A stretch of 64,000 nucleotides of DNA from Lacticaseibacillus absianus (GTDB taxonomy: Bacteria; Bacillota; Bacilli; Lactobacillales; Lactobacillaceae). Position 1 is the first letter of the stretch, and every line of letters begins with the position of its first letter. The stretch spans positions 1,010,522 to 1,074,521 of the forward strand of contig NZ_JABEKX010000001.1 in NCBI RefSeq assembly GCF_013407595.1, written 5' to 3'. Shown here in pieces: positions 1 through 64,000 of this stretch. The position numbers and the translations under genes were made by a program. Below the pieces are notes generated by a model. That model worked only from the letters and a program-made list of their open reading frames with translations. It had not been told where the DNA came from and searched no databases.

Positions 1-137
1 TCAAGGCGCTGCGTCAGCGCTACCCTGGCGCCAACATCGCCCCGATCGACTACGACCCCGGCACCAGCGTCGTCAACCAACTCAACCGCATCCGCCTGAT
101 GCTTGCGACGGCCAAAAAGCAGCTGATCGCGCAGTAG
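1..137 (+). CDS. C-terminal end of a probable 2-hydroxyacyl-CoA dehydratase activase (partial)
   Basis: The window opens inside a gene. Reading from base 3 gives 44 residues ending at a TAG at 135-137. The tail carries the pattern IDYDPGTS followed by VNQLNRIRLML, which resembles the extreme C-terminus of the very long (about 1400 residue) CoA-substrate-specific activase/dehydratase proteins of lactobacilli. These fuse ASKHA-type ATPase activator domains to dehydratase-like parts. No catalytic region lies in the window, so the name rests only on this short tail. A strong hairpin terminator follows. Confidence 0.45.
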   Translation, partial: KALRQRYPGANIAPIDYDPGTSVVNQLNRIRLMLATAKKQLIAQ

Positions 138-187
138 ATCAGGCCGCATGGGGCTGAGACAAGCAGTCGCTATCGCCCAGACAATCG

Positions 188-240
188 GCGGGCGACACTG
201 ACAGACCCGCACTTCGGGTGGCCAGTGTCGCCCGCTTATT
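188..240 (+). terminator. Rho-independent terminator after the partial first gene
   Basis: Perfect 13-bp arms (188-200 and 223-235) enclose a smaller inner hairpin and are followed by the T-rich stretch CTTATTCGG. It lies about 50 bases behind the stop codon at 137 and fits transcription end for that gene. Confidence 0.7.
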
Positions 241-334
241 CGGCTTGTGTCGCCCGGTCGAACACCGTGAGCGCCGGACAGGTCTGCGTTCGATTTTTTG
301 AACGCGGACCAGTCGCGGGCTTTGGGGCCATCAA

Positions 335-390
335 TGAGGGCGCACCCCTGCGTTTTTAATGACGCCGCAGGGTGCCAAGCGCCCCCTCAG
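335..390. repeat. Imperfect inverted repeat upstream of the pRiA4b ORF-3-like gene
   Basis: The arms TGAGGGCGC-ACCCCTGCG and its near complement (bulged) surround a T5 loop. The dyad sits directly before a likely extended -10 (TGGCATAAT, 394-401) for the gene starting at 431, so it covers the -35 area. It could be an operator, or a leftover terminator read on either strand. Nothing else is evident in the 293-base gap between 138 and 430 apart from the terminator at 188-240. Confidence 0.35.
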
Positions 391-430
391 CATGGCATAA
401 TGGAAGCAGACACATTCGAAGGAGGACGTT

Positions 431-2245
431 ATGCCACAGGCAATGATTCTCAAGGTCACCTTGGCGCACCGGCAGCCCGTGACCTGGCGACAGTTGGCCG
501 TTGCGCCGAGCATCACCTATGATCAGCTGCACCGCGTGCTGCAGGTCGCGTTCGGCTGGACCGATACCCACCCGTACACCTTTGGGCCGGCAGACGACCG
601 GGCGTCAATTGATGTGACGCGCGCGTCAATGACCGAAGGGGTGCGTGCAGTCCTCACGCGCGGGCCGCTTCTCTACATCTACGACGCCAGTGTCTCGTGG
701 CACCATGAGATCCAGCTGATCGAACAGCGCGACGTGACTGGGCCGCTGCCGCAGTGCCTGGCCGTGCGCGGGAATGGCTTCTCGGAGGATGGTCGGGGCA
801 TTGTCTCGCGTCCGGTGACCCTCGAGGCACTCAACGCACAACTGCGGGCCTTGCGGATTGAGCGACCGGCCCGCACCGCGGCGGACGAGTCGCTCGGGGT
901 GGCCGACGCGCCGTCCGCTGAGATGCTGAGCGAGCTGCTGGACCATCTACCGGTGGCGGGGCTGCGGGCCCTCCTGCCGCTGTTTGAGGCGTCTGAGGCG
1001 CGTCGCGAGCTGGCCGCTCTGCCCACCGACCTGCTCCAGCTGATCGTGACGCGATTCCTTATCGAAACCGTGTTGCACAGTGGTAAGGCGCCGCGCGCAT
1101 GGACGCCGGCGGATTGGACCGCGGCGCTGGTGACGCTACTTGAGCAAGACGCGGATCACGTTGAGGATCAGCGTCTGACCCTGCTTGTGATCGGCACGTT
1201 CATGCAGGTGCTCAGCGATGCCGGGGAGCTCGCACTGACGCCGGCACAGCTCGATGCGACACTTGAGGAATTGGCGCAAACATTGGCACCCGAGCCGGGT
1301 GCGGGTCTGTCTGAGGCTGACGGGGAAGCGATCACCGCGCAGATCGACCTGTATTTGACCAGCCGCGCGTGGGCGCATCGCGACGTGCGCATCACGGCCA
1401 CTCAAGCGGGCAACCTCCTATTCTCCTTTGCCGTGTGCATGGCAGAGTTTGGCAGCCCAGTGCCCACTGAATGGCTGCCAGACGACGTCGTTGAGGTGCT
1501 CGGTGCGTTCATCCCGGCGACGGTCACCCTGAATCCGGGGGACGAGCGGGTGCTTGCCCCGCTGCTGCGGGGGCTGATCGCCGCACTCAAGGCGCGGGGA
1601 CAACTGACCGCTCAGGCAGCCATGGCGCTGACAACCGCGATCAGCCGTGGTGACGCGCAACTGCAACGCACACTCGCCCAGTCTGAGTCAAAGGGGTACG
1701 TCCCACCGATCCAGCCCGGTCGAGGTGAGGCCCGCGGCCAGCTGTCGCTGATGGGGGATGACCAGGCGGTGACGCGCACCAGTCCAGCTTCACGCCCACA
1801 TGTGTTGACGGCTAACGGCAAGCATTGGCACCAGTCGACGGCCACTCGCGTGCAAAATGACGCCGCTGCACTGGGAACGCTTGCGCAGCAGCGCTTCGGT
1901 GCCGGCGAGGCGGCAGGGTTGTTCGTGGGGGTTGTCACTGAATTTGTCGCCGGCATCTACGCGGCGACGCTGCTGACGCCACTGCATTGGACGCCTGCGG
2001 CCGTCACCCAGCAGCTCACCACGCAGCTGACGCCCCTGGATGCGGCCACGCGGCGCCTGCATGTCCAGTGGCTCTGCGCCTATTTCGCCGTGTTGGGCGA
2101 GCAGACCAGTCTGTCCGCGAAGCGCGCCAAGGCACTGCAGAAACTTGCGCAGGCGACCCTAGTCACGCTACCGGACCCGGTTGCGGCTCAGCCACAACCG
2201 GGCGGTAAAGTCGTCCCGTTTCGGCCGAAGGGGGCGGGGCGGTGA
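431..2245 (+). CDS. Plasmid pRiA4b ORF-3 family protein
   Basis: The N-terminal 100 or so residues match the pRiA4b ORF-3-like domain. Features are KVTLAHRQPVTWRQLAV, then SITYDQLHRVLQVAFGW, a histidine-rich HPYTF, an LYIYD stretch and SWHHEIQLI. The domain is also found in the passenger protein of IS1096-type elements, and its biochemical role is unknown. The remaining ~450 residues are mostly helical, alanine- and leucine-rich and without a domain I recognise. Members in Firmicutes are often much shorter than 604 residues, so this is a long version with a C-terminal extension. The ATG at 431 is preceded by GAAGGAGG. The gene stands alone, with an extended -10 (TGGCATAAT) about 30 bases upstream. 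No mobile element was seen next to it. Confidence 0.75.
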   Translation: MPQAMILKVTLAHRQPVTWRQLAVAPSITYDQLHRVLQVAFGWTDTHPYTFGPADDRASIDVTRASMTEGVRAVLTRGPLLYIYDASVSWHHEIQLIEQRDVTGPLPQCLAVRGNGFSEDGRGIVSRPVTLEALNAQLRALRIERPARTAADESLGVADAPSAEMLSELLDHLPVAGLRALLPLFEASEARRELAALPTDLLQLIVTRFLIETVLHSGKAPRAWTPADWTAALVTLLEQDADHVEDQRLTLLVIGTFMQVLSDAGELALTPAQLDATLEELAQTLAPEPGAGLSEADGEAITAQIDLYLTSRAWAHRDVRITATQAGNLLFSFAVCMAEFGSPVPTEWLPDDVVEVLGAFIPATVTLNPGDERVLAPLLRGLIAALKARGQLTAQAAMALTTAISRGDAQLQRTLAQSESKGYVPPIQPGRGEARGQLSLMGDDQAVTRTSPASRPHVLTANGKHWHQSTATRVQNDAAALGTLAQQRFGAGEAAGLFVGVVTEFVAGIYAATLLTPLHWTPAAVTQQLTTQLTPLDAATRRLHVQWLCAYFAVLGEQTSLSAKRAKALQKLAQATLVTLPDPVAAQPQPGGKVVPFRPKGAGR

Positions 2246-2379
2246 ACGGGGCCGTTGGACAAGGCTGTGGTCTAGAGCCATTGTTAGTGCGCTGATCCCG
2301 TGGGCCCAGGATCGATGCCCGCGCCCCTCGTCTGCTGTTGCCGCAACAGCGCATCATGTGATCGCCAAGAGACGTTCGG

Positions 2380-2434
2380 ACACGAAAGCCAGAACAGATT
2401 TGCCGTGTGCAGTCTGTCCTGGCTTTCGTGTTTT
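2380..2434. terminator. Bidirectional terminator between convergent genes
   Basis: Near-perfect 19-base arms (2380-2398 and 2413-2431, one mismatch) are followed by TTTT on the + strand and preceded by an A-rich stretch. The gap separates the + strand gene ending at 2245 from the - strand gene ending at 2442, so it can stop transcription from both sides. Confidence 0.8.
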
Positions 2435-2441
2435 ATCGACT

Positions 2442-2606
2442 TTATAGCTCGTAAATGTAGGGCAGGATAACGATGATATCCAGGGCATAGAGAACGAAAA
2501 ATGCGATGGTATAGCGCTTATTTTTTTGCTTGAAGCCCTTAAAGCCGAGCCAGATCGTTACGACCACTAACAGCGTGAGCAGGATAAGAAAGATTAAATG
2601 CGCCAT
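2442..2606 (-). CDS. Small two-helix membrane protein, function unknown
   Basis: A 54-residue protein begins MAHLIFLILLTLL. It has one hydrophobic helix at about residues 3-22, a short basic loop (FKGFKQKNKRY) and a second helix at about 28-50 ending YIYEL. The start was set at the ATG at 2606 because GAAAGGAGCG stands just upstream; a longer reading would add 12 polar residues without a ribosome site. It resembles the many short inner-membrane proteins of lactobacilli that have no assigned role. It lies 60 bases downstream of the repressor gene on the same strand and could be co-transcribed with it. Confidence 0.65.
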   Translation of the reverse strand: MAHLIFLILLTLLVVVTIWLGFKGFKQKNKRYTIAFFVLYALDIIVILPYIYEL

Positions 2607-2665
2607 GATGCGCTCCTTTCCAGGGTGACGCCTAGACGACACACCCGATGATTGTGGTGACCGCT

Positions 2666-3784
2666 TTAGACTGTGGTGTCATTCAGGTCCTTCACAGTCC
2701 CTAGATCACGAATTTTACCGTCAACGTAGCACATTTTTTCCTGGATGTCGTGATCGTCGATCGCCGCTGAGAGCATGCGTACAGCAGTTCGACCGATCTC
2801 CGCTTCATCTTGTTGATAGTAACTATACTGAGAATGTAGATCGCTGCCGGGGTTCGCATCGAACCCGAAGAATGAAATGTCTTCTGGGATGCTTAAGTGA
2901 AGGCGATAAGCGGCTTCATGGGCGAGGTAAGCTAGGTAACTGTCGAGTGCAATGATACAGGTCGGTCGCTGGGTCGTGATGTAGTCACAAATGCGTTCGA
3001 CGTCAGCGTTCACTGATCCTGTGTCCATTCTATCGCTGATATAGTTGGTCTGAACGACCGCGCAGATCGCGCTTGACTTGAGTGTGTAGTGAGAATGTGA
3101 ATAGACGGACGCGAAGCCATCCTTACGGGCGACAAAAGTCGAGTTACTGATCTCTGCATAATCGATGATCCCGATCTTGGCATGTCCGCGGTCAAGGATC
3201 ATCCGCGCGCACTGCCGGGCACTTTCGAAGTGATCTGTCCCGACGAGCATGGTGTCAAGACCCTGCATCTGCTTGTCGAGGATCACGATCGGGAAGCCCT
3301 GCAAAACGTACTTCATCAAGACCGGATTGTAGAACTCTCGCTGTAAAGGCGCGATCAAGATCCCAGCAACAGGCGCATCGATCAGCTGCTGAATACAGGC
3401 AGCCTCCAACTGCTGGTCTTCATTGGAGTAGCGAAGGAGTGAGGCGAACCCGTACTTAGCTGCTTCGTCGCTCAGCACGTGCAGCAAGGTGTCCCCATAA
3501 CTTTCCAACGTCCCTGGCACGATGATGCCCAGGGCACGTGTGTTGAGCTGCTGGAGCGGTTTTTTGAGCACAGTGGTGCCCTTGCCTGGTTGACGCTGAA
3601 CGATGTGCGCTTGAGCTAGTTGATTGACCGCGCTTTGTGCTGTGATCCGACTGACGTTGTAGATCTTCTCCAGTTCGCGCTCGGTCGGCAAGAGTCCACC
3701 AACGGGGTAAACCCCGTTGGTGATCTGATTTTTGAGGTCCTCGTAGATCTGAACGTATAACGGTTGAAAGGAATTAAGTGCCAT
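2666..3784 (-). CDS. GntR-type repressor with LacI-type sugar-binding domain (AraR-like architecture)
   Basis: A 372-residue transcription regulator. Residues ~1-72 form a GntR winged helix (PLYVQIYEDLKNQI, then LLPTERELEKIYNVSR and a PGKGTTV wing end). Residues ~85-370 look like a LacI/periplasmic-binding-protein fold (LGIIVPG, VAGILIAP, ISFFGFDANP). This is the layout of AraR and related sugar-responsive repressors. The start at 3784 has GGAG at good spacing; an upstream in-frame start would add 20 residues without a ribosome site. It is divergent from the sugar importer/mannosidase operon, and dyads plus cre-like sites fill the shared promoter region. The inference is that it represses that operon until an imported sugar binds; the inducer is not known. 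It would also autoregulate through the dyad at 3805-3825. Confidence 0.85.
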   Translation of the reverse strand: MALNSFQPLYVQIYEDLKNQITNGVYPVGGLLPTERELEKIYNVSRITAQSAVNQLAQAHIVQRQPGKGTTVLKKPLQQLNTRALGIIVPGTLESYGDTLLHVLSDEAAKYGFASLLRYSNEDQQLEAACIQQLIDAPVAGILIAPLQREFYNPVLMKYVLQGFPIVILDKQMQGLDTMLVGTDHFESARQCARMILDRGHAKIGIIDYAEISNSTFVARKDGFASVYSHSHYTLKSSAICAVVQTNYISDRMDTGSVNADVERICDYITTQRPTCIIALDSYLAYLAHEAAYRLHLSIPEDISFFGFDANPGSDLHSQYSYYQQDEAEIGRTAVRMLSAAIDDHDIQEKMCYVDGKIRDLGTVKDLNDTTV

Positions 3785-3804
3785 AGGAAAGTCTCCAAAC
3801 CGAA

Positions 3805-3844
3805 ATGATATTAAACTAATGTCATTAATAGAAAGCGCTGCCAA
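3805..3844. promoter_or_regulatory. Operator-like dyad and cre-like site upstream of the repressor gene
   Basis: Positions 3805-3825 read ATGATATTA-AAC-TAATGTCAT, an inverted repeat matching at 8 of 9 positions per half. Positions 3829-3844 (TAGAAAGCGCTGCCAA) fit the CcpA cre consensus with one mismatch. The dyad shares the half-sites AATGATAT and ATGTCATT with the site at 3928-3941, which suggests both are operators for the divergent GntR-LacI protein. Confidence 0.5.
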
Positions 3845-3851
3845 ATATCGT

Positions 3852-3888
3852 GTGAAACCGTTGACAAACGCTTTTCATGGGCTATTAT
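3852..3888 (+). promoter_or_regulatory. Main promoter of the glycan operon, with a cre site over the -35 box
   Basis: TTGACA (3861-3866), a 16-base spacer and TATTAT (3883-3888) make a strong sigma-A promoter pointing at the importer operon. Positions 3852-3867 (GTGAAACCGTTGACAA) match the cre consensus except for the first base and overlap the -35 box, so CcpA would be expected to block it when preferred sugars are present. The first gene begins at 4077, giving a leader of about 180 bases. Confidence 0.7.
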
Positions 3889-3927
3889 GGCAAGTAAGGG
3901 CGCCGCTGTCAACTGATATCATCGGAA

Positions 3928-3941
3928 AATGACATATCATT
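3928..3941. promoter_or_regulatory. Second operator-like site downstream of the operon start point
   Basis: AATGACATATCATT is a 14-base near-palindrome about 33 bases after the expected transcription start. It is built from the same half-sites as the dyad at 3805-3825. A paired upstream/downstream arrangement suits repression by looping or roadblock. The rest of the leader up to 4076 holds no gene. Confidence 0.45.
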
Positions 3942-4076
3942 TAACCGATCGTGGCCCGTTTGGCGCAGCTCTCTTCAAGGAGACGGTATCGGCTCGTACA
4001 GGTAAACGTGCACCCCTTTTCGGACGCGAGGGGGTCGCTGCATGGAAACCATGTTTACTTTTAGGAGGAGGAATTT

Positions 4077-4130
4077 ATGAGCGACAGTACAGCTGGGACG
4101 ATGTTGTCAGATGGTGTTACCCTCAAAAGT
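4077..4130 (+). pseudogene. 5' end of the first ABC permease gene, cut off by the IS element
   Basis: An excellent ribosome site (AGGAGGAGGAATTT) precedes ATG 4077 and the codons for MSDSTAGTMLSDGVTLK. The inserted IS begins at about 4130, after which the frame meets a TAA at 4149. The rest of the gene resumes on the far side of the IS, in frame from about 5398 (IQDNDPAQKKRHKRRQQF and onward). The uninterrupted protein would therefore have had a polar, basic N-terminal tail before its first membrane helix, which is usual for LplB-type permeases. Confidence 0.75.
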
Positions 4131-4184
4131 GAGACAGTGAATCTAGTATAATGACATCAAAGTATGATTACTGGAGGATCTGTT

Positions 4185-4445
4185 ATGGCTAAGAAGTACA
4201 ACCAAGATTTCAAAGACATGCTCATCGAACTACACGCTGCCGGCAAAGGACCAGGCGAATTAAGTAAAGACTACGACGTTCCCATCGCAACTTTGGGCAA
4301 ATGGTTCACTGAGCATAAACAAGCATCGACCAAGGATCCTTCAAGTGCAGAATATGCGAAGATGCGAGCCGAATACCTTCAAATGAAGCAGGAGAATGAG
4401 ATCCTAAAAAAAGCCTTGGGCATCTTCGCGAAACAAAGCAAGTGA
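4185..4445 (+). CDS. IS3-family transposase OrfA (helix-turn-helix)
   Basis: An 86-residue protein with an N-terminal transposase-8 type helix-turn-helix (KDMLIELHAAGKG through VPIATLGKWF) and a C-terminal leucine-zipper-like helix (QMKQENEILKKALGIF). The start at ATG 4185 is chosen for the TGGAGG nine bases before it. Near the end is a run of seven A followed by G (4406-4413). Slipping back one base there joins the frame to orfB without a stop, so the run is the likely programmed -1 frameshift site that makes the OrfAB transposase. Confidence 0.9.
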   Translation: MAKKYNQDFKDMLIELHAAGKGPGELSKDYDVPIATLGKWFTEHKQASTKDPSSAEYAKMRAEYLQMKQENEILKKALGIFAKQSK

Positions 4446-5341
4446 CGAACCGCGATTTGTATGCCTTTATTGAAACTCACGACTTCCCGATCGTCACAGC
4501 CACCGATGCTTTATCCGTACCACGAGGTTCTTATTATCGCTACTGCAATCACGAAGAAACGCCAACCGAGAAGCGTCGGGAAGAAATACGAGCACAACTA
4601 CACGTCGCCTATAAAGCCGCAAAAGGCCGATACGGCGCACCCAAGCTCACCTTTATGATCAACCAACAACGGGAGGACCACGTTGGTCAAAAATTGATCC
4701 AAAAGCTCATGCGTGAAGAAGGATTGCGTTCGATCACTCGCCGAAAATATCGCGCAGCACCAGCAGCAAATCCAGTAGCTGAGCGGAACAACCTATTGGC
4801 ACAAGACTTTAGTACAACAGCTATCAATCAGAAATGGGCCGGTGATATTACTTACGTTCAAACGGCGAAAGATGGTTGGACTTATTTATGTACCTTCATG
4901 GACTTGTTTTCACGCCGTATCGTCGGTTTTGCGTACGGCCGCGATATGACCGAAACCTTAGTTATTAAAGCATTTAGTAACGCATTGATTGATCGTAACG
5001 TCTTTGAAGGATTGACCGTACACACAGATCTTGGCAGTCAGTTTACCGGCGTTGCCTTCGAAGAAATCCTGATTTCTGTCGGCGCTAAGCACTCGTATAG
5101 TCGTAAAGCAACGCCGTACGATAATGCAATCATCGAGTCATTTCATGCCTCATTCAAAAAAGAGGAACATTACGTTTTCCCAGAGAATTACCGCACTTTT
5201 GAACAAGCACGAACAAACATCTTCGAATATATCGAGAAGTGGTATAACCGCACTCGGATCCATTCTGGACTAGAAATGATGAGTCCAGTTCAATATGAAA
5301 TAACTCACTGGCATGGTCATGCGCTGAATTGTAACGCCTGA
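4442..5341 (+). CDS. IS3-family transposase OrfB (DDE integrase core)
   Basis: A 299-residue protein of the rve/DDE integrase superfamily. It has an N-terminal HTH_21-type region (YKAAKGRYGAPKL), then the catalytic residues in WAGDITYV (first Asp), HTDLGSQF (second Asp) and AIIESFHASFKKE (Glu), with the usual spacing of about 35 between the last two. A GTG at 4442 overlaps the orfA stop, but the natural product is probably the OrfAB fusion made by -1 frameshifting at 4406-4413. It looks intact, so the element may still be able to move. Confidence 0.9.
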   Translation: MTNRDLYAFIETHDFPIVTATDALSVPRGSYYRYCNHEETPTEKRREEIRAQLHVAYKAAKGRYGAPKLTFMINQQREDHVGQKLIQKLMREEGLRSITRRKYRAAPAANPVAERNNLLAQDFSTTAINQKWAGDITYVQTAKDGWTYLCTFMDLFSRRIVGFAYGRDMTETLVIKAFSNALIDRNVFEGLTVHTDLGSQFTGVAFEEILISVGAKHSYSRKATPYDNAIIESFHASFKKEEHYVFPENYRTFEQARTNIFEYIEKWYNRTRIHSGLEMMSPVQYEITHWHGHALNCNA

Positions 5342-5469
5342 CTATAAACTCGGAACACACAAATCAAATAGATTCACTGTCTCGAAACTTGACTTAAATC
5401 CAAGACAACGATCCCGCACAAAAGAAACGGCATAAGAGACGTCAACAGTTTCGGAAGTCGATCCCACTT

Positions 5470-6333
5470 TTGTTAATGTTACTCCCGGCAGTCATCATCC
5501 TTTTCGTTTTTGCTTATCTGCCTATGTATGGGATTGTCATCGCATTTCAAAATTACTCACCAGCGTTAGGCGTCATGCATAGCCCCTGGGTCGGATTCGC
5601 GAACTTTAATGAGTTCCTGCATTCCTATCAGCTTTACCGGACTCTGAAGAACACGCTTGTCATCAGTTTTTACAGTCTGTTTGTCGGATTTCCCCTTCCG
5701 GTTATCCTAGCACTTCTGACACACCAACTGCGGACCGGGATGTTCAAGAAGACTTTCCAAGTCATCACGTACTTGCCACACTTTATTTCGACGATGATCA
5801 TCTGTGGGATGCTTGTGATGTTCCTGTCGCCTAATTCTGGGCTGGTGGCGATGGTGGCGCACCTGTTCAAAGCGACCGCGCCGAACTACTTGGCGATGCC
5901 TAAACTGTTCAGTAGTATCGTTGTCTGGTCCGATGTTTGGCAGAACTTGGGCTGGGACAGTATCATCTACCTCGCGGCGCTTGCGGGGATCGATCCCACA
6001 TTGTATGAGGCCGCGACCATCGACGGTGCGACCAAGTTTGACCAAATGCGGCATATCGATTATCCGCTGCTCATGCCAACGGTGATCACGCTATTGATCC
6101 TGCGGGCAGGTGGGATTCTAGGGGTCGGGCTAGAAAAAGTCTTGCTTCTGCAAAATAACTTGAACATTACGGCCAGTGAAGTGATCTCAACGTATGTGTA
6201 TAAGATGGGGCTGCTGAATTCACAGTTCAGTCTGTCGACAGCGATTGGTCTGTTTAATGCGATCATCAACTTTGCACTTTTGCTCACGGTCAACAAGATC
6301 TCGAAACACTACACGGATACGAGTCTGTTTTAG
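5470..6333 (+). CDS. Sugar ABC transporter permease, LplB/YteP-type (N-terminally truncated by the IS)
   Basis: A CUT1-family inner-membrane permease with about six helices, starting LLMLLPAVIILFVFAYLPMYG, as in LplB proteins. The EAA loop is visible as YEAATIDGATKFDQMRHIDYPLL. Coding sequence continues in frame upstream to about 5398, but the original start lies on the other side of the IS at 4077. All membrane helices are retained; only the cytoplasmic N-terminal tail of roughly 40 residues is separated. Translation may now begin at TTG 5470 (GGAAG 12 bases before) or ATG 5476. Function is possible but unproven, and expression is uncertain because the native promoter is now 1.3 kb away behind transposase genes. 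Confidence 0.8.
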   Translation: MLMLLPAVIILFVFAYLPMYGIVIAFQNYSPALGVMHSPWVGFANFNEFLHSYQLYRTLKNTLVISFYSLFVGFPLPVILALLTHQLRTGMFKKTFQVITYLPHFISTMIICGMLVMFLSPNSGLVAMVAHLFKATAPNYLAMPKLFSSIVVWSDVWQNLGWDSIIYLAALAGIDPTLYEAATIDGATKFDQMRHIDYPLLMPTVITLLILRAGGILGVGLEKVLLLQNNLNITASEVISTYVYKMGLLNSQFSLSTAIGLFNAIINFALLLTVNKISKHYTDTSLF

Positions 6334-6345
6334 GAGGAGACTATC

Positions 6346-7269
6346 ATGCAACTTGTTAATCAGAAGACGCATAAGCCTCGCCTGAGACAGCGTCCGTTCA
6401 AAGAAGTCGCGTTTGACTGGGGGATCAAGATCCTATTCTCCTTGATCATTCTCGGCATCATATACCCCTTGTGGTTCATTATTATCGCTTCGTTCAGCAC
6501 GCCGGCCGACATTATGTCAGGGAACAGCTTTCTCTGGCCTAAAGTGATCACGTTTGCAGGGTACAAGGAACTGTTCAGTGCCGAGCTGATCTGGCGTGGT
6601 TATCTGAATACGATCATCTATACGGTGGTCGGGACTTTCGTTCAGCTGGCGGTGAACCTGCCAGCTGGGTACGCTGTTTCCCGATCGGAGCTGGTCGGTA
6701 AAAAATGGATTTTCCTGTTTTTCACCATCCCAATGTTCATCGGTGGTGGCCTGATCCCGAGCTATTTAAATATTCGAAACCTCGGGTTACTGAATAATCC
6801 ACTCGCATTGATCTTGCCTGGTGCGGTTTCAACCTACAACATATTGGTCATCAGAACATTTTTCAAAACCAGTATTCCCGAGTCGCTATGGGAAGCGTCA
6901 ATCATGGACGGCTGCTCCTTGTTCCGTTACTTTATCCAGATCGCGTTACCATTGTCCAAGGCGATCATTGCGGTGATCGGATTGTGGGCAGCAGTCGGGA
7001 TCTGGAACTCCTGGTTCGATGCGATGATCTACTTGGATAACGAGAACCTGCACCCACTTCAACTCGTCTTACGCCGAGTGTTGTTGTCGAATGAGTACCT
7101 CGGCCAAAGTGGGGCGAACAACCTGATCTCGCATACTGAACTGTTCAATCGCGCGCAGATGATGAAATACGCGGCGATGATCGTTTCGACGTTACCTATT
7201 ATGTGCTCATATCCATTCTTACAGAAATACTTCAACCAGGGTGTCATGATTGGCTCCGTTAAGGAGTAA
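6346..7269 (+). CDS. Sugar ABC transporter permease, LplC/YtcP-type
   Basis: A second CUT1 permease of 307 residues, partner of the upstream gene. It has a basic cytoplasmic start, a first helix near residues 30-50 (ILFSLIILGIIYPLWFII), then four or five more helices. The EAA loop reads WEASIMDGCSLFRYFIQIALPL. The C-terminal GVMIGSVKE is typical of LplC. GGAGGAG precedes the ATG by a normal distance and the gap to the upstream gene is 12 bases, so the two are translated as a unit. No ATP-binding subunit is encoded nearby. In this family a shared MsmK/MsmX-type ATPase encoded elsewhere usually serves. Confidence 0.9.
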   Translation: MQLVNQKTHKPRLRQRPFKEVAFDWGIKILFSLIILGIIYPLWFIIIASFSTPADIMSGNSFLWPKVITFAGYKELFSAELIWRGYLNTIIYTVVGTFVQLAVNLPAGYAVSRSELVGKKWIFLFFTIPMFIGGGLIPSYLNIRNLGLLNNPLALILPGAVSTYNILVIRTFFKTSIPESLWEASIMDGCSLFRYFIQIALPLSKAIIAVIGLWAAVGIWNSWFDAMIYLDNENLHPLQLVLRRVLLSNEYLGQSGANNLISHTELFNRAQMMKYAAMIVSTLPIMCSYPFLQKYFNQGVMIGSVKE

Positions 7270-7281
7270 GGAGGAAAAAAC

Positions 7282-8826
7282 ATGAAAAAGGGAAAGCTTT
7301 TGGCCGCCGGTGTGGCTGCAATGTTACTGACCGTTGTCAGCGGGTGTGGGGGGTCCTCATCTGCAAAGAGCGACAACGACAGCAAGCAAAAAGACTTTGA
7401 GGTCTTAGTTGTTCGCTATCCAGATCAGACTGAGAAGTATCATACGGACGGGGTGGTTCCGGACACTGCCAAGGCCGCAGGAGTCAACATCAAGTTTCGT
7501 AAGATCGCCGCGCTTTCTTGGAGTGACAAGAAGAGTGTCATCATGGCAGGGAATAAGTTGCCGGATGCATTCATGGGCCTTAGTTCGTTGCAAGACGCCG
7601 ATATCACGGCGAACAAAGCCTCACTGATCCCGTTGGAGAAGTACATCACCAAAAAGACGATGCCGAATCTCTACAAACTGATGAAAGAAGATAAAAAGCT
7701 TCGGGCGATCTCGACCGACGCAGATGGGCATATCTATTCCTTGCCGGCTAAATATCCGGACGCAATCGTGTATTCCGATCAGACGGTGATCAACAAGGCG
7801 TGGCTGGACAAGTTGAACATCAAGATGCCAACCACATATAAGGAATATCAGGATGCCATTGTCAAGATGGTCAATGGTGATCCGAACGGTAACGGCAAGA
7901 AGGATGAACTGGGGATCAGTGGCTGGTCCAACCTGGTCTTCCTGCCGTGGGGGCTCACGGCCAGCACCAGCCAGATCGGTGGGATGAGCTACGACGGTCA
8001 CAAGTTGATTTTTGATCCAGTCACCAAAGACTACAAGAAGATCATCACACAACTACACAAGACGTTCCAGCAGGGTGGGATCGATCAGGAACTGTTCACC
8101 CAAGGGTTCACGGATATTATCAATAAGACCCAAAAGGGCACGAAGGTTGTCTCCACTGTTGCACAATTGCCAAATGGTGTCGGCGATGACTATGTTGCGA
8201 CCCCTGCGATCACTGGCGTTGATGGTAAGAAGCATGCCCACAACAACAACCCGTCATACGCCCGTAATGAATTTGAAGTGACGACGGCTTGCAAGAACCC
8301 GGCTAAGTTACTGAACTGGATCGACCGCTTTTACGAACCAGAAAACTCTGTTCAAGCCGTCTTTGGTCCGATCGGTGACGAGTTTGTTAAGAAGAACGCC
8401 GATGGTTCCTACCAGCTTCTGCCAGATCCGACGCACAAGTTCAGCCAGGTCGACTACGAACTGAAGAACGCGTTCCGCACGTATGCGCCCGTTTACTTTG
8501 ATGATGCGCTTAACGCCAAGATCAAGACGATCCCAACGGAAGGTGACGGGCTCAAGCAGAAGATCCAAGCACCAGTCGTTAAGTATCAAGATCCAGAATA
8601 CCCGATCCTCAGCTACACGGACGCAGAGTCGAAAGAGCTGAGCAAGCTGAATACCGACATTAGTGGCCTCACGGGTCAAAAAGAAGCCGAATGGATCACT
8701 AAAGGCGGTGTCGACAAAGAGTGGGATGCTTATATTCAGCAGCTCAATGATATGGGACTGAAGCGTTTCATGGAGATTCAAAACAAGGCGCTTAAGCGCT
8801 ACAACAAGACGCTCGGTAACGACTAA
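7282..8826 (+). CDS. Sugar ABC transporter substrate-binding lipoprotein, LplA-type
   Basis: A 514-residue extracellular solute-binding protein with a lipoprotein signal (MKKGKLLAAGVAAMLL, lipobox VVSGC, modified Cys22) and a serine-rich linker. The size of about 500 residues and the LplA-like features suit large oligosaccharide ligands. It also carries a DPNGNGKKDELGIS segment, which resembles the calcium-binding loop seen in such proteins. It sits directly behind the two permeases with AAGGAGGA before the ATG. As the only cell-surface component in this glycan locus it sets what enters the cell. The surrounding enzymes suggest mannose-rich oligosaccharides as ligand, which is an inference from context. 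Confidence 0.9.
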   Translation: MKKGKLLAAGVAAMLLTVVSGCGGSSSAKSDNDSKQKDFEVLVVRYPDQTEKYHTDGVVPDTAKAAGVNIKFRKIAALSWSDKKSVIMAGNKLPDAFMGLSSLQDADITANKASLIPLEKYITKKTMPNLYKLMKEDKKLRAISTDADGHIYSLPAKYPDAIVYSDQTVINKAWLDKLNIKMPTTYKEYQDAIVKMVNGDPNGNGKKDELGISGWSNLVFLPWGLTASTSQIGGMSYDGHKLIFDPVTKDYKKIITQLHKTFQQGGIDQELFTQGFTDIINKTQKGTKVVSTVAQLPNGVGDDYVATPAITGVDGKKHAHNNNPSYARNEFEVTTACKNPAKLLNWIDRFYEPENSVQAVFGPIGDEFVKKNADGSYQLLPDPTHKFSQVDYELKNAFRTYAPVYFDDALNAKIKTIPTEGDGLKQKIQAPVVKYQDPEYPILSYTDAESKELSKLNTDISGLTGQKEAEWITKGGVDKEWDAYIQQLNDMGLKRFMEIQNKALKRYNKTLGND

Positions 8827-8840
8827 GGAGAGGAAACGTT

Positions 8841-9455
8841 GTGAAGGGACTATTTCGCTATGATAATCCGGTCATGCGCGCATTGGCGACCGGGGTGGAT
8901 GTCTTTGTGTTGAATGTCTTGTTCATCTTGACCTCTTTGCCGCTGATCACCTTGCTGGGCAACATGATCGCGTTACGGATCTCTGTGCGGCAACTCAGGG
9001 CGCACGAGGGCCACTTGTACCGGCGATATCTGATGGCCTGCCGTCAGAACTTCGTGCTGGGGTTGAAGATGTTGGGCGTGTTTCTCCCGGTGTTGATCAT
9101 TGGCTACTTTAGCTTCGTCTGGTCATTCAACATCACAGGGCTCCTGTCGCTCTACTCCAAGTTTAGCGTTTTGCTAGGAATGACGGTTTGGAGTGTCATC
9201 GTCAACGAGATGGTCGACTATTGCTCGCGCTATCAAAGCCCCTTTAAGCAATCCCTTTACAACGCATACAAAATCGGTGTCTTCAACATTCGTCCGGTGG
9301 TAGCAGGGATCATCGTGTTCTTGGTACTTATTCAAGTCTTCAATCCGGCTGGCCTGGTCACGTTGATCTACCTTGGTTCTTTCGGTGGATTCGCCTCACT
9401 TGCATGGCTGTTTGAGATCTGGCTTGCGCCGGTTTATGAGAAGTACACGGCATGA
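8841..9455 (+). CDS. DUF624 (YesL-type) membrane protein
   Basis: A 204-residue protein with five or so predicted helices and the DUF624 opening pattern (MKGLFRYDNPVMRALA, then LNVLFILTSLPLITLLGN). Proteins of this family are nearly always encoded beside LplABC-type importers for plant or host glycans (for example YesL in the Bacillus rhamnogalacturonan locus), but their role is not established. The start is GTG 8841 with AAGGAGAGG upstream. It lies 14 bases after the binding-protein gene and is clearly part of the operon. Confidence 0.8.
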   Translation: MKGLFRYDNPVMRALATGVDVFVLNVLFILTSLPLITLLGNMIALRISVRQLRAHEGHLYRRYLMACRQNFVLGLKMLGVFLPVLIIGYFSFVWSFNITGLLSLYSKFSVLLGMTVWSVIVNEMVDYCSRYQSPFKQSLYNAYKIGVFNIRPVVAGIIVFLVLIQVFNPAGLVTLIYLGSFGGFASLAWLFEIWLAPVYEKYTA

Positions 9456-9482
9456 TCTCTCCACAATAAAGAAGGACAACAA

Positions 9483-10127
9483 ATGCAGATCTTATTTAAT
9501 GGCGATAGTGTGACAGATGCAACTTGGCGCAACGACCCCGATCATCATTTAGGGTATGGGTATCCACTTTTTGTTAAAGCAATGCTGGGCGAGCGTTACC
9601 TCGACGAAGACGTTGAGGTGATCAACCGTGGTGTGAGCGGCGACACGATCGGTGGGCTTGAGGCACGGTTTACTAAGGATTGTGACGGGCTCGCACCTGA
9701 CGTTGTGTCTATTCTGATCGGAATCAATGATACCGGTTACAACGAGGGCAAGCCGACCTTTGCGACACCTGAGGAGTTTGACCGGTTTGAGAAGTTGTAT
9801 CGATCGATCCTGGACCAGGCGCGCGCGCTCAACATTCCCAATATCGTGGTGATGGAGCCCTTTGTCATCAACGATGGGGACGTCGATCGATTTCACTTAC
9901 GGCGAGATCTGGATCCGAAGATCGAGATCATCCGGCGCCTAGCGATCGAATACCATGCGATCTATGTGAGCTTGGATGGTATGTTGAATCAGCTTACGAT
10001 GGCGCATGGCTGGCAGCGTGTGATGCGTGACGGGGTTCACCCGGGTCCGGTCGGGATCAAATTAGTTGCCGAGCAATGGTGTAAAGCGGTCGTACCGCGA
10101 CTTGATCAATGGCGGCGCAGCCGTTAG
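9483..10127 (+). CDS. SGNH/GDSL-family esterase (first of three in the locus)
   Basis: A 214-residue hydrolase with the SGNH blocks in order: block I FNGDSVTD (nucleophile Ser9), block II Gly in NRGVSGDT, block III GINDT, and block V DGVHPG with the catalytic Asp/His pair. No signal peptide is visible, so it acts in the cytoplasm. Small SGNH proteins like this include rhamnogalacturonan, xylan and other carbohydrate O-acetyl esterases. In this operon, removal of acetyl groups from imported oligosaccharides is the likely job. The substrate is inferred from context only. Confidence 0.8.
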   Translation: MQILFNGDSVTDATWRNDPDHHLGYGYPLFVKAMLGERYLDEDVEVINRGVSGDTIGGLEARFTKDCDGLAPDVVSILIGINDTGYNEGKPTFATPEEFDRFEKLYRSILDQARALNIPNIVVMEPFVINDGDVDRFHLRRDLDPKIEIIRRLAIEYHAIYVSLDGMLNQLTMAHGWQRVMRDGVHPGPVGIKLVAEQWCKAVVPRLDQWRRSR

Positions 10128-10151
10128 GGTGAGCCTGCATGGGAGGAGAAT

Positions 10152-13100
10152 ATGTATTTTACTAAGGAAAAGCTGGTGGCGCGAGTCGCCGAGCTTGCGC
10201 AGTATCGGTACCGCAAGAGGCAACCGATCACGGGATGGCAGATCTTTAAAGATGATAGCAAGTGCCTGAAGTATCCGCACGAGGTGGACGGCCAGTGGCG
10301 GCCGTTCGCACCTGGTGATAAGTGGGTGGGTCACGACGCTTATTACTGGTTCCAGACCGACTTTACTATTCCTGAGTTTACCGATGCGCATCAGTTGGTC
10401 TTACTGTTTGACTTTGGAAGCTCATTTCCCGGTGGACTGGGCGGGTCCGAAAGCTTGCTGTTCGTGGATGATCACCCGTATCAAGGCGTTGACGGCAACC
10501 ACCATGAGACGTACTTTGATGCCACCAAGTTCGCAGGCAAGACGGTCACCCTCACATTGAAGGCCTGGACCGGTCGAGGCCTTCAGGATAGTGGGGCGGA
10601 GGTCGATCAGGAGTATACGTTCAGCTACGCAGATTTTGCTTACGTCGATCGCCCGACGTATGACTTCTACTACCTGAGCAATAACCTGATTCAGACCATT
10701 CAGGCGCTTGATGAGACCCATCCGGATGTGCCGCTGTACACACAGTGGCTGAATCACGCGATCAACTTGATCGACTTTGTTGAGCCAGGCAGTTCAGAAT
10801 TCTACGCCAGCTTGGCGCAAGCGAACGACTACCTGCAAGCGAAGATCGATGCGATGCCGAAGCAGACGCCTGTCACGGTGTCGGCTGTTGGCCATACACA
10901 CATTGACGTGGCGTGGCTCTGGCAGTTGAAGAATACCCGCGAGAAGATCGCGCGGTCCTTCTCGACGGTACTGCGTTTGATGGACGAATATCCAGATTAC
11001 GTCTTCTTCCACAGCTCCCCGCAGATGTACCAGTACATCAAGGAAGACTATCCGGAGATCTACACGAAGATCAAGGAGCGTGTCAAGGAAGGACGCTGGG
11101 AAGTCGGCGGGGCCATGTGGTTAGAGGCCGACTGTAACATTCCGTCCGGTGAGGCGCTGACGCGTCAGATCCTCCTTGGCAAGGGCTTCTTCAAGCGGGA
11201 ATTCGATCAAGACTCAACGGTACTGTGGTTGCCAGATGTGTTCGGCTACAGCTGGGCGTTACCGCAGATCTTGAAAAAGTCGGGCGTGGATACCTTCATC
11301 ACGACCAAGATCAGCTGGAACGAGATCGATCGGATGCCGCATGACACCTTCATGTGGCGGGGGATGGATGGCACTGAGGTGCTGACTCATTTCATCACGA
11401 CGCCTGAGCCTGGGCGACTGGGTGATCCGACGTTCTATCGTCGCTTCACGTACAATGGCTACCTGCAGCCGAACATCGTCAAGGGGATCTACGACGCCTA
11501 TAAGGACAAGGAAGTTAACCAGGATCTGCTGTTAGCATACGGCTACGGCGATGGCGGCGGCGGGGTCAACCGGAACATGCTGGAGAACCGGCGTGAGATG
11601 GATCGTATCGACGGGCTGCCGTGGGTCAAGCCATCTCGGATCGACGACTATGTCGATCGCCTGCACCACACGGTCGACGACTCCGAGAGTTACGTGCAAC
11701 ACTGGGATGGCGAACTGTACCTCGAGTTCCACCGGGGGACCTACACGAACCAGGCCAACAACAAGCTGTACAACCGCAAGATGGAGCTGGCGCTGCGTAA
11801 CGCCGAGATCACGAACACCATGCGGCTCGTCTTCGATCATAAGGCGTATCCGGCCGCGTCCCTGAATGAGCTGTGGATCACGCTGGCGCGTAACCAATTC
11901 CATGACATCATTCCAGGGTCTTCGATCAATGAGGTTTACCGGGATTCTGATCGAGAATACCAAGCAAGCCTTGATCGCCTGCAGGGATTGATCGAAGGGA
12001 CTCAAGAGCCGGTCACTGCACAAGTTGCTATTCAGAATACATCCAGTTGGACACAGACGCAGTGGGTCAAACTGCCGCAAGCGCAACAGGCCCAGACGTT
12101 GGTCGATGCTGCGGGCGACCCGTTGCCATATGTCGATCTGGTCGATGGTCGATATGTTCAAGTCCCAGCAGTCGCCCCGACGGCTGTGCATCAGTATCCG
12201 GTCGCGACGGCGGCACACGTACCATCACCAGTTGAGCAGACCGACAGCGTTGAGACGACGTACTACCGGATCAAGTGGAACCAGTTTGGCCAGTTGCTGT
12301 CTGTCTACGACAAACTGGCTAAGCGTGAAGTGCTGGCGGCACAGTCACTGGGGAACCAGTTGCAGCTCTTTGAGGATAAGCCGCTCGACTTTAACGCCTG
12401 GAACATCGATCTGTTCTATAACGAGAAGAAGACCGATCTTCAGGCCGTCAAAGCAGAGGTGCTGACCCAGACTGAGGCTGCGACCGAAGTCCAGTTCACG
12501 TATGAATTCGGTCATTCCAAGATCGTTCAGGTGATGCGTATCTTCAGCGATGAACGACGCATCGACTTCATCACACACGTGGATTGGCACGAAAAGCAGC
12601 GGCTGATGAAGGTCGCTTTCCCAGTAGACATTCGCGCGTCCGAGGCCACTTATGACATCCAGTACGGGAACGTCAAGCGGCCAACGCATTGGAATACGAG
12701 TTGGGACCTGGCCAAATTCGAGACGGTCGGTCACCAGTGGGCGGACCTGTCCGAGACGGATTATGGGGTCAGCTTGTTGAACGATAGTAAGTATGGGTAT
12801 GACATCAAGGATAACGTGATGCGACTCAGCTTGCTGCGCAGCTCCGTCTGGCCGGATCCGGTCGCTGACGAAGGCGAGCACACGTTCACTTACAGTCTGT
12901 ATCCGCACATGGCGACGGTCAATGCCAGCGATACCCAACAAGCCGCGTGGGCATTGAACTCACCGTTCCTGGTCGGGACCACGGACGCCGAGGACCATCA
13001 GCTGTTTAGTTTTGCACCTGAGGCCAAGGTGGCGTTGGATGCGGTGAAGCTGGCCGAAGATGGTCAAGGCTTGATCGTCCGTCTGCATGATTACACCGGC

Positions 13101-13247
13101 GGCCGTCAGACGTTCGCGTTGACGCCACAGTTTGAGTTCGAAGGCGTGGAAGAAGATAACTTAATGGAAGAGCAGACGGGTGAAGTCGATCTGACTGCGC
13201 TGAGTTTCCGGCCGTATGAGATCAAGACACTTCGGTTTCGCTTGTGA
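10152..13247 (+). CDS. Alpha-mannosidase, glycoside hydrolase family 38
   Basis: A 1031-residue GH38 enzyme that releases mannose from alpha-linked mannosides. After an N-terminal beta-rich region (~1-235), the catalytic barrel begins with VGHTHIDVAWLW. His250 and Asp252 match the zinc ligands of the family, and Asp362 in WLPDVFGYS matches the nucleophile. The middle three-helix domain and the C-terminal beta-sandwich domains follow and end RPYEIKTLRF, so the protein is full length. No signal peptide is seen, which places it in the cytoplasm as for other bacterial GH38 enzymes. It lies 24 bases after the first SGNH gene with GGAGGAG before the ATG. Together with the two GH92 genes downstream it marks the locus as alpha-mannan or N-glycan catabolic. 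Confidence 0.93.
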   Translation: MYFTKEKLVARVAELAQYRYRKRQPITGWQIFKDDSKCLKYPHEVDGQWRPFAPGDKWVGHDAYYWFQTDFTIPEFTDAHQLVLLFDFGSSFPGGLGGSESLLFVDDHPYQGVDGNHHETYFDATKFAGKTVTLTLKAWTGRGLQDSGAEVDQEYTFSYADFAYVDRPTYDFYYLSNNLIQTIQALDETHPDVPLYTQWLNHAINLIDFVEPGSSEFYASLAQANDYLQAKIDAMPKQTPVTVSAVGHTHIDVAWLWQLKNTREKIARSFSTVLRLMDEYPDYVFFHSSPQMYQYIKEDYPEIYTKIKERVKEGRWEVGGAMWLEADCNIPSGEALTRQILLGKGFFKREFDQDSTVLWLPDVFGYSWALPQILKKSGVDTFITTKISWNEIDRMPHDTFMWRGMDGTEVLTHFITTPEPGRLGDPTFYRRFTYNGYLQPNIVKGIYDAYKDKEVNQDLLLAYGYGDGGGGVNRNMLENRREMDRIDGLPWVKPSRIDDYVDRLHHTVDDSESYVQHWDGELYLEFHRGTYTNQANNKLYNRKMELALRNAEITNTMRLVFDHKAYPAASLNELWITLARNQFHDIIPGSSINEVYRDSDREYQASLDRLQGLIEGTQEPVTAQVAIQNTSSWTQTQWVKLPQAQQAQTLVDAAGDPLPYVDLVDGRYVQVPAVAPTAVHQYPVATAAHVPSPVEQTDSVETTYYRIKWNQFGQLLSVYDKLAKREVLAAQSLGNQLQLFEDKPLDFNAWNIDLFYNEKKTDLQAVKAEVLTQTEAATEVQFTYEFGHSKIVQVMRIFSDERRIDFITHVDWHEKQRLMKVAFPVDIRASEATYDIQYGNVKRPTHWNTSWDLAKFETVGHQWADLSETDYGVSLLNDSKYGYDIKDNVMRLSLLRSSVWPDPVADEGEHTFTYSLYPHMATVNASDTQQAAWALNSPFLVGTTDAEDHQLFSFAPEAKVALDAVKLAEDGQGLIVRLHDYTGGRQTFALTPQFEFEGVEEDNLMEEQTGEVDLTALSFRPYEIKTLRFRL

Positions 13248-13263
13248 AATGGGTGATCGCTAA

Positions 13264-13971
13264 ATGCATCTAACTTTGAATGAAACGCGTCACGTGAGCC
13301 TGGATTACTTTGGCTTGGCGCATGCCAGCAAGTCCGCTGCGGTCTTGATCCTGCCCGGTGGTGGCTATGGGTTCATCAGTCCGAGGGAATCGGCCCCGAT
13401 CGCGGAAGCCTTCAATCAACAGGGGTTTCAGTCACTGGTCTTGAACTACTCGGTGGCTGAGCACCGCGGGTACCAACACGCGTTGGATGATGTGCATGCG
13501 GCGTTCCAGGCGATCGCCGCGCATCAAGAGGACTGGCGGATCGACCCCCAAAAGGTGATCTTGATCGGGTTCTCTGCTGGGGGCCACCTCGCCGCGGCAT
13601 ACGCCAGCACCACGACGACTTACCGGCCGGCACTGGTCGTTCTCGGGTACGCCTGTATCTTAGCGTCGATGAATGACCTGTTGGCGATCGAAGGCCCATC
13701 ACTGGACCGGTTGGTGACACCGGCCAACCCGCCGACGTTCCTGTTCGGCACGGCAGAAGACGACTTGGTCCCCGTGGACAACACCCTGGCGTTCATGGCT
13801 GCCTTGAGTCGAGCCAAGGTGCCGTTCGAGGGGCACATCTTTCAGTTCGGCCCGCATGGGCTATCATTGGGCACGTCCCGAACCGCGGACGGTGACCCTC
13901 GGCAGATCGATCCACACTACGCCACGTGGTTCCCGCGGTGTCTCGAGTGGATCGACCGGTCAGTAGACTAG
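13264..13971 (+). CDS. Alpha/beta-hydrolase, acetyl-esterase-like (BD-FAE/AXE type)
   Basis: A 235-residue alpha/beta-hydrolase with an oxyanion motif LPGGGYGF, nucleophile elbow GFSAGG (Ser104), an acid in AEDDLVP and His in GPHGLS. This is the layout of small carbohydrate acetyl esterases (BD-FAE, YqiA/AXE1-like) found in glycan loci. It carries no signal peptide. It directly follows the GH38 gene. Together with three SGNH esterases it points to heavily acetylated substrates. The exact ester cleaved cannot be read from sequence. Confidence 0.8.
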   Translation: MHLTLNETRHVSLDYFGLAHASKSAAVLILPGGGYGFISPRESAPIAEAFNQQGFQSLVLNYSVAEHRGYQHALDDVHAAFQAIAAHQEDWRIDPQKVILIGFSAGGHLAAAYASTTTTYRPALVVLGYACILASMNDLLAIEGPSLDRLVTPANPPTFLFGTAEDDLVPVDNTLAFMAALSRAKVPFEGHIFQFGPHGLSLGTSRTADGDPRQIDPHYATWFPRCLEWIDRSVD

Positions 13972-13980
13972 GAGGTCATG

Positions 13981-14940
13981 ATGGATTTACAAAAAGAAAA
14001 AGCGAAGCTGGAGGCGTCGTTTACGCCTTCAGATGCTGCGATCCTGCGTTTTATCGGGGTGGACGGGTATGACGTCTACAACTGCTCACAACCGTTCGTC
14101 TACCAGGGGCAGACCTATCTCTTTGGTCGGGTTGAACGCCGGGCCGAGTGGATGCGGTCATGGGCGCGACTGTTCAAGCGCACCGGCCAGGATGAGTGGA
14201 CGCTGGTCCCAGACAGCATGATCTACACCATGGAAGACCCCTATATCAGCCTGATCCAAGGGGAGGTCGTCATGGGCGGGACCCACGTCAAAGTTGACCA
14301 GGGCAAGCTCGATACCTACTACACGGACCTGTACCGTGGTCCGCAGCTGGATGATCTGTACTACTTCACCTCAGGGCCGGATTACATGAAAGATATCCGG
14401 TTGGTGGAGTTGGCTGATGGGCGGATCGGGGTGTTCTCGCGGCCGCGAGACAAAGACGTGCTGGCGAAATATGGCAGCGAGTCAATGATCGGCTTTACGA
14501 TCATCGATTCGCTCGACCAGCTCTCGGGCAAGGTGATCCAAGAGGCCGCCTACTTGCCTGGTCTGTTCAGCAATAACGAGTGGGGCGGGTGTAACCAGGC
14601 CTTCTTGCTCGAAGACGGTCAGATCGGCGTCCTCGGCCATGTCTCGTTTGGTGAGAATGGTAAGTCGGTGTACATGAACATGTCCTTCGTACTCGATCCC
14701 GTGACCCGAGACTACCATGACTACCACCTGATCGCGACGCGTGCATCATTCCCGGCCGGGCCAGCCAAGCAACCGTCACTGGTCGACTGCGCGTTCACGA
14801 GCGGCATGGTCGTTCGAGCCGATGGTCTGGTGGACCTGTACAGTAGGATCAATGACGTTCAAGAAGGGCGCACCGCGATCCCGTACCCATTCGAAGGACA
14901 CGGGCAGATCGTCTGCGCCGGGTACCACGTCGGGCAGTGA
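13981..14940 (+). CDS. DUF1861 protein, predicted five-bladed propeller related to glycan-active enzymes
   Basis: A 319-residue protein matching DUF1861. Blade-like repeats are visible: YDVYNCSQPFVYQGQTYLFGRVE, then YTMEDPYISLI, a DIRLVELADGRIGVF block, the NNEWGGCNQAFLLEDGQIGVLGH block, and a last blade LVDCAFTSGMV. These resemble the five-bladed propellers of GH43, GH32 and GH130 enzymes, with conserved Asp and Glu residues. No activity can be assigned from sequence. Its place between GH38 and GH92 genes, in an operon that also encodes a phosphohexomutase, would suit a mannoside phosphorylase or hydrolase; this is inference. The second ATG at 13981 is chosen because GGAGG is only two bases from the first. 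Confidence 0.7.
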   Translation: MDLQKEKAKLEASFTPSDAAILRFIGVDGYDVYNCSQPFVYQGQTYLFGRVERRAEWMRSWARLFKRTGQDEWTLVPDSMIYTMEDPYISLIQGEVVMGGTHVKVDQGKLDTYYTDLYRGPQLDDLYYFTSGPDYMKDIRLVELADGRIGVFSRPRDKDVLAKYGSESMIGFTIIDSLDQLSGKVIQEAAYLPGLFSNNEWGGCNQAFLLEDGQIGVLGHVSFGENGKSVYMNMSFVLDPVTRDYHDYHLIATRASFPAGPAKQPSLVDCAFTSGMVVRADGLVDLYSRINDVQEGRTAIPYPFEGHGQIVCAGYHVGQ

Positions 14941-14985
14941 TGACAACGGCGGATCACCGCCAGAAGATACAGGAGACTTATCCGA

Positions 14986-17118
14986 ATGCAGGTCAGTGAA
15001 ATCGATACTCGGCAGGGGACGCACAACTCGCTTGAGTTATCACACGGCAATCGCTTCCCGGTCACCGGGCTTCCGTTCAGCATGAATTACTTTGCCGTCG
15101 AGAATCGGGAAGGGTCTTGGGACTTCGATCCGGATCTGCCCTACTTGACGGGGATCCGGTTGACGCACCGGGGTGGGCCGTGGGGCGAAGACTTCTGCGC
15201 GTTCGCGATGCTGCCGTTTGGCGTCGATGAGTCATTGCATATGGCGTCTTATGAGGTGCAACAGGCCGAGTTTCACCCGCATGAACTGAGATTACAGTCG
15301 CTGGCGGGGGGCTGGGACTTCCAGCTCGTGCCAACGCGCTATGGTGCGAAGGTCAAGCTGACGGGGGCCGGGACCCATAAAGGGCTGCGAATGCTATTGC
15401 GGTCCCCCGGCCACATTGAACAGCGTGACCCGACGACCATTGTCGGGATCACCACCAAGGCACACCCGTATCACAGCTATCCGATCAAGCAGTATGTTGA
15501 AATGCGCTTCTCGGAAGCGGTGCGGTTGGTCGCGGATGGTCAAGACTACAACGTGATCGCCGATCAGCCGGCACCGCTGATGATGGACCTGTCCACGTCG
15601 TTCATCAGCGCCAAAGGCGCGCACCGGAACCGCAGCGAGGACTCCTTGGCAGCGGCCTTGGCTGACGCAACGGCGATCTGGAATACGAAGTTGAACAGGA
15701 TCGAGGTGACCGATTCAGACCCAAAGAAGGTCAGCGTTTTCTACCACAATCTTTGGCGGACGACGCTGTATCCGCAACAATGTTGGGAACCGAATGCGCA
15801 TGGTGATCCAGTTCATTACGACGTCTACACGGATGAGGTGAAGCCAGGGTATCTGTACATGGACGTCGGGTTCTGGGATGCGTCGCGGACGCTGTTTCCA
15901 CTACTCACCCTGATCGATCAACCCACGTTGCGGCAGATGATGGCCGGGTTCATCAATCACTATCGGGAGTCGGGGTATCTGCCTAAGTCTCCCGTACCTG
16001 AGGAAACCGGTGGCATGCCGGGCACGTTATTCGATTCGGTCGTGGCAGACGTTGCCGTCAAGGGGCTGTGCTTGGATCTGATGCCTGAGTTCCTTGAGGG
16101 CATGATCAAGTCGGCGGAAGTGAAAGGCCCGATCGAGAATTACGGCCGGGTCTTCGTCGAGAGTTATAAGCAGTATGGGTATGTCCCAACAACGCATAAA
16201 GAGGCGATCAACCATACGCTGGATTATAGCTACAGCGATTACTGCATCAGTCGCGTGGCCGAAGTGCTCGGGCAGGCAGACGTTCAGAAGAAGTACTGGG
16301 CGCGCTCGAAGAGTTACCGCCATGTGATCGACCCGCAACGTAACTTTGCCGTCGGGCGCGACGAGGCGGGACAGTTCCGGTCTGAATTCGATCCATTGCG
16401 GTGGGGCAGTGACTACACAGAAGGCAACGCCTGGCAGACCACGTACATGGTCTACCATGACATTGAAGGCTTGAGGCAGTCGTTCTCGTCTCCGCAAGCG
16501 TTTGATGACCAACTTGTCCGGTTGTGTAACCAGTTGCCACTTTACCGGGTCGGCAGTTATCAGGGCATCATTCATGAGATGCGGGAAGCAGAGGCGCTGA
16601 AATTCGGTCAGGTCAACATTGGCAATCAACCGTCTTTTCACATTCCCTACCTGTTTAGCTTCATCCATAAGGCCTACGCCATGCAGCCGATGTTGAAGCG
16701 GATGATGCTGGAGTGTTTCAGGGATGATGAGGATGCCTATCCTGGCGACGAAGACGGCGGGAGCATGGCCGCTTGGTACGTGTTCAATTCGCTCGGGTTC
16801 TACCCGTTTTGTCCAGGTTCTGGGCAGTATCTGCTTGGCATTCCGTTATTCGATCGGGCCTGCCTTCACCTCAGTGACGGCCAGACGTTGACGATCCGAG
16901 CCGAGCAGAACGATGCGCATCATCAATTCGTCGATTGCGTGGCGTGGGACGGCCAACCTTATCGTAAGTGCTTCCTCCCGCACGAACGATTGGCAGCGGG
17001 CGGCTCGATCGAGTTTACGCTCGGCGTCGTGCCGAATGAGCACTGTTATGATGACGACCTGCCATTCTCTGTCTGGCAGGTCGACAAGGCCGGGCCGGCC
17101 AGTGGTCGGGCTAACTAA
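14986..17118 (+). CDS. Alpha-mannosidase, glycoside hydrolase family 92 (paralogue 1)
   Basis: A 710-residue GH92 exo-alpha-mannosidase. The N-terminal beta-sandwich opens IDTRQGTHN and the C-terminal alpha/alpha barrel holds GFWDASRTLFPLL, YSYSDYCISRVA, YTEGNAWQ with the catalytic-acid candidate Glu479, and YPGDEDGGSMAAWYVF with the base candidates Asp588/Asp590. GH92 enzymes use calcium and cleave mostly alpha-1,2, 1,3, 1,4 or 1,6 mannosyl bonds with inversion. No signal peptide is present. A motif usually read as GNEPS is GNQPSFH here. The gene is closely related to the next GH92 gene (17348-19465), which looks like a local duplication followed by divergence of the substrate-facing loops. 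Confidence 0.92.
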   Translation: MQVSEIDTRQGTHNSLELSHGNRFPVTGLPFSMNYFAVENREGSWDFDPDLPYLTGIRLTHRGGPWGEDFCAFAMLPFGVDESLHMASYEVQQAEFHPHELRLQSLAGGWDFQLVPTRYGAKVKLTGAGTHKGLRMLLRSPGHIEQRDPTTIVGITTKAHPYHSYPIKQYVEMRFSEAVRLVADGQDYNVIADQPAPLMMDLSTSFISAKGAHRNRSEDSLAAALADATAIWNTKLNRIEVTDSDPKKVSVFYHNLWRTTLYPQQCWEPNAHGDPVHYDVYTDEVKPGYLYMDVGFWDASRTLFPLLTLIDQPTLRQMMAGFINHYRESGYLPKSPVPEETGGMPGTLFDSVVADVAVKGLCLDLMPEFLEGMIKSAEVKGPIENYGRVFVESYKQYGYVPTTHKEAINHTLDYSYSDYCISRVAEVLGQADVQKKYWARSKSYRHVIDPQRNFAVGRDEAGQFRSEFDPLRWGSDYTEGNAWQTTYMVYHDIEGLRQSFSSPQAFDDQLVRLCNQLPLYRVGSYQGIIHEMREAEALKFGQVNIGNQPSFHIPYLFSFIHKAYAMQPMLKRMMLECFRDDEDAYPGDEDGGSMAAWYVFNSLGFYPFCPGSGQYLLGIPLFDRACLHLSDGQTLTIRAEQNDAHHQFVDCVAWDGQPYRKCFLPHERLAAGGSIEFTLGVVPNEHCYDDDLPFSVWQVDKAGPASGRAN

Positions 17119-17182
17119 AGCAGTCTTGACGACAAGCCGCGCGTCCTGAGTAACCGCCTCGTCGCGAAGGGTGCGTGCGTTG

Positions 17183-17219
17183 TTGGGCGCCAGGTGAGTG
17201 CGTTACTCGCCTGGCCCAA
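17183..17219. repeat. Hairpin behind the first GH92 gene
   Basis: Arms TTGGGC-GCCAGGTGAGT and ACTCGCCTGG-CCCAA form a long stem with one bulge and a five-base loop. No U-tract follows, so it is not a standard terminator. With the hairpin at 17279-17318 it fills the gap between the two GH92 genes and may attenuate or protect the transcript. Confidence 0.6.
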
Positions 17220-17278
17220 CCTTGAAAAGATTCCACAAGTAGAGATGTCTAGAAGTTGATATCAGCGTCGTGACAACC

Positions 17279-17318
17279 GCGTGGGCCAAAACCTAGAGTA
17301 TCGGGTTTTGGCCCACGC
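17279..17318. repeat. Perfect 15-bp hairpin before the second GH92 gene
   Basis: GCGTGGGCCAAAACC and its exact complement enclose a 10-base loop (TAGAGTATCG). The stem lies 30 bases ahead of the GH92 start at 17348 and has no U-tract. It may act as a partial terminator or an mRNA processing barrier inside the operon. The loop region faintly resembles the ATACTCTGGG tail of the structured elements at 39061-39202 and 54847-54976. Confidence 0.6.
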
Positions 17319-17347
17319 TGCGTTTGACCAACAATACGAGGTAAATT

Positions 17348-19465
17348 ATGTATAACATTAACAATATCGATACCAGGCAAGGGACCCACAATACACCTGA
17401 GTTGTCTCACGGCAACTGCTTGCCACTAACGGGTCTACCCTTTGGAATGAATTATTTTGCGGTCGAGAACCAACCGACTTCTTGGTTCTTTGATCCGTCC
17501 GTCCCGTATCTCAAGGGGATCCGGCTGACCCATCAGGCCAGTCCGTGGATGCGTGATTTTTGTACGTTGCGCCTCTTGCCGTTTGGCGCAGAAAAGGCGT
17601 TGACGACTGCTTCATACGAACCGGATTCCGCCACCTTTAACCCACACCGGCTCGACTTGCAGTCTATCTCAGGCGAATGGCAACTGACGCTCGTGCCGAC
17701 TGAGTATGGGGCGAAGCTTCGCTTAGACGGCCAGACCGCCACTAAGGGGCTTCGGCTGGGTGAGCTGATACATGGTCAAGTCGATCAGGTCGGTGCGCGC
17801 AAGATCGTGGGTGTGACGACGCAAGACCGGATCTACCATTGTCATCCGCTGAAGCTGTATTTTGAGCTCCGGTTCTCCCAGGATGTGACCATGAGTCGCG
17901 ATGGGGATGACTTCCTTTTTGAGGTGGCAGGGGGCGACACCCTGTGGGTAGACCTCGGCACGTCCTTCATCAGCGCGGCTCAGGCGGCGGCGCACGTGCC
18001 AAGCATGGCGATGGCGACCGCCTTGGCCTTCGCCACGGCCCGCTGGCAAGAGAAGTTGGCCCGCATCGATGTGCAAGATCACGACGCGGCCAATGTCTCG
18101 ACCTTCTATCACAACCTGTGGCGGACGAGCCTCTTTCCAATGCAATGTTGGGAACCCGATGAGGCCGGCCAGCCGGTCCACTACGACATGTATGCGGATA
18201 CGATCCGTCCGGGTTATTTGTATATGAACACCGGGTTTTGGGATACCTCACGGACCCTTTACCCGCTACTGACGCTGATTGATCAGCCGGCGCTAGAGAA
18301 AATGATGGCTGGGTTCTTGAACAGCTATCGGGAGTCGGGTTACTTACCAAAATGGCTTGCCCCAGAGGAGACTGGTGGGATGCCAGGGACACTGTTTGAT
18401 ACGGTCGTGGCGGATTTAGCGGTCAAGGGGCTCTGCCTTGACGACATGCCGGAGTTCTTGAAGGCGATGATCCACTCTGCAGAGGACCAAAGCCCGATCG
18501 AGAACTACGGGCGTAACTATATCGATGACTATAAGCGTTATGGTTATGTCCCGACCGCCGACAAGGAATCGGTCAACCACACGTTAGATTACAGTTACAG
18601 CGACTTTAGCGTGAGTCAGGTCGCGCGAGTGCTCGGTGATGAAGCGACGGCCAAGAAGTACTGGGAACGCGCGAAGTCGTATCGCCACCTGGTCGATCCG
18701 AAGCGTAACTTTGTGGTGGGGCGTGATACCAAAGGCCAGTTCCGTGACCCGTTTGATCCACTGCGTTGGGGTGGCGATTACACCGAAGGCAACGCCTGGC
18801 AAGAGACCTACATGGTTTACCACGATATCGAAGGCTTGCGGCGCAGTTTCTCGTCACCTGACGCATTTGATGCGCAGCTGGTCGACTTGTGTAACCAAAC
18901 GCCCCGTTATCGGGTCGGCAGTTATGGGTTTATCATCCATGAGATGCGCGAGACGGAAGCGTTGAAGTTTGGACAGGTCAACATCGGCAATCAGCCCGCC
19001 TTCCACCTGCCATACTTGTTCTCCTTCATCAACAAGACCTACGCGATGCAACCGATGCTGAAGCGGATGATGCTTGAAAAGTACAACTCAGGGTGGGATG
19101 CCTATCCAGGGGATGAAGACAATGGCAGCATGGCGGCGTGGTACGTGTTCAACTCGCTCGGGCTCTACCCATTCTGTCCAGGGACCAGTGAGTACCTGTT
19201 GGGCATTCCGTTATTCGATCAGGCCGTGATGCACTTGAGCAACGGCCAGGCGGTGACGATCTCTGCCGCTCAGAATGATCGCCACCACCAATTCGTGGAT
19301 CAAGTCGATTGGAACGACGCCACGCACCAGCAATGCTTCATCACGCACCAGCAGTTGCGCACAGGAGGCCACTTAGCCTTTACGCTTGGTGTCGTGCCGA
19401 ATGAGGCCTGCTACAACGCCGATGCGCCGTTCTCCATCACTGGTGCGGAAGACAAGATGAGCTAG
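17348..19465 (+). CDS. Alpha-mannosidase, glycoside hydrolase family 92 (paralogue 2)
   Basis: A 705-residue GH92 enzyme, full length and collinear with the preceding GH92. It opens IDTRQGTHNTPELSHGN, has GFWDTSRTLYPLLTL and YSYSDFSVSQVA, the acid candidate Glu480 in YTEGNAWQ, and YPGDEDNGSMAAWYVF near the C-terminus. No signal peptide is seen. Many blocks are nearly identical to paralogue 1, while the N-terminal sandwich differs more, which suggests related but not identical linkage or branch preference. It is separated from paralogue 1 by 229 bases containing two hairpins, so it may be expressed at a different level. The start has a weak ribosome site (ACGAGGTAA). Confidence 0.92.
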   Translation: MYNINNIDTRQGTHNTPELSHGNCLPLTGLPFGMNYFAVENQPTSWFFDPSVPYLKGIRLTHQASPWMRDFCTLRLLPFGAEKALTTASYEPDSATFNPHRLDLQSISGEWQLTLVPTEYGAKLRLDGQTATKGLRLGELIHGQVDQVGARKIVGVTTQDRIYHCHPLKLYFELRFSQDVTMSRDGDDFLFEVAGGDTLWVDLGTSFISAAQAAAHVPSMAMATALAFATARWQEKLARIDVQDHDAANVSTFYHNLWRTSLFPMQCWEPDEAGQPVHYDMYADTIRPGYLYMNTGFWDTSRTLYPLLTLIDQPALEKMMAGFLNSYRESGYLPKWLAPEETGGMPGTLFDTVVADLAVKGLCLDDMPEFLKAMIHSAEDQSPIENYGRNYIDDYKRYGYVPTADKESVNHTLDYSYSDFSVSQVARVLGDEATAKKYWERAKSYRHLVDPKRNFVVGRDTKGQFRDPFDPLRWGGDYTEGNAWQETYMVYHDIEGLRRSFSSPDAFDAQLVDLCNQTPRYRVGSYGFIIHEMRETEALKFGQVNIGNQPAFHLPYLFSFINKTYAMQPMLKRMMLEKYNSGWDAYPGDEDNGSMAAWYVFNSLGLYPFCPGTSEYLLGIPLFDQAVMHLSNGQAVTISAAQNDRHHQFVDQVDWNDATHQQCFITHQQLRTGGHLAFTLGVVPNEACYNADAPFSITGAEDKMS

Positions 19466-19658
19466 GCGCTTCGATCGTGCGCGCGCAAGTGAGCGTTCGG
19501 TCAAGGTTGTGGGCGATCTGCGCGCCTGACTGAGATGCAGGGACGTGTGTTGGTGAGCCGACCTTGCACGAGGCGCGGTGTGGCACCAGCATGGGTCAGC
19601 ACCGATCGTCTATTTGGCGTAAGGCGGTCAAGCGTCGATATAGGGAGGCAGTAACGGT

Positions 19659-20246
19659 ATGCGAAAAGTTTTGTTGTTGGGTGATTCCATCCGTCAAGGG
19701 TACCAAGAGAACGTCAGACGGCTACTGGGACCAGAGTTTGAAGTCATCACACCCGTTGACAATGGGCGTGATTGTTCATATACCCTCTGGCAGGTCAATC
19801 AGATCTTTATACATGAAGCGAACTATTTCGATGTTATCCATTGGAACAACGGGTATTGGGACATGAACATTGAGGCGCCCATGCCGGATGCGTTTCATCC
19901 GCTGGATGACTACGTCCACGGGGTGATGCGTCTGACCGAGTTTTTGCAAGCGCATACGAATCATCTGATCTGGGCCAACAGTCTGCCTGTGGAGCGGGAA
20001 GGTGCAGGTCAGGACAACTCAGGGACGGGGGCGACGATCCATTACCAAAACGCGTGGGTCAAAGCCTATAACTTAGCTGCTGAAGCCGTGATGTCACTGG
20101 CACACGTGCCGATCGATGACCTCTACACGGTCTGCGAACAAGTGCCCGGGTATTATAAGTGCCCGGATCACTTGCACCTCAACGAGGCGGGCAACGAGGC
20201 CGTTGCGAAGCAGGTCGTGGCCGTCATTCAGGCATGCTACGCATGA
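19659..20246 (+). CDS. SGNH/GDSL-family esterase (second in the locus)
   Basis: A 195-residue SGNH hydrolase beginning RKVLLLGDSIRQGY (nucleophile Ser10). The block III Asn is in WNNGYWD and the C-terminal catalytic Asp/His are in CPDHLHLN. It is shorter than, and only distantly related to, the other two SGNH proteins of the operon, and is closer to the plain SGNH family near acylhydrolase-type enzymes. It has no signal peptide. AGGGAGGC precedes the ATG. In the 193 bases before it (19466-19658) no gene or clear structure was recognised. A role in removing acyl groups from imported glycans is inferred from neighbours. Confidence 0.75.
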   Translation: MRKVLLLGDSIRQGYQENVRRLLGPEFEVITPVDNGRDCSYTLWQVNQIFIHEANYFDVIHWNNGYWDMNIEAPMPDAFHPLDDYVHGVMRLTEFLQAHTNHLIWANSLPVEREGAGQDNSGTGATIHYQNAWVKAYNLAAEAVMSLAHVPIDDLYTVCEQVPGYYKCPDHLHLNEAGNEAVAKQVVAVIQACYA

Positions 20247-20275
20247 GCGTGGCGGATAAAAATGGAGGGATAAAA

Positions 20276-22264
20276 ATGGAGCGTGTCCCATCAGTACCTT
20301 TATTCGTACAAGATCCATACTTTTCGGTCTGGTCGCCCGCTGACAAGCTGACCGACGTCACAACAGAGAGTTGGACGGGGAAGCAGATGCCGGTGGAGAT
20401 GACCTTGACGTTAGACGGCAAGCCTTACAACGTCATGGGCTGGCAACCAACGCTTGAGGCGCTGCCGCAAGTGGATCTTCAGATCGAACCAACGCGAACG
20501 CTCGCAGTATTTCAGACCGGCGAGATCGAGTTGACGCTGACGTTTGCGCAACACTTTGATCTACATGACATCGAAACAATCTCGGAGCCGGTGACCTATG
20601 TGGCAGCGACGCTGATCAGCCGTGATGGGGTGACACATCACGCACAGCTGACCGCACGCTTCGATGGTCACATCACCTACGAGGACCTTTCGGGCGATCG
20701 ATTGATCGCCAAGTCCTTCGTGCAGCCGACCTGTACGGCAGCGATGATGGGTAAGGCCCGGCAGACGCCGCTTAATGGCTCGGGTGATCAGATCGACATC
20801 GACTGGGGTTACCTCTACCTGTGCGGTGACCCACGCCAAGGGGCGAAAGTCGGGTCATATGCGACGTGGAATCACCAGGGCCTACAGGTCACACTGACCC
20901 TGGATACCGACGCGACCCTCACCCGCTACTTCTTGGTGGCGTATGACGACGTGCACGCGATCGAGTATTTTGGCACGGTGCAAAATGCGTATTGGACGCA
21001 TCGGCAGCCGTCGATGCTGGCGTTGCTCGCGGCGCGTTGTCCGGCGGTCGCTGAGTTGATCGCTGATTGTGTGCGGATCGATGCGCAGATCGACGCGGAC
21101 GCGCGTGCGGTCGGGGGCGATGACTATCGGCTGATCTGTGCGACGGCCTACCGTCAGGCGATCGCTGCGCACAAACTGATCCAAGACGAACAAGGCCAGC
21201 TCGTCTTCTTGTCCAAGGAGTGCCAGTCGAATGGCTGCATTGGGACCGTGGACGTGAGCTACCCGTCCATTCCGCTGTTTCTCCTGTATGCACCCGAGCT
21301 CGTCGAAGCGATGATCCGCCCCGTTCTTCGGTTTGCGGCGATGCCGGTGTGGACTGCCGACTATGCGCCTCACGACGTTGGCCGTTATCCGTACGCGGTC
21401 GGGCAAGTGTATGGGATGCACAATCACTACCCGCAAGATGATGGCGCACTGTTTTTCCTCCACAACGACACGATCCCGCAACTCTACACGTGGCCTGCAA
21501 GTGAGCACGTCTATAATCACCGCGATCAGATGCCAATCGAAGAGTGTGGCAATATGTTGATCATGGCGGGACTGGTCGAGACGGCCTTACATGATGGATT
21601 CCTGGCCACGAATCTGCCGCAACTCAAGGCATGGGCGGATTACTTGGTGGCTTACGGTGAGGATCCGGATGAGCAGTTGTGCACCGATGATTTTGCGGGC
21701 CATCTGGCGCACAACGTTAACCTTGCGTTGAAGGCCGTTGCTTCCCTAGGTGTCTTCGGGCAAGCTTTGCAGTCGATCGATCCGGCGGCCGCAGAGAAGT
21801 ATTCGACTGCAGCGAAAACGCTGGCGGTTCACTGGCAGCAGGCGGCCGCCAGTGAGACGGACACACGCCTCACGTTTGATCGCGATGAAGGGTGGTCGCT
21901 GAAGTACAACTTGATCTGGGACCGGGTGGCCGGCTTGGGCTTGTTTGCCCCAGAGGTCGGACAACGAGAGCTCGCACGCTACACCCGTGAACTGAATCGT
22001 TATGGGGCGCCGCTTGATAGTCGGGCCACTTACACCAAGGCGGATTGGTTGATGTGGGTGGCGGCGATGAGTGATACCGCTGAGCAGTTCGCGCCTTTGG
22101 CTCAAGCACTGGTGCGCTACTTACACGAAAGTCCAAGTCGGGTGCCGTTCTCAGATTGGTATGACACCGAGAATGGTCGGTCCGTGTCGTTCAAACACCG
22201 GTCGGTCATCGGTGGGGTGTTCATGCCCATGCTGAACGCGCGTACTCGGCAACAGGAGGGATGA
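20276..22264 (+). CDS. DUF4965/DUF1793 protein (glutaminase GtaA-like), probable glycan-active enzyme
   Basis: A 662-residue protein with a beta-rich N-terminal part (VPLFVQDPYFSVWSPADKLTD, then a DUF5127-like sandwich to ~260) and a helical barrel of the DUF4965/DUF1793 type. Marks are CATAYRQAIAAHKL, FLSKECQSNGCIGTVDVSYPS, YAPHDVGRYPYA, MPIEECGNMLIM and DEGWSLKYNLIWDR. Relatives are labelled glutaminase A in fungi, yet in bacteria such genes mostly sit in glycan loci and the fold resembles GH92-like alpha/alpha barrels. No signal peptide is present. The start at 20276 follows GGAGGG; the longer upstream reading overlaps the SGNH gene and is not supported. It is likely an intracellular glycosidase of unknown linkage, but this is an inference. 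Confidence 0.75.
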   Translation: MERVPSVPLFVQDPYFSVWSPADKLTDVTTESWTGKQMPVEMTLTLDGKPYNVMGWQPTLEALPQVDLQIEPTRTLAVFQTGEIELTLTFAQHFDLHDIETISEPVTYVAATLISRDGVTHHAQLTARFDGHITYEDLSGDRLIAKSFVQPTCTAAMMGKARQTPLNGSGDQIDIDWGYLYLCGDPRQGAKVGSYATWNHQGLQVTLTLDTDATLTRYFLVAYDDVHAIEYFGTVQNAYWTHRQPSMLALLAARCPAVAELIADCVRIDAQIDADARAVGGDDYRLICATAYRQAIAAHKLIQDEQGQLVFLSKECQSNGCIGTVDVSYPSIPLFLLYAPELVEAMIRPVLRFAAMPVWTADYAPHDVGRYPYAVGQVYGMHNHYPQDDGALFFLHNDTIPQLYTWPASEHVYNHRDQMPIEECGNMLIMAGLVETALHDGFLATNLPQLKAWADYLVAYGEDPDEQLCTDDFAGHLAHNVNLALKAVASLGVFGQALQSIDPAAAEKYSTAAKTLAVHWQQAAASETDTRLTFDRDEGWSLKYNLIWDRVAGLGLFAPEVGQRELARYTRELNRYGAPLDSRATYTKADWLMWVAAMSDTAEQFAPLAQALVRYLHESPSRVPFSDWYDTENGRSVSFKHRSVIGGVFMPMLNARTRQQEG

Positions 22265-22267
22265 GGA

Positions 22268-23134
22268 ATGAATCCAATTATTGACGGCTACTATGCCGAT
22301 CCAGAAATCCGCAGATACGGCGACGACTATTGGCTCTTTGCGACCACATCGTGTGCGCGCGGGCAGCAAGTTCATTTTGACGCGTTTCACAGTCGAGACC
22401 TCCGACAGTGGGTCAAGGTCAGTCACGTTTTGGACATCAGTGACTTCAGCTGGGTCCACCGGGCACTGTGGGCGCCAAGCCAGTTTGAATGGCACGGGCG
22501 TTACTTCGTCGTGTTTGCTTGCAACGACATTCAGTCTGACCAAGAACAAGGTGGTCTCGGGCTGGCCGTTGCAGACCGACCGGAGGGGCCATATCACGAT
22601 TACCTTGGGCATCCGCTGATCGGCAACTTCATTAACGGGGCACAGCCCATCGACCCACACGTCTACGTTGAAAACGACCGCGTCTATCTCTACTACGGAG
22701 GTTGGCAACACTGTAACTTGGCCCAGTTCAACGATGACCTCACTGGGTTCGTGCCCATGGCAGACGGGTCGCTCTTCCGTGAGATCACGCCGGCGGGGTA
22801 TGTCGAAGCGCCGTGCATGATCCATAAGGATGGCACGTATTACTTCATGTGGTCTGAAGGTGTGTGGTCCGCCGCAGGCTACCAGGTGGTCTACGCGAAG
22901 GCGCACGCGCTTGAAGGGCCATTCGTCGCTCAGGCGGTGATCTTGAAAGGCGACGAGCGTGTCGCTGAAGCGCCGGGCCACCATTGCGTCGTTCAGGATC
23001 CGCAGTCCGGTGAGTGGCAGATCATCTACCACCGGCGACCGGTGGGTGAGACGGATTCGACCAAGCGGATCCTCTGCATGGATCGATTGAGATTTGACCA
23101 AGACGGGAACATATTGCCGGTCGTGATGAGCTGA
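22268..23134 (+). CDS. Glycoside hydrolase family 43-type enzyme
   Basis: A 288-residue five-bladed propeller enzyme. The family's three acidic residues appear as Asp11 in YYADPEI (base), Asp129 in PIDPHVY (pKa modulator) and Glu180 in YVEAPCM (acid). The length suits a GH43 without an accessory domain. GH43 enzymes cleave arabinofuranosides, xylosides or galactosides, so its presence suggests the imported glycan carries a pentose or galactose decoration. There is no signal peptide. It starts four bases after the DUF4965 gene with AGGAGGGATGAGGA before the ATG, so the two are translated together. Confidence 0.85.
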   Translation: MNPIIDGYYADPEIRRYGDDYWLFATTSCARGQQVHFDAFHSRDLRQWVKVSHVLDISDFSWVHRALWAPSQFEWHGRYFVVFACNDIQSDQEQGGLGLAVADRPEGPYHDYLGHPLIGNFINGAQPIDPHVYVENDRVYLYYGGWQHCNLAQFNDDLTGFVPMADGSLFREITPAGYVEAPCMIHKDGTYYFMWSEGVWSAAGYQVVYAKAHALEGPFVAQAVILKGDERVAEAPGHHCVVQDPQSGEWQIIYHRRPVGETDSTKRILCMDRLRFDQDGNILPVVMS

Positions 23135-23157
23135 TGATCGGGTGAGGGTGACGAGTA

Positions 23158-24849
23158 ATGAATGAAATGATGCGCTATCAACAATGGGTCGATCATGCAA
23201 CTGAGGACCCAGAAGTTGTGGCGGAATTGCGGGCAATGGCGGGGGATGACGCGCAGATCGAAGACGCGTTCTACCGCGACCTAGCGTTTGGGACCGGCGG
23301 CCTGCGTGGACTGCTTGGCGCCGGGACGAACCGCATGAACCGCTATACAGTCGCCAAGGCCTCGCAAGGCTTGGCGAACTACGTGGTCTCGCATTTTCCA
23401 GAGAAGAAGCGGCAGATCGTGATCTCGCGCGACTCGAGGCGCAATTCCGACGTGTTTGCGCAAGTGGCGGCAGAGGTCTTTGCGGCGAATGGGATCAAGG
23501 TCTGGCTATACCGTGAGATCATGCCGACGCCTTGTTTGAGCTTTGCGACCCGGACGCTACACTGCGCGGCCGGGATCATGATCACGGCGTCCCACAACCC
23601 GGCCCAGTACAATGGCTACAAGGTCTACAACGAAGCGGGGTGTCAGATCACCACCCAGGCCGCGGCGACGATCTTGGCAGAGATCGAGCGGGTCGATCCG
23701 TTCGCGGATGTTCATCGAGACGCGTTGGCGGCGGCCCGAGCGACCGGTCAGGTGGTCGATGTGCCGGATTCAGTGTATGACCGCTTTGTTGAGGCGGTCC
23801 ACGGCGAATCGCTGCTCACGCCAGCTGATCACATCGATCGGGACGTTGCGATCGTCTACTCACCGTTGAACGGGACCGGGTTAAAACCGGTGACCCGGAC
23901 ACTGACCGAAGCCGGCTTCACGAATATTTTCGTGGTGCCGGAACAGGCGCAGCCAGACGGTCGCTTTTTGACTTGTCCGTTCCCCAACCCGGAAATGAAG
24001 GCCGCAATGGCACTTGGGATCGAGTACGCCACCAAGCGCGGCGCAGATCTGTTCCTGGCCAACGACCCGGATTGTGATCGGGTCGGGACCGCCATCCGCG
24101 ACGCCAGCGGGGCGTACGTCCTGTTATCCGGCAATGAGATGGGCATGTTGCTGCTCGACTACATCTGCGCGCGGCGTCTGGCGACCGGTACGATGCCGCA
24201 CGCACCGGAATTGGTGAAGACGATCGTCACGACCGATATGGCCGAACGGATCGCTACGCACTATGGCGTCAAGACCGTTAATCTGCTGACGGGATTCAAG
24301 TTTATCGGTGAAGAAATTGGCCGGTTGGAGGCACAGGGCCAAACGGCGTCGTATCTGTTCGGCTTTGAGGAGTCGTACGGCTATTTGTCCGGCACCTATG
24401 TCCGGGACAAGGACGGGGTCGATGCCGCGTTTTTGATCTGTGAGATGTTCGCGTACTACAAGACGCGTGGGCTCACGCTTCTGGATAAGCTCGCGGCGCT
24501 CTATTCACGATATGGGTATTACCTGAATACCCTGCACAGCTTCGAGTTCGACGGGGCCGCCGGCGTGGCGCGAATGAACGACATTATGGCGCGCCTGCGA
24601 CAGACGGGACTCTCGCAGTTAGCGGGAAAGCCGTTCGTCGAATTGACGGATTATGCGGTGGGGATCGGCGATCTGCCGAAGGCGAATGTGTTGAAGTTCA
24701 GCTTCGCCGATCGGTGCACGGTCACGGTCCGGCCGAGTGGGACTGAGCCTAAGATCAAGCTCTACCTGTCCGTTGCGGCGGCCGACCGGGAAGAAGCGGC
24801 GCGCATTGAAGCGGCCATGATGGCTGAACTGGCGCAATTCTTCCGCTGA
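23158..24849 (+). CDS. Phosphohexomutase (phosphoglucomutase/phosphomannomutase, PgcA-type)
   Basis: A 563-residue alpha-D-phosphohexomutase. It has the domain I phosphoserine loop TASHNPAQYNGYK (Ser about residue 145), the metal loop DPDCDRVG, the sugar loop GFEESYGYLSG and the C-terminal phosphate loop RPSGTEPKIK. It interconverts hexose 1-phosphate and hexose 6-phosphate; glucose and mannose forms cannot be told apart reliably by sequence. Lactobacilli normally carry a housekeeping copy elsewhere, so this copy within a mannosidase operon suggests that hexose 1-phosphate arises during breakdown, for example from a phosphorylase. That would fit the DUF1861 protein upstream being a phosphorylase, which is unproven. 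Confidence 0.88.
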   Translation: MNEMMRYQQWVDHATEDPEVVAELRAMAGDDAQIEDAFYRDLAFGTGGLRGLLGAGTNRMNRYTVAKASQGLANYVVSHFPEKKRQIVISRDSRRNSDVFAQVAAEVFAANGIKVWLYREIMPTPCLSFATRTLHCAAGIMITASHNPAQYNGYKVYNEAGCQITTQAAATILAEIERVDPFADVHRDALAAARATGQVVDVPDSVYDRFVEAVHGESLLTPADHIDRDVAIVYSPLNGTGLKPVTRTLTEAGFTNIFVVPEQAQPDGRFLTCPFPNPEMKAAMALGIEYATKRGADLFLANDPDCDRVGTAIRDASGAYVLLSGNEMGMLLLDYICARRLATGTMPHAPELVKTIVTTDMAERIATHYGVKTVNLLTGFKFIGEEIGRLEAQGQTASYLFGFEESYGYLSGTYVRDKDGVDAAFLICEMFAYYKTRGLTLLDKLAALYSRYGYYLNTLHSFEFDGAAGVARMNDIMARLRQTGLSQLAGKPFVELTDYAVGIGDLPKANVLKFSFADRCTVTVRPSGTEPKIKLYLSVAAADREEAARIEAAMMAELAQFFR

Positions 24850-24903
24850 GACGCGCCCCTGCCGTCGCGCGTTCAGGAACTGACCAAAAAGGAGTGGATC
24901 AGT

Positions 24904-25557
24904 ATGTTGCTCAATAAAAATGAGACGTTGTTGTTTACCGGAGATTCCGTGACCGATTGCGGGCGGGACCGAAACGGCTTGCCGGGGTTCTTAGGGGATG
25001 GGTACCCAAACATGGTCAGCGCTGCGCTGACCGCAATCTATCCTGAACTGACGATCAAGGTTCAAAACACCGGGGTCGGCGGTGACACCACCAATGAATT
25101 GCTTGCGCGATGGGACCGAGATGTGATCCAGCAACACCCTGACTACGTCTCGATCTTGATCGGGGTCAACGATGTCTGGCGGCACTTCGATGCGCCGTTC
25201 TACCACCCGACCGACCTCGTCACGCCGGACGGATATCGTGCCAACTATCAGGCGATGATTGATGCGACCCAAGACAAGGTCAAGCAGATCATCATCATCA
25301 GCCCGTTCTTTTTTGAGCCGGACCGGCACAACCCGATGCGGGCGATGGTGGATCAGTACCGCGCCATTGCTGAAGAACTGGCGACGACCAACGAGCTACG
25401 GTATGTTGATGTCCAAGCGGTCGTGGATCGTTATCTCACGTTGCACGCGAGTTACATCCTGACCGCGGATCGCGTTCACCCGAATTTTAAGGGGCATCTG
25501 TTGGTCACCAACACGTTCTTGCAGGCGATCGGATTTGACTGGCAGCATCAGTTCTGA
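24904..25557 (+). CDS. SGNH/GDSL-family esterase (third in the locus)
   Basis: A 217-residue SGNH hydrolase with LFTGDSVTDCGRDR (nucleophile Ser15), Gly in TGVGGDTT, Asn in IGVNDVWRH and the catalytic Asp/His in ADRVHPN. The GDSVTDCGRDR opening is typical of rhamnogalacturonan/xylan acetylesterase-like proteins of Firmicutes. No signal peptide is visible. AAAGGAGTGG lies before the ATG. Three divergent SGNH enzymes plus one alpha/beta esterase in one operon suggest several distinct acyl positions on the substrate. Confidence 0.8.
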   Translation: MLLNKNETLLFTGDSVTDCGRDRNGLPGFLGDGYPNMVSAALTAIYPELTIKVQNTGVGGDTTNELLARWDRDVIQQHPDYVSILIGVNDVWRHFDAPFYHPTDLVTPDGYRANYQAMIDATQDKVKQIIIISPFFFEPDRHNPMRAMVDQYRAIAEELATTNELRYVDVQAVVDRYLTLHASYILTADRVHPNFKGHLLVTNTFLQAIGFDWQHQF

Positions 25558-25701
25558 GTGCGCACAAGACACCGTGCACCGGTGGTCGCACCAAGGGACC
25601 ATCACGTGGACGAGGTAAGGCGGTTCGTCTCGTCAGGTCGGGGCCAGATTGCAGCCGGGCCTGGCGGTGGGTAGAAGCCGCGCAAGAAAGGGGAAACGAT
25701 C

Positions 25702-27183
25702 ATGACAGAACGACGACGACCTCAGGCCAGCGGCCAGCAGTTCGAGTGCCAGGACTGGCAACTTACCACGACGACGATCGCGACAGGCGGTCGCATGGTG
25801 GCACTTCAAGGCGACTTATCGATCACGCTCCCGCTGCAGTCGATCGAGATCCTCAGTCACGGGCGCGCGCCTCGAGTGATCGCGGTGCAGGTCTCGATGG
25901 ACGCTCGAGATTGGGCGACGAAGTTCATCGCGCGTACCGATCGGCTCACGGTCGACCTGCATAACGCATCCACTCGGTACGTGCGGCTTATTTCTGATTG
26001 CCGTGACGACACGGCTGAGGCCCGGTCGTTCGAAGCCCCACAGTCATTTTTTCAAGCGCTTGGGATCGAACGAGTCAGCTTGGTGTCTGGCCGTGGGGTG
26101 CTGGCGATTCCCGCACCGGAGTGGTCAGAGGCGTTGCCGCAGGGTCAAGGGTGGACCGGCGGCGATGGCATTTATAGTTTTGACCTCGCCGCATTGGATG
26201 ACCGGTCGCGGGTAGCTTTTGTTTTTGGGGACAGTTTTATCGGCTGTGTCGATCCGACGACCCGTCAACTCCACCATGATGTGATGATCAATAATTGCAT
26301 GGCGGTGCTGGATGGGCACGCTCCAGAGGCGGCGAAGTTTCGTTTCTTCTATCCGCGGCAGCCCAATCAGACGCCGGTGAGTCTGTTCACCCCGGACGAG
26401 CAGTTAGGCCTGCGCAAGGACGCTTACTTTTGGATGCAAGACGGGGTGCTCATTGGGGCGCAGTTGCACTTTTTGCCGCTGATCGTCGTGCCGAATCCGC
26501 AGGGTCGAGAAGGGTTCGAGTTTGCCTTTGAGGGGACCGTCCACTTGACGGTCGGATTCAATGATGGCCAGGTCAATCTGGATTCTGTGACGCAGGCGCT
26601 TGCACCGATGCGGTATCGTGCCGGTAACGGTCGGGAGACGATCTTTGCTTCTGCTTATCTGCGCCGGGCGAACTACCCGCAAGAAGACGAGATGCTCTAT
26701 GCGTACGGCGTACAGTCGTGGGAGACGCACCGGCCCGTCGCGGCGAGGGTGATCGCCAAAGACTTCGCCCGCTTTGATCGGTGGACGTATTGGGATGGTC
26801 GTGATTGGGTGGCAGACCCTAAAGCGGCAGTCCCGATCGCACCGGCAGTCTCCAGCGAGTTCAGTGTGAGCTATTGCGACGCGGGCTTTTACGCCGGTCA
26901 ATACGTGCTGATCTGGCAACAGTGGGGCCCTGGCGGCAAGCTGGCGATGTACACGGCTGACCAGCCGGAAGGGCCATTCGAGTCCCACACCGAGCTGTAT
27001 TACCCGCACGAGGCAGAGAACAGCGGCACGATATACGTTTATAACGCCAAGGCACATCTGCCCATCTCGGCGGCAGGTGAGTTGCTCGTCTCTTATAATG
27101 TCAACACGACGAGCTGGGCGGAGCACGAAACGAACGCAGACATCTACCACCCCCGGTTCGTGCGGTTGATCCAACTCCAGTAG
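25702..27183 (+). CDS. DUF4185-like propeller protein with N-terminal sugar-binding-like domain
   Basis: A 493-residue protein. Residues ~1-120 resemble a discoidin/F5-8C beta-sandwich (SMDARDWATKFIARTDR followed by STRYVRLISDC). From about 150 onward is a propeller with SRVAFVFGDSFIG, CVDPTTRQLHHDVMINN, QDGVLIGAQLHFLP and a last blade resembling GH43/DUF4185 proteins (GQYVLIWQQWGPGGKLAMYTADQPEGPF). No catalytic assignment is possible. It is the last gene of the long operon and has no signal peptide, so it is probably another intracellular glycan-processing enzyme. The 144 bases ahead of it hold no recognised feature beyond the ribosome site AAAGGGGAAA. Confidence 0.65.
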   Translation: MTERRRPQASGQQFECQDWQLTTTTIATGGRMVALQGDLSITLPLQSIEILSHGRAPRVIAVQVSMDARDWATKFIARTDRLTVDLHNASTRYVRLISDCRDDTAEARSFEAPQSFFQALGIERVSLVSGRGVLAIPAPEWSEALPQGQGWTGGDGIYSFDLAALDDRSRVAFVFGDSFIGCVDPTTRQLHHDVMINNCMAVLDGHAPEAAKFRFFYPRQPNQTPVSLFTPDEQLGLRKDAYFWMQDGVLIGAQLHFLPLIVVPNPQGREGFEFAFEGTVHLTVGFNDGQVNLDSVTQALAPMRYRAGNGRETIFASAYLRRANYPQEDEMLYAYGVQSWETHRPVAARVIAKDFARFDRWTYWDGRDWVADPKAAVPIAPAVSSEFSVSYCDAGFYAGQYVLIWQQWGPGGKLAMYTADQPEGPFESHTELYYPHEAENSGTIYVYNAKAHLPISAAGELLVSYNVNTTSWAEHETNADIYHPRFVRLIQLQ

Positions 27184-27227
27184 GTGGACCAACTGGGCAG
27201 AGGGGCACCCGCCGCTGACGGGCCTTG

Positions 27228-28100
27228 TCAGTTGGGGGACTGGGTCACCTGTGCCTTGCGGTAGTTCAGTGGGGAGAGCCCCATGTGTTGTTTGAATTCG
27301 TGGTGGAAGGTCTTGACGCTCTGAAACCCGCAGGATTCAGCGATCTCCGGCATGGTCGCATCGCTGCCAACGAGGGTGAAGCTCGCCTTCATCAGCCGGT
27401 AGTCCAACAGAAAGTGGCCGAAGGTGCTGCCGGTGTTGCGCTTGAAGAAGCGAGCGAAGTACTGCGGGTTGAAATTCAGCAAGTCGGCGATATCCGTTAG
27501 CGTGATCGGTTGCCAGTAATGGGTATCGATGTAGTCGTAGACCATATTGAGCTGCGCCGTGATGGCCTCTGCCTGCAAGGTGGAGCGGTCCAGTTTTTCT
27601 AACGGTGGCCCGGCCATGTAGGGGAGCCGGTGGACGAAGCAATCGAGTAGCAGGTACAGATCACCAATCACGGTGGCACGCGCATTGGGCGCGTCGGCGG
27701 CCTTGAACAACCCCGCTAGGAGGCGGTGGACCTCTTTCGTCACGCTGCCGGGCCACGTGTGGCTCCATTGGGTGCGGTGCGCGAGAGCGGTGCTCATGGT
27801 GGTCAGACTGGTCTGCATCAGCTGAAAGTCGTAAAGCGATAGGTCGAACTGAAAGACCTTACGGATGCTGTTCGGCGTCGGTAAGAAGTAGTGCGGTTGA
27901 CCGCTGGGGAAAAAGAAAATGTCGCCGGCGTTCAGCGTGTAGGTCTGCCCCGCGACGCCGATGCGCGTTTGATTCGTCACGGCCTCGATGATCTCGATCG
28001 CGCGGTGTCGGTGCGGGTAGACGGGGCCACTCCCGTCGTTATAAAAGGCACGAAACGGGAGTCGCTCGGGCCATGTCGGCAATTCAATGTAAGGGGTCAT
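27228..28100 (-). CDS. AraC-family transcription regulator
   Basis: A 290-residue AraC regulator. The N-terminal cupin reads PHRHRAIEIIEAV and GDIFFFPSGQPHYF. The C-terminal double helix-turn-helix contains ITLTDIADLLNFNPQYFARFFKRNTGSTFGHFL-type spacing and IAESCGFQSVKTFHHEFK. The start at 28100 has TGGAGCG at six bases, and a longer reading lacks a ribosome site. It converges with the mannosidase operon and is divergent from the dehydrogenase/isomerase operon at 28228, so activation of the latter in response to a sugar is the likely role. Confidence 0.88.
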   Translation of the reverse strand: MTPYIELPTWPERLPFRAFYNDGSGPVYPHRHRAIEIIEAVTNQTRIGVAGQTYTLNAGDIFFFPSGQPHYFLPTPNSIRKVFQFDLSLYDFQLMQTSLTTMSTALAHRTQWSHTWPGSVTKEVHRLLAGLFKAADAPNARATVIGDLYLLLDCFVHRLPYMAGPPLEKLDRSTLQAEAITAQLNMVYDYIDTHYWQPITLTDIADLLNFNPQYFARFFKRNTGSTFGHFLLDYRLMKASFTLVGSDATMPEIAESCGFQSVKTFHHEFKQHMGLSPLNYRKAQVTQSPN

Positions 28101-28227
28101 ATGCGCTCCATAGTAGGTCAAGATACGGGACAATCAGGTCGCAAACTGGGGAAGAAAGGCGCTTCTCAGTTCATTATACTTAAGCCGTTCGAAAATGAAA
28201 GCGTGTACGAACATAGGAGGAGACTAA

Positions 28228-29313
28228 ATGACAATCAAGATCGGGATCATCGGTTGTGGTGGGATCGCCAACGGCAAGCATTTACCTGCGTTGAGCAAAC
28301 TAGCGGATGTCGCGTTAGTCGCGTTTTGTGACTTGATCCCCGAACGTGCCGAGACGGCCCGTGCACAATACGGGACCGCGGATGCGCACGTCTACACGGA
28401 TTACCGTGAGATGCTGCAGGAGCCGCTGGATGTTGTGCATGTGCTGACGCCTAACGCCGCGCATGCCCCGCTGACCATCGCGGCGCTTGAGGCTGGCTGC
28501 GATGTGATGTGTGAAAAACCGATGGCCAAAACGGCAGCGGAGGCAACCGCAATGCTCGAGGCCGCCAAGCGGACCGGTAAGCTGTTGACGATCGGTTACC
28601 AGAACCGCTTCCGGCGTGATTCGCAGTACTTGCATGCCGTCTGCGAGGAAGGCGCGCTCGGGGAGATCTACTTTGCCAAGGCGCACGCGATCCGCCGCCG
28701 TGCCGTGCCGACATGGGGCGTATTTCTCGACCAAGAAGCACAAGGCGGCGGCCCGCTGATCGACATCGGGACACATGCGTTGGATCTCACGTTGTGGATG
28801 ATGGACAACTACGAGCCCGCTTATGTCGTCGGTCAGACTTACCGGGCGCTGGGCGACAACCCGAATAGTGCAAACGCGTGGGGGCCGTGGGACCCGGCTA
28901 AGTTCACCGTGGAGGATTCGGCGTTTGGCTATGTGGTCATGAAGAATGGCGCTACGGTGTTCCTCGAATCCAGCTGGGCGCTAAACAGCTTGGACGTCAA
29001 GGAGGCCAAGACAACGCTGTGTGGTGCTAAAGGCGGTGCAGACATGGATCACGGGCTGACCCTCAACGGGGAAGATCACCAGACGCTGTGGCAAAAAGAA
29101 GTTGATCTGACCACTGGCGGAGTGGACTTCTTCGAAGGGGCGGGTGAGAATCCGGCCGATGTCGAAGCGCGTGCGTGGATCGATGCGGTCAAGACGCGGA
29201 CGCAGCCAGTGGTCCGACCTGAACAGGCGTTAGTGGTGACGAAGATCCTCGAGGCGATCTATCAGTCTGCTCGAGAACATCGTCCGGTCAACTTTGAGGA
29301 GGTCGCACAATGA
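28228..29313 (+). CDS. Gfo/Idh/MocA-family NAD(P)-dependent dehydrogenase 1
   Basis: A 361-residue oxidoreductase with an N-terminal Rossmann fold ([15 protein letters not shown]), the family signature [12 protein letters not shown] and the C-terminal alpha/beta domain ([19 protein letters not shown]) that holds the substrate and a catalytic His. The substrate class is free sugars, sugar derivatives or glycosides oxidised at C3 or another hydroxyl. It is the first gene of an eight-gene operon and AGGAGGAG precedes the ATG. It overlaps the ThuA gene by four bases. In the proposed pathway it would oxidise the glycoside to its 3-keto form, or act in the reverse step. Confidence 0.88.
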
Positions 29314-30035
29314 TCAACGTTACCGTATGGAATGAGTTCCGACACGAACAAAGTGAGCCAGCCGTTCAGGCCGTATACCCGAATGGGATCCACGCTCAAC
29401 TGGCCAGCTTCATCGAAGCGGGGGACGTCCACGTCCGCACGGCCACTTTAGATGAACCGGACAATGGGCTACCGCAAAGCGTGTTAGATGACACCGATGT
29501 CCTGCTGTGGTGGGGGCACGCTGCGCACAACGAGGTGGAAGACGCCACGGTGCAGCGGGTCTATGACCGGGTAATGGCGGGAATGGGGCTGATCGTTCTG
29601 CACTCGGGGCATTTTTCGAAGATCTTCCGTAAGCTGATGGGTACGACGTGTAACCTGAAGTGGCGTGAGGACGGGCACCACGCGCGTGTCTGGAACGTCA
29701 AGCCAAGCCACCCGATCGCGGCTGGGATCGGTGACCACATCGAACTGGCCCAAGAGGAGATGTACGGTGAGCAGTTCGATGTGACGACGCCGGATGACCT
29801 CATCTTTATCAGCTGGTTCCCCGGTGGTGAGGTCTTTCGCAGTGGCATGACTTACCACCGAGGCAACGGCAAGATCTTCTACTTCCAGCCGGGGCATGAG
29901 ACGTACCGCAGTTACTATAACCCGGATGTCCAGCGCGTGATCCAAAACGCGGTGCGTTGGTGTGCGCCGGATCACCCGCGGCCACGACTGTTCGATCATT
30001 TCGACGCGCTCGAGCCACTCGAGCCCAAGGCGTGA
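29310..30035 (+). CDS. ThuA-family protein
   Basis: A 241-residue protein of the ThuA (trehalose utilisation) class I glutamine amidotransferase-like fold. It has [30 protein letters not shown] and [21 protein letters not shown]. In rhizobia ThuA acts with the Gfo/Idh/MocA enzyme ThuB in handling 3-keto derivatives of trehalose and related disaccharides. Here it is likewise joined to such a dehydrogenase by an ATGA overlap, which supports a role in cleavage or isomerisation of a keto-glycoside. The mechanism is not settled. Confidence 0.85.
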
Positions 30036-30796
30036 TGACTATGACGTTGAAAGCAGGCTTACAGCTTTACAGTGTCGGTGAGGCCATGTACCAAGCGCCT
30101 CTAGAAACGATCGCGGCGGTCGGGCAGATGGGCTATCAAGGCGTCGAGTTCGCCGGCTACCATGGGCAATCCGCGCATGACCTAGCCCAGGCGGTGCGCG
30201 ATGCAGGTATGGTGACCTGCGGGAGTCACATCGGTCTGGATCAGCTGGTCAATGATCTGGCGGCGACCTTAGATTTCGAGGCCGCGTTGGGTAACCGACG
30301 CGTGATCGTGCCGGGGATACAGTGCGACACACCAGAGGCGTGGTACGCCAAAATGGCGACTCTTGACCAGCTGGCTGAAGCGTTGGCGGCGCGCGGGTTC
30401 CAGCTGATCTACCACAACCACGGCCATGAAGTCGCCACGTTTCCTGGGATCGACTTGCTCGACCAGATGACCAAGCGCACCCAGCACGTGCAGCTAGAAG
30501 TCGATACCTACTGGCTCGCATACGCCGGGATCGACGTGCTCGCATGGTTGACCGCTCACGCCGACCGGATCGCGATGTTGCACATCAAGGACATGGCGGT
30601 GACAGGAGACGAGAAGGAAAGTGTGATCCTTGAGACCGGGACCCTGCCGCTGACCGATTATCTCACCTTTGCGATGCACCACGGGGTGGACTGGTTGGTG
30701 GTCGAACAAGAGGCGTTCAGTCAGGCGGCGCCGGTGGCGGCAGCGCGGCAAAATGCGGTTGCCTTGAATCAACTCATTGGGAGGATCGAACAATGA
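30035..30796 (+). CDS. Sugar phosphate isomerase/epimerase-like TIM barrel 1
   Basis: A 253-residue AP-endonuclease-2 superfamily TIM barrel. It opens AGLQLYSVGEAM, then YQGVEFAGYHG, a metal ligand in YHNHGHEVATF, Glu in VQLEVDTYW, and His in MLHIKDM. These His/Glu/Asp positions bind a divalent metal in xylose-isomerase-like enzymes. The family covers isomerases, inosose dehydratase (IolE) and the lyases that eliminate the aglycone from 3-keto-glycosides. The start at 30035 overlaps the ThuA stop, and the next ATG at 30041 is also possible. Confidence 0.83.
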   Translation: MTMTLKAGLQLYSVGEAMYQAPLETIAAVGQMGYQGVEFAGYHGQSAHDLAQAVRDAGMVTCGSHIGLDQLVNDLAATLDFEAALGNRRVIVPGIQCDTPEAWYAKMATLDQLAEALAARGFQLIYHNHGHEVATFPGIDLLDQMTKRTQHVQLEVDTYWLAYAGIDVLAWLTAHADRIAMLHIKDMAVTGDEKESVILETGTLPLTDYLTFAMHHGVDWLVVEQEAFSQAAPVAAARQNAVALNQLIGRIEQ

Positions 30797-31773
30797 AACT
30801 TGGTGTTTTCACCCCAGTATTCAATGCGTTAAGTTTTGACCAAATGTTGGATAAGGCGCAAGCGCTCGGCCTGCAGACCCTGGAGATCGGGACTGGCGGG
30901 AATCCCGGGACCGCGCACCTCGACCCGGATGCTTTGCTGGCGAGCAGCGACAAGCGCCGGGAGTATCTGGCCAAGCTGGCGGCACATGGTCTGACGATCT
31001 CTGCCTTCAGCTGTCATAACAACCCGATCGCGCCGGTGGCCGCGGTGGCGCAGAAGGCCGACGAGACCCTGCGCAAAACGATTAAGCTGGCCGCGCTGAT
31101 GAACGTGCCGGTGGTCAACGAATTCTCGGGCGTTAGCGGGGGCAACGCGACCGATACGGCCTTGAACTGGCCGACGATCGCGTGGCCGACGGAGTATCGG
31201 GATAATTATCTCTTCCAGTGGGAGCGACGCTTGATCCCATACTGGCGCGACATCAACACGGTGGCGACCGCTGCTGGGGTCAAGATCGGGATTGAGCTGC
31301 ACGGCGGGTTCCTCTGTCACACACCGTACACGATGCTGAAGCTGCGCGATGCGGCGGGCCCGGCTATCGGCTGTAACCTTGATCCGAGTCACATGTGGTG
31401 GCAGGGGATCGACCCGGTCGCAGCGGTCAAGATCCTCGGTAAGGCCGGGGCACTCGTTCATTTTCACGCGAAAGACACCTACCTCGATCCGGATAACATC
31501 AACATGCACGGGCTGACAGATATCCAGCCGTATGAGGACCTGACCGACCGCGCCTGGATCTTCCGGACGGTGGGGTATGGTCACGACCAGAAGACTTGGT
31601 CAGATATCATCTCAGCGCTGCGGCTATACGGTTACGACTATGTCGTGTCCATCGAGCACGAAGACGCGCTGATGTCGGTCGATGAAGGGCTGCATCAGGC
31701 GGTCAAAAACCTAAAGGCGGTGATGATCTCGGAGAGCCCTGGCGCGGCGTGGTGGACAGGCGATACGATCTAG
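30793..31773 (+). CDS. Sugar phosphate isomerase/epimerase-like TIM barrel 2
   Basis: A 326-residue member of the same TIM-barrel superfamily, longer than its neighbour. Landmarks are LGLQTLEIGTGGNPG, FSCHNNPIAP, VKIGIELHGGF (Glu), CNLDPSHMWW (Asp/His) and LVHFHAKDTYLDP (His). These fit the metal site of IolE/IolI-like enzymes. It overlaps the preceding gene by four bases (ATGA), so the two barrels are translationally coupled. In the proposed pathway one barrel could be the lyase and the other the hydratase or an epimerase; which is which cannot be told here. Confidence 0.83.
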   Translation: MKLGVFTPVFNALSFDQMLDKAQALGLQTLEIGTGGNPGTAHLDPDALLASSDKRREYLAKLAAHGLTISAFSCHNNPIAPVAAVAQKADETLRKTIKLAALMNVPVVNEFSGVSGGNATDTALNWPTIAWPTEYRDNYLFQWERRLIPYWRDINTVATAAGVKIGIELHGGFLCHTPYTMLKLRDAAGPAIGCNLDPSHMWWQGIDPVAAVKILGKAGALVHFHAKDTYLDPDNINMHGLTDIQPYEDLTDRAWIFRTVGYGHDQKTWSDIISALRLYGYDYVVSIEHEDALMSVDEGLHQAVKNLKAVMISESPGAAWWTGDTI

Positions 31774-31782
31774 TCCGCAGAA

Positions 31783-31804
31783 CCGACCGGCTCGAGCCGG
31801 TCGG
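31783..31804. repeat. Perfect 22-bp palindrome inside the operon
   Basis: CCGACCGGCTCGAGCCGGTC plus GG is an exact palindrome lying in the 73-base gap between two operon genes. No U-tract follows. It may form an mRNA hairpin affecting stability or a binding site for a dimeric protein. Confidence 0.6.
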
Positions 31805-31846
31805 GACGTCTGCTGACATGGTCAAACAAGCATCTATTGGAGGGTA

Positions 31847-32899
31847 ATGATGAAAGAGTTAATGATGGGGATCGTTGGGTATGGTGGCATGGGGGCGTAC
31901 CATGCGCGTGAGTTGATCCCAGCTTCTGCCCATATTCGGCTGAAGGGCGCTTACGATATCGACCCGGAGCGGCGCAGTGTGATCGAAGCGGACGGGTTCA
32001 TCGCGTATCCGTCTTATGAAGCGATGTTGGCCGATCCGGAGATCGATCTGGTGCTGGTCGCGACACCGAATGATCGTCACCGGCCGTTGAGCCTGCAGGC
32101 GCTTGCGGCCCACAAGCATGTGATCAGTGAAAAACCAGCGATGATGAACCCGGCAGAGCTTGAAGAAGTGCTCACGGCAGCTGCCGCAGCTGATCGGCAG
32201 TTCTTCGTGCACCAGAACCGGCGCTGGGATCCGGATTTTCGCGTGCTGACCCAGATCGTTCAGGCGCAGACCATCGGCGATGTGTTCCGCGTGGAGTCGC
32301 GAGTACACGGTGCCAATGGCATCCCGGGGGATTGGCGGCATTTTGCCCGATACGGTGGCGGGATGATCCGCGACTGGGGGGTGCACCTGCTTGATCAGCT
32401 GCTGGACTTACTGGACGGGCCGATCAGCCGGGTGACTGCGGAAACCAGTCAGATCCTCGGTGATGATTGCGACGACGGGTTCACCGTCCGACTGGACTTT
32501 AACAGCGGGGTCACTGCCGTGGTGGAGGTCGGGACGACCAACTATATCCCGCTGCCGCGCTGGTATGTCAAAGGCACACAGGGGACTGCCGAGATCCGTG
32601 ACTGGGACTTACACGGTGAGCAGGTCATCGCGACGGGTGTTGATACTGTCGCCCCGACACCGGTGCGCGCCGGTGTCGGTCTGACCAAGACCATGGCTCC
32701 GCCGTCTGAAGCAGCGGTTCGCCACGCGTCGTTGCCGGCCGGGGTGCCGTTGTCGGTGAGCTTCTATGACAATGTGCATGACGTCATCTGCGATGGGGCC
32801 CCGCGTGTGGTCCAAAACAGCGAGGTCATGCGTGTCCTCAAGCTGATCGACGTGATCACTGCTTCGGCCGAGCAGCATCAGACGTTGCCATTCGAGTAA
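31847..32899 (+). CDS. Gfo/Idh/MocA-family dehydrogenase 2
   Basis: A 350-residue oxidoreductase beginning MMKELMMGIVGYGGMGAYH (Rossmann), with LVATPNDRHRPLSL, SEKPAMMNPAEL and the C-terminal block YGGGMIRDWGVHLLDQLLDLL. It follows TATTGGAGGG, with a 73-base gap to the previous gene that holds a palindrome. It differs clearly from the other three dehydrogenases of the operon, so it probably handles a different intermediate or direction of hydride transfer. Confidence 0.87.
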   Translation: MMKELMMGIVGYGGMGAYHARELIPASAHIRLKGAYDIDPERRSVIEADGFIAYPSYEAMLADPEIDLVLVATPNDRHRPLSLQALAAHKHVISEKPAMMNPAELEEVLTAAAAADRQFFVHQNRRWDPDFRVLTQIVQAQTIGDVFRVESRVHGANGIPGDWRHFARYGGGMIRDWGVHLLDQLLDLLDGPISRVTAETSQILGDDCDDGFTVRLDFNSGVTAVVEVGTTNYIPLPRWYVKGTQGTAEIRDWDLHGEQVIATGVDTVAPTPVRAGVGLTKTMAPPSEAAVRHASLPAGVPLSVSFYDNVHDVICDGAPRVVQNSEVMRVLKLIDVITASAEQHQTLPFE

Positions 32900-33048
32900 C
32901 GGGCGCAGTGCACGGCACGGTCACGCAGATTGCTTTGGCCAAGTGTGTCGCGGCGCGATGTGACGCGCCACCAGTTGAACTGTTGATGTCACGGTCGGCC
33001 GGGTAGGCAGGACCAGCATATGGATTATATCGAGAGGTAAAGTCAAGC

Positions 33049-33918
33049 ATGGCAGAGTTTGTGTTGTCGGCATTTGCCGACGAACTATCACCCGAACTAG
33101 AGACGCAGATCCAGGGGTTAGTCAATAACGGGATCCATCATATCGAAGTGCGCGGCGTTGACGGGATCAATGTCAGTGACCTGTCCCTCAGTCAGGCCCA
33201 GGCGGTCAAAGTGCGGCTAGACGCGGCGGGGATCCGGGTGTCCAGCATCGGGTCCCCGATCGGCAAGATCGGCGTGACGGATGATTTTGACGCCCACCTG
33301 ATCAAGTTCCAGCACACACTAGACGTTGCGCAAGTCATGGGGAGCCCGTATGTGCGGCTATTCAGCTTCTATCCGCCGAAGGGCATGCCGGCTGCACAAG
33401 CACGCCCCGTGGTGATCGCGCGGCTGCAACGGATGCTGGCGGTGGCCAAGGCCTATCCGAGCATCACGTTATTACATGAAAACGAAAAAGAGATCTATGG
33501 GGATACAGCCGAACGCTGTCTGGATCTGATGCAGACACTCGCCGATCCGCAGCTGCGGGTGGCTTTTGATCCCGCTAATTTTGTGCAGTGCGGTGTTGAC
33601 GTCTGGACGGCCTACGTGAAGCTAAAGCCATACATCGTCTACCTGCACGCCAAGGATGCCCTAGCGGACACCGGGACGGTGACTCCCGTTGGCCAAGGTG
33701 ACGGGGACGTCGCCAAGGTTTTGGCGGCACTGGCACAAGATGGATTCAATGGGTATCTGTCCATCGAACCCCACCTGAGTGCGTTTCCTGGCTTTCGTCA
33801 GCTTGAGCGTGACCCGCAGTCGACTAGTAAGACGCGGGACGATCAAGCGGTGTTATTCAACATTGCCGCTGACGCGTTGATCACAACGCTGAGGCAGATC
33901 GGAGCGAATTGGCGATGA
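33049..33918 (+). CDS. Sugar phosphate isomerase/epimerase-like TIM barrel 3
   Basis: A 289-residue TIM-barrel protein with SAFADELSPELETQI at the start, then HHIEVRGVDGINVSDL, LLHENEKEIYGDTAERC, FDPANFVQCG and YLHAKDAL. This pattern is shared with isomerases and 3-keto-glycoside lyases of the AP-endonuclease-2 family. It is preceded by a 149-base gap with no recognised structure and a modest ribosome site (GAGAGGTAA). It overlaps the next dehydrogenase gene by four bases. Confidence 0.83.
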   Translation: MAEFVLSAFADELSPELETQIQGLVNNGIHHIEVRGVDGINVSDLSLSQAQAVKVRLDAAGIRVSSIGSPIGKIGVTDDFDAHLIKFQHTLDVAQVMGSPYVRLFSFYPPKGMPAAQARPVVIARLQRMLAVAKAYPSITLLHENEKEIYGDTAERCLDLMQTLADPQLRVAFDPANFVQCGVDVWTAYVKLKPYIVYLHAKDALADTGTVTPVGQGDGDVAKVLAALAQDGFNGYLSIEPHLSAFPGFRQLERDPQSTSKTRDDQAVLFNIAADALITTLRQIGANWR

Positions 33919-35075
33919 CAGAGATCGTGAGGATCGGGATCATTGGCATTGGGAATATCGGCTCACGACACGCCGGCTACCTATCGCGCGGTGAGATCCA
34001 AGGCGCCCAGCTGGTCGCCGTCTGTGACATCGATCCGGCTAAGTTGAAAGACGCGGCGCGCTTCGGAACGTCGCTTCGGCAATACGCGACGGCAGCGGCG
34101 ATGCTGGCAGATCCGGGCGTTGATGCGGTGATCATCGCGACCCCGCACTACGCCCACCCGACGCTCGCTGCGGCGGCGTTGCGGGCGGGCAAGCACGTGC
34201 TGAGTGAAAAACCGGTGGGTGTCTACACCCAGGCGGTGCATGAGCCGCTTGAAGTCGCGGCGCAACACCCTGAGCTGACCTATGCACTGATGTACAACCA
34301 GCGAATGAACCCGATGTACCAAAAAGCCCGTGCGCTCGTTCAAGACGGGACGATCGGGGAACTACGGCGCTCGAATTGGATCATCACGGACTGGTACCGG
34401 TCGCAAAGTTATTACGATTCGGGTGGGTGGCGCGCGACCTGGGCCGGTGAAGGTGGTGGGGTCTTGCTCAACCAAGATCCGCACCAGCTGGACCTGTGGC
34501 AGTGGATCTGCGGGATGCCTGCGCGCGTCATGGGCTTCGCGTATTGTGGTAAGCGGCGTGACGTCGAGGTCGAGACAGAGGCGACTGCCTATGTCGAGTA
34601 CCCGAACGGGGCGACCGGCGTGTTCGTGACGACGACGACCGAGACGCCGGGGACGAATCGATTCGAGGTCGTGGGGTCCAAGGGTACGATGGTCATTGAG
34701 GATCAGCGGCTGCGGCTGCGCCTCAATCAAGTGGATGAGGCAACGTGGAACCGCACCTACACGGGCGGCTTCGGTCAGCCTGAGTCTCAAGAAGAACAAC
34801 TCGACGTCGTGTTCGATGCGGATTCTGGCCACGCCAAGATCGTGCAGAACTTTGTCGATCATATCCGCACAGGGGCGCCGTTGATGGCCCCCGCCAGTGA
34901 AGGGCTTCGGGGACTATCGATTTCCAATGCGATCTACCTCTCCGCGTGGACTGGCGCCTGGGTCCCGTTGCCGATCGACGAGGCGCGCTTCTTGGCCGCG
35001 TTGAATGAACGTCGCGCACAGTCCGTGTTCAAGCCGACGCCGGGGCGGCGCTTGGACACCAGGGGGTCATACTGA
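33915..35075 (+). CDS. Gfo/Idh/MocA-family dehydrogenase 3
   Basis: A 386-residue oxidoreductase: VRIGIIGIGNIGSRHAGYL, DAVIIATPHYAHPTLA, SEKPVGVYTQAV, then GEGGGVLLNQDPHQLDLWQWI. The Asp/His pair of the last motif is the usual catalytic region. ATG 33915 overlaps the stop of the TIM-barrel gene; a TTG six bases earlier is less likely. This subgroup resembles the longer inositol 2-dehydrogenase/glycoside dehydrogenase-like members. Its substrate is not known. Confidence 0.87.
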   Translation: MTEIVRIGIIGIGNIGSRHAGYLSRGEIQGAQLVAVCDIDPAKLKDAARFGTSLRQYATAAAMLADPGVDAVIIATPHYAHPTLAAAALRAGKHVLSEKPVGVYTQAVHEPLEVAAQHPELTYALMYNQRMNPMYQKARALVQDGTIGELRRSNWIITDWYRSQSYYDSGGWRATWAGEGGGVLLNQDPHQLDLWQWICGMPARVMGFAYCGKRRDVEVETEATAYVEYPNGATGVFVTTTTETPGTNRFEVVGSKGTMVIEDQRLRLRLNQVDEATWNRTYTGGFGQPESQEEQLDVVFDADSGHAKIVQNFVDHIRTGAPLMAPASEGLRGLSISNAIYLSAWTGAWVPLPIDEARFLAALNERRAQSVFKPTPGRRLDTRGSY

Positions 35076-36085
35076 TGACACTGAAGTTTGGGATCATCGG
35101 GTGCGGAGCGATCGCACATGCCCACCTCGCGGCGATCCGGGCGCTGCCTGACGCCGAGCTGGTCGCTTGTTGTGATATCGATGCACGCAAAGGCGCGGCG
35201 TTCGCAGCCGAAGCGGGTCAGGTGGCCTTTTTCACCGACTACCGTGCGCTCTTGGCGACACCGGTAGACGTGGTGACGATCGCCACCCCGCACGTATGGC
35301 ACGCCGAGATGACGATCGCGTCGCTTCAGTCGGGCAAGCATGTAATCTGTGAAAAACCGATGGCGCTCTCACCGCGTGAAGCGGCGGCGGTGGCCCAAGC
35401 GGCGACGGCGAGCCGCACACAATACGCCGTGTGCTTCCAAAACCGGTTCAACCCGACCTACGTTGCGGCGGCACACTTGCTACACAGTGGCGATCTAGGG
35501 CAGCTGCGCGGGGTCAAGGCAGAACTAACGTGGCGACGTGACGCGCAATACTATGCCGCGGCGGATTGGAAGGGGCGGTGGGCAACGGAAGGTGGCGGGG
35601 TGCTGGTCAACCAAGCAATCCACACGCTTGACGCCTTGTGCTGGCTTGCCGCGACCCCGACACGCGTGTGCGCGCGTATCATGACGAGCCGACTGTTGGG
35701 GGCGATCGAGGTCGAAGACGCGGCGATGGTGACTGCGGAGCTCCCCGGTCAAGTGCCCGCCGTGATCTTCGCCAGCAACAATTATTCGAGTGATCCAGCC
35801 CCCACGCTGACATTCGATTGCACGGGTGGTGTGTTGGCACTGTCGATGGACACCCTGCGCGTGAACGATCACGTCGTCGATCACCGCACACTAGGACCGA
35901 TCGATGGGGGCAAACCGGCGTGGGGCAGTGGTCACAGCCGGTTGTTCGCAGCGTTCGCACACCGCATCCAAGGGGGCACGGACCCACTTGACGGTCACCT
36001 CGTGGGGTGCGCTGCGCAAAACACGGTGGCCTTGCTGGCGGCGATCTACCGAAGCAGTGCCAGCGGTGACTGGGTGGCGGTCTGA
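35075..36085 (+). CDS. Gfo/Idh/MocA-family dehydrogenase 4
   Basis: A 336-residue oxidoreductase that closes the operon. It has LKFGIIGCGAIAHAHLAAI (Rossmann), VDVVTIATPHVWHAEM, CEKPMALSPREAA and TEGGGVLVNQAIHTLDALCWL. It overlaps dehydrogenase 3 by one base (TGATG). Two dehydrogenases at the 3' end paired with a TIM barrel, and two at the 5' half paired with ThuA and two barrels, suggest two related reaction modules in one transcript. A terminator-like hairpin follows at 36103. Confidence 0.87.
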   Translation: MTLKFGIIGCGAIAHAHLAAIRALPDAELVACCDIDARKGAAFAAEAGQVAFFTDYRALLATPVDVVTIATPHVWHAEMTIASLQSGKHVICEKPMALSPREAAAVAQAATASRTQYAVCFQNRFNPTYVAAAHLLHSGDLGQLRGVKAELTWRRDAQYYAAADWKGRWATEGGGVLVNQAIHTLDALCWLAATPTRVCARIMTSRLLGAIEVEDAAMVTAELPGQVPAVIFASNNYSSDPAPTLTFDCTGGVLALSMDTLRVNDHVVDHRTLGPIDGGKPAWGSGHSRLFAAFAHRIQGGTDPLDGHLVGCAAQNTVALLAAIYRSSASGDWVAV

Positions 36086-36102
36086 GCGGACGAAGACGCG
36101 AA

Positions 36103-36150
36103 ACACCAAAGATGCGGGGCCAAGGTCAGGCGGCTCCGCATCTTTGGTGT
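36103..36150. terminator. Hairpin terminator between convergent genes
   Basis: Perfect 15-base arms ACACCAAAGATGCGG and complement (36103-36117, 36136-36150) enclose an 18-base loop. The U-tract is poor (GTGTGTTT). It separates the dehydrogenase operon from the convergent GH127-type gene and can serve both. Confidence 0.65.
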
Positions 36151-36207
36151 GTTTGGGGACTGTTTCAGATCGCGTTGGTCAACTGGCGGCTTGATCAGTG
36201 AGCATCG

Positions 36208-38016
36208 TCAGTCGCACGCTGGAAACTCTGCGATCCGCAGTTTGGCCCCTCCATAAGGCACTAGGCGAACTTCTGTCGCGCCGGTTAACTCGGGATGGAA
36301 GGGCGGCTCCTCGGCTGAATTATGGCGGCGCCCCCACCCCGTGACTTTTTGACCAGTGGTCGTCAGATAAATGGGGGATCGATCGGCGTCGAACGCCTGG
36401 CCACTTTCATAAGGGGTCTCGTGTCGCTGGTAAGCCGCGTGGCGACTGAGTGCGACTGCCCAATCGTCCGTAGACGTGACCGCCCAGTCTTGGAGCGGGG
36501 CGGTGCCGCCGAGCAGCGTCCAGTGTTCCGTCAATGGTGCGGCGAACAATAGTGGCCCGTAGTGTACGGCTAAGGCATGAGCGGGTCGGTCATCGAACCG
36601 GACATCGGTGACCAGTGTCAGGGTGATCACTTGATCGCCTGTGCACTCGAGTGTCAAGTAGTCCGCGGTCCGGGCCACCGGAGCCGCGTGCCCGTTGCAG
36701 GCAAGCGTGACTGATGACGCCCATTGCGGGATCCGGATCTGGAGTTGAATGGGATGGGTGGTCTGTACGCTGATCGTGTTGGTGAGGCCGAAGGGGTAGT
36801 TGCCGTCGACTTTGATCTGGACGTCCGGTGTCTCTAAGGTACAAGGAACGAGACTTTGGCAGACGTAGGCGTTCTCTGTTTGCATCCAGGCCGCGGCCAC
36901 GAACTTGGGCCAACCCTGATGCAAGTTGGCCGTGCAACAGCCGAAGTGAGGGGTCAGCCCGAACGTGTTCGCATCCGGACCGTTCTCCGTCCAGTCACGG
37001 GGAGCGACGGTGCAGCTGATTTGGTTGACTTGTTGGTCGTATTGATGTGACCTGAAATCCCGTGAGATCGACGCCGGTAATGCATTGAAGGCTGCTTCCT
37101 CCAAGAGGTCGCCGTAACGGGTGTCACCGGTGTAAGCCAAGCCGATTTCGGCCGAAAACATGAATTCGACAATGCCACATAGCTCGAGCCCCTGACTCGG
37201 TGAAGTGCCCGCTAGCCATTCGTCACCGGCTAGTAGCCCGTGTGCTTGTCCGTGGTACTGCCGTAGTTGCTGCCAGGCGGCGTGAAAGGCGGTCAGTTGC
37301 TTGGGGTCACCAGTCAGTCGATAATTGACGGCAAAGGCCTTGAGCCCCATCATCACGTTTACGATGTGGCTTTCAGGGTTGAACCGTGTGAGCGGGCGCG
37401 TGAAGGGCAGCGCCGCATAAAGTGCGCCCCAATCGGTGGACTGCGCGTAGAGCTGCTTCATCAACGGCGGAAGTGCGGCATCATGTGTGCGGTCGTATAA
37501 CCACAAATAGGGCACGATATTATCGCAACCACGCGGCACCGCCCAGTCGGAGAGGGGCCGATGATCCAGCTCCTGGGCCTGGTACCGCGCATACTTGAGC
37601 ATGAACGGGATCACGCGGGGATCACCCGTCGCTTCCTGGTATTGCGTGAGGCCCTTCAAGACGATCATCCTGCTCCACCAGTCGACGTTGCTGGTCGGGC
37701 CAAACCAGCCCGTCTCATCCTGACTGGCTAATATCCAGTCGATCCATTTTTGGGCCTTAGCGATCAGTGACGCGTCGTCAAGGGCGTAAGCGAGTGGAAT
37801 CAAGCCGTCTAGGTAGTAAGGGCCGCGCTCCCAGCCGTCGCCAGTTCCGCCTAACCAGCCGTTATTGGGGCCGACGTCTGGCCAGACCGCTTCTAGGTTG
37901 CCGGTCAATCCAGCCGCTTGTAGCATCAGTTCTTCCTTCAACCAGCCCATCGGTTTAATGGTCCCCAAAGGAAATGTGGTGAAATGCGCAGGGCGAATCG
38001 TCTGTTCTTGTCTCAT
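36208..38016 (-). CDS. GH127/DUF1680-type beta-L-arabinofuranosidase-like glycosidase
   Basis: A 602-residue alpha/alpha-barrel enzyme of the DUF1680 family. Visible parts are FPLGTIKPMGWLKEELMLQA at the start, WERGPYYLDGLIPLAY, the Glu/Cys cluster SQGLELCGIVEFMFSAE and FGCCTANLHQGWPKF. In characterised GH127 enzymes these segments supply the zinc ligands and a cysteine nucleophile. No signal peptide is present, so it is intracellular. The subgroup with CCTANLHQGWPK is not the HypBA1 type in detail, and its sugar specificity is uncertain. The start at 38016 follows GAGGAGG. It is divergent from an AraC regulator. Confidence 0.82.
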   Translation of the reverse strand: MRQEQTIRPAHFTTFPLGTIKPMGWLKEELMLQAAGLTGNLEAVWPDVGPNNGWLGGTGDGWERGPYYLDGLIPLAYALDDASLIAKAQKWIDWILASQDETGWFGPTSNVDWWSRMIVLKGLTQYQEATGDPRVIPFMLKYARYQAQELDHRPLSDWAVPRGCDNIVPYLWLYDRTHDAALPPLMKQLYAQSTDWGALYAALPFTRPLTRFNPESHIVNVMMGLKAFAVNYRLTGDPKQLTAFHAAWQQLRQYHGQAHGLLAGDEWLAGTSPSQGLELCGIVEFMFSAEIGLAYTGDTRYGDLLEEAAFNALPASISRDFRSHQYDQQVNQISCTVAPRDWTENGPDANTFGLTPHFGCCTANLHQGWPKFVAAAWMQTENAYVCQSLVPCTLETPDVQIKVDGNYPFGLTNTISVQTTHPIQLQIRIPQWASSVTLACNGHAAPVARTADYLTLECTGDQVITLTLVTDVRFDDRPAHALAVHYGPLLFAAPLTEHWTLLGGTAPLQDWAVTSTDDWAVALSRHAAYQRHETPYESGQAFDADRSPIYLTTTGQKVTGWGRRHNSAEEPPFHPELTGATEVRLVPYGGAKLRIAEFPACD

Positions 38017-38116
38017 CAAAAAAACGCCTCCTCTTTTCACCCCTTATTATTAAGCGCTTTCGCCGCACCATCAATGTTATAATTCAACTGAAGATTTGTC
38101 ATTTTAGGGACTGGAA

Positions 38117-38953
38117 GTGAGCCGTGTGCATTACTACCGATTCGCAACACCGCCGTATCCATACTATATTGAAGCAAGTGAGGCCACCTATGCCACTGGA
38201 CAGCGGCACATCGACCGCCAGTTCTTTGAGTTTTTTGATCTGATCTTTGTGACGAAGGGGTGCCTGTTCTTGACCGAAGAGTCGACCGCCTACACGCTGA
38301 CCGCGAACCATGGACTGATCCTCGCGCCGTACCTTCACCATTTTTCCCCGCGACCGGTCGCAACGGAAACGCACTTCTATTGGACACATTTTCTGTGCCC
38401 GACGCATTTTACGATCGCGCAATCGCCAAGTCGCTCGGCATTTGATCAAATCTCGCTGCCCAACACCTTCGTGGCGGCTGATCCGCAGGGGCTCATCTCG
38501 GACTTTGAATTTTTGTGCGCGACGGCGCAAGTGACGGGTGTCGATGAGGTCCTGGCGCGAGAACAGCACCTCTTGAATCTGTTCCGCGCCATTGCGCAGA
38601 CCGCCCAGATCGGCGTATCGGCAGCCGTCTCTGCGGTCGCTCGTCGCGCCGTCACGCTGATGACAGAGCGATACATGGCGCCGGAGTTCAATATTAATCG
38701 ACTTAAGGCCCAATTGAACTTTGACCCCACCTATGTGTCGAGGTGTGTCAAAAGCGTGTATGGGGTCACGGCTAAGCAATATCTGCTGGACCTGAGGCTC
38801 AACCAGGCGAAGTTGCTCCTCAGGTCGTCTAATTTACCGGTCGGTGTCATCGCTGAACGGGTGGGGTTTGGCGATCAAGCGCACTTCAGCAAGGTGTTTA
38901 AGCAACAGACCTTGACCACGCCGTCTGCGTTTCGCGATCAGTATCGGCGCTGA
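38117..38953 (+). CDS. AraC-family transcription regulator
   Basis: A 278-residue AraC regulator with an N-terminal cupin-like sensing domain (FDLIFVTKGCLFL, LILAPYLHHFSP) and a C-terminal double helix-turn-helix (INRLKAQLNFDPTYVSRCVK, then VGVIAERVGFGDQAHFSKVFK). It is divergent from the GH127-type gene; the 100-base gap contains AAGCGCTTTCGCC, a cre- or operator-like core. It is therefore the likely local regulator of that gene. The start is uncertain: GTG 38117 or GTG 38126. Confidence 0.87.
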   Translation: MSRVHYYRFATPPYPYYIEASEATYATGQRHIDRQFFEFFDLIFVTKGCLFLTEESTAYTLTANHGLILAPYLHHFSPRPVATETHFYWTHFLCPTHFTIAQSPSRSAFDQISLPNTFVAADPQGLISDFEFLCATAQVTGVDEVLAREQHLLNLFRAIAQTAQIGVSAAVSAVARRAVTLMTERYMAPEFNINRLKAQLNFDPTYVSRCVKSVYGVTAKQYLLDLRLNQAKLLLRSSNLPVGVIAERVGFGDQAHFSKVFKQQTLTTPSAFRDQYRR

Positions 38954-39060
38954 GCGGAGCAGCCGGTCGCGGTCTGGCAACGCCAGGGTCAAGGTCAGGG
39001 GACACGGCTGGCCGCGTCTGCGGGTGCGACGGCCATCATCGTGATCGGCGTCCGCCGACA

Positions 39061-39202
39061 AAAAAGTGGGGCTGTGCCATAACGCGGTTTTAGCCCAGAG
39101 TATAAGAGCGATCCCCTGAAAAACCCGAACTTAGGTTTTGCAGGGGATCGCTCTTATACGGCAAGGGCGTTGCGTTATGGCACGTAACGTTCTGGAATAG
39201 TC
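39061..39202 (-). ncRNA. Structured repeat element, copy A
   Basis: Read on the - strand this segment runs GACTATTCCAGAA, then a 12-bp outer stem (39172-39183 with 39074-39085), a 19-bp inner stem (39141-39159 with 39100-39118), an apical part containing CCTAAGTTCGGG, the tail ATACTCTGGGCTAAAACCGC, and finally CACTTTTTTG. Copy B at 54847-54976 keeps the loop, tail and 5' block but changes the stem bases while keeping pairing. It lies about 95 bases behind the third GH92 gene on the same strand. It may be an RNA structure, a terminator or a small mobile repeat. Confidence 0.6.
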
Positions 39203-39220
39203 GTGCCACCAGAGGTGATG

Positions 39221-41353
39221 TCACAACCCCACTTTGATCTCGGTCAAGTTAACCAAGCCTAACCGATCGTGGTGCTGGTCACCTGTCCGGCAACAGCTGC
39301 AGCCGCGCAGCCAGCGTACCGCCAGCGGCCAGGGCGGCGTGGGCGATCGTGGTGCCGGTCGGTTGGCCGTTGAACGTGCGGCGCCGACGAATTGCAGGTG
39401 GTCATGATTCTTGGCTGTTGTTAGCGTCAGCAGCCGGCCGTTCGGCAGGTGTAACGTGACTTGGTCGAAGAACGGGATCCCCAGCACGTACTCACCGCTG
39501 CCGGGGGTGACCGGGTAGAAGCCGAGGCTGGAGAACAGGTACCAGCTGCTCATCGAACCGTTGTCTTCGTCGCCGGGGTAGCCGGCGGGACCGGCGTTGA
39601 ACGCCGTCAGAAGCAGCTGCTTGACGGTCAACTCGGTGCCCGGCGCATCACCGGCCAGGGTGAACAGGTACGGCAGGTGGAAGCTCGGCTGGTTGGAGAT
39701 CGCCAGTTGGCCAAAATCCAGCGCCGCCAGCTCACGCATCTCGTGGATGGTCTGGCCGTAGCCCCCGACCTGATAGCTCGGGGCCTGGTTGACCAGGTGG
39801 TGTAGGTGCTTGATGAAGGCTGGTTTGCCACCGGTCAAGTCGATCAACCCCGGCCAGTCTTGATACACTGCAAAACTGTTCTGCCAGGCGCTGCCTTCCG
39901 TGAAGCCGTTGCCCCAAGTGGTCGGGTTAAAGTCCGGCGTGAACGCACCGTTGCGGTCCTTGGGGTGCATCAATTTGACGGCCGGGTCGAACAGGTGGCG
40001 GTAGTTCTGGCTACGCGCGGCGTATTTCGCTTGCAGTTCGGTTTCGCCCAGGTGGGCCGCGACGACGCTGATCAGCCAGTCGGAGTAGGCGTAATCGAGG
40101 GTCTTGTTGACAGACTCGCCGATGTCAGCAGGCACATAGCCGAGCGCCAGGTACTCGGCCAGACCTTCACGCCCGTACTTGGGGTCGTCGCTGATCGTCT
40201 CGGCGCCGTGAATCATCGCCGTCAGGAAGGCGGGCATCAGATCGTCGGCCAGGCCCTTGACCGCCGCGTCGGCGATCACTGCGTCGACCATCGTGCCCGG
40301 CATCATGCCGCGCTCGTCAGGCGCCAGCCACCGCGGCAGGAAGCCGGCTTCGTGGTAGCTGGTGAGGAAGCCTTCCAGCATGTCGTGGTAAGTGTCCGGC
40401 TGCATCAGGCTGAGGAACGGAAACAGCGTTTTGTACGTATCCCAAAAGCCATTGTTGGTGTACAGCTTCCCGGGCTTCACCGCGCGCGCCGTCGTGTCGT
40501 AGTGGACGGGTTGGCCGGTCGCGTCGAGTTCATAGAAGCGCATCGGAAACAGGAGCGCCCGGTACAGGTTGTGGTAAAACGTGGCCACGCGCGCCGCGTG
40601 GTGGTCTGTGACGGCGACACGGTCGAGCTGGGCCTGCCAGGCCGCAGCGTGCGCGGCCTGCATGGCGTCGAAGTCGGCCTCGCCCAGGGCAGCCAGGTTG
40701 CGTTCGGCCTGCTCAGCCCCGATGAATGAGGTGGCAAAGCGCACCGTGGCGGCCTGCGTATTCAACGGCCACTCGAGGTCGCCACTGGCCAGCGCCTGCG
40801 CGTCGCCTGTACCGGTCGGCAAGGCGAGCGCTAACCACATCGCAAAGTCTGGGTCTTCGCATTCGGCGAAGTTCTGGAGCCGCACGATGGCGGTCTGCCC
40901 GCGCGTGGCCTCAAGCGTCGTCCGCGGTGGGCAGACCAGCCGTAGTCGTAACGGCGCGGCAGCCGTGGATAACCGCAGAGCGCCGCCGTAGCGGCCGTTG
41001 GTGGCCTCGATCTGGATCTGCTGGGCCTCATCGTACAGGCGGATGAGGTCCGGGCGGAAGCTGGCTTCAGTGGGGCGGTACATGCTTTCAGCCTGCGCCG
41101 CCGTACCGACGGTCAGCGGCATGAACGCGGCGTGCTGGAAGTCGCCGATCCACGGGCTGGCCTGGTGCGTCAGCCGAATGCCGGCAAACGTTGGCTGCGC
41201 TGGATCGAACCACCAGGTCGTATCGGCCAACGTGGTCTGCACGCTGAGGTAGTTCATCCCGAACGGGACCCCTGTCAGCGGCAGGGTGTTGCCATGGGAG
41301 AAAGTGTAAGTGCTGGCGGTCCCAATCCGGGTATCGATCGATTGACTGTTCAT
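39221..41353 (-). CDS. Alpha-mannosidase, glycoside hydrolase family 92 (paralogue 3), C-terminal frameshift
   Basis: A third GH92: NSQSIDTRIGTASTYTFSHGN at the start, GFWDTYKTLFPFLSL, YAYSDWLISVV, FTEGSAWQ (acid), SNQPSFHLPYLF and YPGDEDNGSMSSWYLFSSLGF. All catalytic parts are intact and no signal peptide is seen. After HLQFVGA, near 39377-39386, the frame is lost. One base more would continue as TFNGQPTGTTIAHAALAAGG and stop at 39279, as homology with the other two GH92 proteins predicts; as read, the protein ends with an unrelated tail at 39221. The start at 41353 has AAGGAGGCACC. It is more distant from the other two GH92 genes than they are from each other. The frameshift may be a sequencing error in a GC-rich run or a real mutation. 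Confidence 0.85.
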   Translation of the reverse strand: MNSQSIDTRIGTASTYTFSHGNTLPLTGVPFGMNYLSVQTTLADTTWWFDPAQPTFAGIRLTHQASPWIGDFQHAAFMPLTVGTAAQAESMYRPTEASFRPDLIRLYDEAQQIQIEATNGRYGGALRLSTAAAPLRLRLVCPPRTTLEATRGQTAIVRLQNFAECEDPDFAMWLALALPTGTGDAQALASGDLEWPLNTQAATVRFATSFIGAEQAERNLAALGEADFDAMQAAHAAAWQAQLDRVAVTDHHAARVATFYHNLYRALLFPMRFYELDATGQPVHYDTTARAVKPGKLYTNNGFWDTYKTLFPFLSLMQPDTYHDMLEGFLTSYHEAGFLPRWLAPDERGMMPGTMVDAVIADAAVKGLADDLMPAFLTAMIHGAETISDDPKYGREGLAEYLALGYVPADIGESVNKTLDYAYSDWLISVVAAHLGETELQAKYAARSQNYRHLFDPAVKLMHPKDRNGAFTPDFNPTTWGNGFTEGSAWQNSFAVYQDWPGLIDLTGGKPAFIKHLHHLVNQAPSYQVGGYGQTIHEMRELAALDFGQLAISNQPSFHLPYLFTLAGDAPGTELTVKQLLLTAFNAGPAGYPGDEDNGSMSSWYLFSSLGFYPVTPGSGEYVLGIPFFDQVTLHLPNGRLLTLTTAKNHDHLQFVGAARSTANRPAPRSPTPPWPLAVRWLRGCSCCRTGDQHHDRLGLVNLTEIKVGL

Positions 41354-41393
41354 GTGAGGTGCCTCCTTGGAAGACAACAGCAGTGGGTCAAGC

Positions 41394-41972
41394 TCAGTGC
41401 CGGTCCAGGGCCTCTGCCTGCCGCAGCACCTTGGCCGGATTGCCGGCCACCAGCGTGTTGGCCGGGACGTCGTGGGTGACGACGCTACCAGCACCGATGA
41501 TCGCGTTATCACCGATGGTGACACCGGGCAGGATCAAGGCGTTGGTGCAGATCCAGACATTGTTGCCGATGGTGATCGGATGGGCGTACTCCAGGTTGGC
41601 GTTGCGCTCTGCGGCGTTTTGCGGGTGGGTCTCAGTGATCAAGGCGACGTTGGGGGCAATGAAAACATTGTTGCCGATGGTGATCTTGGCGCTGTCCATC
41701 AGCTTGCCGTTGATGTTCATGTAGAAGTTGTCGCCAACGGTCACGTTGTACCCATAGGTGCAAAACAGTGGCTGCTCGATCATCGGACTTTGGCCGACGC
41801 TGCCCAGCAAATCGCGCAAGGCGGCCTCGCGCTTGTCGCGCTCGAGCGGGTAGAGGTGGTTGTAATCGTAGACCTTCTTGATCGTGATGTCGCGGTCAGC
41901 GACGAGGTCTGGTGCGTATGGCTGATAGAGCAGGCCAGCCGCGCATTTTTCACGTTCGGATCGTGTGGTCAT
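41394..41972 (-). CDS. Maltose/galactoside O-acetyltransferase (LacA/Maa type)
   Basis: A 192-residue left-handed beta-helix acetyltransferase. An N-terminal Mac domain (SEREKCAAGLLYQPYAPDL) is followed by hexapeptide repeats (VTVGDNFYMNINGKL, ITIGNNVFIAPNVALI, ITIGNNVWICTNALI, VTIGDNAIIGAGSVVT). The usual catalytic His lies in ITETHPQ. It transfers acetyl from acetyl-CoA to the 6-hydroxyl of sugars, which is thought to detoxify non-metabolised sugars. It lies 40 bases upstream of the third GH92 gene on the same strand and probably leads that operon. The start at 41972 has AAGGAGGCCCC. A long leader with tandem hairpins precedes it. Confidence 0.9.
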   Translation of the reverse strand: MTTRSEREKCAAGLLYQPYAPDLVADRDITIKKVYDYNHLYPLERDKREAALRDLLGSVGQSPMIEQPLFCTYGYNVTVGDNFYMNINGKLMDSAKITIGNNVFIAPNVALITETHPQNAAERNANLEYAHPITIGNNVWICTNALILPGVTIGDNAIIGAGSVVTHDVPANTLVAGNPAKVLRQAEALDRH

Positions 41973-42068
41973 AAGGGGCCTCCTTGAATGAGTTGGGGTC
42001 AAAAATCGTGGCGAGTGGTTCACGGGGTGTGCGTCGGGTCAGATGCGCTGCGGCTGCGAGCGAAGACG

Positions 42069-42273
42069 CCAAGCGCGTTGCACCGCACGGGGCGCAACGC
42101 GCTTGGCTGATCTAGCCGCTCCGCTAAACCCGGGAGTCCTCCGCTCTGGTTCGTCGAGCTGCGAAGCGCATACGGGTACGGTCTAAGTCGTCCCAACGGA
42201 AGGCCCAAACCCGGGGCCTCACGTTAGGACGATTTAGCCCAACCCGCATAACCGCGCTTCTCCGCTCTGGTTC
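42069..42273. repeat. Two tandem hairpin-plus-box repeat units
   Basis: Unit 1 is a 13-bp perfect hairpin (42069-42106), then GATCTAGCC...AAACCC, then CTCCGCTCTGGTTC (42139-42152). Unit 2 is an 11-bp hairpin with inner pairs (42183-42237), then GATTTAGCC...AACCC, then the identical 14-mer at 42260-42273. The stems differ in sequence while the linker and box are conserved. They fill the 304-base gap between the exporter operon end and the acetyltransferase start (both - strand), so they lie in the 3' end of one transcript or the leader of the next. Confidence 0.6.
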
Positions 42274-42276
42274 CAG

Positions 42277-44064
42277 TTACAACGCCTGCAACATTCGCAG
42301 TTGGGCGTCGTACAGCTGGAAGTACTCGCCGTGGTGGGCCATCAGGCTGTCATGGTTGCCGGACTCGACGATCTCGCCGTGGTTGATCACGAGGATCTTG
42401 TCGGCGCGCTGGATGGTCGAGAGACGGTGGGCGACGATGAAGCTAGTTCGCCCGCGCAGTAGCTCTTGCAGGCCAGCCTGCAGCAGCTGTTCGGTGTGGG
42501 TATCGATCGCGGCAGCTGCCTCGTCGAGGATCAAGATCTTCGGGTCGGCGAGCAGGGTGCGGGCAAAGGCGATCAGCTGGCGCTGGCCGGCAGAGAGGCT
42601 GACGCCGCGCTCTTGGACGACGGTGTTGTAACCATCCTTGAGGGTCTTGATGAAGTCATCTGCGCGCGCGACTTTGGCGGCCGCGATCACCTCTGCCTCG
42701 GTCGCGTCGAGGCGACCATAGCGGATGTTGTCCATAATAGTGCCTGAGAAAATGAAGGTGTCTTGGAGCATGACGCCCATCTGCGAGCGCAGCGAGGCGA
42801 TGGTGACGCGGTTGATGTCGACGCCGTCGATCAGGAGCTGGCCGCTGGTGACGTTGTAAAAGCGCGACAGCAGGTTGATGATGGTCGACTTGCCGGCCCC
42901 GGTTGGCCCGACTAAGGCGATGGTCTCGCCGGGTTCCGCGTGGAAGTTGATGTGGTGCAGGATCTCGGGTTCATCTGACGCATATTTGAAGGAGACGTCG
43001 TGGAACTGCACGTCCCCGTGGATCGGCGGCAAGGCGAAGGCGCCGGGCAGGTCCTGGACCTCGGGTTTTTCATCCAGGGTCTCGAAGATGCGCTCGAGGT
43101 AGGCGGTCGCGGTGATCAGCGAGTTGTAGAAGTTCCCGATGTTGATCACGGGGTTCCAGAAGTTGTTGATATAGCCGAGAAACGCGATCAGCGTCCCGGT
43201 CGATACCGCCACGCCGACGTGTTGCAGGCCGACGAAATAGATCAAGGCGGTGGTCAGGGGAGAGATCATCTGCACACCAGGCCACAGCAGGAACTGGATC
43301 TTGACGGCGTGCATCCAGCTGGTGCGATTCTCATCGGCGACGGCGTCGAAGGTCCCAATCGCGTTGGGCTCCTGCGCGAAGCCCTGGGTGACCTTGATCC
43401 CCGCGATGCTTTCATGGATGTAGGCGTTGAGGTTCGATTGCTTGTTGGACAGGTCGCGGTAGGCCTTGCGCTGCTGGACCTGGATCGCGTAGGTCCAGAC
43501 GGCCAGCACCGGCACCAGCAGCAGGCTCCACAGGGTCAGCCGCCAGTTGATGACGAGCATGAAGATGAGGGTGACGATCAGCGAGATCAGATCGGAGATC
43601 AAGTTGATCAGCCCGTTGCTCAGAAGGTCCGATAGCGTGTTGATGTAGTTGACGACGCGGATCAGGATCTTCCCGTGCGGCCGCGAGTCGAAGTAGGAGA
43701 AGGGCAATTCTTGCAGGTGGGTAAAAATGTCCGTCCGCATGTCGCGCAGCAGGTTCTGGCCGATCTCGGTGATCGCCCAGATGCGGTAGCGCAGGCAGGC
43801 GAACGCGATGATCAGCGTCAAGAGGAACAGCCCGGAGATGCCCCACAGCTCGGGCATGTTGTGGTGAGGGATGGTCTCATCGATCGCCTGCTTGATCAGG
43901 TAGGGGCCGAGGATCGTTGCGATGTTGCCGAGTAGGATGGTGCCGAGCACGACGGCGAGGCGGCCGGCATACGGGCGCAGGTAGTGGCTGAGGCGCGCGT
44001 AATCGCGCCACTGGAAGTTCTCGGTCAGGTCTTCGTCGACGTTGGCGGTATTGCGTTTGGCCAT
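42277..44064 (-). CDS. ABC exporter half-transporter with canonical ATP site
   Basis: A 595-residue type IV ABC exporter subunit: six membrane helices (first ~35-60), an ABC_membrane domain, then an ATPase domain with Walker A GPTGAGKST, signature LSAGQRQ and Walker B LILDEAAAAID with the catalytic Glu present. It overlaps the upstream exporter gene (TGATG), which has Asp instead of Glu in Walker B. That asymmetry is typical of heterodimeric multidrug exporters such as LmrCD and BmrCD. The transported compound is not evident. Confidence 0.9.
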   Translation of the reverse strand: MAKRNTANVDEDLTENFQWRDYARLSHYLRPYAGRLAVVLGTILLGNIATILGPYLIKQAIDETIPHHNMPELWGISGLFLLTLIIAFACLRYRIWAITEIGQNLLRDMRTDIFTHLQELPFSYFDSRPHGKILIRVVNYINTLSDLLSNGLINLISDLISLIVTLIFMLVINWRLTLWSLLLVPVLAVWTYAIQVQQRKAYRDLSNKQSNLNAYIHESIAGIKVTQGFAQEPNAIGTFDAVADENRTSWMHAVKIQFLLWPGVQMISPLTTALIYFVGLQHVGVAVSTGTLIAFLGYINNFWNPVINIGNFYNSLITATAYLERIFETLDEKPEVQDLPGAFALPPIHGDVQFHDVSFKYASDEPEILHHINFHAEPGETIALVGPTGAGKSTIINLLSRFYNVTSGQLLIDGVDINRVTIASLRSQMGVMLQDTFIFSGTIMDNIRYGRLDATEAEVIAAAKVARADDFIKTLKDGYNTVVQERGVSLSAGQRQLIAFARTLLADPKILILDEAAAAIDTHTEQLLQAGLQELLRGRTSFIVAHRLSTIQRADKILVINHGEIVESGNHDSLMAHHGEYFQLYDAQLRMLQAL

Positions 44065-45812
44065 CAGTGCTCACTCCCTTCTTCGGTGACAGCGCCTAGC
44101 TGGCGATCGTACGCGGCGGCGTACGCCCCGTGTTGAGCGAGCAGGCTTTCGTGCGTGCCGCGCTCGATGATGCGGCCGTGGTTCAAGACAATGATCTGAT
44201 CGGCGTGGCGCAGGCTGGAGATGCGCGTGGCGATGATGAAGACCGTCTTGTCTTGCGTGACGGTGCGCAGCCGCTGCTGGATCGCCGCTTCGGTCTCCAT
44301 GTCCAACGCGCTGGTGGTGTCATCGAGGATCAGGATCTTCGGATCGTTGACCAAGGCGCGGGTCAGGGAGATCCGCTGCTTTTGGCCCCCCGACAGGCCG
44401 ACCCCGCGCTCGCCGACGACGGTGTCGTAGCCGTCGGGCATTGCCGCGATGAAGTCGTTCGCGTCGGCGACCTGGGCCATTTCGCGGATGAAGGTCGGCT
44501 TGGCGCCGTGGTTCCCGTAGCTAATGTTATCGCCGATGGTATCGGAGAATAAGAAGAGGTCTTGCATAACGATGGTGATCTGGGCGCGCAGGTCACGCAC
44601 CGCCCAGTCCCGGATGTCCTTGCCGTCGATCGACACGGTCCCGCCGGTCGCGTCATAGAAGCGTGCGATCAGGTTCATCAGTGTCGACTTGCCGGAGCCG
44701 GTCTCGCCCAGGATCCCCAGGGTCTGGCCCGGTTGAACGTCGAAGCTGACGTCCTCGAGCACCTTGGTGTCGGGGTCGTCGGCGTAGGCGAAGCTGACGT
44801 GGTCGAACGTGACTGCGCCGTGGATCGCCGGGCGTTGGGCGCTGGCACCGGTTGGGATCGCCGGCTTGGCGGCGAGCATCTGGCGGATCTTGACCGTCGA
44901 GGCGGAGAAGCGCTGGATGTCGTTGATCAGCCAGCCGCTCATGCGCATCGGCTGGTTGAGCATCCACAAGAAACCGTTGAAGGTGACGAGGTCGCCCAGG
45001 GTCATGCGGCCGCTGATGACGAAGGCGCCGCCGATCAGGAGCACGAGCACTTGCAGCAACGACGCGAGAAAGTCCAGCGGTGGCAAGTAGCGCCGGGAGA
45101 TGCCCGCGGAGTCCATGTTGCGCTGTTTATAGTCCTCGTTGAGCTTGGCGAACTTGTCGATCTCGAAGGCTTCACGCGCGAAGGCCTTGACGACGCGGTT
45201 GCCCGAGATGTTCTCTTCGACCATCGCGTTGAGGCGCGCGAAGCTCTGGCGAATCTCGAAGAAGACGGGGTGCGCCTGGCTGGACATTTTGATGGTCAGC
45301 ACGCCGATCACTGGGGTGACGACGACCAGCGCCAGCATCAGCGGCCAGGAGATGGTGCTCATCACGATGATCGCCGCGGCGAACCACAGCACGTTTTCGA
45401 TCACGGTATAGGAGACCCATGACAGCATGTGGCGGATCGCGTCGGTGTCCCCAGTCAGCCGGGCCATGATGTCCCCGGTGCGCACCGTGTTGAAAAAGTC
45501 AAAATCCAGCGACTGAAGCTTGACGAACAGATCGTGGCGGATGTCGTACAGCGCGTTTTGGCCCATCTGCTCAAACAGGATCTGATAGGCGTAGCGCACG
45601 ACCACCCGCGCGGCGGTGACCGCGACCATCGTGACCAGCATCGGCGTCAGGCGCGCAATGTGGCCCTGCAAGATGACCTGGTCGACAATCATGCCCCCGA
45701 GCAGGGGCACGACGATGATCGCCGCCGAATTGATGAGGATCAAGGCGCTGGCAAAAAGGATCGCGGCGCGACTCTTTTTGGCGTACTGCCAGACCCAGGT
45801 ATATGGATTCAT
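44064..45812 (-). CDS. ABC exporter half-transporter with degenerate ATP site
   Basis: A 582-residue partner of the following gene. It starts MNPYTWVWQYAKKSRAAILF, has six membrane helices, then an ATPase domain with Walker A GETGSGKST, signature LSGGQKQR and Walker B LILDDTTSALD. Asp replaces the catalytic Glu, so this subunit supplies the degenerate Walker B of an asymmetric heterodimer. GAGGTTG precedes the ATG at 45812. An AraC regulator is divergent from it, which suggests inducible expression by a sensed compound. Confidence 0.9.
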   Translation of the reverse strand: MNPYTWVWQYAKKSRAAILFASALILINSAAIIVVPLLGGMIVDQVILQGHIARLTPMLVTMVAVTAARVVVRYAYQILFEQMGQNALYDIRHDLFVKLQSLDFDFFNTVRTGDIMARLTGDTDAIRHMLSWVSYTVIENVLWFAAAIIVMSTISWPLMLALVVVTPVIGVLTIKMSSQAHPVFFEIRQSFARLNAMVEENISGNRVVKAFAREAFEIDKFAKLNEDYKQRNMDSAGISRRYLPPLDFLASLLQVLVLLIGGAFVISGRMTLGDLVTFNGFLWMLNQPMRMSGWLINDIQRFSASTVKIRQMLAAKPAIPTGASAQRPAIHGAVTFDHVSFAYADDPDTKVLEDVSFDVQPGQTLGILGETGSGKSTLMNLIARFYDATGGTVSIDGKDIRDWAVRDLRAQITIVMQDLFLFSDTIGDNISYGNHGAKPTFIREMAQVADANDFIAAMPDGYDTVVGERGVGLSGGQKQRISLTRALVNDPKILILDDTTSALDMETEAAIQQRLRTVTQDKTVFIIATRISSLRHADQIIVLNHGRIIERGTHESLLAQHGAYAAAYDRQLGAVTEEGSEH

Positions 45813-45979
45813 AACAACCTCCGATAAAAATGAGTGTAAGCGATTGCGGCCAGTCGCGGTTCGCGGGATAATAAGATGATGGCAAGACGCACCGACGTCT
45901 GGTTACAAGAGCGTATTATGCGCCGATGGCACCGAAACCAAATGGACGAACCTGTTCGATTGCTTGGAGGATACTGTCT

Positions 45980-46843
45980 ATGGAAAAAGCCGGCAGTGGG
46001 CTGCTCAATCTAAATAATTTTGCCCCCGATGTGCTGTATGTCTTCGCCTTTCGCAACGGCAAGGTCGGCACCGGCCTGTACCACGCGCACGACTTCCTCG
46101 AGATGTCGATCATGCTGGCGGGGTGCGCGGATTATCGCATCGAATCGGCCCACCGGCGGATCCACGCGGGGCAGGTGATGGTGTTCAACCCGGGGGTCCA
46201 CCACCAGGACTCCCAGACGCAGGGCACCAACAGCTACCAGCTGCACATCGGGTTTCGCGGCATCACGCTGCCAGGGGTGGCCGCCGACCGCATGCCCTTC
46301 GCCGACAGCGTCGTCGACCTCGGCGAACAGCGCGAGGCGTTCTTCGAGACCGCTGGCCGCATCGCGGCGGAGAGCCAAGGCGCGACGCTGGTCGGGCGCG
46401 ACCTCCTGCAGCAGGCGCGGGTGATCGAGCTGCTGTGCCTGCTGATGCGGGCGCTGCCGAACAACCAGGTCAGCGCCGATCACGTCTCTGCACAGGCCGC
46501 CGCCGAGACGCCGGATCGCTCCGCGCTAGCCGTTGCGGCGTCGTATTACCTGGAGGCGCACTACACCGAGCCGGTCACGCTGACGGACCTGGCGGACCAC
46601 CTGCACGTCAGCACCGCCCACCTGTCGCACACCTTCAAGGCGGTCAACGGGGTGGGGCCGATGGGCTACATGACCTCGCTGCGCCTCAACCGGGCCCAGC
46701 AGCTACTCAAGGAGACGGCCTTGCCGATCAAGGCAGTCGCCAGCGCCGTCGGCTACCAGGATCCGTACTACTTCAGCCGCCTGTTCAAGCAGACATTCGG
46801 TCAGGCCCCGTCGCAGGTGCAAGAGCAGCGCGGCTCGGCGTGA
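45980..46843 (+). CDS. AraC-family transcription regulator
   Basis: A 287-residue regulator with an N-terminal cupin (LYHAHDFLEMSIMLAG, GQVMVFNPGVHHQD) and a C-terminal double helix-turn-helix (VTLTDLADHLHVSTAHLSHTFK, then IKAVASAVGYQDPYYFSRLFK). The start at 45980 follows TTGGAGGA; the longer upstream reading lacks a ribosome site. It is divergent from the ABC exporter pair (167-base gap) and is the likely controller of it. A bidirectional terminator follows. Confidence 0.88.
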   Translation: MEKAGSGLLNLNNFAPDVLYVFAFRNGKVGTGLYHAHDFLEMSIMLAGCADYRIESAHRRIHAGQVMVFNPGVHHQDSQTQGTNSYQLHIGFRGITLPGVAADRMPFADSVVDLGEQREAFFETAGRIAAESQGATLVGRDLLQQARVIELLCLLMRALPNNQVSADHVSAQAAAETPDRSALAVAASYYLEAHYTEPVTLTDLADHLHVSTAHLSHTFKAVNGVGPMGYMTSLRLNRAQQLLKETALPIKAVASAVGYQDPYYFSRLFKQTFGQAPSQVQEQRGSA

Positions 46844-46856
46844 CCATGAGACACCA

Positions 46857-46897
46857 AAACGCGAGGACCACCTGTTGAGGGGGCCTCGCGTTTTTGT
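46857..46897. terminator. Bidirectional terminator after the AraC gene
   Basis: AACGCGAGG (46859-46867) pairs with CCTCGCGTT (46885-46893) and is followed by TTTTG on the + strand. On the - strand the stem is followed by TTTTGG. It can stop both the AraC transcript and any - strand transcript arriving from 47350. Confidence 0.75.
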
Positions 46898-46899
46898 CG

Positions 46900-47350
46900 T
46901 CGCCGCACCGGCCGCTTGTTCGCAGTGGTGAGGGGCAGTGTCAAACCGGCGCGCACGTGGTTGACGGGTCGGTGACCCGACCTGTCGGTTTTGGCGCGCC
47001 TAGACACACCAAAGCCGCCCCAGGGAAGCCCCCAGCGCGCCTTTGGCTGACGTGACCCGCCGTTGCCAGGCGGAGCCGCAGGGCCGCGGCGGCTTGACAC
47101 CGCGTGGGCCTTGCGTGGCCGGTGTGTCAGCACACCGGCCGGACTTGATTAGATGCCTGCCGGAGCAGGGGCAACCCGACTTTTCGCACGATCGATTCAT
47201 CCACATACCACTGGCCTTTGCGTCCGTCAGTACGCGACGCTTCACTGCATATGCTCTGTGGGGGTTACTAGGCGAAAGCCTTGGATGATTTCACCAAGCC
47301 TGAAGGTCACCGGTGCCGGCAGCTGTCCGACATCACCTTAGACTCGAGCT
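46900..47350 (-). ncRNA. Gene-free structured region with its own promoter: candidate non-coding RNA
   Basis: No convincing gene exists here on either strand. Several strong dyads are visible: around 46960-47001 (nested, GGCGCGC outer arms), CCGGCCGGTGTGCTGACACA and its partner near 47118-47142, one near 47250-47320 joining AAGGTGATGTCGG to CCGGTGACCTT, and AGGCTTGG...CCAAGGCT. A - strand promoter at 47358-47386 would start a transcript of about 490 bases that ends at the bidirectional terminator 46857-46897. I do not recognise it as tmRNA, RNase P RNA, SRP RNA or a known riboswitch. Confidence 0.4.
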
Positions 47351-47357
47351 CGACGTT

Positions 47358-47396
47358 ACTGTAGCACGCCGTTGATTTTTTGGCAAGCGGTTACAC
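47358..47396 (-). promoter_or_regulatory. Minus-strand promoter with overlapping cre-like site
   Basis: Read on the - strand: TTGCCA (47386-47381), a 17-base spacer and an extended TGC-TACAGT -10 (47363-47358). Positions 47381-47396 (TGGCAAGCGGTTACAC) match the cre consensus core with one internal and one flanking mismatch and cover the -35 box. This points into the gene-free region 46900-47350. Confidence 0.5.
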
Positions 47397-47474
47397 TCGG
47401 GCCGGGCGCCGAGTCGAGTTGCTCTACAAATCCGCGGGGCGCGCGTACACTGTGGGCACATGGAGGTGATGATC

Positions 47475-47771
47475 ATGAGTGAGTGGCGTCCCCGCTTGCG
47501 CGTGCGCGGGTGGGTCGTCGGGGCGGTGGTCCCGTATCGGTTGGATGAGGAATGGCGCCTAGTGCGCCCGGAGATGGTGGTGCTCGGGGTCGATGAGGTG
47601 TTCGCGCTGGATGGGACCGAGCTGGCGGTGCCGCCGATGACGGTGTTGGTCCCGTACGATGCACACTTTGCGGCGATGGCGGCCCGGTGCGCGTGGGGTT
47701 TCGCATTCAGCTCGAAGCTAGCGTCCAGGCGGTGCGCGACGTTGGGTCTGCGGTCGTGGCAACGCAGGTGA
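47475..47771 (+). CDS. Hypothetical protein, probably the N-terminal part of a frameshifted gene
   Basis: An ideal ribosome site (GGAGGTGATGATC) precedes ATG 47475 and 98 residues, beginning MSEWRPRLRVRGWVVGAVVP and including FALDGTELAVPPMTVLVPYDAHFAAMAAR. The C-terminal end (CAWGFAFSSKL onward) is arginine/serine-rich and looks out of frame. The neighbouring frame from 47687 continues with a plausible protein (VRVGFRIQLEASVQAV). One indel near 47670-47690 would join both into a protein of about 275 residues. I recognise no family. Either a real frameshift or a sequencing indel in a GC-rich run explains it. Confidence 0.5.
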   Translation: MSEWRPRLRVRGWVVGAVVPYRLDEEWRLVRPEMVVLGVDEVFALDGTELAVPPMTVLVPYDAHFAAMAARCAWGFAFSSKLASRRCATLGLRSWQRR

Positions 47772-48310
47772 TGGCGGGGGTCCAGAGCGGGCGCGACCGG
47801 GTGGCCCGCCGCGGCGAGTGCTGGCTCGAGCGAATGGCGGCCCGAGCGGCGACGGAGGCGAAGTTGCGCGGGTGGTTCAGCGGCCTGAGTGGCCCGATGC
47901 GCCGGCTGCAAGGCGAGATGCGCAGCGGGCGGCTCAGCTTCAGCGCCTTTCACGCCCGGCTGACGACGCTGTTGGCGGCGCACGGGCCCTTTTTGCAGCG
48001 GGCCGGTCAGCGGTTGATGGCCGACCAGCTGGCCGTGATGCGCCAAACCGACCGCCGCGTGGCGCCGTTAGTCACCGCGCATTATGGGCTATACGCGGTG
48101 CGGCACGTCAAGCTCGTGCGCCTGGTGCCGACGCAGGGCTGGCAGGCCCGGGTCAAAGCGGCGCCGGCGCGCGCCAGGCGCGTGACCTATCAGCGTGCAC
48201 TGTTCGAAGATTTGCGCGCGAACCGTCAGTACTGGACGGCGCACCGGTTGCCGGTGGTCGGACCGGGGGCGGGGCGCACGCCGTGGACACCGGCGGTCCC
48301 GCTGGTGTGA
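47687..48310 (+). CDS. Hypothetical protein, probable C-terminal part of the same gene
   Basis: From GTG 47687, 207 residues beginning RVGFRIQLEASVQAVRDVGS, rich in Arg and Ala and predicted mostly helical (GWFSGLSGPMRRLQGEMR, HARLTTLLAAHGPFLQRAG). It overlaps the preceding reading frame by 85 bases and has no ribosome site of its own, so it is more likely a continuation of the gene starting at 47475 than a separate gene. No domain is recognised. It is followed 13 bases later by another hypothetical gene, likely in one operon. Confidence 0.5.
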   Translation: MRVGFRIQLEASVQAVRDVGSAVVATQVMAGVQSGRDRVARRGECWLERMAARAATEAKLRGWFSGLSGPMRRLQGEMRSGRLSFSAFHARLTTLLAAHGPFLQRAGQRLMADQLAVMRQTDRRVAPLVTAHYGLYAVRHVKLVRLVPTQGWQARVKAAPARARRVTYQRALFEDLRANRQYWTAHRLPVVGPGAGRTPWTPAVPLV

Positions 48311-48323
48311 GGAGGGGTCGACA

Positions 48324-48785
48324 ATGAATCTGATGATCCGAAATACGCAGGCAGTGGCCGTTGTGGGCACAATCAGCGGTGGGGCGCGCGAGTGGATCCG
48401 CACGGCCGATGACCACCTAGCGGCTTATGACTTCGCTTGGCTGCCTAATGATGGGGCGTTGGTGGTGCAGGCGAGCGCGTCGGTCACGCTTGGCGGGGCC
48501 GCGGTCCGGCTACCGTTCGGGCCGGCGATCATGCGCGCAGGCGCGGCGATCGGGGACACGGTGGCGTTCACGGCCGTTGCCGGGGACTACGCGGCGGTCC
48601 CCGCAGCCGCGGTCGACGCCCTGCAGGCGCAGCGGCTTCTTTCGGCCGGCGGGGTTGACGGTGGATGGGCCGGGGCCGAACGCCTGGGGGCCGATCGACC
48701 CGCGGCAGGTGCCCACAGCGGCCAGGCAGCACGAGCTGTTTGGCCAGTGGCTGACCCCCAAGCCGACCGCCGGCCAGTTGCTTAA
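48324..48785 (+). CDS. Hypothetical protein with a C-terminal frameshift
   Basis: Start ATG 48324 follows GAGGAGGGG. The first ~105 residues (MNLMIRNTQAVAVVGTISGG, YDFAWLPNDGALVVQAS, RAGAAIGDTVAFTAVAGDY) look like a small beta-rich protein. After RLLSAGG the frame read gives a low-complexity Arg/Ala tail, whereas the next frame reads LTVDGPGPNAWGPIDPRQV and ends PTAGQLLN at about 48787. A single-base indel in GGCGGGG at 48648-48654 explains this. Function is unknown. It is the second frameshifted gene in 1.3 kb. Confidence 0.5.
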   Translation: MNLMIRNTQAVAVVGTISGGAREWIRTADDHLAAYDFAWLPNDGALVVQASASVTLGGAAVRLPFGPAIMRAGAAIGDTVAFTAVAGDYAAVPAAAVDALQAQRLLSAGGVDGGWAGAERLGADRPAAGAHSGQAARAVWPVADPQADRRPVA

Positions 48786-48808
48786 TTAATATTTACATTC
48801 TCAATCAA

Positions 48809-48847
48809 TTGCAAGCGCTTCCTTTTTCGGAGGTGAACAGGTATACT
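48809..48847 (+). promoter_or_regulatory. Promoter and cre site of the EIIC-GH1 operon
   Basis: TTGCAAGCGCTTCCTT (48809-48824) matches the cre consensus with one mismatch. A -10 box TATACT lies at 48842-48847. The -35 (TTCCTT, 48819-48824, 17-base spacer) is weak and inside the cre. CcpA repression of this beta-glucoside operon is expected. Confidence 0.65.
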
Positions 48848-48869
48848 AGCGAAAAAGGAGGAGATCACG

Positions 48870-50216
48870 ATGAAGGGACTTGAAACCGCGCTCGAGCGCT
48901 ACCTTGCGCCGATCGCTAACTGGATGAACCAGAACCGCTTTTTCTCGACACTCGCGGCTGCCTTCATGCGCAGCCTGCCGGTCACGATCGGCGTCGCCTT
49001 GATCCTGGTCGTGTACGGGCTGCCGTTCCCGGCGTGGCAGGAATTGATCTGGCACAGTGACCTGAACGATCAGTTCACTGCGGCGCTCGGGGCGTCAATG
49101 AACGCCTTGAGCCTGTACATCGCCTTCAACTTCGCCTACTTATATGTCAAACAGGGCCAAGGCGATGGCCTGACGGCGGGGATGCTCGCGGTGATGAACC
49201 TGCTGATGCTGATGCCACAGACCGTGGCGGTGCCCCAGTTGCAGCACGCCGTCACGAAGGGGGCGGCAGTCGTCACCGGGGTGGAGAAGGTCAGCGCCTT
49301 TGCCACGACTTACACGGGTGGCGGGGGGCTGATCGTGGCCATCGCGGTGGCCTACCTGACGGCGCTGGGATACGGGTGGTTGAGCGGCGGTCGGCTGGCG
49401 ATCAAAATGCCGGCCGGCGTCCCGCCGATGGTCCAGGCCGCCATGGCCCCGGCGCTGATCGCGGTGCTGCTGGCCAGTGCCTTCTTCGCCTTGCGCATCG
49501 CGCTGTGGTTGACGCCCGCCCGAGACGCGTTCAGCCTGGTCACGGCGGTGATCCAAGCGCCGCTGCAGCACCTGACGGGGCACCCGGTGTCGATCATCGT
49601 CTTGGCGACCGTGACGAACCTGTTTTGGTTCTTCGGGCTCCACCCGTCACTGATCGTCGGGGTCTCCAGCCCCTTGCTGCTCGCCCTGTTGGCGGATAAC
49701 GCCAACGCCGTGGCAGCGGGGCGGCCACTGCCGTACCTGCTGGGCGGGCTGGTGTACTTGATGACGTCGAACATGTTCGGTGGCCAGGGTCAGACGATGG
49801 GGCTGGTGATCGCGATGAGCCGGGCCCGCTCGGCGCGCTTCAAGCAACTGTTCAAGCTGGAGGCGTTGCCGGCCTTGTTCAACGTCAACGAACCGCTGAT
49901 CTTCGGCGCGCCGATCATGCTCAACCCGCTGTTTTTCTTCCCGATGCTGCTGGTCGCGCCGGTCAGCGGGCTGGCGACTTGGGGGTTGGTTCGGGTGCTG
50001 GGCATCACGAAGTACGCCGCAGGGGTGATGCTCCCGTGGACGTTGCCGGGGCCGGTGCAAGCGGTGATGTACGGCGGTGGGTCACTGCTGTTGGTGATGG
50101 CCGTCGTGTTAGGGCTGGTGACGCTGGTCTGGTGGCCGTTTTTCCGCCTGGCTGACGCGCGGGCGCTGAAAGAAGAGCAGGCAGGCGCCGTGGCGCCGAC
50201 AAAGGAGGATGCATGA
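48870..50216 (+). CDS. PTS cellobiose/lactose-family EIIC permease
   Basis: A 448-residue EIIC membrane component of the lactose/cellobiose PTS family, with about ten helices. It has the substrate-site signature LFNVNEPLIFGAPIMLNPLFF, as well as FWFFGLHPSLIVG. It moves a beta-glucoside across the membrane with phosphorylation by EIIA and EIIB proteins, which are not encoded next to it and must come from elsewhere. AAAGGAGGAG precedes the ATG. It overlaps the GH1 gene by four bases, so the phospho-sugar made here is the probable substrate of that enzyme. Confidence 0.9.
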   Translation: MKGLETALERYLAPIANWMNQNRFFSTLAAAFMRSLPVTIGVALILVVYGLPFPAWQELIWHSDLNDQFTAALGASMNALSLYIAFNFAYLYVKQGQGDGLTAGMLAVMNLLMLMPQTVAVPQLQHAVTKGAAVVTGVEKVSAFATTYTGGGGLIVAIAVAYLTALGYGWLSGGRLAIKMPAGVPPMVQAAMAPALIAVLLASAFFALRIALWLTPARDAFSLVTAVIQAPLQHLTGHPVSIIVLATVTNLFWFFGLHPSLIVGVSSPLLLALLADNANAVAAGRPLPYLLGGLVYLMTSNMFGGQGQTMGLVIAMSRARSARFKQLFKLEALPALFNVNEPLIFGAPIMLNPLFFFPMLLVAPVSGLATWGLVRVLGITKYAAGVMLPWTLPGPVQAVMYGGGSLLLVMAVVLGLVTLVWWPFFRLADARALKEEQAGAVAPTKEDA

Positions 50217-51547
50217 TGAGTTTTGCAGACGGATTCTTGTGGGGCGCTAGTACCAGCGCCTACCAGTACGAAGGCGCAACAACGGTGGACGGCAAAGGGC
50301 CATCGGTCCAAGACACCGCGACGCTGGCCGGGGGCCTGAGCGATTTTGCCCAAGGCAGCGATGGCTACCACCGGATCGATGAAGACGTAGCCTTGTTCCA
50401 ACAGATGGGGCTCAAGGCCTACCGGTTCTCGGTCGCCTGGACGCGGCTGTACCCGGACGGGGTACACTTCAACGCGGCCGGCCTGGATTGGTATTTGCAC
50501 CTACTGGACCAGCTCCAGGCCGCGGGGATCGAGCCGCTGGTGACGCTGTATCACTTCGACTTACCGGCGGCGCTGGCGGCCAAGGGCGGCTGGGCGGACC
50601 GGGCGACGATCGACGCGTACCTGACGTACGTCCGCACGGTCTTTGACGCCTTCGGGCAGCGGGTGACCTACTACCAGACGGTCAACGAGCAGAACATGGT
50701 CCTGGCCGGTGCGCTGCAGCAGGTGCAGGCAGGGACGCTCAGCCTGCAAGACGCCGTGCAAGGTAACCACCACCTGTTCGTCGCCGGGGCGGCCGCGATC
50801 AACCTTGCCCACGCCCAGTACCCGCACATCAAGATCGGGCCAGCACCGAACCTCGTGGCGGTCTATCCGCTGACCCCGACACCGGTCGACGCGCTGGCGG
50901 CGGATACCTACGACGCGCTGCGCAACCTGATGTTTGGCGACATGGCGGCGTGGGGCCGCTACAACCAGACGGCCTTGGCGACGCTGGCCAGTGCCGGCGT
51001 GCACGTGACGATCACGCCGGACGATGCGGCCATGCTGGCCGCTGCGACGCCAGACTTGCTGTATTTCAACTACTACAACAGTGAAGTGGTGCAGGCCGCC
51101 ACCAACGGCCCGCTGCCGTTCAAGAAGGTGCCGAACCCGACTGTACCGCAGACCGAATTCGGCTGGGACATCGACCCGCTGGGGTTCTACCTGACTCTGC
51201 GCCAGCTCTGGGACCGCTACCGCTTGCCGCTGATGGTGACGGAAAACGGCCTGGGCGCGCACGACACGGTGGTCGCAGGGCAAGTCGACGACCCCGCGCG
51301 CATCGCGTATCTGCGTGAGCATATCGCGGCCATGGCCCGGGCAGTGGCCGACGGGGTGACCGTTCTGGGCTACAATGTCTGGTCCGCCGTCGACGTGGTC
51401 TCGACGCACGAGGGCTTCGCCAAGCGCTATGGCTTGATCCATGTCGACCGCGACGAACAGGGTCAGGGGAGCTTCGATCGCCTGCCCAAGGCGAGCTTCG
51501 ACTGGTACCGGCGGGTGATCGCCAGCAACGGGGCGACGCTCGACTGA
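50213..51547 (+). CDS. 6-phospho-beta-glucosidase, glycoside hydrolase family 1
   Basis: A 444-residue GH1 (beta/alpha)8 barrel enzyme. It opens FADGFLWGASTSAYQYEGA. The acid/base Glu159 lies in TVNEQN and the nucleophile Glu344 in TENGLGA. It hydrolyses 6-phospho-beta-glucosides to glucose 6-phosphate and an aglycone or glucose. Coupling by an ATGA overlap to the PTS EIIC supports the phospho-substrate. A second ATG three bases later has better ribosome-site spacing. Confidence 0.9.
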   Translation: MMSFADGFLWGASTSAYQYEGATTVDGKGPSVQDTATLAGGLSDFAQGSDGYHRIDEDVALFQQMGLKAYRFSVAWTRLYPDGVHFNAAGLDWYLHLLDQLQAAGIEPLVTLYHFDLPAALAAKGGWADRATIDAYLTYVRTVFDAFGQRVTYYQTVNEQNMVLAGALQQVQAGTLSLQDAVQGNHHLFVAGAAAINLAHAQYPHIKIGPAPNLVAVYPLTPTPVDALAADTYDALRNLMFGDMAAWGRYNQTALATLASAGVHVTITPDDAAMLAAATPDLLYFNYYNSEVVQAATNGPLPFKKVPNPTVPQTEFGWDIDPLGFYLTLRQLWDRYRLPLMVTENGLGAHDTVVAGQVDDPARIAYLREHIAAMARAVADGVTVLGYNVWSAVDVVSTHEGFAKRYGLIHVDRDEQGQGSFDRLPKASFDWYRRVIASNGATLD

Positions 51548-51570
51548 GCCGCCGGCGACACATGGTCAGG

Positions 51571-51611
51571 AAGGCGCCGGACCTGATCCGATCAGGTCTC
51601 GGGGCCTTTTT
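51571..51611 (+). terminator. Terminator after the GH1 gene
   Basis: AAGGCGCCGGACCTGATC pairs with GATCAGGTCTCGGGGCCTT with small bulges, and TTTTT follows at 51606-51611. Confidence 0.8.
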
Positions 51612-51750
51612 GGGTGCGCGCGAATCTGCGCTCGGTGGCCGGCGGGGCCGCACGGTCAGGGGGACGAGGGGCAAAAACGCGCGTGGCGTCTCCTTGTCTT
51701 GTCATGGTGTGGTATATTGAGTTATCGCAACGAGACGGGAGACGAGAGAA

Positions 51751-52893
51751 TTGACTTGGGGGCTTCGGGGCACGATATTTCTGACCAACAGCGCCGTGTT
51801 GATCGGCTACGCCTGCTTGTTCAACTGGCTGCAGACCGCCAAGTTCACACAGGCACGGGACCAGCGGCTGCGCATGGGGTATCTGATCGCGATCACGGTC
51901 GCGTTTTTGCTCCTATTTCACTACGCCTCGATCTTTCAGATGGCGGCCTTAGGCAACCGCCCGGGGTTCGGGTGGAACTATATCAACTTCCAGGTCGCCA
52001 CGGTGCTGTATGCCTTGTTGTTGGCCCGCGAGCGGCCAGTGTTGCTCAGTCTCGCGGCGGTCTTGTTCGTGTGGTACTGGTGGCTGCCGAATGCGCCGCA
52101 GTGGACGCTGTATTGGACCCTCACACTGTTGATGATGATCTGCACGCAGGAGTGCGGGGCCGCGATCGGCCGGCGGTGGTGGTGCTATTACCCGTACTGC
52201 CTCGGGTTTGCCGCCCCGCTTTTGGCCCTCAACTTCGTCTCGGTGCACGGGATCGTGGTCGGGTGGCCGTGGCAGGTCGCCACATACCTGGTGATCTGCT
52301 GGATGTTGCGGACGGTGCAGGACACCTTCAAGCGCCAGCGCGAGCGCCAGGCGGGGCTGCTAGCCGCGGCCCAGCACGACGACCTGACCCACCTGTGGAA
52401 TTTTCGCGTGTTCAGCGCGGCCCTGCAGACGGCCTACGACCGGGCACGGCGCACCGGGACCCCCTATGCCCTGTTCACCTTTGACATCGACGACTTCAAG
52501 CGAGTCAACGACCGGTACGGGCACCTGGTGGGGAATCAGGTGTTGCAAGGCGTCGCGACGCGGTTGGTCGAGCTGACTGCGGCGCTGGGGCCGGGGGTGC
52601 AGTCGTATCGCACCGGCGGCGAGGAGTTCAGTTTTATCCTGCCGGGCGCGGCGCCTGAGCCGACCCTGGCGCGGCAGATCGCCTGGCAGATCCACGATGA
52701 GCTGGGGCGGCTAAGCTTCACGGCCCCGGACGGGCGCCAGTTTGGCGTCACGGTGTCGCTGGGCGCGGACCACTCAGACGCGCGCGACCAGAACTACTTG
52801 GATGTCTATAAGCGTGCAGATCACGCCTTGTACCAGGCCAAGCGCAGCGGCCGCGACCGGGTGACCGTGGCGGGGGAGACACTGTGGCGCTGA
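51751..52893 (+). CDS. Membrane-bound diguanylate cyclase (GGDEF domain)
   Basis: A 380-residue protein with about six membrane helices in residues 5-190, a short coiled linker (TFKRQRERQAGLLAAAQHDD) and a GGDEF domain with FDIDDFKRVNDRYGH and the active loop GGEEF at residues 289-293. The signature is intact, so it should make c-di-GMP from GTP. No RxxD inhibitory site precedes the GGEEF (the residues are PGVQSYRTGGEEF), so product feedback at the I-site is not expected. The start is TTG 51751, after GGAGACGAGAG. No EAL or PilZ gene lies in the window. Confidence 0.88.
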   Translation: MTWGLRGTIFLTNSAVLIGYACLFNWLQTAKFTQARDQRLRMGYLIAITVAFLLLFHYASIFQMAALGNRPGFGWNYINFQVATVLYALLLARERPVLLSLAAVLFVWYWWLPNAPQWTLYWTLTLLMMICTQECGAAIGRRWWCYYPYCLGFAAPLLALNFVSVHGIVVGWPWQVATYLVICWMLRTVQDTFKRQRERQAGLLAAAQHDDLTHLWNFRVFSAALQTAYDRARRTGTPYALFTFDIDDFKRVNDRYGHLVGNQVLQGVATRLVELTAALGPGVQSYRTGGEEFSFILPGAAPEPTLARQIAWQIHDELGRLSFTAPDGRQFGVTVSLGADHSDARDQNYLDVYKRADHALYQAKRSGRDRVTVAGETLWR

Positions 52894-53038
52894 AGGCCGG
52901 CTTGGGGGGGGCGGCCGACTCGGGCCAGGCGGATGTGGTATAATGCGTTCAGGCCCGGCCGCGAGACGGACCACGCTTACCGAGCCGCACAGCGGCGAAT
53001 CGAGGGGCGTTGCCCCAATGAAGGAGACATTGAACCAC

Positions 53039-54292
53039 ATGACTGAGATCCCCGCTTTTACCCCGATCCTGTTAGGCAGCGACATGAACGTGTACGGCAT
53101 GGCGCGCTCGTTGCACGAGCTGACCGGCCAGACCGTTGATGTGTACGCCCGCGAACAGCTGGCCCCGACGCGCTATTCGAAGATCGTCAACGTGCACCTG
53201 ATCGACCACTTCGACACCGACCCGACCTTCTTCACGGCCATGCAGCAGATCGCCGCGGCCCACGCTGACGCACCAGGCAAGCTGCTGCTGATCGCGTGTG
53301 GCGACACTTACGCCGAGCTGATCGCCAAGCACAAGCCTGAGCTCGAGGCGGATTTTGTCTGCCCGTATGTCGACTACGCGCTGTTGCGTCAGCTGAACAA
53401 CAAGGAGAATTTTTACCGGCTCTGCGATGAGTACCACCTGCCGTATCCGGCGACGAAGATCGTCACCCGGGCGATGTACGCCAGCGGTGTGGTCATCACC
53501 GCACCATTCGAGTTCCCGATGGCGCTCAAGCCAGCTGATTCGGTCGAGTGGCTCGACATCCACTTTGAGGGGCGCAAGAAGGCCTTCACCATCCACTCGC
53601 AAGTCGAACTGAACACGATCATCGCCAAGATCTATGACAACGGCTACACGAGCGACCTGATCTTGCAGGACTTCGTGCCGGGGGATGACTCCAACATGCG
53701 TGTGCTCAATGCCTATGTCGACCAGCACCACCACGTCAAGATGATGTGCTTGGGCCACCCACTGCTGGAGGATCCGACGCCGGCTGCGATCGGGAACTAT
53801 GTCGCGATCCTGCCAGAGTATGATCAGCAGCTGTATGACCAGATGGCCGCGTTCCTAGAGGCGATCCAGTTCACCGGCTTCGCCAACTTCGACATGAAAT
53901 ACGACGTGCGCGACGATACCTTCAAGCTGTTTGAGATCAACATCCGTCAGGGCCGCAGCTCGTTTTTCGTCACCCTCAACGGGTATAACCTCGCGTCTTG
54001 GCCGGTGCTCGATTACATCACCGCCACGCTGGCCGACCAGCCACCGGTCTTTGCGAACCAAGACCCAGCGCAACACCAGCTGTGGCTCGGGGTGCCTAAG
54101 CGCGTCTTCAAGCAGTACGCCAAGGACAATCCGGCCAAGCAGCGGGCCCTCGAGCTGCTGGCTGCGGGGCGCGTGGGCACCACGGTGTTCTATGACCAAG
54201 ACATGTCCCTGCGGCGCTGGGTGCTGATGACGTACATGTTCCATAACTATGTCGGGCGCTATAAGCAGTATTTTGCTGAAAATAAGGGCTAA
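53039..54292 (+). CDS. D-aspartate ligase-type ATP-grasp protein (Asl family)
   Basis: A 417-residue ATP-grasp enzyme that closely fits the enterococcal D-aspartate ligase Aslfm. Shared features are PILLGSDMNVYGMARS near the start, KLLLIACGDTYAELI, YPATKIVTRAMY, FEFPMALKPADSVEW, DFVPGDDSNMRVLNAYVD and FEINIRQGRSSFFVTLNGYNL. The reaction adds D-Asp (from an aspartate racemase product) to the lysine side chain of the peptidoglycan precursor UDP-MurNAc-pentapeptide, forming the D-Asp/D-Asn cross-bridge of many lactobacilli. The start at 53039 is chosen by similarity of length; an upstream ATG at 53018 follows a small GGGGC/GCCCC hairpin. Confidence 0.85.
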   Translation: MTEIPAFTPILLGSDMNVYGMARSLHELTGQTVDVYAREQLAPTRYSKIVNVHLIDHFDTDPTFFTAMQQIAAAHADAPGKLLLIACGDTYAELIAKHKPELEADFVCPYVDYALLRQLNNKENFYRLCDEYHLPYPATKIVTRAMYASGVVITAPFEFPMALKPADSVEWLDIHFEGRKKAFTIHSQVELNTIIAKIYDNGYTSDLILQDFVPGDDSNMRVLNAYVDQHHHVKMMCLGHPLLEDPTPAAIGNYVAILPEYDQQLYDQMAAFLEAIQFTGFANFDMKYDVRDDTFKLFEINIRQGRSSFFVTLNGYNLASWPVLDYITATLADQPPVFANQDPAQHQLWLGVPKRVFKQYAKDNPAKQRALELLAAGRVGTTVFYDQDMSLRRWVLMTYMFHNYVGRYKQYFAENKG

Positions 54293-54298
54293 AAGGCG

Positions 54299-54317
54299 TA
54301 TAATTAGGTTAACCTAA
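54299..54317 (+). promoter_or_regulatory. Usp promoter -10 box with a 14-bp perfect palindrome at the start point
   Basis: A consensus TATAAT (54299-54304) leads directly into TTAGGTTAACCTAA (54304-54317), an exact palindrome that would cover the transcription start. The -35 region is weak (TTGCTG, 20-base spacing). The palindrome is a likely operator, regulator unknown. Confidence 0.55.
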
Positions 54318-54333
54318 ATCAGGAGGTCTCATT

Positions 54334-54795
54334 ATGGCTACAGAAGAAGAATTTGTCGTTCAGTCCATGCACTACGACCGCTTGTTGCTCGCCGTTGACG
54401 ATGACGACGACGAGTCCTCACGCAGGGCGTTCAATTACGCCGCCACGCTGGCGAAGATCTACAATATCCCGCTGGGGATCGTCTCGGTCCTCGAGACCGG
54501 CGATTTGAACATCTATCAGTCCCTGTCACCAGATATCTTGAGCCAGCGCCGTAGCGAGATCGCCGCGCACCTCAACACCTATGTCGAAAAGGCGCAGGCG
54601 TTTGGCGCACAAGACGTTCAGCCCCTGATCGGCGAAGGCAAGCCTGCGCGGGTGATCCTCGAAGAGATCGTGCCCACCTTCAAGCCAGACCTGATCATCC
54701 TCGGGTCCCACACGCAGCACGGCCGCTCGCGGATCGGCCATGTCGCCGGTGAGATCGTGCGCGACGCGGAAGTGTCCGTGATCGTCGTCCGCTAG
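54334..54795 (+). CDS. Universal stress protein, UspA family
   Basis: A 153-residue UspA-fold protein: YDRLLLAVDDDDDESSRRAF at the start, LGIVSVLETGD, VQPLIGEGKPARVILEEI and LIILGSHTQHGRSRIGHVAGEIV. The ATP-binding G-x2-G-x9-G(S/T) motif is modified here, so nucleotide binding is uncertain. Lactobacilli carry many Usp proteins linked to acid and starvation survival. It follows the D-aspartate ligase gene but has its own TATAAT and an excellent CAGGAGG site. A structured element lies behind it. Confidence 0.88.
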   Translation: MATEEEFVVQSMHYDRLLLAVDDDDDESSRRAFNYAATLAKIYNIPLGIVSVLETGDLNIYQSLSPDILSQRRSEIAAHLNTYVEKAQAFGAQDVQPLIGEGKPARVILEEIVPTFKPDLIILGSHTQHGRSRIGHVAGEIVRDAEVSVIVVR

Positions 54796-54846
54796 GCCAG
54801 CGGATCGTCGGGCCAAGGCCTGCTGAACGGTTCACGAGTGAATGAC

Positions 54847-54976
54847 GACTAGTCCAGAATAGTCCGCGCCATCAAGCGACGCCCAATCCGTACCAGCACA
54901 GCCCCGTGTCAACCCTAAGTTCGGGGGTGACGCGGGGCTGTGCTGATACTCTGGGCTCAAAACCGCTGGACGGCTC
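54847..54976 (+). ncRNA. Structured repeat element, copy B
   Basis: It begins GACTAGTCCAGAA, then GCCATCAAGC (which pairs 8 of 10 with GCTGGACGGC at the 3' end), a main stem CAGCACAGCCCCG with CGGGGCTGTGCTG, an apical part containing CCCTAAGTTCGGG, and the tail ATACTCTGGGCTCAAAACCGC. Blocks outside the stems match copy A (39061-39202), while the stem bases differ and remain paired. It starts about 50 bases, with its main stem about 100 bases, behind the Usp stop. It occupies most of the 244-base gap to the next gene. Confidence 0.6.
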
Positions 54977-55039
54977 AGTCTCGGTTGCGTTCGAAGCGAC
55001 CAGCGCGACCCTAGTCGGCCGCCTCAGGAGGGGCATGCG

Positions 55040-55333
55040 ATGAACAAGCGCCAGATGAAAAAGACACGCAAGCTGATCTGGGTGGTGATCCAGGAGCACC
55101 GCGACGCCCGGGCCGCCACCGAACTACCGCTGGTGCGCGTCTACACGCGCCAGTGCGTGGCCAAGCGTGAGTTCGACGCCACGGTGCGCCACCGTCAGTT
55201 GCGGGCAGTGGCGATCGACAGCGCCGGCACTGAATGGCAGGCGACTAGCCCCACGCTGCGGGTCAGCCTAAAGCGTGCGTTCTTCAATCTCGAATTCGCT
55301 GCGTTCATGACCCAACAGGAGGATGACGCATGA
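55040..55333 (+). CDS. Small basic protein of unknown function
   Basis: A 97-residue protein starting MNKRQMKKTRKLIWVVIQEH, rich in Arg and Lys, with no membrane helix or known domain. CAGGAGGGG precedes the ATG. Its stop overlaps the start of sfsA by four bases (ATGA), so the two are translated together. Nothing in its sequence shows a function. Confidence 0.7.
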   Translation: MNKRQMKKTRKLIWVVIQEHRDARAATELPLVRVYTRQCVAKREFDATVRHRQLRAVAIDSAGTEWQATSPTLRVSLKRAFFNLEFAAFMTQQEDDA

Positions 55334-56046
55334 ATTATGGCTCAGTGACGATCGGCACAGTGGTGGCGCGGGTCTCGCGCTTCACGGTGACGGTCACCGT
55401 GAACGGTGAAGTGGTCGCCGCCCACCTCAGCAATACGGGGCGCAACAAGGAACTTCTGGTCCCTGGGCACCCGGTCAGCATCCGGCGTGCGGCTAACTCG
55501 GCGCGCAAGACGCCGTACGACATCCTGGCCGTGCAGCGCGATGGTCGCTGGATCAATATCGACAGTCTCGCTCCCAACCGGGTGGTCAACGCGGCGTTGC
55601 AGGCGGGCACCCTGGCGCTGCCCGGCTGCCCTGGGCCGTACACCGTGCACCCCGAGACGACCTACCTGGATTCGCGACTGGACTTTGCCGGGACGGCGGC
55701 CGATGGGGGGCAGTGGTTCGCCGAGACCAAGGGCGTGACCCTCGCCAATGGGCCCCATGCCGCATTCCCCGACGCGCCGACGACGCGCGGGCTCAAACAC
55801 GTGCACACGCTGACGCACGCGGTGGCGGCCGGCTACCGCGCCTATCTGCTGCTGGTGGTCCAGTTGCCGGGGATCGAGACGGTGACGATCTACAAGGACC
55901 GCTTCCCGGCGCTGGCCCCGGCGATCACGGCAGCCAAGGCGGCCGGCGTGCGGGTGATCGCCTTGACCTGCCAGACCGGGCCGGATTTTATCACGCTCGA
56001 CCGCGCCGTTGCGTTCGACGAGACACTGCCGTTCACCGAAGTCTAG
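55330..56046 (+). CDS. sfsA: SfsA family DNA/RNA nuclease-like protein
   Basis: A 238-residue SfsA protein. It has an N-terminal OB-like part (RFTVTVTVNGEVVAAHLSNTG, LLVPG), then a PD-(D/E)xK nuclease-like domain: YLDSRLDFAG, WFAETKGVTLANG (Glu and Lys), FPDAPTTRGLKHV. It was named sugar fermentation stimulation protein in E. coli, where it binds DNA; a nuclease fold is established but the cellular role is unclear. Length is normal for the family. It is coupled to the small gene before it. Confidence 0.9.
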   Translation: MNYGSVTIGTVVARVSRFTVTVTVNGEVVAAHLSNTGRNKELLVPGHPVSIRRAANSARKTPYDILAVQRDGRWINIDSLAPNRVVNAALQAGTLALPGCPGPYTVHPETTYLDSRLDFAGTAADGGQWFAETKGVTLANGPHAAFPDAPTTRGLKHVHTLTHAVAAGYRAYLLLVVQLPGIETVTIYKDRFPALAPAITAAKAAGVRVIALTCQTGPDFITLDRAVAFDETLPFTEV

Positions 56047-56121
56047 CGCGACTCAGAACACAAGGGTTGGCAAAAAATAACGTTGCGTTGTACAATAGGG
56101 ACACGATAAGGAGGCGAGCGC

Positions 56122-56823
56122 ATGGCAAAGCGTAAAAAGTCAAGCGTCAAGACTTGGGTGTGGCGCGTCTGCCTGACGCTGGGGCTGCTGATCGGTCTGG
56201 CGATGGTGTTCAACGAGCAGATCAAACTGTTTTTCGTTGACCGCATGAGCCAGTCGACGATGCAGACGGTGACCCAAAAAAGCGTCAAGGCCAACGAGAA
56301 GAAGAAGGCGACCTACGATTTTGACGCCGTGTCCGCGCTTGACCTCACCACGGTTTCCAAGGCGATGACCGACGCCAGCAAGGATGCGATCGGCATGCTC
56401 GCCGTGCCGTCGGTCAAGATCTACCTGCCGGTGCTTCAGGGCCTGTCCAACACGCACATGGCGACTGGGGCCGGCACCATGAAGCCGGGGCAGAAGATGG
56501 GCGAGGGCAACTACGCCTTGGCCGGTCACAGCATCATGAAGCGCACCGGGCCACTGATGTCGCCGCTGGATTACACGAAGGTCGGCGACATGGTCTACCT
56601 GACCGATATGACCCACGTCTACACCTACAAGATCACCGAGAAGAAGACGATCGACATGTCCCATGTCGAGGTGGTCGACGACGTGCCGGGCAAGAAGCTC
56701 GTCACGCTGATCACCTGTGAGGCCCTGACCAACTCGAACGCCGACCGCGTCTACGTGCGTGGCGAGCTGCAGAAGGTCGAGGCAGCGACCGACAAGACGA
56801 TCAAGATCTTCGAGAAAAAATAA
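56122..56823 (+). CDS. srtA: Class A sortase
   Basis: A 233-residue membrane-anchored transpeptidase. It has a basic N-terminus, one membrane helix (~12-32), then a sortase barrel with His136 in LAGHSIM, the catalytic Cys199 in TLITC and Arg209 in NADRVYVRG. It cleaves LPxTG-type signals and links surface proteins to the wall. The cross-bridge acceptor would be the D-Asp/D-Asn made through the Asl-type ligase at 53039. Single gene with its own ribosome site (AAGGAGGCG) and terminator. Confidence 0.92.
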   Translation: MAKRKKSSVKTWVWRVCLTLGLLIGLAMVFNEQIKLFFVDRMSQSTMQTVTQKSVKANEKKKATYDFDAVSALDLTTVSKAMTDASKDAIGMLAVPSVKIYLPVLQGLSNTHMATGAGTMKPGQKMGEGNYALAGHSIMKRTGPLMSPLDYTKVGDMVYLTDMTHVYTYKITEKKTIDMSHVEVVDDVPGKKLVTLITCEALTNSNADRVYVRGELQKVEAATDKTIKIFEKK

Positions 56824-56833
56824 CCGGCAAGGC

Positions 56834-56864
56834 GTCGCGACTCGGGTGAGTCGCGACGTTTTTT
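56834..56864 (+). terminator. Terminator after srtA
   Basis: GTCGCGACTC and its exact complement with a four-base loop, then G and TTTTTT. Confidence 0.9.
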
Positions 56865-56897
56865 GGTGTAAGATAGGGGAGTTAACGGAGGACAACC

Positions 56898-57953
56898 ATG
56901 ACACGATACGAACGCTTCATCGCCAACGACCACTTGCGCCGCCCCGCCGTCCTCGCGTCGGTCTGCGTCGGCCTGTGGTTGGCGCGCAGCATCATGAGCA
57001 CGATCTTGCTCACCTTCATCTTCGCCTTTCTCGTCACCCGGGTGATCAACCTCGTGCGGCGCCACGTCCGCGTGCGGCCAGCCCTCGTGGTCGCCCCGCT
57101 GTACATCCTGGTGGTGTTGGGGGTGCTGTACACCCTGATCCATTACGTGCCGATGATCGCCGATCAGACGGTCACCCTGTATAATTCGGTGCTGAAGTTC
57201 TACAACAGTCAGGCGTTCGCGGACAACCAAGCGATGCAGTGGGTGTTGCAGTCGGTCAACCAGATGAACCTCAAGGAGCAGCTGCAAGCTGGCATCACCA
57301 CGCTTCTCGAGTACGCCGGCAATATCACCGCGATGGGCGTGACACTCGTCTTGTCGCTGCTGCTCAGCTTCTTTTTCACCATCGAGCTCGATGAGTTGCA
57401 GACATTCGGCCAGCGCTTCCTCGACTCGCCATTCGGCTGGTACTTCGCCGACCTCAAATACTTTGCGGTCAAGTTCATCAATACCTTCGGCGTGGTGATC
57501 GAGGCGCAGATCTTCATCGCCATCGTCAACACCGCGATCACGACGGTCACCCTGATCTTCCTCAAGATGACCAACGTCCCGAGCCTGGCGATCATGGTCT
57601 TTTTGCTGTCGATGATCCCAGTCGCCGGGGCGATCATCTCCGTGGTGCCGCTGGCGATCATCGCCTACACCGTCGACGGGCTGCAAGGCGTCGCGACCAT
57701 CGTGATCATGATCCTGCTGATCCACATGCTCGAGGCCTATGTGCTGAACCCGAAGTTTATGAGCAGCCGCACCAAGCTGCCGGTGTTCTTCACCTTCGTC
57801 GTCTTGCTGGTCGGGGAAAAACTCTTCGGCACCTGGGGGCTGATCGTTGGCATCCCGGTGTTCACCTTCCTGCTGGACATCATCGGCGTCAAGAAGATCC
57901 CAGACGACCCGGTCGCACCGCCTGCGCCGCACGGCCTTGATCACACCGAGTGA
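56898..57953 (+). CDS. AI-2E family (YdbI/PerM-type) membrane transporter
   Basis: A 351-residue membrane protein of the AI-2E transporter (formerly UPF0118) family, with seven to eight helices: an N-terminal pair (LWLARSIMSTILLTFIFAFL), an extended periplasmic-type loop (~95-160) and the C-terminal core (LAIMVFLLSMIPVAGAIISVVP, then FGTWGLIVGIPVFTFLLDII). Members export autoinducer-2 in E. coli or act as cation/proton antiporters; the substrate cannot be read from sequence. GGAGGACAACC precedes the ATG. Confidence 0.87.
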   Translation: MTRYERFIANDHLRRPAVLASVCVGLWLARSIMSTILLTFIFAFLVTRVINLVRRHVRVRPALVVAPLYILVVLGVLYTLIHYVPMIADQTVTLYNSVLKFYNSQAFADNQAMQWVLQSVNQMNLKEQLQAGITTLLEYAGNITAMGVTLVLSLLLSFFFTIELDELQTFGQRFLDSPFGWYFADLKYFAVKFINTFGVVIEAQIFIAIVNTAITTVTLIFLKMTNVPSLAIMVFLLSMIPVAGAIISVVPLAIIAYTVDGLQGVATIVIMILLIHMLEAYVLNPKFMSSRTKLPVFFTFVVLLVGEKLFGTWGLIVGIPVFTFLLDIIGVKKIPDDPVAPPAPHGLDHTE

Positions 57954-57965
57954 CCGCAAACAAAT

Positions 57966-58006
57966 GGCCTTGCTCCCCTTTAGGTTGAGGGGCGCAAGGC
58001 CGTTTT
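57966..58006 (+). terminator. Terminator after the AI-2E family gene
   Basis: GGCCTTGC and GCAAGGCC (57966-57973, 57994-58001) with inner CCCCT/AGGGG pairing, followed by GTTTTG. It separates this gene from the convergent XRE gene. Confidence 0.8.
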
Positions 58007-58020
58007 GGTGCGCGTCGGGT

Positions 58021-58233
58021 TCAGGTGGGGTCGTCCGGGACGTATTCGAGCAAGTCGCCGGGCTGGCAGTCTAGGGCGCGGCACAGGGCGGTCAGCGTGG
58101 AGAAGCGGATCGCCTTGGCGCGGTCGTTTTTGAGGATGCTCAGGTTCGCTTCCGTCAGGCCGATCTGCGCGGCGAGGTCGACGCCACGGACCTGGCGCTG
58201 CGCCATCACCTCCGCCAGGTGTGAGCGGATCAC
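58021..58233 (-). CDS. XRE-family small regulator (YozG-type)
   Basis: A 70-residue Cro/CI-type helix-turn-helix protein: VIRSHLAEVMAQRQV, DLAAQIGLTEANLSILKNDRAK, IRFSTLTALCRALDCQPGDLLEY. The start is GTG 58233, preceded by GGAGGGG, and it overlaps the stop of the DUF2975 gene by four bases. XRE/DUF2975 pairs are common in Firmicutes and behave as a regulator with a membrane partner. Confidence 0.85.
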   Translation of the reverse strand: MIRSHLAEVMAQRQVRGVDLAAQIGLTEANLSILKNDRAKAIRFSTLTALCRALDCQPGDLLEYVPDDPT

Positions 58234-58838
58234 ACTAACCCCTCCGTTTCGTGCTGGAGCTGGACGCCGTAAGCGAACACGTAGCCCATAACCAGCGCCG
58301 CGCAACTGAGGGCCAGGCCGGTGAACGGGGCCAGGTCGATGCCGCCGGTGAGCTGCGTCGGCGTGAACGTGGTCAGAAGCCAGCGAATTAGATAGGGGCT
58401 GATCAGCTCGTGGTAAAGCGTCAGGCCGAGGCCGCAGTAGCCGAGCCAGAGCAGGCGCCGGGCGTTGATCGTGGTGAACACCGCCGCCGTGGCGATCGCC
58501 GCGAAGAACCGCGCGCCGAGCCAGAGCATGACGGCGACCACCAGTCGCACGAGCAGTTGGTCGGCGATCAGGATCACCTGTGCGCCCAGCGACACCGGCC
58601 CGATCAGCGTCGCCGATTCGGGCAGCGCCCCCGCTGAGAAGCCCTCGATGCTGTGACTCACCGTGGGCTGTGCGAGCGCCACATCGACATAGGTGTGCCC
58701 CGGTAGGATCACCTGGTTGACGCCGATCCGCCCGAACAGGGTGAGCAAGCCCGACAGCAGGACGATGAGCAGTGAAAGTTGAAGCATGACCTTGATGAAC
58801 GTCGCCATCAGGGCCATCGTGCGTTGTGAGATCGCCAT
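58230..58838 (-). CDS. DUF2975 membrane protein
   Basis: A 202-residue protein with four predicted helices (~12-35, ~88-108, ~115-145, ~165-195) and a long extracytoplasmic loop. It matches the DUF2975 family by layout and by its coupling to a downstream XRE regulator. AAGGAGGTGGGCC precedes the ATG. Function is unknown; a signalling or stress role together with the XRE protein is supposed. The gap 58839-59227 behind its start holds only hairpins belonging to pspC on the other side. Confidence 0.75.
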   Translation of the reverse strand: MAISQRTMALMATFIKVMLQLSLLIVLLSGLLTLFGRIGVNQVILPGHTYVDVALAQPTVSHSIEGFSAGALPESATLIGPVSLGAQVILIADQLLVRLVVAVMLWLGARFFAAIATAAVFTTINARRLLWLGYCGLGLTLYHELISPYLIRWLLTTFTPTQLTGGIDLAPFTGLALSCAALVMGYVFAYGVQLQHETEGLV

Positions 58839-59132
58839 GGCCCACCTCCTTCGTTGACTTCATTATAGGCGGACTGGCGGCGGGTGGCAACCGATAATTA
58901 TCGAAAAACAACAAGAAATTAGCGATTAACGATAAGCAAGCCGGGCTGCGCGAACGGCGGGTGGCGCGGGCCGGGGAGCGGGGCGGTGCTGATCGTAACG
59001 GATCTGACCCTGGTCGGCGTACACGCCGCCATTGTGGCGATGAGCTGGCGCGACGATGACTGGTACTGGTGAGCCAGCGCCTCGGGCCCGACGCGGGGCA
59101 CTGGTCCAGCGGCCGCGCGACTGGGCCACACC

Positions 59133-59164
59133 AAAAAACGGAATCACGCCCACGCGTGGTCCCG
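59133..59164 (-). terminator. Minus-strand terminator downstream of the PspC gene
   Basis: Read on the - strand: CGGGACCACGC pairs with GCGTGATTCCG (with one mismatch) and is followed by TTTTTTGG. It ends the PspC transcript. Confidence 0.7.
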
Positions 59165-59180
59165 TCTTTGGGGTCAACTC

Positions 59181-59220
59181 GACGTCGCCCACGCACAGAG
59201 GCATTGGCGTGGGCGACGTC
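59181..59220. repeat. Perfect 14-bp hairpin between the PspC gene and its terminator
   Basis: GACGTCGCCCACGC (59181-59194) and its exact complement (59207-59220) enclose 12 bases. It stands eight bases behind the PspC stop and may stabilise the mRNA 3' end. No other feature was recognised between 58839 and 59133. Confidence 0.65.
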
Positions 59221-59227
59221 GGCCGGG

Positions 59228-59398
59228 TCAATCCGGATCCGGCAGGGTGATGGCAAGGGCCAGGTAGACCCAAAACAAGATGCCACCCCCAAAAACAAAC
59301 AGTAACCGGAGCCACAGGGCGTTGACGCCCAGCGTCTCGCCCAAGCCCCCACAGATGCCAGCGAAAACGCGATCGGTGGCAGATTTATGCAGATTCAT
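59228..59398 (-). CDS. PspC-domain small membrane protein
   Basis: A 56-residue protein: MNLHKSATDRVFAGICGGLG, then ETLGVNALWLRLLFVF and a glycine-rich membrane helix ending LPDPD. This is the PspC domain of phage-shock-type envelope stress proteins (compare short stand-alone PspC proteins of lactobacilli). TTAGGAGGACGACGGC precedes ATG 59398. Two hairpins, one with a T6 tract, follow its stop. It would sit in the membrane and respond to envelope stress; partners are not in the window. Confidence 0.85.
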   Translation of the reverse strand: MNLHKSATDRVFAGICGGLGETLGVNALWLRLLFVFGGGILFWVYLALAITLPDPD

Positions 59399-59500
59399 GC
59401 CGTCGTCCTCCTAACGAGTCAGTTGATAAGGTCAGTATACGGGCTGACCGGTCAGACTGCCTCCACCGCAGGACCGATTTGGGCTCGACCCTAAGCCTAA

Positions 59501-59707
59501 TCAGCGGTGCACGAGCCGGTAGACGGCACCGGCGATCAGCGCGAACCCGCCGCCGATCAGGCAGATATCCATCAGGCTGTGGAGCAGTGACAGGGCCGTT
59601 GAGCCGTTGACGGCGGTCTGCAAGGCCGGGCTGTTGACGTAGACGATAAAGTAGATGATGCTGGCGACCCAGAGCAGGGCGACCGTGAACCAGACTTTGA
59701 TGCGCAT
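59501..59707 (-). CDS. Small two-helix membrane protein, function unknown
   Basis: A 68-residue protein: MRIKVWFTVALLWVASIIYF starts the first helix, then a short loop (SPALQTAVNGST) and a second helix (MDICLIGGGFALIAGAVY). GGGAGGGATC precedes ATG 59707. A longer frame exists on the same strand but has no ribosome site and only mirrors the aldo-keto reductase gene. No family is recognised. Confidence 0.65.
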   Translation of the reverse strand: MRIKVWFTVALLWVASIIYFIVYVNSPALQTAVNGSTALSLLHSLMDICLIGGGFALIAGAVYRLVHR

Positions 59708-59821
59708 AGTTGATCCCTCCCGTGCCATCATAGCAGAACCGGTGGCGTGAGGGTAGGCATTTGACGCACCGGGCGGGTTGGGGTACGCTGGCGCTATCAC
59801 AATGAACGGAGGACGATGACG

Positions 59822-60724
59822 ATGATGCCACAGACCACGATCGGTAAGACCGATGTCCGTACCAGCAAGCTGGGGATGGGGACGAACAAGGTCGGAAGTC
59901 AGAATTTCGACCCGCAATTGAAAGACGCAGACGGTTTGGCCGCGGTCCAGGCGGCGATCGACCACGGGGTGACCATGCTCGACACCGCCTACATGTATGG
60001 CCTCGGCCACTCTGAGGAAGTGATCGCCCAGGCGATCCGCCCGTACGATCGCCAGACGCTGACCCTTGCGACCAAGGCGGCGCACGTGCCGGGGAATCCG
60101 ACCACCTACGATAACGCCCCGGCCTTCCTGCGCCAAGCGGTCGATGACGCCCTGATGCGGCTGGGCACCGATTACCTCGACGTGTTCTACATCCATTTTC
60201 CGGACGACCACACGGATAAAGCCGAGGCGGTCAACGCGCTGGCGGACATGCGCCGCGCCGGCAAATTGCGGGCGATCGGGGTGTCCAACTTCAGCCTCGC
60301 GCAGCTGCAAGAAGCCAACCAGGACGGGCAAGTCGACATCGTGGAGGACCATTACAGCCTGGTCCACCGCGAGGCCGAGCGCGAGCTGTTCCCGTACCTG
60401 CGTGCGAACCAGATCAGCTTCGTGCCGTACTTTCCGCTGGCGGCCGGGCTCTTGACCGGTAAGTACACCGTCGATCCTGGGGGCCGCTTCGCGCGGTTCG
60501 GCGACTTTGGGCACATCCAGTCTGGCTTGGCGACCGTTCGTCAGATCGCGACGACACATGCCGCCACGATCGCCCAGGTGCTGCTGGCGTGGTACATGGC
60601 CAACCCCGACATCACCGTGGTGATCCCGGGGGCGCGCAATGCGGCCCAGGCGATCCAAAACGCGGCGGCCCAAGACGTGGTGCTCAGTCAGGCGGAGTAC
60701 CGGGTGATCGATCAGGCGTTTTGA
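59822..60724 (+). CDS. Aldo/keto reductase
   Basis: A 300-residue NADPH-dependent reductase with a TIM barrel. Catalytic tetrad parts are visible: Asp and Tyr in MLDTAYMYG, Lys in LATKAAH and His in FYIHFPDDH. The C-terminal cofactor region reads VIPGARNAAQ. It reduces sugar or lipid aldehydes; the substrate is unknown. GGAGG nine bases before favours ATG 59822, while ATG 59816 is only three bases from it. It is monocistronic and upstream of gpmA. Confidence 0.88.
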   Translation: MMPQTTIGKTDVRTSKLGMGTNKVGSQNFDPQLKDADGLAAVQAAIDHGVTMLDTAYMYGLGHSEEVIAQAIRPYDRQTLTLATKAAHVPGNPTTYDNAPAFLRQAVDDALMRLGTDYLDVFYIHFPDDHTDKAEAVNALADMRRAGKLRAIGVSNFSLAQLQEANQDGQVDIVEDHYSLVHREAERELFPYLRANQISFVPYFPLAAGLLTGKYTVDPGGRFARFGDFGHIQSGLATVRQIATTHAATIAQVLLAWYMANPDITVVIPGARNAAQAIQNAAAQDVVLSQAEYRVIDQAF

Positions 60725-60813
60725 ACCCTAGCGTCGCTTTCTGAAATAGTGTATGATTAGGTGATGTAATCCGTCAGCGTGCTGACAAAAATAAAAAGCG
60801 AGGTAATCTCTAG

Positions 60814-61506
60814 ATGGCAAAATTAGTGCTTATCCGTCACGGTCAAAGTGAATGGAACTTGTCCAACCAGTTCACCGGTTGGGTCGACGTTAACTTAAGC
60901 GAAAAAGGTGTGGAAGAAGCGAAGACGGCGGGTCGTAAGATCAAAGAAGCCGGGCTCGAATTCGACCAGGCGTACACCTCTGTTTTGACCCGCGCGATCA
61001 AGACGTTGCACTTTGCGCTGGAAGAATCCGGCCAGCTCTGGATCCCAGAAACCAAGACCTGGCGTCTGAACGAACGCCACTATGGCGCGCTGCAGGGCCA
61101 GAACAAGGCCGAAGCCGCTGAAAAGTGGGGTGACGATCAGGTCCACATCTGGCGTCGGTCCTACGACGTGCTGCCACCGCTTTTGAGCGCAGACGACGAA
61201 GGTTCCGCAGCCAACGACCGTCGTTACGCGAACCTGGACCCACGCATCGTGCCAGGTGGTGAAAACCTCAAGGTCACCCTCGACCGCGTGATCCCATTCT
61301 GGGAAGATCACATCGCCCCAGACCTGCTGGCCGGCAAGAACGTGATCATCGCGGCGCACGGTAACTCTCTGCGTGCCCTGACCAAGTACATCGAAAACAT
61401 TTCCGACGAAGACATCATCGACGTCGAAATGGCCACCGGCGAACCAGTCGTTTACACCTTCAACGAGAAGTTGGAAGTGACCGACAAGACCAAGCTGGGC
61501 AAGTAA
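60814..61506 (+). CDS. gpmA: 2,3-bisphosphoglycerate-dependent phosphoglycerate mutase
   Basis: A 230-residue glycolytic enzyme interconverting 3- and 2-phosphoglycerate. It has the histidine-phosphatase motif [10 protein letters not shown] with the phosphorylated His9, [15 protein letters not shown] with the acid Glu, and [14 protein letters not shown] with the second His. Length is typical for dPGM. Codon use is strongly biased, as expected for a highly expressed gene. GCGAGGTAATC precedes the ATG, and a T-rich terminator follows. Confidence 0.95.
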
Positions 61507-61520
61507 TTAGCTCTTCCTCT

Positions 61521-61552
61521 AAGGCGACTGCGTGAGCGGCCGTCTTTTTTTG
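61521..61552 (+). terminator. Terminator after gpmA
   Basis: An imperfect stem around GCGACTGCGTGAGCGGCCGTC is followed by a T7 run at 61545-61551 or so. Confidence 0.6.
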
Positions 61553-61916
61553 TTCCGTAGCGAAGCAATATTGACGGGAATTAATGAATGAGATGGTTTA
61601 GACCATATCGATAGGCCAACGGACGACACTCAACGGTCGCTTGTCGGTCTCTTTTTTTACATATCGTGAGATGACATGGTCACTATGAAGTCGCCTATAC
61701 GTCTCTCGAGAAACCGCGCAAGACCCAGATATATATTATTCCATTGGCGGGTGATGTGTCTATGAAGCGAGGGAGGGCTGGCGAATCTCAAAAAGTTGAT
61801 AGCTACTGACCTGATTTTCACGCTGAATTTTACAAGGAACAATTCATGTCAAACCTAATGTAGAGTTCGTTTTTAATATCACGAATAAGTTGATAATCTA
61901 CCAATAGACGAGAGGG
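61553..61916. other. AT-rich gene-free stretch at the edge of a possible island
   Basis: No supported gene lies between gpmA and the Mor-like gene. Base composition drops in GC compared with the region before. A weak hairpin (CGACA...TGTCG) with a T7 run at 61652-61658 may be a second terminator. ATGGTTTAGACCAT at 61592-61605 is a small palindrome. No attachment-site duplication or tRNA was seen. Confidence 0.4.
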
Positions 61917-62195
61917 GTGGTTGGATTGGGTGAGTCGTCGATCGATGTGGACGCATTACACAGTACGTACCGTCAGCTTGCAGATGCCATTGGTGTCGAC
62001 AATATGCTGGCTGTCTACGATCTGTTTAAGGGACTCCAGGTCCAGTTCCCGATGCGACTGTACGATCGAGACCTGGCCGGAAAGAAAATTGCATCCGAAT
62101 TTACGGGGCACAACGCAAGGGCATTGTCGAACAAATACGGGTATTCACAGCGGTGGATCTATAAGAAAGTTCAGAACGATAAAAATAACCGATAA
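61917..62195 (+). CDS. Mor-like transcription activator family protein
   Basis: A protein of up to 92 residues resembling the Mor/C activator family of Mu-like phages as found in Firmicutes. It has an N-terminal helix (LADAIGVDNMLAVYDLFKG), a central beta-strand (VQFPMRLYDRDLAGKKIASEF) and a C-terminal helix-turn-helix (NARALSNKYGYSQRWIYKKV). Such proteins activate phage or mobile-element promoters. The GTG at 61917 has no proper ribosome site; TTG 61926, nine bases after AGAGG, may be the real start. It opens the AT-rich gene group at the window end. Confidence 0.7.
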   Translation: MVGLGESSIDVDALHSTYRQLADAIGVDNMLAVYDLFKGLQVQFPMRLYDRDLAGKKIASEFTGHNARALSNKYGYSQRWIYKKVQNDKNNR

Positions 62196-62239
62196 TAGGA
62201 GTTGTTGGGTTGTTTTAACACTGATAGGAGGACACGGTG

Positions 62240-63265
62240 ATGAAGAAGGTAACGTTGCGCGTGGGGATAGTCGTATTGTCTCTGGTGGTTACGCTCGTTG
62301 GGTGTGGGTCAAAACAGCAGAGTCAAAAAAGTAGTAGTCAAAATGGCTACAAGACGGCTATTTCGAAGGGGTTAGACGCTGTTGCTCAGGACAACTTTGA
62401 TCAAGCCACCAGCTATTTCGAAAATGCGCTTGACGAGAAGGCAAAGGACAAGACAGCTAAGGCGTATCTTGCTCAGGTAAAATCCCTAGTAGCTGGCCAG
62501 AAGCTGATCAAGAGTGGTGATCCCCTCAAAGCGGAGAAAGTTCTTCAAGAAGCGATAGCACAAAAGGGTGGTGCTCGAGCCTTGGAGACCAAACTAAGGG
62601 AGCTTCAAGACACCCTAAAAGCAGACGTCAAGCAGTACAAGGCCATGGAGGCTGCACTGACGCAAGCCAATAAGCAAAGCACGGTTAAACAGTTTGACCA
62701 GGCGTCAGCCACCCTAGCCCCCTTCGCCAAAACTGATTGGGCAAAGGCGACATACCTGAGTAAATTGAAGCCTAAGTTTGACTCGTTGAGTAAGACGGTC
62801 AGTGAAGCTCAGGCTCAGTCAAAGGCAGCTGCCAGCTCCAAGGCGGCCGCAACTGCAGAAGCCAATAAGACGCATCAGCAAGCGCAAGATATTCGGTCCT
62901 CAATCCTGAGTGCATATCCCGGACAGCTATCTTCCAGTGAGCTTGGCCGGGTGCCGGACTCGGTTGTCATTAAAGCGTACAATGATTCAGTAGCGGTCGA
63001 GGGTGACATTGGGGTAACTGAATCTGAAATTGAACGTCAGTACCCAAGAATCCGTGTAGCGCAAGACAGCGCTCAATCTGGCGACCACGAAGCGGCACAA
63101 CAGGTGCGAGATACCATGGTCCAGCGCTTTGGGCTTGATGCTACAGCCTTAGCCGCCATCTCTGACTCGGAGATCCTTGAATGTAGTGCCGGGTCGGCAA
63201 CTAGTTCAGAGCTAGCCCAGACTGAGGCCAATTTGGTCGCCAAGTATCCGAGTTTGGAACCATAA
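62240..63265 (+). CDS. Lipoprotein with helical repeats
   Basis: A 341-residue secreted lipoprotein: signal MKKVTLRVGIVVLSLVV, lipobox LVGC with modified Cys22, then a low-complexity QSQKSSSQ linker. Residues ~40-130 look like TPR-type helices (GLDAVAQDNFDQATSYFENAL). Residues ~190-220 form an Ala/Ser/Lys-rich coiled coil (AQAQSKAAASSKAAATAEA). The C-terminal part contains a repeated YP-centred motif (ILSAYPGQLSSSE, ERQYPRIRVAQ, VAKYPSLEP). Function is unknown; surface binding or assembly is possible. The start at 62240 follows TAGGAGGACAC. Codon use is AT-richer than the operons before. Confidence 0.75.
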   Translation: MKKVTLRVGIVVLSLVVTLVGCGSKQQSQKSSSQNGYKTAISKGLDAVAQDNFDQATSYFENALDEKAKDKTAKAYLAQVKSLVAGQKLIKSGDPLKAEKVLQEAIAQKGGARALETKLRELQDTLKADVKQYKAMEAALTQANKQSTVKQFDQASATLAPFAKTDWAKATYLSKLKPKFDSLSKTVSEAQAQSKAAASSKAAATAEANKTHQQAQDIRSSILSAYPGQLSSSELGRVPDSVVIKAYNDSVAVEGDIGVTESEIERQYPRIRVAQDSAQSGDHEAAQQVRDTMVQRFGLDATALAAISDSEILECSAGSATSSELAQTEANLVAKYPSLEP

Positions 63266-63278
63266 TCTGTAATATCGA

Positions 63279-63310
63279 GGGGTCACCATCAGTGGTGGCT
63301 CTTTTTTTGC
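63279..63310 (+). terminator. Terminator after the lipoprotein gene
   Basis: GGGTCACCA pairs with GTGGTGGCTC across a short loop (G-U and one mismatch), followed by a T7 run ending at 63309 or so. Confidence 0.7.
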
Positions 63311-63331
63311 GCCTGAAAGGGAGGAATTGAA

Positions 63332-63625
63332 TTGGACGAAGAAAGGCTTCATGAGATGCTGGAACAGGTGGCCGCAGCCGACGTCAACCTGTATGAGCTG
63401 GGATATGAAACAGTAACGCTCGGGATGGATGAACTTGATGAAAACTTACTCAAGGAGATAGCTGGGTACAAGGGCAATACGGTCGTTGCTACCATTTTCG
63501 TTATGAAGTATGCAACCTCAGAGTATGTCGCGTATATGCTTGAGGACCCGAAGAGCGGGAAGACTTTTGCACTCGGTGTGACTAAGAATGGTTGTCTGCT
63601 TAGTTCGGAGGTGAAGCTGTCGTGA
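63332..63625 (+). CDS. Small acidic protein of unknown function
   Basis: A 97-residue protein that starts at TTG 63332 behind GGGAGGAATTGAA. It is acidic at the N-terminus (DEERLHEMLEQVAAADVNLYE) and has a beta-rich second half (GNTVVATIFVMKYAT, YVAYMLEDPKSGKTFALGV). No known domain is recognised. Its stop overlaps the GTG of a 24-codon gene, so the two are coupled. Confidence 0.65.
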   Translation: MDEERLHEMLEQVAAADVNLYELGYETVTLGMDELDENLLKEIAGYKGNTVVATIFVMKYATSEYVAYMLEDPKSGKTFALGVTKNGCLLSSEVKLS

Positions 63626-63696
63626 CTAAATGGATTAAGTTAGCGTTGCTTGTTATTGAGGCTGTGGCTCGGGTGGTGGCGAAGGAAATAAAGTAG
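63622..63696 (+). CDS. Tiny 24-residue amphipathic peptide
   Basis: GTG 63622 overlaps the previous stop (GTGA) and has an ideal ribosome site, GGAGGTGA, about nine bases upstream. The product MTKWIKLALLVIEAVARVVA-KEIK is hydrophobic, with Lys at both ends and charges spaced as in an amphipathic helix. It resembles membrane-acting small peptides in general form, but no family is recognised. It could instead be a coupling peptide without function of its own. Confidence 0.5.
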   Translation: MTKWIKLALLVIEAVARVVAKEIK

Positions 63697-63747
63697 ATCA
63701 CTTGTTCATCAGTAGATACTGACGTATGCTCATTCTGAGGTGATCTT

Positions 63748-64000
63748 ATGACATATAGACAACTTTTACTGATTTGCCTGTTTCAGAAGAAATTAAGTCA
63801 TTGGCGTCAGCTGGCCGATCTTGATAAAAACGTAGAGTATTTGCAGAAGTACTTAGCTCTTCTATGGGTGACCAGCTCTCGTTTTCGTGGCTTGGTCCTA
63901 AGATCTAATCAGCTAGGCGATGAGCAAAAAGATGGTCAAAGCATGGATGCTTTTTTGCCAAAGCCGGATGACGAGATAGGAAATGCTGAGCTACTGGTGG
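63748..64000 (+). CDS. Hypothetical protein, cut by the window end
   Basis: ATG 63748 follows TGAGGTGATC. Eighty-four codons are visible, open to the last base: MTYRQLLLICLFQKKLSHWR, QLADLDKNVEYLQKYLALLW, then a polar stretch with DEQKDGQSMDAF. No domain is recognised in the visible part. It continues the AT-rich group. Confidence 0.6.
   Translation, partial: MTYRQLLLICLFQKKLSHWRQLADLDKNVEYLQKYLALLWVTSSRFRGLVLRSNQLGDEQKDGQSMDAFLPKPDDEIGNAELLV

Follow-up and report, generated by a model that had tools for sequence, protein, structure and literature searches.

What kind of sugar bond could be cut by an operon of a lactic acid bacterium that encodes sugar dehydrogenases but no glycosidase? The window (the whole stretch of 64,000 nucleotides analyzed here) carries eight open reading frames on the forward strand, spanning positions 28228-36085, and the closest named relatives of its host are Lacticaseibacillus, in keeping with the lactobacillus host proposed by a sequence-only reading. 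Pfam family calls bear out the gene content given in that reading, namely four Gfo/Idh/MocA dehydrogenases (G1, G5, G7 and G8), three AP_endonuc_2 TIM barrels (G3, G4 and G6) and one ThuA protein (G2), with every one of the eight proteins exceeding the curated threshold of its family (PF01408, PF01261 or PF06283). Neither a glycosidase nor a transporter lies inside 28228-36085, as had been claimed, and the neighborhood is indeed a mannoside one, with a GH38 gene at 10152 and GH92 genes at 14986, 17348 and 39221. The tight overlaps described for the operon are found at five of the seven junctions (-4, -1, -4, +73, +149, -10 and -1 nucleotides from G1 to G8) and fail at the gaps of +73 and +149 nucleotides.

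The larger gap, between G5 and G6, is the border between two cassettes that are found apart in other genomes, which agrees with the earlier idea of two modules. Module A (G1-G5) is a widespread cassette and module B (G6-G8) is a separate one; among the genomes compared they are joined in this genome only, where they may share one transcript. Because G1-G5 recur together in other genomes, their arrangement is more than chance. No conserved transporter is linked to module A, the closest ABC genes in the window being 20 kb away (5470-7269), and megablast found no plasmid copies. A second G1 copy in the same genome adjoins mannose-family PTS genes.

We consider it likely that module A, together with its AraC regulator, carries out a redox-neutral, glycosidase-free breakdown of O-linked glucosides, and that module B is a second cassette. 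As predicted from the observed families, active-site conservation, synteny and co-occurrence, G1 would use bound NAD to oxidize the sugar at C3, G3 and/or ThuA would beta-eliminate the aglycone or second sugar, G4 would hydrate the 2-hydroxy-3-keto-glucal, and G5 would convert 3-keto-glucose to glucose with the NADH of the first step, a reaction that G1 may also perform by ping-pong with 3-keto-glucose. The net outcome would be hydrolysis without an outside oxidant, which would suit a fermenting bacterium. Homology and synteny favor the 3-keto route of oxidation, elimination, hydration and reduction that had been read from the sequence. The same four steps are described, in the accessible portions of the sources, for the A. 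tumefaciens and PUE operons (PMC10628242) and for the levoglucosan operon (PMC7676230).

G1 (28228..29313, + strand) is a candidate DgpA-type NAD-dependent glycoside 3-dehydrogenase for step 1. Its homology to DgpA runs full length, with matches to DgpA1 (PDB 9m3d; E 3.6e-133, 61.4% identity over the aligned segment) and DgpA (PDB 7xr9; E 5.3e-123, 54.6% identity over the aligned segment), a well-supported likeness to DgpA enzymes. The NAD site and the EKP and DxxxH motifs are present, and the motif residues K97 and H183, which we take to be catalytic, are near-invariant in 151 sequences. In the available part of PMC11239390, a DgpA from a gut Dorea is described as oxidizing both C- and O-glucosides at C3, the O-products then falling apart.

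Step 2 has a candidate in G3 (30035..30796, + strand), an OGE-type TIM barrel and putative 3-keto-O-glycoside beta-eliminase. Its alignment with AtOGE (PDB 8bvk; E 3.6e-19) holds 67 identical residues out of 229, and all eight AtOGE site residues are identical in G3 (E39, H66, H132, H134, E161, D163, H189 and E233, from the metal and catalytic residues given in the accessible text of PMC10628242); the eight are kept in 50 of 50 G3 sequences. Elimination from a 3-keto-O-glucoside is the predicted reaction of G3. For step 3, the AlphaFold model of G4 (30793..31773, + strand; pLDDT 89.5), an AtHYD-like TIM barrel, was compared by Foldseek. AtHYD (PDB 8ro4) is the best match of known function (E 5.5e-16, TM 0.72-0.77, 19% identity); the uncharacterized 2zds ranks higher and epimerases come next at E of about 1e-12. 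The model points to G4 as a candidate 2-hydroxy-3-keto-glucal hydratase. A Glu-x-His at residues 168-170, a CGE-like motif, had prompted the idea that G4 is a partnerless CGE alpha subunit. The E.HN pattern searched for was found in three of 11 CGE sequences, and hhalign makes G4 and CGE-alpha remote relatives (probability 96.5). We consider this idea less likely because C-glycoside clusters carry CGE-alpha beside a separate G4 homologue, S_TIM4, and because the G4 model matches AtHYD. G5 (31847..32899, + strand), a Gfo/Idh/MocA protein of DgpA2 type, is a candidate 3-keto-glucose reductase for step 4 or a second dehydrogenase. It matches the uncharacterized PDB 3e18 (E 4e-118) and DgpA2 (PDB 9m37; E 1.1e-52), and since the title of the DgpA2 entry is a complex with the C-glycoside isoorientin, G5 may act as a dehydrogenase and not as a reductase.

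The taxonomic distribution of the cassette was followed in 395 Lactobacillales genomes, 105 of which gave a G1 match with an E value no worse than 1e-110, including four whose sole type is the C-glycoside one. Gene content was compared in 71 Lactobacillales loci that we chose from 104 known G1-type places, the window excluded; these loci span 20 genera and do not count as independent. G5 was present in all 71 and G4 in 70, and either G4 or its homologue S_TIM4 in 71 of 71. G3 was found in 29 loci and was missing from 42, and ThuA was missing from eight. Both were lacking in six loci, and a search of these six genomes gave no G3 homologue (control 8/8) and no strong ThuA match; consequently, neither G3 nor ThuA is indispensable.

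To our knowledge, the ThuA family (PF06283) has long been without an assigned reaction. The ThuA-like protein G2 (29310..30035, + strand), a candidate metal-dependent cleavage enzyme, scores 123.9 bits against a PF06283 gathering score of 33.4 and matches the ThuA-like PDB 1t0b at E 2.2e-101, and eight His are conserved in 88-90 of 90 sequences. ThuA occurs in 92 of the 101 genomes with the G1 clade versus three of the 294 without it, counting the 95 genomes at E <1e-30 and dropping 18 weaker ones from the 113 at E 0.001. Of the 14 loci that adjoin alpha-glucan enzymes, every one carries ThuA and none carries G3. The same direction is seen inside one genus (g21), where G3 occurs in none of six loci with alpha-context versus four of seven without (p 0.07), and inside another (g10; 0/1 versus 1/1). 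In this phylogenetically clustered sample, the presence of ThuA and absence of G3 at alpha-context loci suggest a division of labor in which 3-keto-alpha-glucosides are cleaved by ThuA and their beta counterparts by G3. The six loci that lack both genes speak against it. More tentatively, ThuA might be a metal-dependent lyase on 3-keto-alpha-glucosides, the alpha-side counterpart of OGE, and thus a standing Lactobacillales alternative to alpha-glucosidases to which OGE (G3) would be added where beta-glucosides are used. The window genome holds both ThuA and the OGE-type G3. Flanking glycosidases were found with our own seed sequences, which miss other families, and GH13 density was checked in a sample of 20 hand-picked genomes. 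Related loci often stand beside ordinary alpha- or beta-glycosidase genes, and the suggestion that the operon handles bonds that GH enzymes cannot cut found no support.

An AraC-family regulator gene (27228..28133, - strand; HTH_18 and AraC_binding) diverges from the operon, and in 51 of the 71 loci a similar AraC gene is found no more than 7 kb from G1. The regulator described earlier is in place, and it is predicted to control the operon. Between them, a promoter-like block (28149..28181, + strand) combines an ATTATA -10-like element with a palindrome resembling what we take to be the cre consensus; it is conserved across six aligned Lacticaseibacillus intergenic regions, the window copy having one extra G. 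A promoter scan returned nothing above chance, and this block was not among its listings.

Module B probably serves a different glycoside, for instance a glucuronide. G7 (33909..35075, + strand), a Gfo/Idh/MocA dehydrogenase, is alike over nearly its full length to PDB 8tdi, 'P2B11 Glucuronide-3-dehydrogenase' (E 3.9e-98), but is paired with G6 and G8. The Gfo/Idh/MocA oxidoreductase G8 (35075..36085, + strand) matches PDB 3q2k (E 1.9e-32) and DgpA 7xr9 (E 4.4e-31). The role of the TIM barrel G6 (33049..33918, + strand) is unsure; the top Foldseek matches of its AlphaFold model (pLDDT 85.3) include D-psicose/D-tagatose 3-epimerases and Art22, and where OGE has its catalytic His, G6 appears to have Glu. 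Instead of the several lyases envisaged at the outset, the three TIM barrels comprise one that is eliminase-like (G3), one that is hydratase-like (G4) and one nearest to 3-epimerases (G6). G6-G7 followed by G8 were found in five other genomes.

The glucuronide likeness of G7, a GH2 gene that lies 3' of module B in one genome (L124), and the PTS genes beside the second G1 copy, which would deliver phosphorylated sugar, all fit a reading in which the same chemistry serves other glycosides or ethers (glucuronides, N- or S-glycosides, phospho-glucosides). We regard this reading as unlikely; D3dgpA of Dorea is unreactive on galactoside, rhamnoside and glucuronide substrates in the available part of PMC11239390, and no PTS is linked to module A within the window.

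Cleavage of the C-C bonds of flavonoid C-glucosides, as in DgpABC/CGD systems, is a very improbable function of the operon. The resemblance to such systems that had been noted is real in G1, which shares full-length sequence, NAD site and EKP and DxxxH motifs with DgpA/D3dgpA, and in the DgpA2-like G5, a G5-like gene co-occurring there as here; furthermore, puerarin is oxidized by D3dgpA (accessible text of PMC11239390). It does not extend to the lyase. With a cut-off as loose as E 10, the genome gave no match to the beta subunit CGDB (in the control, seven of 295 genomes of the order were positive); CGDB is also missing from 80 named loci and, by tblastn with 10 of 12 seed sequences in the right frame, from the 71 Lactobacillales loci. 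None of the eight genes appears to be a CGE-alpha gene, there is no DgpB/DgpC-type lyase, and ThuA is present. CGDB lies near 11 of 11 divergent DgpAs but beside not one of the 102 G1-type places (its positions being available for 295 of the 395 genomes), and in the tree the G1 clade holds neither CGDB-linked DgpAs nor either solved DgpA. The ten C-glycoside clusters have G5-like genes (10/10) and S_TIM4-like genes (9/10) and lack ThuA, CGE replacing G2 and G3. Finally, 3-keto C-glucosides are not cut by AtOGE, according to the accessible text of PMC10628242.

A pathway for levoglucosan or another anhydrosugar (LgdA, B1, B2, C) is hardly credible: it runs through the same four steps with genes of the same classes, two coding for dehydrogenases and two for other enzymes, but the LgdA model NF052479 scores 63.6-86.3 bits here against a cut-off of 650, and the four-gene set is without ThuA as described in the accessible part of PMC7676230. 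Catabolism of free inositols or rhizopine by IolG/IolE/MocA-like enzymes, named at the outset as the outcome that would refute the 3-keto reading, shares the superfamilies and gives weak model matches but can be dismissed almost entirely, with IolG scores of 98.4, 114.9, 126.3 and 115.7 bits for the four dehydrogenases against a cut-off of 355, an IolE score of 56.6 for G3 against 290, and glycoside dehydrogenases and an eliminase as nearest solved relatives.

The breakdown of O-glucosides that we favor for module A has several known counterparts. The Bacteroides glycoside 3-dehydrogenases BT_2158 and BT_2159 (NCBIfam) belong to the same superfamily and to a pathway of similar logic; their families scored 32.5-53.7 bits (cut-off 750) and 29.2-43 bits (cut-off 650) and were rejected as assignments. 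Trehalose, maltitol and sucrose isomers are reportedly used via 3-keto forms in the thuAB system. The likeness to rhizobial ThuAB noted earlier stands, as ThuA adjoins a Gfo/Idh/MocA dehydrogenase in both, and also in Paenibacillus sp. JDR-2, where ThuA/ThuB are about 8-fold up on maltose and adjoin a maltose-induced ABC transporter; thuAB, however, comprises two genes, and the accessible text (PMC4765114, PMC6683767) makes no mention of an OGE or AtHYD-like partner. The Agrobacterium O-glycoside pathway (GlycDH, AtOGE, AtHYD and a Gfo reductase) shares the AtOGE site with G3, an AtHYD-like fold with G4 and a Gfo partner, but its first step, in the available part of PMC10628242, is taken by a flavoenzyme, whereas here it would fall to an NAD-dependent Gfo enzyme, with ThuA as an extra and G3 optional in relatives. 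A search of one CC-licensed library, which is not proof of absence, found no paper joining ThuA with DgpA-type enzymes.

Overall, these patterns would add a cassette common in lactic acid bacteria and their kin to the known cases of oxidative, glycosidase-free cutting of sugar bonds, and they separate this cassette from C-glycoside systems. They would matter for annotation, because genes of this kind are currently labeled inositol dehydrogenases or sugar isomerases. ThuA, a widespread family, gains a sharp test in alpha- versus beta-linked 3-keto-glucosides, and the pathway would bear on how food bacteria set plant aglycones free.

The eight genes that a sequence-only reading had grouped into one operon were confirmed by open reading frames and Pfam families, and occupy the plus strand at 28228-36085 of the window. 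The host genome measures 2.84 Mb, and the closest named relatives at this locus belong to Lacticaseibacillus. The genes encode a Gfo/Idh dehydrogenase (G1), a ThuA protein (G2), two TIM barrels (G3 and G4), a second Gfo/Idh dehydrogenase (G5), a third TIM barrel (G6), and two final Gfo/Idh dehydrogenases (G7 and G8), with a divergent AraC gene upstream (27228-28133). Successive gene junctions measure -4, -1, -4, +73, +149, -10 and -1 nt. All four dehydrogenases carry a GxGxx(G/A) motif together with the EKP lysine and (D/N)xxxH motif, which we take to be the catalytic residues of the family.

Comparison with solved proteins revealed the likely affinities of individual genes. The best PDB matches of G1 were 9m3d 'DgpA1' (E 3.6e-133) and 7xr9 DgpA (E 5.3e-123), with 61.4% and 54.6% identity over aligned segments, respectively, the next match reaching only E 5.5e-30. 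G5 matched the uncharacterised 3e18 (E 4e-118) and 9m37 DgpA2 (E 1.1e-52). The G3 match was 8bvk (E 3.6e-19), the Agrobacterium O-glycoside eliminase AtOGE, whose metal and catalytic site is reported to comprise E39, H66, H132, H134, E161, D163, H189 and E233 (PMC10628242); all eight residues are identical in G3 and were kept in 50 of 50 G3 sequences. A sequence search with G4 returned the uncharacterised 2zds as sole PDB match. Its AlphaFold model (pLDDT 89.5) also matched 2zds first, followed by 8ro4 (E 5.5e-16), titled '2-hydroxy-3-keto-glucal hydratase AtHYD', with epimerases behind at about 1e-12. G2 matched the ThuA-like 1t0b (E 2.2e-101), and its histidines H12, H28, H70, H73, H98, H101 and H196 were kept in 90 of 90 sequences (H134 in 88 of 90), a set that looks like a metal site.

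A likeness to C-glycoside deglycosylation had also been claimed, and this part was not borne out. C-glycoside cleavage needs a beta subunit (CGDB), as reported for PuCGE, which loses 3-keto-C-glucoside activity when deprived of it (PMC10628242). Pfam CGDB had no match in the genome of the window even at E 10, occurs in 7 of 295 Lactobacillales genomes, and was absent by tblastn from all 71 fetched loci of the G1 clade. CGDB lay close to each of the eleven DgpA homologues that were 55-62% identical to G1 (eight plus three more loci), and to none of 102 places at or above 63% identity (CGDB sites being known for 295 of 395 genomes). In a 120-row tree, built by a quick method without bootstrap and with very long outgroup branches, G1 fell inside a 104-row clade (SH-aLRT 99) that holds neither CGDB-linked rows nor either solved DgpA; DgpA1 grouped with the CGDB-linked rows (support 99) and the position of DgpA 7xr9 was unsettled. 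The absence of CGDB and the placement of the G1 clade outside the CGDB-linked DgpAs argue strongly against a C-glycoside system. In another genome, one region (L133, G056:C20:90000-109000) combines a C-glycoside cluster with two genes for S_TIM4, a TIM-barrel homologue of G4, and a GH65 gene, and a separate module of the G1-G5 type lies on another contig.

Subtracting one type of cluster from the other separates the common steps from the bond-cutting part. Ten C-glycoside clusters each contained DgpA, the CGDB partner CGE-alpha, a G5-like gene and CGDB (10/10 each, including the CGDB of L224, missed by ORF picking and placed there by a separate CGDB search), and nine an S_TIM4-like gene; ThuA, G3 and G4 were not seen in any of the ten. 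Homology between S_TIM4 and G4 was established with hhalign (probability 100, E 6e-43). Since C-type and O-type clusters both contain G1, G5 and G4/S_TIM4, these genes should perform the common steps of oxidation, reduction and hydration, and the bond-cutting part should vary, being CGE in C-type and G3 and/or ThuA in O-type clusters. The AtHYD match of the G4 model was obtained independently of this argument.

Gene counts in other genomes define G1-G5 as module A, best preserved in lactic acid bacteria and more variable elsewhere. Among 71 Lactobacillales G1-clade loci (fetched out of 104 known, window excluded), G5 was present in 71, G4 in 70, ThuA in 63 and G3 in 29, and neither G6 nor G7 in any. 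In 80 named loci retained from 545 relatives, ThuA was found in 25, G3 in 33, G4 in 28, G5 in 18 and S_TIM4 in 16, the complete G1-G5 set occurring in seven. The sole locus of the 71 without G4 is the second G1-clade cluster of the window's own genome (L018, G000:C1:308000-327000, at 7348-14513), which has S_TIM4 instead. Its gene order is AraC, a DgpA-type gene (76% to G1), G3-like, G5-like, S_TIM4, and mannose-family PTS IIB, IIC and IID; with PTS genes closing the cluster, the pathway may also come in a form that is fed by a PTS.

Module B (G6-G8) is a separate cassette, because G6-G7, with or without G8, occurs as its own unit in other genomes. G6 relatives were found in 9 of 295 Lactobacillales genomes, that of the window among them. 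In seven of the eight other loci G7 follows G6, and G8 was recognised next in five; the eighth locus is cut off after G6 by the end of its contig. The G6 sequence matches were weak, and its AlphaFold model (pLDDT 85.3) is closest to sugar 3-epimerases and Art22; G7 matched glucuronide-3-dehydrogenase 8tdi (E 3.9e-98), and G8 matched 3q2k (E 1.9e-32) and DgpA (E 4.4e-31). Upstream of G6, three loci (L124, L125 and L126) carry a binding-protein-like gene and two permease-like genes. Pfam confirmed the first of these in both L124 and L125, and one of the permeases in L124, where a GH2 gene also lies downstream of module B. GtaA and GH92 genes adjoin module B in L121, and the window likewise has both. 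Adjacent modules A and B were observed only in the window among the loci examined. Its segments 10152-23131 and 36208-41524 are rich in glycoside hydrolases (GH38, three GH92, GtaA, GH43 and GH127-like) and also hold GDSL esterases and a DUF4185 protein. An IS-type integrase-core (rve) gene at 4442-5341 directly precedes ABC permease genes (5470-7269) and sits in a G+C dip (0.478 at 4001-8000).

ThuA is tightly linked to the G1 clade. Across 395 Lactobacillales genomes, strong matches (E below 1e-30) occurred in 92 of 101 genomes with a G1-clade gene versus 3 of 294 without one; 93 of 98 such places lay within 5 kb of a G1-clade gene, and none near the CGDB-linked type. Fourteen of the 71 loci, from five genera, had GH13, GH65 or GH77 in their flanks (alpha contexts), and all fourteen had ThuA and none G3, versus G3 in 29 of the 57 others (Fisher p 4e-4, in a test that ignores kinship). 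At L135, L137, L138, L189, L193 and L196, a module A lacking G3 lies within maltose/maltodextrin clusters with GH65 or GH77, GH13, and PTS or MalE-like genes. A whole-genome search found no G3 homologue in four alpha-context genomes (control 8/8). Seven of nine loci flanked by GH1, GH2 or GH3 had G3 (p 0.027). Furthermore, AtOGE is reported to cut 3'-keto-cellobiose and not 3'-keto-maltose (PMC10628242). Maltose is also reported to raise, by about 8-fold, a ThuA/ThuB pair that adjoins a maltose-induced transporter in Paenibacillus sp. JDR-2, for which 3-keto-maltose was suggested (PMC4765114). These data make ThuA the leading candidate for the step that cleaves alpha-glucosides. Several points weigh against this role. 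The Fisher test is blind to kinship, and within one genus G3 was present in 0 of 6 alpha-context versus 4 of 7 other loci (p 0.07). ThuA is also frequent where no alpha context is seen (49 of the 57 other loci), and both G3 and ThuA are missing from six of the 71 loci, as they are elsewhere in those genomes, one of which (G223) has a C-glycoside cluster. Minimal loci with G1, G4 and G5 alone were seen at L130, L163, L174, L182, L217 and L220.

A conserved promoter-like block, GGGAA-GAAAG-CGCTTC with ATTATA downstream (28149-28181), precedes G1 in six Lacticaseibacillus sequences. It contains a cre-like palindrome, which would fit carbon-catabolite control, and the window copy has one extra base. 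In the proposed mechanism, a glucoside would enter through an unlinked transporter and G1 would oxidise the sugar at C3, the hydride being retained or handed on. The characterised relative D3dgpA, from gut Dorea, is reported to have bound NAD(H) and ping-pong behaviour with a 3-oxo-glucose acceptor (PMC11239390). The aglycone would then be freed by G3 from beta-linked substrates or, as a bold proposal, by ThuA from alpha-linked ones, the glucal hydrated by G4, and 3-keto-glucose reduced to glucose by G5 or G1. The main reading, oxidative 3-keto glycoside cleavage, is supported once its C-glycoside part is dropped and the TIM barrels are given other roles. The chief interest of the operon is that the function of ThuA becomes directly testable.
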